This document shows positions 1-26,899 of a stretch of 26,899 nucleotides of DNA, piece by piece. This DNA is from a virus. The position numbers were made by a program, and so were the translations under genes. The stretch covers positions 1 to 26,899 of IMG/VR virus record IMGVR_UViG_3300027788_000064. The stretch is one strand, 5' to 3'. The notes beneath the pieces were generated by a model. That model saw nothing but the letters and a program-made list of their open reading frames with translations, ran no database searches and was not told where the DNA came from. The first letter of the stretch is position 1, and the number at the start of each line of letters is the position of its first letter.

Positions 1-230
1 GGTTATCGGATGGTGAATTTGTTTTCACCAAGAAGGCTACCGATCAAATGGGCGCTGATCAGCTACAAACTATGATGGACGAAGCTGAGAAAGCCTATGA
101 CGGTGGTTTAATGAAGAAAGCATTTGGCGGTATGGTAGATGACATCCCTATGGATGAGCGTCAAGAAGACGAAGAAATTGACAATATGATGATTACTTCT
201 AACCAGATGCCAAGTGTTAAGCAACGATAA
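1..230 (+). CDS. C-terminal part of an upstream phage protein (5' end outside window)
   Basis: The frame is open from base 3 to the TAA at 228-230, so the window enters this gene in its middle; an ATG at 48 is internal. The visible part begins LSDGEFVFTKKATDQMG and then becomes acidic (Asp/Glu-rich), ending SNQMPSVKQR. I recognise the DGEFVFT-type segment from unnamed marine phage proteins encoded just before the scaffold gene, but I know no function for it. A short KAFGGMVDD segment resembles double-glycine segments in other virion proteins of this window. Its place ahead of scaffold and capsid suggests a portal-proximal or capsid-assembly protein; this is inference from position only. The reading frame is secure, the identity is not. 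Confidence 0.7.
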   Translation, partial: LSDGEFVFTKKATDQMGADQLQTMMDEAEKAYDGGLMKKAFGGMVDDIPMDERQEDEEIDNMMITSNQMPSVKQR

Positions 231-266
231 GGCCACTCTTTAACTAGACCCCTTATTATTTTTTTT
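227..266 (+). terminator. possible weak intrinsic terminator
   Basis: ATAAGG at 227-232 can pair with CCTTAT at 251-256 around an 18-nt loop, and a T-rich run (257-266) follows at once. The six-pair stem is A/T-rich and overlaps the stop codon of the upstream gene, so it may stop only part of the transcription. All genes on both sides face the same way, so read-through would be expected. Confidence 0.3.
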
Positions 267-348
267 ACCTAGAGGCCACCTTGAAGTATCAAGACCCTGT
301 ACTGAAAACGCGAACAGTATAGCCACCTTGAAAGACTAGCAAGCCCCA
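231..348 (+). repeat. three imperfect copies of a GCCAC...ACCC/GCCCC element in the gap before the scaffold gene
   Basis: The gap between the two genes carries three related stretches starting near 231, 274 and 321. Each opens with (G/A)GCCAC and ends about 20-25 bases later in a run of C. Copies 2 and 3 share GCCACCTTGAA exactly (275-285 and 322-332). In both, CTTG can pair with a nearby CAAG: copy 2 gives CTTGA/TCAAG around AGTA (280-293), and copy 3 gives CTTG/CAAG (327-343). Copy 1 is more diverged. The last copy ends just before the scaffold ribosome binding site, so an RNA element controlling the head genes is possible. I see no convincing promoter boxes here. Confidence 0.45.
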
Positions 349-365
349 ACAGGAGTGTGATGTAT

Positions 366-1214
366 ATGTCAACTGTAAACGAACAAATTGAAGAACCAAC
401 TGCAAATCCGTATAACTCTAAGAAGGACTGGCACACACCAGATGCCCCAAGTAGAGGTAAAGCAGATGCGCTTTTCTTTGAAGAACCCTCACAGGCTACC
501 CGCAAAGCGGCCCCTGAACAAGAAGAGGAAGCACCCAAAGGAAGAACTAATTATAAAAAACGATACGACGATCTAAAGAAACACTACGATCAGAAGATAG
601 CATCTTTTAAGCAAAAGGAATTAGAGCTTACCGCGATGGCACAAGAGACGCAACATGCGTATGCCCCGCCTAAGTCAACTGAAGAACTTGAAAACTTTAG
701 AGAGCAGTATCCTGATCTATATGAAACTGTAGAAACTGTTGCACACTTACAAAGCGAACAACAGCTACAAGCTTTAAAAACTAAGATGACTGTTCTTGAA
801 GAACGAGAACTAAACATCCAACGTAAAGAAGCTGAGTCTACGCTACGTTCTCGTCATCCTGATTTTGAGGATATACGCGGAGATGATAAGTTTCACGAAT
901 GGGCTAAGGAACAACCTGAAGCAATTCAAGGTTGGATTTACGAAAACCCAAACAATGTTTCATTAGCTATTAAAGCTATTGATCTTTATAAGATGGAAAA
1001 TGGTATTCAAATTGGAAGTAAGCAGAAGGCAAAGAAATCACAAGCCCCCAAATCTTCAGCGGCAGATATGGTGTCCACACGGACAACACAAATAAATGCT
1101 AAAGAACCAAAGATTTGGTCACAACGGGAAATCGCTAAACTGTCTATAACTCAATTTGATAAATACGAAAGTGATATTGATGCGGCTATAATGGAAGGCA
1201 GGATAGTAGATTAA
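366..1214 (+). CDS. probable capsid scaffolding protein
   Basis: This is a protein of about 282 aa directly upstream of the major capsid gene, the usual place of a phage scaffold. It is highly charged and Gln/Glu/Lys-rich. Its first 60 residues look disordered (Pro, Glu, Gln), a helical coiled-coil-prone middle runs from about residue 55 to 165, and a short helical end finishes FDKYESDIDAAIMEGRIVD. Such a charged C-terminal helical end is typical of scaffold proteins that bind coat protein, and marine phage scaffolds I know end in a similar way. Starts are possible at 357 (GTG), 360 and 366 (ATG). AGGAG at 351-355 is 10 nt from 366 but only 4 nt from 360, so I prefer 366. No enzyme motif is seen. 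The scaffold role rests on position and composition. Confidence 0.72.
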   Translation: MSTVNEQIEEPTANPYNSKKDWHTPDAPSRGKADALFFEEPSQATRKAAPEQEEEAPKGRTNYKKRYDDLKKHYDQKIASFKQKELELTAMAQETQHAYAPPKSTEELENFREQYPDLYETVETVAHLQSEQQLQALKTKMTVLEERELNIQRKEAESTLRSRHPDFEDIRGDDKFHEWAKEQPEAIQGWIYENPNNVSLAIKAIDLYKMENGIQIGSKQKAKKSQAPKSSAADMVSTRTTQINAKEPKIWSQREIAKLSITQFDKYESDIDAAIMEGRIVD

Positions 1215-1246
1215 ATATTATTGTCTTTTTTTAGGAGTAACACACA

Positions 1247-2236
1247 ATGGCTTATAATGCCTCAGACGCTCTATTTGAGCAAAGTACAGACACTAACGGT
1301 AACTTTGGTAACTCAGTTTCCGGTCAAACTAACAGCTTCTTCATGCCCTCAATCTTTTCTAAGAAGGTTCTTAACTTCTTTCGGAAAGCATCGGTAGCAG
1401 AAGCAATTACCAACACTGACTATGCAGGTGAAATCTCAGGTTTCGGTGACTCTGTAAAGATCATCAAAGAGCCAGAAATCACTGTATATTCATATGAGCG
1501 TGGTGCTGACGTAACTCAGACTAAGCTAACTGACGTTGAAACTACTTTGATTGTAGATGTGGCTAACGCATTTAAATTCAAAGTTGATGATATTGAAACT
1601 GCTATGTCTCACGTAAACTTCAAAGAAGTTGCATCTTCATCTGCCGCTTACGCATTGCGTGACGCATTTGACGAAGGCGTAATTGCTAAGATTATTGCGG
1701 GCGTTTCAGCTTCAGCCCCTAACCACATCCTTGGTAGCGATAGTGCTACTGACCTAGCCGCAGGAACTTTTGACGGCACTGGTAACTTGGACATTGGTTC
1801 TGGCTCTACCGAACATGATCCTTTAGATGTGATGGCTCACATGGCGCGTCTACTTGACGAGCAAAGCATCCCAGAAGAAGGTCGTTGGTTCTTAGCTCCA
1901 CCTAGTTTTTACGAGCAACTATCTCAGTCTAGCTCTAAGTTGATGTCTGTTGATTTCAACGCCGGACAAGGTTCTATCCGCAACGGATTGGTATCTTCTG
2001 GCAAGCTACGTGGATTTGACATGTACAAGTCTAACAACATTGCCGCTACAACTAACGCGGCAGGTCAGATAGTATGTGGACACATTAGCTCTACTGCAAC
2101 TGCACAGACCATCACAAGCACTGAAGTCCTACGCGACCCAGACAGCTTTGGTGACATCTGTCGTGGACTGCACGTATATGGTGCTAAGGTTCTACGCCCA
2201 GACGCATTAGTATCTGCGTTCTACGGTATTGACTAA
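1247..2236 (+). CDS. major capsid protein
   Basis: This 329-aa protein has the size and neighbourhood of a tailed-phage coat protein of the HK97-fold type and would form the icosahedral shell. The N-terminal part (about 30-60) contains FMPSIFSKKVLNFFRKAS, as in podovirus coat proteins whose early segment reads 'Ser-x-x-Phe-Ser-x-x-Val'. The middle holds an E-loop-like and spine-helix-like stretch (about 105-150), and the end is LRPDALVSAFYGID. There is no long propeptide, consistent with a separate scaffold gene just upstream. AGGAG at 1233-1237 lies 9 nt before the ATG, a strong site for a highly expressed protein. A hairpin follows the gene. I judge the assignment from sequence character and context; I cannot choose between P22-like and T7-like subfamilies by eye. 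Confidence 0.85.
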   Translation: MAYNASDALFEQSTDTNGNFGNSVSGQTNSFFMPSIFSKKVLNFFRKASVAEAITNTDYAGEISGFGDSVKIIKEPEITVYSYERGADVTQTKLTDVETTLIVDVANAFKFKVDDIETAMSHVNFKEVASSSAAYALRDAFDEGVIAKIIAGVSASAPNHILGSDSATDLAAGTFDGTGNLDIGSGSTEHDPLDVMAHMARLLDEQSIPEEGRWFLAPPSFYEQLSQSSSKLMSVDFNAGQGSIRNGLVSSGKLRGFDMYKSNNIAATTNAAGQIVCGHISSTATAQTITSTEVLRDPDSFGDICRGLHVYGAKVLRPDALVSAFYGID

Positions 2237-2251
2237 GTAAGCAATTAGAGA

Positions 2252-2278
2252 AGGGGGTGTAAAAGCCCCCTGATCTTT
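2252..2278 (+). terminator. G/C hairpin after the capsid gene
   Basis: AGGGGG (2252-2257) pairs perfectly with CCCCCT (2266-2271) around an 8-nt loop, followed by GATCTTT. The stem is strong but the T-run is short, so this is either a leaky terminator or a 3' structure that protects the capsid mRNA. It sits 16 bases after the capsid stop codon and just before the ribosome binding site of the next small gene, a typical spot for a step-down in expression after the coat gene. Confidence 0.55.
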
Positions 2279-2289
2279 GAGAGGACAAT

Positions 2290-2457
2290 ATGGCAATTAT
2301 TGGAAGTAATGAAAAGCCTATAATGATGAGAGGCAAAAAGAGAGGAAAGATATTAGGCGATACAGGAAGTTGGTATAAGCCTGAGAACAAAAAGAAGTAT
2401 GAAGATAACTGGGATGCTATATTCGGCAAGCCTACTAAAACTACAAAGGCGAAATAA
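2290..2457 (+). CDS. small basic protein (55 aa) between capsid and adaptor genes
   Basis: An ATG at 2290 preceded by GAGAGG (2279-2284) opens a 55-codon frame ending at TAA 2455-2457, three bases before the next gene. It begins MAIIGSNEKPIMMRGKKR and is strongly basic (many Lys and Arg), with aromatic residues in the middle (GSWYKPENKKKYEDNWDAIF). Spacing, ribosome binding site and tight packing make it a convincing gene. I do not recognise a named family. A small basic protein next to the coat gene could decorate or stabilise the capsid or bind DNA, but this is a guess from position and charge. Confidence 0.7.
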   Translation: MAIIGSNEKPIMMRGKKRGKILGDTGSWYKPENKKKYEDNWDAIFGKPTKTTKAK

Positions 2458-2460
2458 CTC

Positions 2461-3231
2461 ATGGCAACAACCTTTTTAACTTTAGCGAATGAAATCTTAC
2501 GCGAAATAAACGAAGTAGAACTTACATCTAGTTCTTTTTCTTCTTCCGTAGGAATACAGACGCATGTAAAAGACGTTATTAATAGAGCTTATTTTGATAT
2601 TGTTAACGAGGAACCTCAATGGCCTTTTCTGTCTTTAGAAGAAAGCGGCGAAACTGATCCTATGTACGGCAATACATTTGTTGAAACAGTCGCAGGTACT
2701 CGTTGGTATGAGCTAAAACCTGCAAGCTCATCACTCACTACAGATTATAATTATATAGATTGGGACAATTTCTATTTAACTACAGTCGGTGTTTCCGGAG
2801 AAACTGCTCCGTATGAAAGCCGCAATTTAAAATTTACAACAATTGAAGAATGGAAAGATTTTTTTAGAGTTAGTGAAAACTTAGACGATGCTGACACACA
2901 ACAGTACGGTACGCCTAGCCGTGTAATTAAAAGCCCTGACAATAGAAAGTTTGGGCTTAGTGCTATTCCTGATAAAGTATATAGAATTTGGTTCTTTGCT
3001 TATGTTCAGCCTACAGCCCTTTCAGCATACTCTGATTTATTAGTGTTCCCTGATTCGTTTTCTGCTGTACTATTAAATAGAGCGCGATATTACGTACATC
3101 AATTTAAAGACAACGCTCAAGCGGCGGCATTTTCAAACGAAGATTATAAAAAAGGTTTAAAGAATATGAAACTTATTCTTATGGGGCCAACGCCTATTTA
3201 TATGAAAGATGACCGAATGAGATTCGTATAG
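2461..3231 (+). CDS. probable head-to-tail adaptor (tail tubular protein A-like)
   Basis: This 256-aa protein follows the capsid gene. Its N-terminus (about 1-60) is helical and contains LANEILREINEVEL and VKDVINRAYFDIVNEEPQWP, the pattern 'helix, then a second helix ending in Trp-Pro' found in small podovirus adaptors (T7 gp11, P22 gp4) and their marine relatives. The rest is rich in aromatic and beta-prone residues and ends in a basic stretch with MGPTPIYMKDDRMRFV. Such proteins form a ring under the portal that receives the nozzle. The stop lies two bases before the next start, so both are probably translated together. The adaptor role is inferred from gene order and N-terminal pattern; sequence identity to T7 gp11 cannot be claimed. 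Confidence 0.65.
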   Translation: MATTFLTLANEILREINEVELTSSSFSSSVGIQTHVKDVINRAYFDIVNEEPQWPFLSLEESGETDPMYGNTFVETVAGTRWYELKPASSSLTTDYNYIDWDNFYLTTVGVSGETAPYESRNLKFTTIEEWKDFFRVSENLDDADTQQYGTPSRVIKSPDNRKFGLSAIPDKVYRIWFFAYVQPTALSAYSDLLVFPDSFSAVLLNRARYYVHQFKDNAQAAAFSNEDYKKGLKNMKLILMGPTPIYMKDDRMRFV

Positions 3232-3232
3232 T

Positions 3233-4840
3233 ATGGCCGGTTCACAACCTTTTGGTTTATCGTGCAAAGGTGGTTTAAATACTAACCTGAACCAATTTGA
3301 AATGTTAGCACAGCCGGGGCTTGCAACAGACCTTGAAAACTTTGAAGTCGATACAGACGGCGGTTATCGTAGAGTTAATGGCTTTCAAAGATTTGGAAAC
3401 AGCAACCCGAATAGCGACAACCCGATTTTAGGATTGTTTGTTTATGCTGATGGCTTGATAGCTTGTTCAGGAACAAACATTTTTTTCACGCTAGATGGTT
3501 CTACATGGCTACAGATTAACAGGGCAAGCGTTGCCGGTAGCGGCGATAACTATACAGCCTTTACAGGCCGCTCAACGCTAACTAGAACCAATCAAGCGCA
3601 GTGTAGTTTTGCAGTATACGAAGGCGACACAACTTACGGCGAGCTTGTTATAGTTGACGAGTCTTCAGCTACAAAGCCTTTCTATTTTAAAATGACAGGC
3701 ACTGGAGCATTAAGTAATAGAACATATTTTGCCGCAGAAATAACAGTATCAGGTTCTGTGTTTCCTACAACCTGCACAGTACACGACAGACACTTAATAG
3801 TTGCAGGAGATATTAATAATCCTAACACAATTTATTATAGTGCTACTGACGACATTATTAGCTTTTCAGGAACAGGTGCAGGAAGCATTAAGCTAGACGA
3901 CAAAGTAATAGGGGTTCGTGGCTTCCGTTCTGACCTTGTAATATTTTGTAAAAACAGTATTTATAAACTTATAAATATTAATAATTCTGCGTCTATTGCA
4001 GTCCAACCAGTAACTAAAAACGTAGGTTGTTTAGACAAACACACAATTCAAGAAGTTGCAGGTGACTTAGTATTTTTAAGTCCTGATGGTGTAAGAACAA
4101 TTGCAGGTACAGCACGTATTGGTGACGTTGAGTTAGGCTCAGTAAGCAGACAGATACAAAGTGTTGTTGAAACAGTAGCAAAGAGTATTGCAACTTTAAT
4201 TGTAGATAGTGTTGTGTTGCGTCAAAAATCACAATACAGAATTTTTTACACAACATCAACTCAAGCCGCTGAGCAATCTAAAGGTATTATAGGTTCCTTA
4301 ACTTCTAATGGCTTTGCATGGTCAGAAACATTGGGCATCCAAGCAAGAGCAATTACTTCTGGCTTTAGCTCAGACGGCACTGAAAAAACATTCCACGGAG
4401 ATAGCGAAGGATATGTTTATACTCACGATGTTGGAAACTCTTTTGTACATTTAGGCGTTGAATCTAATATACGTGCAACTTATAAAACACCTAACTATGA
4501 CTTTGGAGACTTTGGAACACTAAAAAACATGCGTTATGTTAAGCTTTCGTTTAGTCCCGAAGGTATTGCAGAGCCTGTACTAAGAGTACGATATAATTAT
4601 GAGGACGACGATGTTCCTCAACCACTAGACTATAGACTGACAGCAGTGCCTACCCCCGCTATTTTTGGCACTTCACTGTTTAACACCACTATTTTTGGGG
4701 CATCTAATGATCCTTTAGTTCGCCAAGCAGTGCAGGGTGGTGGATACTCAGTAAGCTTTAGAATAAGAACAGATGATAAGAACCCACCTTTTTCAGTAAA
4801 CGGTATGTATATAGATTATATGCCATCAACACGGAGATAA
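3233..4840 (+). CDS. probable tail nozzle/hub protein (beta-rich, stabilisation-protein-like)
   Basis: This 535-aa protein begins MAGSQPFGLSCKGGLNTNLN and soon contains AQPGLATDLENFEVDTDGGYRRVNGF. That 'Gly-x-Ala-x-x-Leu-x-Asn-Phe-Glu ... Gly-Gly-Tyr-Arg-Arg' pattern is familiar from podovirus tail hub or DNA-stabilisation proteins (P22 gp10-like) and nozzle proteins. The body is almost all beta-prone with many Gly/Ser/Thr turns, compatible with a beta-propeller, and has repeated LVIFCKNSIYKL / LVFLSPDGVRTI-like blades near 230-290. It lies between the adaptor and fibre genes, where T7 encodes nozzle gp12, although it is shorter than gp12 (about 790 aa). It would close the tail and hold packaged DNA. 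Exact family not determined. Confidence 0.6.
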   Translation: MAGSQPFGLSCKGGLNTNLNQFEMLAQPGLATDLENFEVDTDGGYRRVNGFQRFGNSNPNSDNPILGLFVYADGLIACSGTNIFFTLDGSTWLQINRASVAGSGDNYTAFTGRSTLTRTNQAQCSFAVYEGDTTYGELVIVDESSATKPFYFKMTGTGALSNRTYFAAEITVSGSVFPTTCTVHDRHLIVAGDINNPNTIYYSATDDIISFSGTGAGSIKLDDKVIGVRGFRSDLVIFCKNSIYKLININNSASIAVQPVTKNVGCLDKHTIQEVAGDLVFLSPDGVRTIAGTARIGDVELGSVSRQIQSVVETVAKSIATLIVDSVVLRQKSQYRIFYTTSTQAAEQSKGIIGSLTSNGFAWSETLGIQARAITSGFSSDGTEKTFHGDSEGYVYTHDVGNSFVHLGVESNIRATYKTPNYDFGDFGTLKNMRYVKLSFSPEGIAEPVLRVRYNYEDDDVPQPLDYRLTAVPTPAIFGTSLFNTTIFGASNDPLVRQAVQGGGYSVSFRIRTDDKNPPFSVNGMYIDYMPSTRR

Positions 4841-4843
4841 CTA

Positions 4844-7800
4844 ATGTCAGGCACTAGCTATACAAGACAAAGCACTTTTGCTGATGGCGATACAATCACA
4901 GCCTCACTTTTTAATACCGAATATAATCAACTAGTCGCGTCTTTTGCGTATGCTAGTAGCGGTACAACAGGACACCAACACGATGGAGGCGCAGGAGAAG
5001 GCGGTAATATTCATACAATTGGCGATCAAGACTTCTTAAACAAGATAGTTGTTGACAGCACTAACAACCGTTGGAGCGTCTTTGTAGAAGTAGGCGGTAG
5101 TGCCGTTGAGCAAGTACGCATTGAAGACGGTGTAGTATATCCGGTTACTGATAGCGACGTAGACCTTGGTACAAATGCTTTGCGTTTCAAGAACGCTTAC
5201 ATTGATAGCCTTACAGCTACTGGCAACCTTACAGTCGGTGGAAACATAACTGTAACAGGCAACGTAGACGTTGATGGCATTGTAGAGTTTGATGGTTTAT
5301 CCGGTACAGGATCAGTTACAGTCACAGACATTTTAGATCAAGATGATATGTCAGGCGACAGTGCTACAGCCCTTGCAACTCAACAGAGCATTAAAGCCTA
5401 CGTAGATGCACAGCAAGACACTGTAGACACATTCGGCGAAGTCTTAGCACTCAGCAACACTACTGCGGGTACAGACATTTCTGTATCGACTGACGATAAG
5501 GTGCAGTTCCGTGATTCAGCTATTTATATTAACTCTAGTGCTGACGGACAACTAGACATTGTTGCAGACACTGAGATTCAAATAGCCGCAACTACTATAG
5601 ACATTAATGGTGCTGTAGCACTTAATGGTGCAGTTACTGGAGCTACCAACATTACATTGAGCGGTGAGCTTGATGCGGCTACAGGTGACTTCTCAGGCGC
5701 AGTAGATATTGATGGCGCTTTAGATGTAGCAGGAACAACTAACTTAGATGTTGTGGACATTGATGGCGCTGTGGACATGGCTACAACGCTTGCAGTAGCA
5801 GGTAATGTAGACTTTAACGGCGACCTAGATGTAGATGGTGTAACAAACTTAGACGTAGTAGACATTGATGGTGCAGTAAACATGGCGACTACCTTGCTTG
5901 TTACAGGCAACGTAGACTTTAACGGCGACCTAGATGTAGATGGTACTACAAACCTAGATGTTGTAGACATTGACGGCGCAGTAAACATGGCGACTACTTT
6001 GCTTGTTACAGGCAATGTAGACTTCAATGGCGACCTAGATGTAGATGGAACAACCAACCTTGACGTTGTTGACATTGATGGTGCTGTGGATATGGCAAGC
6101 ACACTAGCCGTTGCAGGTGTTTTGACTGCCGCTTCTTTAGACATCTCAGGCGATGTAGATGTTGACGGAACCTTAGAAACTGACGCGCTTACTATTGCAG
6201 GTGTTACTTTAGCAGAAACCATATCAGATACTGTTGGAGCTATGGTAGCTTCTAATACTGAAACAGGTATTGCAGTTACATACGATGATGCAGATAACAC
6301 TTTAGACTTTGTAATCGGTGATAACGCTATTGTACAATCTATGATAGCTGATAATGCTATTGATTCTCAAATGTATGTAGATGGAAGTATTGACTTAATA
6401 CACATGTCTGCAAACTCTGTAGACTCTGACCAATATGTTGATGGCTCTATTGACACAGCACACATTGCAGACAGTCAGATTACAAGTGCAAAGATAGTAG
6501 ACGGAACAATTGCTACAGGTGATATTGCTGATGATGCAGTCACAGGTGCTAAACTTGCAAACAATATAGACATAGCAGGAACACTAGATGTTACTGGCGT
6601 ATTGACAGCAGATTCTAATGTTGTAATCGCAGGAAATCTTACAGTTCAAGGAGATACAACAACTCTAAATACTGCAACGCTTGATGTCGAAGATAAAAAC
6701 ATAACACTTAACAAAGGTGCAGGAGATACTTCAGGCTCTGCTAACGGTGCAGGTCTTACTATTCAAGATGCTGTAGATGCGTCTAACGATGCTACAATCC
6801 TTTGGGATACTACTAACGATGAGTTTGATTTCTCACATCCTATTAATGTAGCAGGTAAAGTTACAAGTACAGGTACTTCAGTATTTGCAAGTCTTGATAT
6901 TTCAGGCGATATAGATGTTGATGGAACAACTAATTTAGATGTTGTCGATATTGATGGTGCTGTGGATATGGCGAGTACTTTGCAAGTAGATGGTGCGGCT
7001 ACCTTCACTACTGAAATCACAGCCAACGGCGGCATAGCATTGGGCGACAATGACAAGGCTACGTTTGGTGCAGGTGATGATCTACAGATTTATCATGATG
7101 CTACAAGTTCTCACAGTATTATTGCCGAAAGTGGTGGTGGAAGTCTGCTTATCCGTGGGCAAGGCGTTACATTGCAAAATGCAGACGGCTCTAAAGCATA
7201 CTTTGGTGGTAGTGGAGATGTTGCTACTGCTTACTACGGGACTTCAGCTAAACTAGCCACCACCTCCACAGGCATAGACGTTACTGGCACAGTCACAGCC
7301 ACAGGCACTTCAGTATTCGCATCCCTAGACATCTCTGGAGACATAGACGTAGACGGCACGACTAACCTTGATGTCGTGGACATTGATGGTGCTGTGGATA
7401 TGGCAAGTACGTTGCAAGTCGATGGGAGTATTACATCCTCTGACGAAATGACAATTACCAAGGCAGTTGATGACCAATTAACTCTTGCTTACAACGCCTC
7501 AAACAGCACTAGTTATGGTTATTTTAGTATAGTCAATAATAATGTAGGTAATGAATTTTCCATACACACTGGTGGTGGCAAAACATTAAAGCTAGACGCC
7601 AACGGAGACATCACCTTCTACGCCGCAAACGGCACCACACCGTCCTTTGTGTATGACGAAAGCCTCGGCCTAACGATCAACGAATCTGGTGCCGATAGGG
7701 ACTTCCGCGTTGAGTCTGACGGCAACGCTAATATGCTGTTTGTTGATGGTGGTAATAATCGGGTTGGGGTTGGCACTGGGTCTCCTGACGATGACTTACA

Positions 7801-10741
7801 CATAGCTAACACTACACAAGCAGGAGCTACTTTCCGATTAGAAAACACAAACACATCCACAGACACTAACACTACTTTCGGCACTATAAACTTTGAAGGT
7901 AACGACAACAGTGCAGGTGCTAACGGTATTAGAGGGTCTATTGTTGGTAAGTCTTTAAGCACTAATGGCGCTATGGGCTTGTTGTTTTCTACAGCTTCAG
8001 CAGGAGGCTCTAACACAGAACGCTTCCGCATAGCCGCTGACGGCTCTCTATCCACCCCAACGCTAGGAACCTCTAACGTCCGATTCGGTGTCAACGCAGG
8101 TAACAGCATTGCAAGCGGTGGTGATTATAATGTTGTCGTAGGCGATGAAGCAGGTACTGCGATTACTACGGGTGATGCTAATACGTTCCACGGTTATCAA
8201 GCAGGAGCCGCAACTACAACTTCTTCGGACAATACTGCTATTGGCGGTGCGGCGTTAGCAACAAACATTCTTGCGTCTAGTAATACTGCCATAGGTAAAA
8301 ATGCTTTATACAGCCACAACGTAGGCAGTGCGGCATCTACCTACAATACGGCGGTTGGGCATCATGCAGGTCTATTAGTAACCACAGGCATCCAAAACAC
8401 CCTCATCGGTGGTCTTGCGGGTGATGCTCTCACAGATGCTGATTATAATGTTGCACTAGGATACCTAGCTCTTTCGGCAGACACTCTTGGTAGTCGTTCA
8501 GTAGCTATAGGTTATAACACTTTAGGAGTACAAAACTTTACAAGTGCTACTAATACTTACAACATAGCCATCGGACACGGTGCAGGAGCCTCAGTCACCA
8601 CAGGCACAACCAACACCATCATAGGTGGGCTTGCGGGTGATGCAATTACTACAGCGTCTAACAACACAGCAGTGGGTTATTCCGCTTTAACTACCAACAC
8701 TACTGGCGATGGTCAGGCGTTTGGTGCTTATGCTTTATTTAGCAACACTACTGGCTCAAATAATACTGCGTTAGGGGCAACAGCTTTATACGCCAACACC
8801 ACGGGGGTAAACAACTTAGCCGCAGGTCTTGCTTCTTTACGTTATAACACTACTGGTGGCTCCAACGTTGCGCTAGGCGTTAATGCTCTTAATGCAAACA
8901 CAACCGCCTCTAACAACACAGCAGTTGGTTATCAGTCTTTACTCGCAAACACCACAGGCTCTGAAAATGTAGCAGTTGGACAGGGTGCTTTAACAGCTAA
9001 TACTACAGCACCAAATAACACAGCGGTAGGTTCAAGTGCTTTATTATCAAACACTACAGGTACAAAAAACGCAGCTTTTGGAACGTATACTTTAGATGCT
9101 TCTACAACTGGAGACAATAACACAGCAGTGGGTTATGCTTCTTTAAGCGCAAACACCACCGCCGCTAACAACACAGCAGTTGGTAGTAGTGCTTTAACAG
9201 CAAACACCACAGGCGCAGAAAATACAGCAGTGGGTCACGTAGCTTTAGCGTCAAACACCACAGGCGCTAGTAATACTGCTTTTGGTAGAGCCTCTTTAAA
9301 TGCAAACACTACTGCAAGTTATAATACTGCGTATGGTACAGATACTTTACAAGTTAACACTACAGGCGCTAACAACACAGCTACTGGTTACCGCGCTTTA
9401 TTTGTAAACACCACAGCCGCTAACAACACCGCAGTCGGTCACTTTGCTTTAGGCGCAAACACCACAGGCTCTGAAAACACGGCTGTCGGCGCAGAAGCAC
9501 TAGATGCCAATACAACTGGTTCTAGTAATAATGCTTTTGGGTATCATTCTTTAAGTAATAATACAACTGGTGGTGCAAATGTTGGTATAGGTAGAGGAGC
9601 TTTATTTTCAAATACAACTGCATCTAATAACACAGCAGTGGGTTACTTTGCTTTATTAGTAAACACCACAGGCGACAGAAATGTAGCTTTGGGCGCATAT
9701 ACACTAGACGCAAACACAACTGCTTCTGGAGCCACAGCTTTAGGTTATAACGCATTATCAGCAAACACCACAGGCTCAACAAACACAGGAGTGGGTTTCC
9801 ATGCTTTAAATGTGAACACCACAGGCGGCAGTAATGTTGCTGTAGGTGCGAGTGCATTACAAGCTAACACTACTGCTTCGAACAACACAGCGGTTGGTAC
9901 AAGTGCTTTAGCCGATAACACTACAGGGGACGAAAATAACGCTATTGGTGGTGGAGCTTTAGGTAACAACACCACAGGTGTAGATAATGATGCTCAAGGC
10001 TTTCATGCACTATTTGATAATACTACAGGTTCTTCTAATGTGGCGATGGGTAATAGGGCTTTAGCAACTAACACCACAGGCGAACAAAATGTGGCTGTTG
10101 GTTCTTCAGCAGGTGATTCAATTACTACAGGAAATAGAAATACAATTCTGGGGTACAATTCTGCTAATTCTTTAGCCGATGGAAGTGACAATGTGGCTCT
10201 TGGTCACCAAGTTGATGTTGGCGCATCTGTTGCTAATACTATTACTTTAGGAAGCGGTATAAGTGCTACAGGTAGTAATGACTTTTCGTTTGGTAAAGCA
10301 TCTAATGTTGTTACAAATGATTTTGATGCAGACGCAAACTGGTCAAGAAGTTCAGATGAAAGATTAAAGAAAAACATTGTAAATCAATCATTGGGTTTAG
10401 ATTTTATTAATGATCTTAGGACTGTTAAATATAACTGGAAGCCAAGTAATGAACTTGATGCTTCTGATGCGCAGTTAGCTCACTTACGCAGACGAGATGC
10501 GGATGGTAATGTTATTAATGATATGAATACCACAGTAACAATGCACAACTTTATCGCACAAGAAGTTAAAACAGCATTAGATACAGCAGGTGTGTCTAGC
10601 TTTGGTGGGTGGAAAGAAGATGACTTTGGAGTGCAACAAGTATCTCGTGAAATGTTTGTTATACCATTAGTCAAGGCCGTACAAGAACTCTCAACACAAC
10701 TAGATGCCGCACTCGCTCGCATCACAACCCTAGAAGGATAA
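4844..10741 (+). CDS. giant repeat-containing tail fibre with C-terminal S74 intramolecular chaperone
   Basis: This 1965-aa protein is the probable host-binding fibre. Residues 1-50 form a virion-anchor-like start with a His-x-His-Asp-Gly motif at 44-48, as in marine phage fibres. A stalk of repeats rich in DVDG, LDVVDIDGAV and LxVxG follows, with three 35-aa tandem units at 322-426 and a 42-aa segment present twice (676-717 and 820-861). From about 1070 to 1790 it is a long run of short repeats of the NTAVGxxALxANTTG type (28 units of mostly 17 aa from 1273), resembling YadA-like or beta-roll shafts. The end (about 1830-1965) is a peptidase S74 domain: SDERLKKNI with Ser1837 and Lys1842 spaced as in endosialidase, expected to trimerise the fibre and then cut itself off before Ser1837. 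GGAG at 4833-4836 sets the start. Codon use changes in patches, suggesting recombination. Confidence 0.88.
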   Translation: MSGTSYTRQSTFADGDTITASLFNTEYNQLVASFAYASSGTTGHQHDGGAGEGGNIHTIGDQDFLNKIVVDSTNNRWSVFVEVGGSAVEQVRIEDGVVYPVTDSDVDLGTNALRFKNAYIDSLTATGNLTVGGNITVTGNVDVDGIVEFDGLSGTGSVTVTDILDQDDMSGDSATALATQQSIKAYVDAQQDTVDTFGEVLALSNTTAGTDISVSTDDKVQFRDSAIYINSSADGQLDIVADTEIQIAATTIDINGAVALNGAVTGATNITLSGELDAATGDFSGAVDIDGALDVAGTTNLDVVDIDGAVDMATTLAVAGNVDFNGDLDVDGVTNLDVVDIDGAVNMATTLLVTGNVDFNGDLDVDGTTNLDVVDIDGAVNMATTLLVTGNVDFNGDLDVDGTTNLDVVDIDGAVDMASTLAVAGVLTAASLDISGDVDVDGTLETDALTIAGVTLAETISDTVGAMVASNTETGIAVTYDDADNTLDFVIGDNAIVQSMIADNAIDSQMYVDGSIDLIHMSANSVDSDQYVDGSIDTAHIADSQITSAKIVDGTIATGDIADDAVTGAKLANNIDIAGTLDVTGVLTADSNVVIAGNLTVQGDTTTLNTATLDVEDKNITLNKGAGDTSGSANGAGLTIQDAVDASNDATILWDTTNDEFDFSHPINVAGKVTSTGTSVFASLDISGDIDVDGTTNLDVVDIDGAVDMASTLQVDGAATFTTEITANGGIALGDNDKATFGAGDDLQIYHDATSSHSIIAESGGGSLLIRGQGVTLQNADGSKAYFGGSGDVATAYYGTSAKLATTSTGIDVTGTVTATGTSVFASLDISGDIDVDGTTNLDVVDIDGAVDMASTLQVDGSITSSDEMTITKAVDDQLTLAYNASNSTSYGYFSIVNNNVGNEFSIHTGGGKTLKLDANGDITFYAANGTTPSFVYDESLGLTINESGADRDFRVESDGNANMLFVDGGNNRVGVGTGSPDDDLHIANTTQAGATFRLENTNTSTDTNTTFGTINFEGNDNSAGANGIRGSIVGKSLSTNGAMGLLFSTASAGGSNTERFRIAADGSLSTPTLGTSNVRFGVNAGNSIASGGDYNVVVGDEAGTAITTGDANTFHGYQAGAATTTSSDNTAIGGAALATNILASSNTAIGKNALYSHNVGSAASTYNTAVGHHAGLLVTTGIQNTLIGGLAGDALTDADYNVALGYLALSADTLGSRSVAIGYNTLGVQNFTSATNTYNIAIGHGAGASVTTGTTNTIIGGLAGDAITTASNNTAVGYSALTTNTTGDGQAFGAYALFSNTTGSNNTALGATALYANTTGVNNLAAGLASLRYNTTGGSNVALGVNALNANTTASNNTAVGYQSLLANTTGSENVAVGQGALTANTTAPNNTAVGSSALLSNTTGTKNAAFGTYTLDASTTGDNNTAVGYASLSANTTAANNTAVGSSALTANTTGAENTAVGHVALASNTTGASNTAFGRASLNANTTASYNTAYGTDTLQVNTTGANNTATGYRALFVNTTAANNTAVGHFALGANTTGSENTAVGAEALDANTTGSSNNAFGYHSLSNNTTGGANVGIGRGALFSNTTASNNTAVGYFALLVNTTGDRNVALGAYTLDANTTASGATALGYNALSANTTGSTNTGVGFHALNVNTTGGSNVAVGASALQANTTASNNTAVGTSALADNTTGDENNAIGGGALGNNTTGVDNDAQGFHALFDNTTGSSNVAMGNRALATNTTGEQNVAVGSSAGDSITTGNRNTILGYNSANSLADGSDNVALGHQVDVGASVANTITLGSGISATGSNDFSFGKASNVVTNDFDADANWSRSSDERLKKNIVNQSLGLDFINDLRTVKYNWKPSNELDASDAQLAHLRRRDADGNVINDMNTTVTMHNFIAQEVKTALDTAGVSSFGGWKEDDFGVQQVSREMFVIPLVKAVQELSTQLDAALARITTLEG
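5807..6121 (+). repeat. three tandem 105-bp (35-aa) units in the fibre stalk
   Basis: Units start at 5807, 5912 and 6017, exactly 105 bp apart, each beginning Val-Asp-Phe-Asn-Gly-Asp-Leu-Asp-Val-Asp-Gly. They code for 35 residues each, and a partial fourth unit lies upstream from about 5722. Differences between units are almost all synonymous. The alternating Asp/Val/Gly pattern suits a trimeric beta-structured shaft. Confidence 0.9.
6869..6994 (+). repeat. 42-codon segment, copy 1 of 2
   Basis: Codes for TGTSVFASLDISGDIDVDG followed by TTNLDVVDIDGAV and DMASTLQVDG. The same 42 residues are encoded again at 7301-7426 without any amino-acid change, but 23 of 42 codons differ. Confidence 0.92.
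7301..7426 (+). repeat. 42-codon segment, copy 2 of 2
   Basis: Same protein sequence as 6869-6994, offset by 432 bp (144 codons). This copy uses mostly C-ending codons (GAC, GGC, ATC, TTC), including one Ser changed from AGT to TCC, in contrast to the T-ending codons of copy 1. Confidence 0.92.
8660..10110 (+). repeat. 28 tandem ~51-bp (17-aa) ANTTG repeats in the fibre shaft
   Basis: From about residue 1273 to 1756 the fibre is a run of units of the form Asn-x-x-Ala-x-Gly-x-x-x-Leu-x-x-Asn-Thr-Thr-(Gly/Ala)-x. I count 28 Leu-x-x-(Asn/Ser)-Thr-Thr blocks; one unit is 16 aa and the usual length is 17. Looser versions of the same repeat extend upstream to about 8045. The pattern is YadA-head/beta-roll-like. 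Codons vary freely (AACACCACA, AACACTACT, AATACAACT) while the residues stay fixed. The DNA has no CRISPR character, because the repeat is in frame and coding. Confidence 0.92.
10340..10738 (+). other. peptidase S74 (intramolecular chaperone) domain of the fibre
   Basis: The last about 129 residues carry the S74 signature. Ser1837 (codon at 10352) starts SDERLKKNI, and Lys1842 lies five residues later, the same Ser/Lys spacing as the autocleavage pair of endosialidase F (Ser911/Lys916). The domain ends in a helical part (EMFVIPLVKAVQELSTQLDA), as expected for the trimeric chaperone coiled coil. The mature fibre should end just before Ser1837. Confidence 0.85.
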
Positions 10742-10746
10742 ATAAA

Positions 10747-10992
10747 ATGGAAGATCGTACAGCAGAACAACTAGCACAAGACTACTCAGCAATGGGTGAC
10801 AGCGTAGCAGTAATAACAGACGTAATCGCAGGAGACTCTATGGCAGATGATATAGCCGCAGATAGGCAGGATTGTGTAGATAGAAACGTACAGCACCTAG
10901 AGCTTATGGTTGCTAAAGACGATTGGGGCAGTGAAGACTTTACAGCCTGTAATGCCGCGATTGTTGCAGGTAACGGCTACACCGCATCATGA
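10747..10992 (+). CDS. small acidic hypothetical protein (81 aa)
   Basis: The start is 6 bp after the fibre stop, with AGAAGG at 10732-10737 as ribosome binding site. The product is acidic, begins MEDRTAEQLAQDYSAMGDSV and contains one stretch around residues 50-60 with His and Leu (RNVQHLELMVAKDDW). It has two Cys (about 42 and 68) and no membrane segment or signal peptide. I do not recognise a named family; small proteins like this follow fibre genes in many marine phages and may be fibre chaperones or attachment proteins, but nothing in the sequence proves that. Its TGA overlaps the ATG of the next gene (ATGA), indicating coupled translation. Confidence 0.72.
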   Translation: MEDRTAEQLAQDYSAMGDSVAVITDVIAGDSMADDIAADRQDCVDRNVQHLELMVAKDDWGSEDFTACNAAIVAGNGYTAS

Positions 10993-11150
10993 GCTATTTA
11001 TTAGATGCTTATGTACTTGCAACAAGCCTAGTCAGCGTGGCTAGTGTTGTTTGCAACTACACAGAAACCCCGAAGGATGACGCATGGGTTGCTAAAGCCT
11101 ACAAGGTTCTAGAGCAATTCGCTTTTCTCGGCAACAAAGCAAAGGACTAA
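10989..11150 (+). CDS. small membrane-associated protein (53 aa)
   Basis: Its ATG overlaps the preceding stop as ATGA at 10989-10992. The 53-aa product begins MSYLLDAYVLATSLVSVASV: a hydrophobic helix of about 18-20 residues, then a Cys-containing turn (VCNYTETPKDD) and an amphipathic end (WVAKAYKVLEQFAFLGNKAKD). This looks like a single-helix membrane protein. I recall similar 50-60-aa proteins in marine phages but no proven function. Since it is followed immediately by a holin-like gene, a lysis-accessory or membrane-remodelling role is possible. Translational coupling at both ends and a start with no gap make it a real gene despite its size. Confidence 0.68.
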   Translation: MSYLLDAYVLATSLVSVASVVCNYTETPKDDAWVAKAYKVLEQFAFLGNKAKD

Positions 11151-11155
11151 AACCC

Positions 11156-11332
11156 ATGGAAGAAACCAAAGAAGTAATAGACATAGCCGCCGCAAGCACA
11201 GGAGTACTGACTATGATTAGTTGGCTACCACCTACTGCTTCTTTGTTTACAATTGTATGGCTAGGCATTAGGATTTATGAATCAGAAACAATTCAAAAAC
11301 TTGTTAATAGAAAGGTAGATAACGATGAGTAA
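11156..11332 (+). CDS. holin-like small membrane protein (58 aa)
   Basis: AAAGGA at 11141-11146 precedes the ATG by 9 nt. The product has an acidic start (MEETKEVIDIAAAS), one or two hydrophobic helices (about 14-40, including SWLPPTASLFTIVWLGIRIY) and a short charged tail (KLVNRKVDNDE). This build resembles class II holins of T7 gp17.5 type, which form holes in the inner membrane at lysis. Such a gene lies next to the fibre gene in T7 too. The last 8 bases overlap the start of the 1646-aa protein gene (ATGAGTAA), a tight translational link. The holin call rests on size, topology and position, so it is tentative; a structural membrane protein is the alternative. Confidence 0.6.
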   Translation: MEETKEVIDIAAASTGVLTMISWLPPTASLFTIVWLGIRIYESETIQKLVNRKVDNDE

Positions 11333-14300
11333 AAAAGAAAACAAGAAAACCGCTAACAAGACTTTGAAGTCTCTGAAACGTAAGCGATATGCTAAAGGCG
11401 GTCGCCCTGCTCTTATACCTAAGCCTATGCCAAAGTCTCCTGCTCCTTATGATGACAGCGATATTAAGCCTAAAGGTGCGACGGGTAACAGTTCAAATGT
11501 AGTTAAGCCCGATGTTTCAGATGTTTTTGTAGCTCCTACAATAACACAACCAACCGCTTCATCTTCAGCGCAACAAAAGGCTATAAGCACTGGAAGTGTA
11601 ACTAGAACAGGCCCAACAACAACGACTAGCGAGGTTCAAGGAGAAGGCGATCCAGATAGTCCTTTATATGATACTCCGCGTCCTGTTCCTGCAAATTCAG
11701 ATTATCCAACAGACGCAGAAACAAGAGAGCTAGCTCGATGGAACATAGCTAATGGTTTTAGCCCAGATACGGGTGGCGGCAGTGCGTCTTTTTCTACTGT
11801 TCCTACAGATATAAAAATCACAGGCCCACAAGCTAACATTCGTCAAATGGAATCTATAAATATTGATTCACAAGAAGGCATTACTGACCGTTCTGCTGTT
11901 CAACAGCTTACCGACGCTACAGACGCTACATCAAGTACTGTGACTGCGGAAACTATGACAGCTGAACAAGGAGGTGTAAAAACAGCGGTTGAAGGCCCAA
12001 CAACTAAAGATGCTAAAAAATACACAGCTGAAAAAGCCGGAAGTGTAGGCACTACTGTAGCCGCTAAATTTGATGAAGATGTTACTAAAGCTACAGCAGG
12101 TGGAACCGATGGGCAAGCCGTAGCTTCTGAAGCACCAAAAACCACACGCGATGATGCTAAAGAAACAGAAGCAAGAGGAACTGCGGCACAGCGCGACCCC
12201 GATTTAATTGATAAAAAATATGCTACAGCCGCTACAGATGGCGTTGCTGAGGTTGCTTCTGGAGTTGAAGGCCCTGATGTAGACACACGTACAGGCGTAA
12301 CAATACCACAATCTAAAATTGATGAAATTAAATTAGATGCTGAAAAACGTGGCGTTGATCCTGATCAAGCTTTAATAGACTACAGAAACTCTAGAGAGTT
12401 TAGAGAAGCCCAAACAGGCACAGCCGCTAAAGGCGATGCCGCTTCTATGAGTTCTTCTAAAGGAACTACTGCCTCCGCAGATTTCTTAGAAGCCGCTAAT
12501 GTTGCCGCAGGAAAGAAAGAACAAATAGCTGACGTAGGCGAAGCAGGTTTTGCAGATCGTGAAGGCCGTCAAGCCGCTGATCAAGGCGACATGGATTCCG
12601 CAACTGTAGGTGACGCACAAGCACAAAAAGACCGTAGAGATGCAGTTATAGAAGATCAATCTGCTGAAGCTACGGCTGAACAAACAGGCGAGTTACAAGA
12701 TTTTACATTGGAACTATCGCGCGAAAATCAAACAGGCGTGGCCGTTGAACGACAATATGAGTCAATGATTATTCCTGAAGATAAAAAACCTGCACAAGCA
12801 GAATACTATGCCGCAGACTTTACACCCGAAGGCGGCAATACAGACATAGATGCCATACCCGCTTATGAAGTAGCCGCTACAAGAACCGCACAAGTAGGAG
12901 AAGCCGCACAGCGCATTGCTACTGAACTAGGCGATGCAGAATCTGTAGATTTAGTAGGCCGTGAAGCTATTACAGGTGACGCGCCTCAAGGAGATGCCGC
13001 ACAAATTGGTGGTGTTCCTACAATGGCCGCCGCAACTATGCAAGCAGTTAAAGGCGAAGATAGAACCGTAGCCGCCGCAGATATGAACGCGGTTGTTGCA
13101 AACGTACAGCCAGAAATAACAGCCGCTATTGCTGAAGACCCTGCAACAGTTCGTGTAAAAGAAGACGAAGGTGCAGACCCACAAACTATTGCGGCTATTG
13201 CGGCTTTGCCTGTTGAAGCACTTGTCTCCACACAGATGGAAGGTTTACTTGCAGGTATGGAAGACGGTAAAACTCCATTGTGGGCTAAGCCCGCTATAGA
13301 TGCAATGAACCAACAAATGGCCGCTAGAGGTTTAAGTGTTTCTACTGTAGGCCGTGATGCATTGTTTAATGCTATTATACAAAGTGCGTTACCGATGGCT
13401 CAGAGCAATGCTCAAGCTTTACAGCAACGCGCACAGCAAAACTTGTCTAATCAACAGCAAGCTAATCTTTCGACTGCTCAAGGTGTTATGCAGATACGGA
13501 TGCAGAATCTTGCTAACCGTCAAACTGCCGCGTCACAGACTGCTCAAATGGCTCAGCAGATTCAAGTACAACAAGGTACATTTAATCAACAAGCTGTTAT
13601 GACTTCAGCAGAGCAACGGCAACAAACTGAATTAGCTAATGCACAAATGGCTCAGCAACGAGCGCAACAAACATCCGCACAGACTCAACAAGCCGCTATA
13701 GCTGAGTTAAGTACAAATGCTCAAATGGACTTAGCAAACTTGCAAGCTTTAAATCAAGCAGAGTCTCAAAACATGACTGCTGATCAACAAGCAAGATTGC
13801 AAACGTATAATGCTCAAATAAATAAAACTATGCGTCAGGCAGAACTTAATCAAGACATGGAAAAAGCTAATATTTCACAGTCTTTACAGGTTGAAATGCA
13901 ACGTGTGTCTGAAATGAATGCGGCCTCTAAAGATACAATGACCGCAGAAAATCAAGAGCGTATGACAAACATACAAACTCTTATAGACTTCCGTAAAACT
14001 GACGCACAGTTTGCTCAGCAAATGGACTTGGCTAACATGTCCAATGAGCAACAAATGGAACTTGCTAACTTATCTGAAAGAGCCGCTACAGACACAGCAA
14101 ACTTTACAGCAGAGAATCAATTTGAGTTAACAAGACTTAATAATGTTGTTACGCGAGCTAGTCGTCAAGCAGAACTAGATCAGCAAATGGAAGTTGCTAA
14201 CTTAGATAGCAGTTTAAAAATAGAACTATCTGAACTGTCTGAAAAGAACAACACCTCTCGTGCAAACATGAGCGCAGATCAACAAATGCGTTTAAAAAAC

Positions 14301-16265
14301 TTAGAAACTTTAGTAACCTTTAAAACTACAAACGCTCAACTAGCTCAGCAAATGGACTTAGCTAGTATGGGCAATGCACAGCAAATGGAAATGGCAATAT
14401 TAGCTGACAAATCTGCTACCGACAGTGCTAACTTTACAGAAGCTAATCGTTTTAAACTTACACAGCTACAGACTGCCGCACAGCACATGGCACAAAATAC
14501 TGAGTTCCGTCAGCAGACTGAGTTAGCTAACATGAGTTCAGAGGAGCGTTTACAGCTTGCTAATCTTTCGGCTCAGAACCAAGCGTCTTCAGAGAACTTA
14601 AATGCTCGACAACAAGTAGAGCTTGCTAACTTAAACGCTAAGCTAACTACAGGCGTAAAGAATGCTGAGATGCGTCAGCAAGCAATCTCTCAAACCTTTA
14701 GTACTGATCAGCAAACAGAGCTTGCAAACTTAGAGTCTTTAAACCGTGCTGATTCTGAATCATTAACTAACGAACAGCAGTCTAAGTTAACTACATACAA
14801 CGCTAAAGTTCAACGCTCTATACGCCAGACTGAGCTTAACTCGCGCATGGAAGAAGTAAATTTAGATGCAAGACTTAAAGTAGAGCTGTCAGAACTTTCT
14901 GAAAAGAACACAACAGAAAGAGCTAATATGTCTGCTGACCAACAAATGCGTCTTGCTAATCTTAATACTCTTGTAGACTTTAAGAAAACTAATGCGGGTT
15001 TTGCACAGCAAATGGAGCTTGCAAACTTAGGTAACGAACAGCAGATGGAGTTGGCTGAGTTGTCTGAAAGAGCCGCCGCAGATAATGCAAACTTTACTGA
15101 AGGAAACAGAGGACGATTACAAGAGCTTAATACTTATGTTCAGGTCATGTCTCAAAACGAACAGCTTGAACAGAATGCTGACATGGCTAATCTCTCTATG
15201 GAAGAGAAGATCAGTCTTGCTAATCTTAGCTCACGGAGTCAAGCTGACATGGCTTCTATGTCTGCTGAGAACATTGCAGAGCTTCAAGTCTACGAAAAGA
15301 AAATGGCGGCAGGACAGGTCAATGCACAGCTTGCACAGCAAATGGGACTTGCAAATCTTAGCAACGAACAAAGCGCGGCAATGTTTAACGCTCAAATAAA
15401 CGCTAACTTTGATATGAGCGAGTTTAGCGGTGAGCAACAAATGGCACTGGCTAACAGTAAGTTTATGCAGACTATGACGGCTACAAAGTTCAGTGCCGAT
15501 CAGCAAACAGCAATACAGAACGCTACAATGCTAACACAGGTTGATCTTGCTAACGCTGATGCACGTACAAAAGTATCCGTAGAGAATGCTAAGAACTTCT
15601 TAACTGTGGACATGGCTAACCTTAACAACGAGCAACAAGGTATTGTTATGGATCAACAAATGGCTCAACAGACTTTGTTGTCTGACCAAGCCGCTAAAAA
15701 TGCCGCGTTGCAATTTGGTGCTACATCTCAAAATCAACTAGATCAGTTTTTAATTAGTCAGTCTAACAACATGAAGCAGTTCAATACAAGTGCGCGAAAT
15801 GCTATGGAGTCCTTTAACGTCACTGAAGCTAATCGTACAGCGGCTATTGAAGCAGGAAACACGTTGCAAGCTAAAAGCCTAACTGCACAGCTTGAAGCAG
15901 ATATAAGCAAGTTTAACGCTTCTATTGACAACCAACGAGACACTTGGAATGCGGCAAACGCACAGGCTGTTGAACAGTCTAACATTCAGTGGCGTAGACA
16001 AGCTAATACTGCAAACACTGCCGCCGCTAATGCGGCTAATCAACAGAATGTTCAAAACTCATATAACATCTCTGCATTAGATCAGACTCAAATGTGGCAA
16101 TCACTGCGGGACGAGGCGGCTTATGTACGACAGGCTTATGAAGCAAACGAACAACGGAAAGCATTGTTGTTACAAACTGCTATTGGTAATGAAGCTTCAG
16201 CAAAAGAAAGCGAGACAAGTTTATACACATTAACACAAGTAGCCGCAAAATATTTTGGTGGATAA
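11325..16265 (+). CDS. giant virion-type protein with disordered first part and hendecad coiled coil (1646 aa)
   Basis: Residues 1-26 are very basic and end RYAKGG. About 30-600 is low-complexity, rich in Ala, Thr, Asp and Glu, and probably disordered. At 625-715 lies a better folded block with PLWAKPAIDAMNQQMAARG and ALFNAIIQSALPMAQSNAQ, seen in other marine phage proteins. From about 715 to 1480 it is a Gln/Asn/Ala-rich helix built of 11-residue units such as QQMELANLSER, with an exact 110-aa super-repeat. The C-terminal 100 residues contain QSNIQWRRQANTANTAA and MWQSLRDEAAYVRQAYEANE, also a shared marine phage pattern. No enzyme motif was found. Location before the presumed ejection proteins suggests a virion component, perhaps internal or fibre-like. 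The start is supported by AAAGG at 11311-11315. Function unknown; the architecture is clear. Confidence 0.8.
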   Translation: MSKKENKKTANKTLKSLKRKRYAKGGRPALIPKPMPKSPAPYDDSDIKPKGATGNSSNVVKPDVSDVFVAPTITQPTASSSAQQKAISTGSVTRTGPTTTTSEVQGEGDPDSPLYDTPRPVPANSDYPTDAETRELARWNIANGFSPDTGGGSASFSTVPTDIKITGPQANIRQMESINIDSQEGITDRSAVQQLTDATDATSSTVTAETMTAEQGGVKTAVEGPTTKDAKKYTAEKAGSVGTTVAAKFDEDVTKATAGGTDGQAVASEAPKTTRDDAKETEARGTAAQRDPDLIDKKYATAATDGVAEVASGVEGPDVDTRTGVTIPQSKIDEIKLDAEKRGVDPDQALIDYRNSREFREAQTGTAAKGDAASMSSSKGTTASADFLEAANVAAGKKEQIADVGEAGFADREGRQAADQGDMDSATVGDAQAQKDRRDAVIEDQSAEATAEQTGELQDFTLELSRENQTGVAVERQYESMIIPEDKKPAQAEYYAADFTPEGGNTDIDAIPAYEVAATRTAQVGEAAQRIATELGDAESVDLVGREAITGDAPQGDAAQIGGVPTMAAATMQAVKGEDRTVAAADMNAVVANVQPEITAAIAEDPATVRVKEDEGADPQTIAAIAALPVEALVSTQMEGLLAGMEDGKTPLWAKPAIDAMNQQMAARGLSVSTVGRDALFNAIIQSALPMAQSNAQALQQRAQQNLSNQQQANLSTAQGVMQIRMQNLANRQTAASQTAQMAQQIQVQQGTFNQQAVMTSAEQRQQTELANAQMAQQRAQQTSAQTQQAAIAELSTNAQMDLANLQALNQAESQNMTADQQARLQTYNAQINKTMRQAELNQDMEKANISQSLQVEMQRVSEMNAASKDTMTAENQERMTNIQTLIDFRKTDAQFAQQMDLANMSNEQQMELANLSERAATDTANFTAENQFELTRLNNVVTRASRQAELDQQMEVANLDSSLKIELSELSEKNNTSRANMSADQQMRLKNLETLVTFKTTNAQLAQQMDLASMGNAQQMEMAILADKSATDSANFTEANRFKLTQLQTAAQHMAQNTEFRQQTELANMSSEERLQLANLSAQNQASSENLNARQQVELANLNAKLTTGVKNAEMRQQAISQTFSTDQQTELANLESLNRADSESLTNEQQSKLTTYNAKVQRSIRQTELNSRMEEVNLDARLKVELSELSEKNTTERANMSADQQMRLANLNTLVDFKKTNAGFAQQMELANLGNEQQMELAELSERAAADNANFTEGNRGRLQELNTYVQVMSQNEQLEQNADMANLSMEEKISLANLSSRSQADMASMSAENIAELQVYEKKMAAGQVNAQLAQQMGLANLSNEQSAAMFNAQINANFDMSEFSGEQQMALANSKFMQTMTATKFSADQQTAIQNATMLTQVDLANADARTKVSVENAKNFLTVDMANLNNEQQGIVMDQQMAQQTLLSDQAAKNAALQFGATSQNQLDQFLISQSNNMKQFNTSARNAMESFNVTEANRTAAIEAGNTLQAKSLTAQLEADISKFNASIDNQRDTWNAANAQAVEQSNIQWRRQANTANTAAANAANQQNVQNSYNISALDQTQMWQSLRDEAAYVRQAYEANEQRKALLLQTAIGNEASAKESETSLYTLTQVAAKYFGG
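13600..15600 (+). repeat. 330-bp (110-aa) super-repeat made of 11-residue units
   Basis: Matching codons recur exactly every 330 bp. The Met of (A/T)(N/S)M-x-A-(D/E)-x-Q-type segments is at 13938, 14268, 14928 and 15258, with the equivalent Leu at 14598 and weaker matches at 13608 and 15588. A second anchor, the Met of AQQM(D/E/G)LA, is at 14022, 14352, 15012 and 15342. Inside each unit the protein divides into ten 11-residue blocks, as in right-handed hendecad coiled coils. Confidence 0.85.
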
Positions 16266-16276
16266 GGAGAATAAAG

Positions 16277-17617
16277 ATGGGTTGGTTAAGTAAAGCGTGG
16301 AAAGGTTTAAAGAAAGGCGTTAAAGGTATTGGTAAAGGAATTAAAAGCGCTTTTAAAAAGTTTGGTAAGTTCATGGGAAAGATTGGAATTTTTGGTCAAA
16401 TAGCTATGATGTTTATTTTGCCGGGAATTGGCCAAGCTCTTAGCGGAGCATTTAGTAGTTTAGTAGGTACAACAGCGGCTACAGCTACAGCTACGGCGAC
16501 AGCGGCTACATCAGCAGTTGCGGCAGGTACAGCTACAGCGGCTCAAGCAACCTTAGCGGCTACTGTAGCAGGAGGAGGAACAGCGGCGGCTTCTGCTGTA
16601 GCGGGTACAGGACTTTTAGGAGCTACAGGAAGCGGAGTTATCTCTACGATTGCGCGAGGAGCAGGACAAGTTCTTCAAGCCGCAGGTAATTTTGTTAAGG
16701 TTGGACACAGCGCATTTAAAACTGTAACTGAAGGTATAACTTCTTTTGTAGGCGAAATGGGCAAAACAACACTAAATCAAATTCCGGGAATTAATATTTC
16801 TAGCGGATCACAAACTTTTTCAGGCGCTTGGAAAAACGTCCAAAAAAACATAATGACTAATGCAGGACAAACTATAGAGGCTTTTAATACCGCCATAGGC
16901 TATACACCGGCACCTGCGCCTGTTGTGACTGCAACGCCTACAATGGGAACAAGCGGAACACCTACAGCTACAGATTCTGTGGGGTCTATGCCTGAAACAC
17001 CTTCTCTTGCAGGAGCGGATACGCCATATGTTGAGATACCTGACGCTCAAAATAGTTTAATGGCTCAGCCTGTAACGGCTCCTGTAACAGCCCCTGTAAC
17101 AGCTTCAACAACAAACGCACTTGAAAGTTATGGGCCTTTAAAAGTTAATCCACAGTTTAGTGCGGAAGGCTTATCTCCAGAGTTTCAGCCTAACTTTGGG
17201 CCACAAGAAGGACAAAGAGGCTTTTTTGAAAGTGCTTCTAATAAAGTTGGAGAAGTTTATAGAAATGCTACAACAAGCGTAACTGAAGGATTTGATAACT
17301 TTGTAGATGACCCTGTTGGAACCTTACTTGGTGAAGACCCTGCTGAAAAAATGGTAGATAGAGCGTCTGCACAATTAACAAGTACTGGTATAAACCGTCT
17401 TGTCATGGGCAAGCCTGAAGCTCCTGATTACTTTACAACTAATATCCAAGGTATTAGTCCAATGTCATCGACTATAGAGTATGGCTCCCCTGAAATAAAT
17501 GCAAGAGCTTTTGAAATGAATACAAACTTGTTTAATTTCCAAGCTATCAGACCTTGGGGCGCATCAGCTTATAATAATCATATTCAAACTATTAATAAGT
17601 TTTATCAAGGAAATTAA
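16277..17617 (+). CDS. probable internal virion/membrane-active protein with cationic amphipathic N-terminus (446 aa)
   Basis: AAGGAG at 16264-16269 gives a strong start. The first 35 residues are Lys/Gly/Phe-rich (SKAWKGLKKGVKGIGKGIK and following), like a cationic amphipathic peptide, and run straight into a hydrophobic segment (IGIFGQIAMMFILPGIGQ, about 37-55). Next come an Ala/Thr/Gly-rich stretch (about 65-125) and a Pro/Thr/Ala-rich middle (about 210-290) with repeats of (A/P)PVTAPVTA type. The last part is mixed alpha/beta and contains FFESASNKVGEVYRNATTSV. Similar Lys-rich starts occur in unnamed marine phage structural proteins. Given its neighbours, an ejected protein that inserts into the host membrane is a reasonable inference (compare T7 gp14), but sequence identity cannot be claimed. 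Confidence 0.68.
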   Translation: MGWLSKAWKGLKKGVKGIGKGIKSAFKKFGKFMGKIGIFGQIAMMFILPGIGQALSGAFSSLVGTTAATATATATAATSAVAAGTATAAQATLAATVAGGGTAAASAVAGTGLLGATGSGVISTIARGAGQVLQAAGNFVKVGHSAFKTVTEGITSFVGEMGKTTLNQIPGINISSGSQTFSGAWKNVQKNIMTNAGQTIEAFNTAIGYTPAPAPVVTATPTMGTSGTPTATDSVGSMPETPSLAGADTPYVEIPDAQNSLMAQPVTAPVTAPVTASTTNALESYGPLKVNPQFSAEGLSPEFQPNFGPQEGQRGFFESASNKVGEVYRNATTSVTEGFDNFVDDPVGTLLGEDPAEKMVDRASAQLTSTGINRLVMGKPEAPDYFTTNIQGISPMSSTIEYGSPEINARAFEMNTNLFNFQAIRPWGASAYNNHIQTINKFYQGN

Positions 17618-17620
17618 ATC

Positions 17621-18226
17621 ATGCAGAAAGAAGAATTTTTAAAATTTAGATCGCAGATGAAAGCTCCAATTCCCGGCCAATCATTAACTAATGATCCTGA
17701 AAGCCCTGCTCCGTATGAGCAAGCACCAAGGTTTACTAGTGTACACGATGCAAGTTTATATTTATGGTCTGAAATAACTGATCCTGAAATGTATATACCA
17801 GTAATGGAATCTCTTTCAAACAAAATGCCTGTATTAAGTATAGTACAAACAATTTTGTTTGGAGAGTTTCAGCGCGGAACTTTTAATCCTGATTTGTTGC
17901 TTATGCTTGTTGAGCCTTTAACTTATATGTATATTGCTTTAGCTGAAAGGTTAGATATTGATGTTGTAATTTATGACGGTGAAGATGAAGATGAAGAAGC
18001 TGATGAAAGATTATTAGGTGCTAAGTTGCAAGAATCTCAACTTGAAGACATGAAAAAAGCGGCGCGGTCTGGTCGCGTTCCAGAAGGCGTAATAACAAAA
18101 GAAATGCAAGCGGAGTTAAAAACACTGCCAAGACTTCCTAGCCTTATGGATAGACCACCCGAAGCCCCTGAAGAAGTACAAGAACCTACAACCGACCAGA
18201 GCCTAATGGCTCCACAGCAAGGATAA
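17621..18226 (+). CDS. hypothetical acidic protein of marine phage type (201 aa)
   Basis: AAGG at 17607-17610 lies 10 nt ahead of the ATG. The start MQKEEFLKFRSQMKAPIPGQ is followed by a folded part (about 40-120) with Trp, Pro and long hydrophobic helices (VLSIVQTILFGEF, PDLLLMLVEPLTYMYIAL), and then by an acidic, Pro-rich, disordered tail (EDEDEEADE near 127). I recognise the PIPGQSLT...PDxLLLLxEP pattern from unnamed marine phage proteins encoded among virion genes. No function is known to me. The gene sits between two presumed internal virion proteins with gaps of 3 and 5 bp, so it belongs to the same unit. It could be a small core protein or an assembly chaperone. Confidence 0.7.
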   Translation: MQKEEFLKFRSQMKAPIPGQSLTNDPESPAPYEQAPRFTSVHDASLYLWSEITDPEMYIPVMESLSNKMPVLSIVQTILFGEFQRGTFNPDLLLMLVEPLTYMYIALAERLDIDVVIYDGEDEDEEADERLLGAKLQESQLEDMKKAARSGRVPEGVITKEMQAELKTLPRLPSLMDRPPEAPEEVQEPTTDQSLMAPQQG

Positions 18227-18231
18227 AAATT

Positions 18232-20172
18232 ATGGCTATGGACATGAGTAAAGTTAAGGGCCAAAGCTCTACGGAGTATGGTGAAAGTTTGTTGGCTGAA
18301 ACGCAAGCAAGTAATGCTCGTATTAGAAAACAAAATCAAAAAAACTCAGATAAATATGCGCGGATGTCTTTAGGTGTAAATGCCGCAATAGGCTTTGCTG
18401 AAAATGTAATGGAAAAAAAACAACAAGAATTTTTTGCTTTAGAAGAAAATGCAAAGAACATATTGCAAACTAAAAACGCATACACAAACGCTTCTACGGT
18501 CACTGAAGAAGAGAAGCTTGCACAGGCGAATAAAACAGGTTATAGTTCTTATTTTAATAGCATAGCTGAAAATAATGTAAGAGAAGCTTTGACTGCTAGG
18601 TATGCTGAACAAGGCGTATATAGTAAAATACAGTTTGATGGACTTGTAAAAAGTGGAGCCTTTGAGTTAGGTAAAAAATTACAAGCGGCGCATGAAGACA
18701 AGTATAAAGCCGCTCAAGATTATTTACAGACAACTGGTGAGGGAGGAAAAACAGCTTACTTAAATGTTCTTAAAAAACAAAAACCGTCTGATATTAAAGG
18801 GATGTTAAATAATTTTGTAGGCAGTGTCACAGGTCTTTCAGGCGAAGATGCTCTTAACCAACAAGCAGAATCAATTTTAGGCAGTGCAACACAATTTGAA
18901 AACTACCGCAAAATTTATCAAGAAACTAAAAATGCTGATGTTGCGATTCTTTTTGCAGAAGCTTTACCTGAAGAATTAAAACCTGCCGCACTTACCTATG
19001 GTAAAACAGCAGTTAAAACAGGTACAAACATATTAGGAGAAGATACTTTTTCTGTAATGGTGTCTGACCCAAATCAAAACGGTAAAACATGGCTTGCAGA
19101 TTTAGGTAACGGTGAAGTTCAAACAAGCACTGTTGTGAAAAAACAAAATTCATTCTCTTCTATAGTAAGCCAACTTAAAGATGGCGATGCTTTTAGTAAT
19201 CGCGGTGTAGCTATCGCAATGAAGATTCCTGATAGTTTAAAAAATAAACTAGCTGAAAATCTAAATGATAAAGCTACAGAGGCGGGAAGCGCAACTTGGA
19301 AAGATGATAAAGGGCGAATAGCTTATGTAGCGTCACAAAACAAACAACTACAAAAAGAAGTAGGCGCAGTTGCGTTACAGCTTAAAAGATCATTTAGAGA
19401 AGATATAGGCGATGATCAAATTGATACGATTACAAGTTCTTTATTAACTCTACATATTAATAACCCAAAAATGGGTGTAATGCGGAAAGGTGCAGGTGTT
19501 GCTAATCCTTATTTTACACTGCTTGCTATAGATAATGCTGTATCTTCTGGAGCTATGAAACAGAACAACGCAGTTGTATCTAAGATTTTAGGCGAAGGAG
19601 GAATAAATTTGTATTCTTCTTATGCAGAAGCTTCTAAAAATGAACGGCCTAATATTTTAAAAACTTTAGATTCTCTACACGCAAGTTCAAAAGAATCAGG
19701 GTTTGATGTTTTTAAAAATGTAATTGTAGAAGCGGATAAATTACAACTTGCTTCTAGTCAAACAGGTAATACAGCAGATTATTTAACTGATAGACAGGCT
19801 TATATACAAGCAAGTCAAAATATTACAACTGGGATAGGCTCACAAGTTAGAGCGGCACAATCGGCAGAAAAGAAATCAAACATGGATAATGTTTTTAAAG
19901 CTCTTAGCGTTATTGCAGAAGGCGACAACGAGCCTAGCATTACTTTAAACAGTAGAACAAAAAAATATAAAGATAGTGTAGCTATTGTTAAAGCCATGAC
20001 CCCTGAACAACAAGAAAAGTTTACAGTCGAGAAAAACAATAGGATAGATTATTTAAAAACAACAATGCCTAAAGTTTCAATTGCAATGCGTGGCAAAATG
20101 CGTACAGAGCTTAAAAAACTAGAAAATAACTATGATGGATATATTTCTAAATATTTCACTGAGGTTGAATAA
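18232..20172 (+). CDS. probable internal virion protein (646 aa)
   Basis: AAGG at 18219-18222 is 9 nt from the ATG; in-frame ATGs at 18238 and 18244 are less well placed. The product is largely alpha-helical, charged and Gln/Lys/Asn-rich, starting with helices such as NARIRKQNQKNSDKYARMSL and continuing through coiled-coil-like parts to the end. No catalytic motif or membrane segment is seen. It lies immediately before, and touching, the 1470-aa gene (TAA then ATG), as T7 gp15 (747 aa) precedes gp16. The simplest reading is a helical core or ejectosome protein that forms a channel through the periplasm. This rests on size, helicity and gene order. Confidence 0.62.
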   Translation: MAMDMSKVKGQSSTEYGESLLAETQASNARIRKQNQKNSDKYARMSLGVNAAIGFAENVMEKKQQEFFALEENAKNILQTKNAYTNASTVTEEEKLAQANKTGYSSYFNSIAENNVREALTARYAEQGVYSKIQFDGLVKSGAFELGKKLQAAHEDKYKAAQDYLQTTGEGGKTAYLNVLKKQKPSDIKGMLNNFVGSVTGLSGEDALNQQAESILGSATQFENYRKIYQETKNADVAILFAEALPEELKPAALTYGKTAVKTGTNILGEDTFSVMVSDPNQNGKTWLADLGNGEVQTSTVVKKQNSFSSIVSQLKDGDAFSNRGVAIAMKIPDSLKNKLAENLNDKATEAGSATWKDDKGRIAYVASQNKQLQKEVGAVALQLKRSFREDIGDDQIDTITSSLLTLHINNPKMGVMRKGAGVANPYFTLLAIDNAVSSGAMKQNNAVVSKILGEGGINLYSSYAEASKNERPNILKTLDSLHASSKESGFDVFKNVIVEADKLQLASSQTGNTADYLTDRQAYIQASQNITTGIGSQVRAAQSAEKKSNMDNVFKALSVIAEGDNEPSITLNSRTKKYKDSVAIVKAMTPEQQEKFTVEKNNRIDYLKTTMPKVSIAMRGKMRTELKKLENNYDGYISKYFTEVE

Positions 20173-23100
20173 ATGTCAGAAGAAACTAAGATGTGGACGC
20201 TAGGGCCAGTTAATTTAGGAGGCGGTGAATACGTTCCAGAAACAGGCGAGTATTCTGTTACAGATTTTGAAGAAGACCCAGTAGTAATAAGCAACTTTGA
20301 AATTGTTTCTGATTACTTAGCTGAGAATATGGGCGTAGGTTCAGCACTTGTTGATCAGTCAACTATAGGAAAGCAGACTGACGTTGCAGAGTATCAAAGA
20401 GATTTTACAGGTCGTATAGGCGCTAATTTTTCTAGGGCCGCCGCGTTTAAAGACGCTCCTGAACATGTCAAAGAAGCGCAAAGAGAATTAAATAGACGGT
20501 TTGAATCTGCTAACTTAACTGGAACAGGAGAGTGGCTAGGAGCTATCAAAGACTATACAGTAGATACTGTGTTTAACCCTGAGATGGTAGCAACTTTAGC
20601 ATCTATAGGCTCTGCTGTGCCAACAGGTGGAGTAAGTGTTGTTGGTAGAGTAGGCGCGGGTCAAGCTATTAAGTCTGCATCTAAAAAAGTTTTAGGCGAG
20701 GCGCTTACTAAATCAGTGGCTTCTTCTTCTAAAAATCCTTTAGTCTCTTCTATGGGTATTGGCTCTGTATATGGTGGGGCAGGTGGAGCAGGACTACAGT
20801 CTATGGATGTAGCAATAGATAATAGAGAAGACTACAGTGTAGGCGAAATAGCGCAAACAGCTTTAATGGGTGCGGGTTTTGGTGCGGGTATTTATGGCGC
20901 TACTAAAATAGGAAAGCAGTATTTTCAAAGAGGCACTGACTTTGCTGAAGACATTTCTGTAGAAAACGCTGTAAAGATTTTTGACGATAGCGTTAAAGAC
21001 GGCAGTGTCCCTCCTTCTGCTAATAGTATTATTGTAGATTTAACTAACTTGGGTGAGGACTCAGCTAACGTATCTAAAACAGTTAAGGATTTATTAGAAG
21101 ACACCTCAAGTTCTATTTCTGTTAATGTTAGTAAGCTTACTAAAGAACTAGGCGGCGGGGAAAAAACAAAAGAAGAAATACTAGATATTATTAAGAACGC
21201 CGCAGATAGTTCTACTACTGCTAAAGACGTAAAAAATGAAATTATGCACGGGCTTTATAAAAAAACAAGCATGGTTTCAGGACAGTTATTTGGAAAAGCC
21301 GCAGGTGTGTTGTCTCCAATGGCAAAACTTTCAGGAACTGCAAAAGTGTTGCAAGCTAAATTTAGTTATGAGTTTGGAACAGGTTGGAAAAAAAGCACTA
21401 AGGTTGTAGAAAAAGACCTGTCAGAGAACCAACGAGAAATTACAGGACGTTTTAATGAAAGGTTCCGTGGAATTGTAGAGGGTGTTTCTCTAAACGCGGC
21501 TAAAGGAACACTAGCTGAAGACGTAAACAACGTACTTATGTTAGCACTACGCGGCAATAAATCTTTAGCTAATAACGGTTTAGATAAAGCTACTAATAAA
21601 GCAATCAATGATGCGGCCAGTGAAATTAAAATATTATATAATGATATGGGCAATCAATTAAAAGACATTGGAGTTATTGACGCTCTTGTCCCAGATTACA
21701 TTCCTCGTATGTGGAATCGTAAAGCTATTGAAGAAAACCAAACTAAACTTGCAGAGCTTTTAGAATCTAAAGGCAAGTTTGGTGCAGGAGAAGGTAAAAA
21801 AGCTGTTGATGATATGCTTGCTATAAAAGATCAGATTGATGGTGGCGGCTCAGGCGGCCATTTCTTTTCAGCGAAGAGAAAATTAAATGGGATTGAAAAT
21901 GACGCAGACTTCCAAGAGTTTTTAAACAACGATGTTTTAGGATCGTTACACATGTATACTTTTCAAGCGGGAAAGTCGTTAGCTAAGCACCGCACATTTG
22001 GCGTTAATAATTTAAAAGACTTTTCAGAATTTTACATTCCACGGATTCGTAATGAGCTATTAGCTAAAGGACAGAAGCTGTCTCAATCAGAAGAAGATAC
22101 TATTTTAACATTGTACAAAACCGCTACAGGCGAAGGCATGGAAAGATACGGTAAAAAAGCACAGACGGCTGTAGATGTTTATGGCTTTGCTAACCGCGTA
22201 GCTATGCTTCCTCTTGCAACTGTTTCTAGTTTAACAGAAGTATTTCTTAACATTAGCAAAGTAGGTGTTCGTAAGTCTATAAAAGGTTTTAATGAAGCCC
22301 TAGAAATATCGTGGAAAGGTATAACTAAAGATTTAGAATCAACACTAAAGACTAATAACAATTTAACAGCCAAAGAAGCTTTTTCTGAAATGACTAAGTT
22401 TAGCATTAACATGGATCAAGCAATGGCGCAGTTAGGTGATAGACTTGCAGGTGCTGAGCTTGTTAACGAAACATTGCAAAATGCAAGCAACAAGTTTTTC
22501 CGTGTAACTATGCTAGACCAGTGGACTAAGTTTGTACAAACAACTTCTTACGCCAGTGGAAAGCTTTTAATTAAAGAAAACATTGAAGCTCTTGCGGCTA
22601 ACGGTAGCAAACCTTTAAATAAAAGACTTGAAACTATGGCAGGAGAGTTAGCTGAACTAGGCATAGATTATAAGCAAGGCGTGAAGTGGTTTAAAAATGG
22701 GTCTAAAGTTACAGATAAGTTTTATGACTCTCAAGTTCTAGGAGGAGCGGCGCGATATACTAACTCAGTTATTTTACAACCTACTTCTATGTCAGGACTA
22801 AAGCCGTTGTTGCACTCTAATCCTAAAACTGCTATTGCTTTTCAATTGTTAGGCTATCCGGTTGCCTTTACAAATACTGTATTAAAAGGAGCCGCGAAGC
22901 AACTTGTTAAAGACCCAGTACGGAACACAGCTAAAATAGCAACAGCCGCTACAATTATGACAGGCATGGCGCGTTGGACAAACTATGTTCGTTCAGATGG
23001 CGCAAGCGAAGAAGGAAAAGATTTAGATGAAATACTATATAGCTCTGTAGCTCGTTGGGGCGGTAATGGTATATTGTTAGACACGTTTGCAAGAGCGCAG

Positions 23101-24585
23101 AAAACCGCAATGTATTCTCAGAATGCGGCGGCGTATGGCGCAATGCCTTTTGGCCCCGTAGTTTCTGACACTTTAAATTTATTTCAACAGGGCATTATTC
23201 CTGTAGTTGGTCAAAAGCTTCCCTTCTATACAGCCTTTGCACCCGCAATGGATTTAGCAGGTATGGACGGAACAGATCAAATGCGAACGTATAGAAAGCA
23301 CTTGTTAGAAATTCAAAGAAGAATGTCGGCTAGTGTACTTCCAAAGTTTGAAGAGTCTATTCCTGTAGTCGGATACTCCACGGGAGGCGAGGTTACAAAT
23401 GTTCCTAATGTTCCTACTGAGCCTGATGAGCGTATAGATAAACTAACAGGTCGTCCGTATAACGAACAAGCGGGTACTGCATATATGGATAAGGTAGATG
23501 ATGAGCGAGAAAAGAAAAATAAAGGAGGCCCACTAAATGATGAGCCGCTTTCTATTACTAAAATTATATCTAATAACGTAGGTAACACATCAAACGCTGT
23601 GGAAATTAAAGCTACTGCTCTTAGAATTAAAAAAAGTTTAATCGGCTTAGAAGCTCAAGGAGTTATAAAGTCTAAAGACCCTGAAGTGTTAAACTACGTA
23701 ACAGCCTTAATAATAAGTGGGGTGTTAGCTCCGTCTTTTAAAAGTATTAACGACTTAGAAAAAATACCTTCTTGGAAAAAAGCAGTTGAGGCTTTTAGTA
23801 ACGAAAAACTGTGGGAAAAAGCACAGATAGATTTAGGAGTTACTAACAAACAACAGGTGGCGCTAGAAACTATCGCTACAGTTTCTGAAAAAGTAGACCC
23901 TGAAGGCGCTATAAATTCTGTAGTTACTCCTCTTCTTAGTACCTTAGCTCACAAAGTAAGAGAAAATAAAAATAATACAGAAGTTAAAAAGTCTGTAAAA
24001 GAGATGGATACGGCGGCCAGTAAAAGAGTCAAGAAGAACAGCGGCGGGGTGCTTATTGATCCTGTAGCTCAAGCACTTGCTGAAGCGTCAACACTAAGCG
24101 ACACGCCAGTTTCTTCAGCTAAAAGATATTATGGTAGAGATGCTATTAATGAAGTAGTAAAAAGAGAAGGTGCGCTAACTTCCGATCAAGAGTACGTTGT
24201 TGAACACGAAGGGTTTGTAGACGGTGAGTATAAAGACACTAAAGGTATTGTAACAAGCGGTGTAGGTCAGACAGGCGAATTTATAGGTCGGTCTTTTAAA
24301 GAAACATACGAAGGACAGCGACAAAGAGTAAAGAAAAAAATTCCTAATTATGATACCCTTTCTGAAAACCAACAAAAAGCTTTAATGTCTTTAGGATATA
24401 GAGGCGATATGAAAAAAGATTATAATTGGGTTAAACTTTTTAATAAGGGAGAGTATGACAAAGCCGCAGTAGAATTATTAGATCACACAGAATACAAAAA
24501 GTTAAAAGGTATTGTTAAAAAAGGCGGGAAAGTTAGCGGTATTATTGGTCGTTTAGAGGAAGCCTCAAGGCTTCTTAAAGATTAA
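20173..24585 (+). CDS. giant internal virion/ejection protein with C-terminal GH24 lysozyme domain (1470 aa)
   Basis: GAGG at 20161-20164 precedes the ATG, which abuts the previous stop. The long body is helical with Gly/Ala-rich, possibly membrane-inserting stretches (about 135-260), including GSVYGGAGGAGLQSM and LMGAGFGAGIYGATKIG. A middle part contains PDYIPRMWNRKAIEEN (about 510-525), reminiscent of large ejection proteins. Around 1067-1110 is the Pro/Asp-rich segment NVPNVPTEPDERIDKLTGRP common in marine phage structural proteins. The end (about 1330-1470) is a lysozyme: Glu1346, Asp1355 and Thr1361 have the E-8-D-5-T spacing of T4 lysozyme (E11/D20/T26), within HEGFVDGEYKDTKGIVTSGV. It should cut peptidoglycan during DNA entry, possibly also at lysis. 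T7 gp16 also joins a large core protein to a murein-cutting domain, but at the N-terminus. Confidence 0.82.
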   Translation: MSEETKMWTLGPVNLGGGEYVPETGEYSVTDFEEDPVVISNFEIVSDYLAENMGVGSALVDQSTIGKQTDVAEYQRDFTGRIGANFSRAAAFKDAPEHVKEAQRELNRRFESANLTGTGEWLGAIKDYTVDTVFNPEMVATLASIGSAVPTGGVSVVGRVGAGQAIKSASKKVLGEALTKSVASSSKNPLVSSMGIGSVYGGAGGAGLQSMDVAIDNREDYSVGEIAQTALMGAGFGAGIYGATKIGKQYFQRGTDFAEDISVENAVKIFDDSVKDGSVPPSANSIIVDLTNLGEDSANVSKTVKDLLEDTSSSISVNVSKLTKELGGGEKTKEEILDIIKNAADSSTTAKDVKNEIMHGLYKKTSMVSGQLFGKAAGVLSPMAKLSGTAKVLQAKFSYEFGTGWKKSTKVVEKDLSENQREITGRFNERFRGIVEGVSLNAAKGTLAEDVNNVLMLALRGNKSLANNGLDKATNKAINDAASEIKILYNDMGNQLKDIGVIDALVPDYIPRMWNRKAIEENQTKLAELLESKGKFGAGEGKKAVDDMLAIKDQIDGGGSGGHFFSAKRKLNGIENDADFQEFLNNDVLGSLHMYTFQAGKSLAKHRTFGVNNLKDFSEFYIPRIRNELLAKGQKLSQSEEDTILTLYKTATGEGMERYGKKAQTAVDVYGFANRVAMLPLATVSSLTEVFLNISKVGVRKSIKGFNEALEISWKGITKDLESTLKTNNNLTAKEAFSEMTKFSINMDQAMAQLGDRLAGAELVNETLQNASNKFFRVTMLDQWTKFVQTTSYASGKLLIKENIEALAANGSKPLNKRLETMAGELAELGIDYKQGVKWFKNGSKVTDKFYDSQVLGGAARYTNSVILQPTSMSGLKPLLHSNPKTAIAFQLLGYPVAFTNTVLKGAAKQLVKDPVRNTAKIATAATIMTGMARWTNYVRSDGASEEGKDLDEILYSSVARWGGNGILLDTFARAQKTAMYSQNAAAYGAMPFGPVVSDTLNLFQQGIIPVVGQKLPFYTAFAPAMDLAGMDGTDQMRTYRKHLLEIQRRMSASVLPKFEESIPVVGYSTGGEVTNVPNVPTEPDERIDKLTGRPYNEQAGTAYMDKVDDEREKKNKGGPLNDEPLSITKIISNNVGNTSNAVEIKATALRIKKSLIGLEAQGVIKSKDPEVLNYVTALIISGVLAPSFKSINDLEKIPSWKKAVEAFSNEKLWEKAQIDLGVTNKQQVALETIATVSEKVDPEGAINSVVTPLLSTLAHKVRENKNNTEVKKSVKEMDTAASKRVKKNSGGVLIDPVAQALAEASTLSDTPVSSAKRYYGRDAINEVVKREGALTSDQEYVVEHEGFVDGEYKDTKGIVTSGVGQTGEFIGRSFKETYEGQRQRVKKKIPNYDTLSENQQKALMSLGYRGDMKKDYNWVKLFNKGEYDKAAVELLDHTEYKKLKGIVKKGGKVSGIIGRLEEASRLLKD
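24160..24582 (+). other. GH24 (T4-type) lysozyme domain
   Basis: The catalytic triad spacing is intact: Glu1346 (codon at 24208), then Asp nine residues and Thr fifteen residues later. SGVGQTGEF occupies the position of the T4 lysozyme IGIGH segment, with Gln-Thr in place of the usual His. Downstream NQQKALMSLGYRGDM matches the usual 'Q..AL.SL.YN.G' helix of phage lysozymes. Confidence 0.82.
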
Positions 24586-24586
24586 T

Positions 24587-25024
24587 ATGGGCTTTCCTTT
24601 TGAAATAATTACAATGCTTGGCTCTACAGTTCTTGGTGGGGTTATGAGTGTGTGGGCAGAGAGTCGCAAAGACAAAGCAGAACATCAAAAGCTTCTTATA
24701 ACTCGCGGTGAGTTCGGTGCAAAAGCCGTCAAAGCCGCAAGGGATGTTAAGGACAAAGGCTTTCAGTGGACTCGTAGAATCATCGCGCTGTCTTCAGTCT
24801 TTGCTATTGTCATACTACCTAAGCTAGTGGCTGTGTATTACCCTACGGTAGATGTTACGGTAGGTTACACAAACTTTCAGCCGGGATTTTTATTTCTTAC
24901 TGAAGGTAGAGATATCTTTGAATGGATAACTTTTAAAGGTTTAGTGATTACACAATTAGATACCAACTTAGTTTCAGCTATTATAGGTATGTACTTTGGC
25001 GGCAGTTTAGTGAGTAAAAAATAA
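24587..25024 (+). CDS. probable three-helix holin-like membrane protein (145 aa)
   Basis: The ATG lies one base after the previous stop (TAATATG); no strong ribosome binding site is seen, so coupling to the lysozyme-containing gene is likely. The protein has three hydrophobic stretches: about 6-24 (FEIITMLGSTVLGGVMSVW), about 64-85 (RRIIALSSVFAIVILPKLVA) and about 125-141 (LVSAIIGMYFGGSLV). A charged amphipathic linker rich in Lys, Arg and Ala lies between the first two. I know close look-alikes in marine phages, and the topology is like GTA-type 3-TM holins. Standing next to a lysozyme domain it may release that enzyme or otherwise permeabilise the inner membrane. Holin function is inferred; the membrane topology is plain. 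Confidence 0.68.
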   Translation: MGFPFEIITMLGSTVLGGVMSVWAESRKDKAEHQKLLITRGEFGAKAVKAARDVKDKGFQWTRRIIALSSVFAIVILPKLVAVYYPTVDVTVGYTNFQPGFLFLTEGRDIFEWITFKGLVITQLDTNLVSAIIGMYFGGSLVSKK

Positions 25025-25746
25025 TGAAACTAGCTGTTGTTGTTGCGTTTGTATTAGGATCGTCAGTTCTGTTTGCACAAGAAGAACCTATGGGTGATAC
25101 TGATTCTAATAACAATCAAGATGGTAGTTTAAATACAAACACTGTTGGCTCAACTGTAAGTAGTAATAACAACAGCAAAGATGACAGCGTAACTAACACC
25201 TACAATGGCGCAGGAAGCTCTAGTGATATGCCAGTAGGTTCAGCAATAGCTCCTAGCTATATGTCTAATGGCATGGAAACGTGCTTGCAGGGATCAGGTG
25301 GCTCAATTCAAACAGGCATTATAGGCATGACTAGGGGCAGTTACAAAGCAGATGTTGATTGTAACAGGCGCAGAGATGCTAAAGTCCTTAGCGATCTAGG
25401 CATGAAGGTTGCCGCTATTGCTAGGATGTGTGAAGACGTAAAGGTTTGGAGGTCTTTATTTATATCCGCAACGCCCTGTCCAATTATTTCAGGCGGTAGA
25501 TTAGTAGTAGGTAAAAGAGCTTTTCTTTTAATGAAGACTCAGCCAAGTCTTTATATCCCTGACTATGGCGATGTTCACATGCGGAAACATGCAATTTTTA
25601 CAAAGCGACCAAAGTTTCCAGAGTACACAAAAACTCAAGAGTGGTATAACTCAATTTTAAATATAGGGGCAGAAAGTGCAAATGAAAACAAAGATGAAAG
25701 TTCTAGCGAGTCTGTTTCTCAGCAGTTCCGTAGCTCAAGCAAGTGA
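25024..25746 (+). CDS. secreted protein with signal peptide and four Cys (240 aa)
   Basis: The ATG overlaps the previous stop by one base (TAATG). A classic signal peptide, MKLAVVVAFVLGSSVLFA, is likely cut before QEEP. A disordered Asn/Ser/Thr-rich linker (about 25-75) follows, then a compact domain (about 80-185) with Cys in METCLQG, DVDCNRRR, ARMCEDV and ATPCPII. LGMKVAAIARMCED and TPCP match a family of unnamed marine phage exported proteins that I have seen next to lysis genes. Four Cys in an exported domain suggest two disulphides. The tail ends in a Ser/Glu run (DESSSESVSQQFRSSSK) that overlaps the next gene by 65 bp in another frame. The role is unknown; a periplasmic or outer-membrane helper at infection or lysis is possible. 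Confidence 0.72.
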   Translation: MKLAVVVAFVLGSSVLFAQEEPMGDTDSNNNQDGSLNTNTVGSTVSSNNNSKDDSVTNTYNGAGSSSDMPVGSAIAPSYMSNGMETCLQGSGGSIQTGIIGMTRGSYKADVDCNRRRDAKVLSDLGMKVAAIARMCEDVKVWRSLFISATPCPIISGGRLVVGKRAFLLMKTQPSLYIPDYGDVHMRKHAIFTKRPKFPEYTKTQEWYNSILNIGAESANENKDESSSESVSQQFRSSSK

Positions 25747-26536
25747 GCTAGACGATTTAATAGCAAGCAGTGCCGCTATTGTAGATCAAATAAATACAGG
25801 TATTTTAATGACAGGAGCGGCTATGGGCTATGCTCATTCTGGTACTGGCCTTAGTGATGGACAGTTAGCGGGTACAGCATATATAACAGCAGAACAAGTT
25901 AACGCTTACAATCAAGCCCTTTCTGGAATGGTAACGTACTTGCCATACGGAAGCGCACAAGACTACCTAGAAGAACAGGCGGCGGCAGAGCTTGCACTAA
26001 TGGAAGCGGCTATTGATGATTTTACGGCTGTAGTAGTAGACATGCTTGCAGTACAAGAGGTTGCTGAACTCGCCGCTGAAGCCTCAACTCCAGATGAAGA
26101 AGCCGCAGTACAAGAATACGTTACAAGCAACACGGATGCGCTGACGATAGATCAGAGTGATGCAGATACATATAACCAAAGTCTTGATTCTATTGAAACA
26201 CACGCCAATGCCGCAGGAGCTTTCTTAGGTGTTGCCGCTAATCCAGATGCTGTCGCTTTCTTAAATCAAGGTGCGATGGATAATAACACTCGTATTGAAA
26301 CAAACACCTTGAGCTACAGTGCATCTACTCAAGCTGTAAGCCTTGCTTGGACTTCTGGAAACCCTGCAACTAGCATATATGTAAACGGTTCAGATGCGTT
26401 TAATATTAACTTGTACGTTTCTCATCAAGACATTTTAACAGTGGGGGCTACTAGTGAGCTTTATCTTACTGGCCCAACTTATTTAGGCTATGAGTGCTTT
26501 ATGACTCAGCTTAACTGTGAGGAGGCAGGAGAATGA
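25682..26536 (+). CDS. secreted Ala-rich protein (about 284 aa)
   Basis: I place the start at the ATG 25682 (AGAAAG at 25671-25676); a GTG at 25676 and an ATG at 25691 are alternatives. The first 21 residues, MKTKMKVLASLFLSSSVAQA, form a signal peptide with an AQA-type cleavage site before SELDD. The mature part has acidic, Ala-rich helices (about 90-150, e.g. EEQAAAELALMEAAIDDF), then a Ser/Asn/Thr-rich region that ends in a beta-like domain with two Cys near the C-terminus (YECFMTQLNCEEAGE). I do not recognise the family. Its beginning is encoded in a different frame inside the previous gene's tail, and its stop overlaps the next start (ATGA), so it is part of the same expression unit. Confidence 0.7.
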   Translation: MKTKMKVLASLFLSSSVAQASELDDLIASSAAIVDQINTGILMTGAAMGYAHSGTGLSDGQLAGTAYITAEQVNAYNQALSGMVTYLPYGSAQDYLEEQAAAELALMEAAIDDFTAVVVDMLAVQEVAELAAEASTPDEEAAVQEYVTSNTDALTIDQSDADTYNQSLDSIETHANAAGAFLGVAANPDAVAFLNQGAMDNNTRIETNTLSYSASTQAVSLAWTSGNPATSIYVNGSDAFNINLYVSHQDILTVGATSELYLTGPTYLGYECFMTQLNCEEAGE

Positions 26537-26899
26537 GCTTAGCAGAAACAGAGCTAACAATAGGTGGTAAGAGCTTCAAAGGCGTTTATATCGCTATACT
26601 TCTTAGCCTTGCAACAACTCTTGGTGGTGGTGTATGGACAGCAAGCAGTCTGTATGCACGACTAGAAGCTGTTGAAGCTGTAACCGTTCCAAGCATTGTG
26701 CCTCTAGAAGAAAAAATTCTTTTAATAGAACAAGAGCTTTCTTCAAACGATGTGTCACAACTACAAGGCAAACTAGCCGCCCTTGGTGTTAACCTTCAGA
26801 CAATTATAGATCAACAAGCAAAGTTATTATTGATTGATGAAAATGTAAACAGCTTAGAGAAAGACATTGAGACTATGAAGGCTACTGTAGCTAAGGCAG
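26533..26899 (+). CDS. membrane-anchored coiled-coil protein, possible spanin (3' end outside window)
   Basis: The start overlaps the previous stop (ATGA at 26533-26536), and GGAGG at 26521-26525 is a strong ribosome binding site. The frame is open to the end of the window (122 codons). After a short polar start (MSLAETELTIGGKSFKG) comes one membrane helix (VYIAILLSLATTLGGGVWTA, about 18-37). A long coiled coil follows (LEEKILLIEQELSS, LQGKLAALGVNLQTIIDQQ, ENVNSLEKDIETMKA). This N-in/C-out anchor with a periplasmic coiled coil is the layout of inner-membrane spanins, which act after holin and endolysin. Similar proteins sit in marine phage lysis regions. The call is tentative because the C-terminus is missing. 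Confidence 0.65.
   Translation, partial: MSLAETELTIGGKSFKGVYIAILLSLATTLGGGVWTASSLYARLEAVEAVTVPSIVPLEEKILLIEQELSSNDVSQLQGKLAALGVNLQTIIDQQAKLLLIDENVNSLEKDIETMKATVAKA

Follow-up and report, generated by a model that had tools for sequence, protein, structure and literature searches.

The window analysed here is an entire viral record of 26,899 bases. End repeats are absent, and the record is probably a genome fragment. Its capsid protein is nearest to that of the Pelagibacter phage HTVC115P (59.7%). On the plus strand, an open reading frame of 1965 residues (4844-10741) matches PHROG virion structural and tail spike families and carries a C-terminal Peptidase_S74 intramolecular chaperone domain (Pfam PF13884, residues 1837-1916, 10352-10591, E 4e-9, above the cut-off). 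Judged by these matches, the gene is taken to encode an S74-chaperone tail fibre. A scan for terminators and promoters alongside it returned nothing useful. Within the fibre, 8640-10150 holds an extended repeat array; its units are 17 residues (51 nt) long and of NTAVGYxALxANTTG type, 24 copies of one unit are listed, and the codons vary strongly. Beyond the fibre gene, 11325-16265 encodes a 1646-residue protein with Gln/Ala-rich, AQQMELANLS-like repeats that have periods of 33 nt and 165 nt, for which a PHROG search gave no match.

Two segments of the fibre gene, copy 1 (6869-6994) and copy 2 (7301-7426), both on the plus strand, translate to the same 42 residues, TGTSVFASLDISGDIDVDGTTNLDVVDIDGAVDMASTLQVDG. 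Between them lies a domain (7013-7296, plus strand) that is itself common to other fibres. Upstream, four more modules stand in tandem (5699-6112, plus strand) with a period of 105 nt, so that the shorter core of the module, SLDISGDIDVDGTTNLDVVDIDGAVDMASTLQV, occurs six times in the gene, starting at 5699, 5804, 5909, 6014, 6890 and 7322. A sequence-only reading had described copies 1 and 2 as identical in all 42 residues with 23 of the 42 codons different, none of them a replacement, and with an AGT/TCC serine switch. This proved exact on recount. The copies differ at 26 nucleotides, and the serine switch, at codon 8, takes three base changes. Residue identity ends precisely at both borders, and the flanking residues differ.

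The same reading had given C-ending codons to copy 2 and T-ending codons to copy 1. This holds for copy 1 (25 T and 2 C at third positions), whereas in copy 2 it is a tendency only (13 C and 12 T). The share of C-ending codons is 0.05 in copy 1 and 0.31 in copy 2; windows of the gene range from 0.07 to 0.38 (5-95%), silent-site composition being uneven along it. The differing codons are patchy, with 19 in codons 1-27, none in codons 28-34 and 4 in codons 35-42. Because codons 28-34 are identical, the copies share an exact DNA run of 23 nt, the longest between them (6950-6972 and 7382-7404, plus strand). The dN/dS comparison that had been proposed, done by the Nei-Gojobori method, yields a saturated pS of 0.75. 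It also counts 3 'nonsynonymous' steps, which come solely from the path through the serine switch because no residue differs. With each residue's codon drawn independently from the usage of the fibre gene, 25.3 +/- 3.0 codons per 42 are expected to differ, and the observed 23 lies well inside this range (P(<=23) = 0.28). In other words, the peptide identity is beyond chance, and the codon difference is as expected for unrelated spellings.

The module belongs to a large family. Allowing up to 12 substitutions, the core was found 251 times in 89 of 159 sequences, namely the window and 158 viral loci (numbered with L below), of which 80 were picked by patterns that include the module peptide and 78 by patterns outside it. 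Three contigs that carry it (L183, L184 and L185) are binned as Maricaulis and Sphingobacteriales MAGs and are perhaps phage or prophage sequence. Across 162 DNA-distinct modules (more than 5 of 99 bases different), residues such as N15, L16, D17, D20, D22, G23 and A24 are invariant, and at conserved residues codon identity is 0.8-1.75 times the expectation from pooled usage. Strong constraint on the protein, proposed earlier from the pair alone, is thus borne out by a near-invariant peptide spelled with codons close to pooled usage. Among pairs with at least 31 of 33 residues the same, the mean codon mismatch is 0.483 for the 23 pairs that lie in one gene and 0.537 for the 1412 that span two genes; for copies 1 and 2 it is 0.625 on the comparable codons of the 33-residue core. 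The exact 42-mer is also present in three other phages (L033, L046 and L048). The ten pairs among these five copies differ at 16-27 codons and the window's own pair at 23; copies 1 and 2 therefore resemble any two unrelated copies. In contrast, the tandem modules at 5804 and 5909 differ at 10 of 99 nt only and are a recent duplication.

Are copies 1 and 2 close kin? Saturation, together with a codon difference of the size seen between unrelated spellings, means that they are not recent duplicates. The sequence-only reading would have given way if the two had clustered together with only recent differences, and this is not what the family looks like, as copy 2 is surpassed in closeness to copy 1 by 29 of 250 modules, and copy 1 in closeness to copy 2 by 65 of 250. 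A recent duplication whose copies then drifted silently where they stand was accordingly rejected, on the pS value, on these closer relatives elsewhere and on the shared DNA tracts described below. The phylogeny that had been suggested as a check says less. In a tree of 69 modules (126 columns), copies 1 and 2 are joined with weak support (61/54) over a path of 0.52 changes per column, and 34 of 66 inner branches are unsettled. Because the support is weak and the branches are long, the tree neither shows nor excludes kinship of the copies.

One clue to their origin is the distribution of the DNA itself. A 40-mer from copy 2 (7344-7383, plus strand) is found exactly in 25 stretches of other viral contigs, and the homologous 40-mer of copy 1 (6912-6951) in 0 other IMG/VR contigs; the window's own record was perhaps omitted from both searches. 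Around the copy 2 probe the exact match reaches 41-86 nt. The flanks compared, one on each side at a distance of 30 nt, were 84 nt long and were called unrelated below 55% identity. Of the 23 usable contigs, 20 have two flanks unrelated to the window's by this measure, 3 have one, and 0 are collinear. For control 40-mers from the same gene (near 5543 and 6818), 0 of 9 and 0 of 1 are unrelated on both flanks. The 24 rows with the copy 2 probe, the window included, combine 13 left with 17 right neighbours in 20 ways. Two loci (L181 and L173) have copy 2's left neighbour at 83-89% and a different sequence after the module, and L177 has 57% likeness to copy 2's right neighbour. Exact DNA of this length in so many contexts rules out convergence on a low-complexity peptide, which was also considered. 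Judged by these contexts, copy 2's core DNA appears to have spread by recombination among fibre genes, which upholds the earlier suggestion that one copy had arrived by recombination from relatives.

Is this peculiar to copy 2? A family-wide test took 160 modules with both flanks present and the 10044 pairs of them whose flanks are less than 50% identical over 84 nt on both sides. As a null, codons were shuffled 100 times among modules, per position and within each residue. An exact run of 40 nt or more is shared by 24 of the 10044 pairs, where shuffling gives 1.57 (maximum 8); for 50 nt or more the figures are 7 and 0.1 (maximum 1). A separate test with 40 shuffles agrees. Leaving out the window gives 21 and 4 of 9566 pairs against 1.11 and 0.05. 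With only the window and the loci not chosen by the module, 3 of 1727 pairs reach at least 40 nt and 3 at least 50 nt, against 0.24 (maximum 2) and 0.01. Identical tracts between unlike flanks thus exceed what a shared peptide and codon preference yield, and the excess over shuffles means that module DNA is shared by descent between fibres that are unlike immediately beside it.

The neighbours of the module are correspondingly varied. With flanks of 32 residues, the left neighbours of 154 distinct modules fall into 51 kinds and the right ones into 50, and these form 120 combinations with 34 complete 2x2 sets. As a sliding control, a 33-residue frame was moved along the whole fibre against the 78 loci chosen outside the module, L002, L042 and the window. 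In its top registers (56-63 matches) the module has 16-26 left and 18-24 right kinds, 40-44 combinations and 3-5 complete 2x2 sets. Of the other segments, three come nearest to this: residues 1081-1113 have 18 left and 8 right kinds in 23 combinations with 0 complete sets, residues 1171-1203 (101 matches) have 11 and 10 in 20 combinations with 0 sets, and residues 151-183 have 7 and 5 in 12 combinations with 6 sets. From these counts the module is the strongest two-sided joint of the fibre gene, and not the sole one. Several other segments are one-sided, for example that before the S74 domain, with 20 left kinds and 1 right. Two such one-sided joints, at 8039-8137 and 10244-10387 (residues 1066-1098 and 1801-1848), have up to 20 different left neighbours and a single right one; the first immediately precedes the NTAVG repeats and the second the S74 domain. 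The fibre as a whole shares fragments with otherwise unrelated proteins, as a mosaic receptor-binding protein does.

Breakpoint positions give a less even picture. Modules hold no significant excess of the sharp breakpoints found on comparing fibre genes (13 of 52, null 10.3, P 0.25), nor of those that pass from at least 95% to below 60% identity (10 of 43, null 9.1); all alignment ends taken together fall in modules in 66 of 341 cases against 40.7 +/- 6.9. The 78 loci chosen outside the module contain 18 exact islands at or above 40 nt, of which 4 touch a module (null 1.8 +/- 1.3), too weak an excess to count. Since the other 14 lie off the module, other short blocks are shuffled too.

The site of copy 1 in relatives tells a similar story. 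Six loci share copy 1's left neighbour at 84.8-91.4% over 210 nt and at 92.9-100% in the last 42. At the module itself the same loci drop to 66.7-90.5% identity to copy 1 per third. The module is nearer to copy 2 than to copy 1 in 5 of the 6 loci examined and, counted by rows with this left neighbour, in 6 of 7. In four loci (L099, L100, L103 and L002) its middle third is 97.6-100% identical to copy 2. The exception is L125, which is nearer to copy 1 (27 against 32 differences). The five copy-2-like loci are not independent cases because L099, L100 and L103 are close kin, as is L101 among the seven rows. None of these seven rows shows the deletion form, in which copy 1's left neighbour would be linked to the right neighbour of copy 2.

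Larger exchanges can also be seen. A sister phage, L087, is 95.7% identical to the window over 226-6053, 91.0% over 10995-11971 and 96.6% over 12027-16156. Near-identity ends at 6053, inside the fourth tandem module, and beyond this point the fibre is a different one. On this comparison, 6053-10995 is a natural replacement of most of the distal fibre gene. The segment from module 4 to copy 1 (6137-6890, plus strand) is 96% identical to L108, whose other listed matches to the window are only 76-83% identical; the right end of the segment adjoins the end of the L108 contig. The sister (record G001), though not the window, gave a weak match to a Gp2.5-like single-stranded DNA annealing protein (phrog_112, E 2.7e-6). 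It also encodes a Cas4-type exonuclease (phrog_1990, E 2.3e-51) and an endonuclease. An integrase or invertase, or a reverse transcriptase, is absent from the matches for 15 of the 16 open reading frames of at least 110 residues in the first 20 kb of G001, and the subset of window frames scanned likewise has no such match.

Structure and homology searches add little about the module's fold. An AlphaFold model of the tandem modules (5684-6199) has a pLDDT of 73 and a pTM of 0.65 with beta strands recurring about 17-18 residues apart, a confidence that holds for the best of five models only (next pLDDT 65, lowest 41). For 6761-7453 the values are 70 and 0.44, and the modules are weak. Foldseek found no convincing match in the PDB (best probability 0.11 among the matches listed) or in a viral library (best E 7.1e-4, at an unconvincing rmsd of 21.6), and phmmer against PDB sequences found nothing below E 0.025. 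A tblastn search of phage records with the 42-mer had no match, the low-complexity filter having probably masked the query. DNA from 6620-7500 matched 6 phage records, by the listed ranges at neighbouring domains and not at the modules. The strings VDIDGAV, LDVVDIDG and NLDVVDID are absent from the open-licence papers searched.

How might these observations fit together? It is quite probable that the module is a stalk repeat, constrained at the protein level and saturated at silent sites, that doubles as a joint for shuffling fibre segments. It would be a repeat of the tail-fibre stalk, presumably built of beta strands, reused across uncultured, mostly marine phages. Such a role would constrain the peptide, and purifying selection is probably what keeps it almost unchanged. 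Given saturation across the family, roughly every second codon differs between copies of independent descent, in the same gene or in different phages. Copies 1 and 2 most likely came by separate routes, and the core of copy 2 probably belongs to a lineage recently spread among many fibre genes by recombination. The fibre segments upstream and downstream would be swapped at the module. As the module is alike everywhere, two fibre genes in one cell could pair there and exchange one side in frame. The most likely mechanism of the swap would be that homologous phage DNA anneals along a few tens of bases of identity. By passages of PMC3945230, RecA needs a pairing segment of at least 31-34 bp and Red-beta one of at least 23-27 bp. 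Set against these lengths, the 23-nt run makes the earlier idea that divergence guards the copies from recombining not compelling; the run persists, and the module is the very place where unlike parts join. Perhaps the peptide is near-invariant also since carriers can trade left and right parts in frame, making it a shared connector through which many phages would reach one pool of host-recognition segments, a suggestion we hold only tentatively.

Could the pair instead be an old duplication, in which an ancestral module was copied within the fibre lineage and drifted at silent sites with no later transfer? A saturated pS with no replacement would fit, the copies agree over all of the 42-mer, beyond the limits of the family core, and the tree does join them, if weakly. 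However, copy 2's core stands exact among other flanks in other contigs, many modules elsewhere are nearer to each copy, relatives with copy 1's left neighbour have copy-2-like DNA at that site, and the full 42-mer is found in three other phages. Such a duplication is unlikely for the pair, and for copy 2's core it is largely refuted.

The mosaics, perhaps even the window, could also be chimaeras, a short shared module having made assemblers fuse unrelated fibres. Nearly all loci are metagenome contigs, and some, such as L108, terminate in or near modules. Nevertheless, contig pairs with unrelated flanks share module DNA however they were joined, the same left and right pair recurs under different metagenome numbers (L165/L166, L167/L172 and L171/L180), and the window, unlike a simple chimaera, regains 91-97% identity with the sister past the exchanged part. 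An artefact of this kind is very improbable. The chance is equally slim that a dedicated recombinase or a diversity-generating element recognises the module core. One DNA haplotype is indeed very widely shared, with long shared runs centred on the middle of the module, but the runs are variable in length, unlike a fixed crossover site, and the frames scanned in the sister and the window gave no match to the enzymes expected.

If the module is a constrained stalk repeat serving as a joint, several consequences follow. It would be a concrete, searchable place where uncultured phages seem to rebuild their tail fibres. Counting identical tracts between unlike flanks across viromes could give a rate of fibre-part exchange, and saturated silent sites would tell long-standing constraint apart from recent transfer. 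Within such genes, 'duplicates' that have diverged heavily at silent sites may then be separate arrivals of one module.

Parts of this picture have precedents. For HMO-2011-type and HTVC103P-type marine podophages, recombination between phage groups is described in passages of PMC8528129; their likeness to the window is one of capsid kinship, through HTVC115P. The module was not found within the 29 kb of that phage examined. Its record (L191, 25861-26310) has a gene annotated as a toxin-activating lysine-acyltransferase, which is odd for a podophage. Collagen-like and other low-complexity linkers are exchange points in prophage fibres. Like the module, they are repetitive, structurally tolerant stretches that let unlike fibre parts recombine, but the module is not Gly-X-Y and, unlike them, is nearly invariant. 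Passages of PMC3945230 describe how phage recombinases generate mosaics over short, diverged homology, and the 23-nt run of the window's copies is comparable with the lengths given there for relaxed-homology recombination. That work concerns lambdoid phages and Rad52-like enzymes that were assayed, whereas here the candidate is a weak Gp2.5-like match in a sister. A further likeness is to the domain mosaicism of receptor-binding proteins. According to passages of PMC10684548, tail fibres and tail spikes stand out for recent shuffling, and unrelated fibre proteins share fragments, so fragment shuffling in phage fibres is already known. Those passages speak of folded domains, whereas the fragment in the window is a repeat of 33-42 residues that acts like a hub on either side; its exact DNA tracts measure 41-86 nt, their flanks are mostly unrelated, and its haplotypes are saturated at silent sites relative to one another. 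What appears to be new, as far as these sequences tell, is a short, two-sided and hyperconserved joint with DNA-level evidence of recent spread.

Follow-up and report, generated by a model that had tools for sequence, protein, structure and literature searches.

The T7 proteins gp14, gp15 and gp16 and the DEV (Schitoviridae) proteins gp73, gp72 and gp71 form ejection blocks (PMC8954989, PMC10925440). Protein H of phiX174 makes a decameric tube of long helices, 17 nm in length; its chain has three hendecads followed by heptads, in a helix unbroken except for one kink (PMC7354561). The tape measure proteins of siphophages are built of 11-residue units with Phe or Trp markers (Belcaid et al. 2011, PMC3271669). 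The hendecad families of Martinez-Goikoetxea and Lupas (2023), in so far as they are described in PMC11676326, show strict 11-residue periodicity and growth by amplification. The protein described here shares features with all of these. It belongs to the HMO-2011-type phages. These are short-tailed (PMC9038755, PMC8528129), are described as ranking with the most abundant viruses of the sea (PMC9038755), and have heads of about 70 nm in the imaged isolates (PMC8528129). None of the isolates imaged in the papers that we consulted carries a multi-module array, and we found there neither virion proteomics of relatives of the protein nor microscopy or proteomics of a member with two or more modules.

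The window is the whole stretch of DNA that we analysed, 26,899 nucleotides of the IMG/VR virus record IMGVR_UViG_3300027788_000064. Its major capsid protein is related to those of HTVC115P (60%) and HMO-2011 (46%), and it also encodes an SU10-adaptor-like protein, a further tail protein and a 1965-residue fibre with an S74 chaperone. The repeat protein, P0001, is among the largest structural genes of HMO-2011-type phages, nameless and without an assigned function. Its homologues include phage1322_25 of HMO-2011, HTVC103P gp59, CHOED_013 and MQM1_018. Searches of Pfam and PHROG matched no family, tape-measure families included. Four remote homologues likewise matched none above chance, the gp14, gp15 and gp16 families included. 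Against the PDB, phmmer gave nothing at E<=1, and the family profile found only KMP-11, at chance level (E 0.6-0.75). The module array lies between a conserved head, which holds anchor A, and a helical C-terminal part with anchors B and C (Table 1), and from its composition the N-terminal Ala/Thr/Asp-rich part is probably disordered.

Table 1. Layout of P0001 and of the genes downstream of it (positions in the window).
Feature	Position	Strand	Remarks
P0001, repeat-protein ORF, 1646 aa	11325..16265	+	Gene of an HMO-2011-type podovirus
Residues 1-644	11325..13256	+	Basic start, then Ala/Thr/Asp-rich part
Anchor A, residues 645-730	13257..13514	+	Best-conserved part of P0001; consensus PxWARPAV...RGLSxSTVGRDALFNAIIQSALPMAQSNAQALQQRAxQNLSN
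Module 1 (type A), residues 706-815	13440..13769	+	Hendecads, few N-cap signatures
Module 2 (type B), residues 816-925	13770..14099	+	
Module 3 (type B), residues 926-1035	14100..14429	+	
Module 4 (type E), residues 1036-1145	14430..14759	+	
Module 5 (type B), residues 1146-1255	14760..15089	+	
Module 6 (type D), residues 1256-1365	15090..15419	+	
Residues 852-1291	13878..15197	+	55-residue two-helix units in two models
Anchor B, residues 1366-1430	15420..15614	+	
Residues 1459-1542	15699..15950	+	In the 11-phase of the array
Anchor C, residues 1510-1615	15852..16169	+	
446-aa neighbour	16277..17617	+	PHROG tape-measure phrog_167, E 3.8e-6; weak internal-virion-protein match
201-aa protein	17621..18226	+	Conserved downstream block
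646-aa protein	18232..20172	+	Penultimate in block; T7 gp15-like by position only
1470-aa protein	20173..24585	+	C-terminal phage lysozyme domain (Pfam), residues 1344-1449

Our best guess from gene position is that P0001 is a virion protein of the HMO-2011-type ejection apparatus, as the block downstream resembles those of T7 and DEV. Like the T7 and DEV ejection proteins, P0001 is alpha-helical and neighbours a block whose last protein is very large, in this case with a lysozyme domain. This last protein matches phrog_7348 ('endolysin', E 0), and its position, size and enzyme make it a candidate gp16-like ejection protein. In the isolates with enough annotated flank the P0001 homologue is directly upstream of a block ending in a protein of at least 800 residues. 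P0001 differs from the T7 and DEV proteins in being an extra component upstream of the block, has no similarity to the known three, and carries a modular array not known from them. One objection to giving it this task is that the 646-residue neighbour, which has no sequence match to T7 gp15, could already provide a gp15-like tunnel. That P0001 is a DNA-ejection protein with an exchangeable spacer array of 110-residue modules is the reading we favour, tentatively, at a little short of an even chance.

The 110-residue repeat of 11-residue blocks is real. It is nested, 11 within 55 within 110 residues: amino-acid self-identity at a lag of 110 residues reaches 0.296, compared with 0.091 in shuffled sequences (z 19.7), with z 16.5 at lag 55 and 7.5 at lag 11, and lags 7, 10 and 12 give no signal against shuffles. 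The first-pass annotation had described an exact 330-bp repeat running through about seven units with no indel. Its spacing and phase are borne out, with Met codons at 13938, 14268, 14928 and 15258 (Leu at 14598) and a second set at 14022, 14352, 15012 and 15342 (Ala at 14682), and the 11-phase stays unbroken between about residues 694 and 1560. The number of 110-residue modules from anchor to anchor comes down to six (residues 706-1365), and the sequence is far from exact: DNA identity at a lag of 330 bp averages 46%, the best 165-bp stretch reaching 70%, and within residues 781-1460 the protein identity is 32%, 35% and 38% at lags of 110, 220 and 330. Inside the window protein modules are 16-62% identical to one another, whereas they share 56-91% identity with their counterparts in the array-bearing relatives that we compared. 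Each module thus has its own identity, and 'exact' fits the phase, not the sequence.

Scanning IMG/VR with the whole of P0001 gave 26 loci and with its most conserved part 80, and we measured lengths between profiles of anchors A, B and C. In the clade the distance from A to B is 61+110k residues, with k running from one to seven modules, and that from B to C is 144 in every member with both anchors. The length from A to C falls in one class modulo 11 in all 76 non-redundant relatives and in one class modulo 110 in 72 of them, so the strict phase proposed from the window alone extends to the family. N-terminal lengths in the 76 relatives vary freely, from 242 to 1057 residues, and occupy all eleven classes modulo 11. 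Three related sequences are one hendecad short, the deletion sitting in the first module. The 110-residue module is two 55-residue halves of five hendecads each, and self-similarity at lag 55 equals that at lag 110 in several relatives. No relative measured has an odd number of halves. The missing half-module steps hint that the 110-residue step is under selection, but as the clade has no more than about six distinct lengths they do not prove it.

Measured against the window, isolates of the wider group (several of which have a partial module or lack modules altogether) are offset by whole numbers of hendecads: -50 in HTVC103P, -58 in HMO-2011 and CRP-1, -62 in MQM1 and Slicky01, -63 in CHOED, -64 in CRP-3 and HTVC033P, and -65 in phiM6 and RHph_N3_13. 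We left L004 and ctYwJ313 out of this set, their profile matches having fallen on internal repeats. As matches to periodic sequence tend to land in phase anyway, the anchor lengths within the clade are the strongest evidence for phase. A scan of genome contigs found only three array-bearing contigs, all from MAGs, with two, three and two modules; assignment of a host from the MAG bin is unreliable for these.

Clustering of the modules reveals a grammar, with arrays of the types AC, ABD, ABBD, ABEBD, ABBEBD (the window) and ABEBEBD. A flank-based tree of 74 proteins requires 20 or more changes in module number, the 11-residue loss among them; since arrays are exchangeable, these do not amount to 20 separate length events. 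Sister phages can carry arrays differing by up to three modules. In the pairs L072/L084, L033/L051 and L011/L004 the DNA identity is 0.89-0.91 in the head and 0.89-0.96 in the tail, while corresponding modules are mostly at 0.61-0.83; the last module of L033/L051, at up to 90%, is the exception. In L075/L073 identity falls from about 0.9 to 0.7, and does so inside the array only. This mismatch between flanks and array suggests that arrays, whole or partial, are swapped between phages, and on the sequence comparisons they appear to be. Recent duplication in place was considered as the main route to new lengths and rejected: no tandem copies of a module are nearly identical, the best 165-bp identity overall being 77%. 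The quantisation in steps of 110 residues, the module grammar and the apparent array exchange are the most informative new facts about this protein.

Module number may nevertheless be unselected and drift through unequal recombination between 330-bp repeats. This explanation is compatible with the spacer reading, and we regard it as a real possibility, if a minority one. Recombination alone gives multiples of the repeat, whole-module steps are likely without selection, and the array tolerates anything from one to seven modules. Against it, half-module steps are absent even from relatives whose halves are as alike as their modules, recent near-identical duplicates are lacking, and the order of modules obeys a grammar.

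The first-pass annotation had also predicted one right-handed coiled coil, almost straight and about 108 nm long, with a hydrophobic peak near 11/3. The hydrophobic positions of the hendecad are 0, 8 and 6 and, in part, 2 and 9. With alanine counted as hydrophobic, power in the repeat core is 1.0 at 11/3, which is background, against 43 at both 11/5 and 11/4; with bulky residues only it is a moderate 13.7 at 11/3 against 50 and 41 at the other two periods. The expected peak is therefore absent or weak, depending on the residues counted. Placed on an 11/3 helix, the hydrophobic positions make up two opposite faces, and this explains why the maxima are at 11/5, the second harmonic of 11/3, and at 11/4. 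P0001 resembles the hendecad families, as far as PMC11676326 relates them, in its strict periodicity and in growth by amplification; it differs from that description in lacking a single 11/3 seam and in its nested 55- and 110-residue order with predicted breaks at N-caps.

AlphaFold2 models of the array are also broken. The run on residues 645-1646, for which 48 relatives were used, shows helices of about 30 and about 16 residues in alternation over approximately residues 794-1284 (some 490 residues, pLDDT 70-88), with low confidence outside this region and a pTM of 0.32. The pattern came again when residues 852-1291 (440 residues) were run with 33 relatives, with a mean pLDDT of 80.6 and a pTM of 0.44; lower-ranked models scored 52-66. 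Predicted helix starts alternate 33 and 22 residues apart, making a 55-residue two-helix unit, and always fall at hendecad position 2, behind an N-[LMF]-[ST/D/N/G] motif. Family-wide, 381 of 392 predicted starts (97%) carry an N-cap residue, against 268 of 588 other hendecads (46%). The 10,780 repeat residues contain seven prolines, each of them located at one and the same predicted start, although, the sequences being related, these represent a handful of events. Module 1 lacks most of the N-cap signatures and is predicted, at low confidence, as a mostly continuous helix. No solved structure resembled either model at E<=0.001 in a fold search, and the single match in a viral library was an uncultured-virus protein, presumably a homologue. 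Coevolution within the module, at an effective depth of 15, is too shallow to settle the packing. The missing or weak 11/3 peak, the broken models, and the N-cap and proline statistics that agree with them leave the straight 108-nm rod unsupported, and the array is probably not one. The 11-phase is real and conserved; the hairpin array is predicted and the function inferred.

Hendecad coiled coils are reported to be handled poorly by AlphaFold, and long coiled coils to come out of it spuriously bent (PMC11676326), and a continuous helix thus stays a live rival. Continuous hendecad helices side by side could form an alpha-helical tube like that of phiX174 H, with positions 1 and 5 facing the lumen, charged positions 3 and 7 facing outwards, and the two opposite hydrophobic seams binding neighbours. 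This tube was our favoured model until the AlphaFold2 result demoted it, and we now think it unlikely, if still worth carrying. The strong 11/5 peak is what two opposite seams would give. Positions 1 and 5 hold Gln, Ser, Asn and Thr and are 19% charged, compared with 48-52% at positions 3 and 7, and one module of 110 residues would, if helical, span 16.5 nm, close to the H tube. The tube was proposed from the fit of H hendecads to the family profile, which is best in one register, with glutamines at positions 1 and 5 (P = 0.01 over all registers, in a test that followed an alignment by eye). H and P0001 share the hendecad layout [LI]-A-x-[LM]-x-x-x-x-Q-x-E with an amide-rich polar face and two interface seams, and a phage DNA-delivery setting that is suspected for P0001; the likeness is one of 'works like' and not of membership. 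P0001 differs in having dozens of hendecads, predicted to break at N-caps, and in matching no PDB chain by sequence. About 860 continuous residues would also reach some 130 nm, far longer than an envelope is thick.

A ruler was another suggestion of the first-pass annotation. It might act like a tape measure protein, setting the length of the tail or an internal core by a fixed increment per module, and is improbable. The strict phase on which it drew holds, as do the 11-residue units, the evolution by copy number and the C-terminal aromatic markers, with Phe or Trp at residues 1464, 1475, 1486, 1497, 1530 and 1541 and Ile or Leu at 1508 and 1519, reminiscent of the siphophage proteins (PMC3271669); the next gene, moreover, has the PHROG tape-measure match. 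The markers are limited to residues 1464-1541, the rest of the array using Leu, Met and Ala, and P0001 differs from tape measure proteins in its 110-residue step, its short-tailed group and its lack of a family match. No long-tail tube gene is recognised between the capsid and fibre genes. The ruler is not borne out: close sisters differ in module number, apparently by array exchange, and we found no linked length in adjoining tail or capsid proteins, although the data are few. The idea that module number tracks the lengths of neighbouring proteins was not supported, with only weak correlations in 7-9 loci, uncorrected for phylogeny.

An external fibre or whisker projecting from the tail is just as improbable. 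In its favour, P0001 is long, helical and repetitive, it can be exchanged as a host-range cassette is, and the tail fibre gene lies two genes upstream of it. Against this, its conserved linkage is with the downstream block, no receptor-binding or chaperone domain was found in it, and the S74 chaperone belongs to a different gene, that of the fibre.

We therefore return to P0001 as an ejection protein with an exchangeable spacer. In each relative that we measured, the array and its two flanks keep to a single 11-phase. If the models are right, each 55-residue half of an internal module would be a helix of about 30 residues and one of about 16, packed into a compact helical array, with the first module and the C-terminal part more like continuous hendecad helices. 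The array might then be an extendable spacer that fixes both the distance and the rotational register between the head and the C-terminal part. Whole modules would keep that register and half modules would not. As arrays are exchangeable, a phage lineage could gain a spacer of another length. A bolder version, which we hold to be quite unlikely, is that the four-helix module is a full structural turn of the ejection array, so that turns could be added or removed while keeping spacing and register, and cassettes exchanged to fit host envelopes.

The natural variants with one to seven modules are a ready-made length series. Should P0001 be part of the ejection path, the fit of conduit to envelope could be measured with them. 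The 110-residue quantisation also provides a clean case in which to part geometric selection from repeat-mediated recombination.

Several smaller observations concern the neighbouring genes. At E<=1e-3 the phage record collection contains nothing that matches the 646-residue protein, although relatives of its neighbours are present there; the middle of the ejection block is evolving very fast. The 1965-residue tail-fibre-like protein (4844-10741) contains a 105-bp tandem repeat of 3.4 copies (5721-6081), 51-bp repeats of the NTTGSNNTAVG type (9119-9480) and a C-terminal S74 endosialidase chaperone domain. The tail protein at 3233-4840 matches PHROG 5107 'amidase', and the proteins in the same place in CHOED and Slicky01 were deposited as 'dimodular nonribosomal peptide synthetase'; in both cases a tail protein seems to carry a propagated misannotation. 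In the Pelagibacter phage HTVC033P (L114:172-2286) the P0001 homologue is immediately preceded by two genes for 2OG-Fe(II) oxygenases and one for a putative ferrochelatase, in the place of the tail genes of other phages. Past the lysozyme gene (24587-26536) the window encodes a protein of 145 residues that has a strong transmembrane segment, and one of 240 residues with a signal-like start, overlapping a 286-residue ORF; these possibly have lysis or secreted functions.
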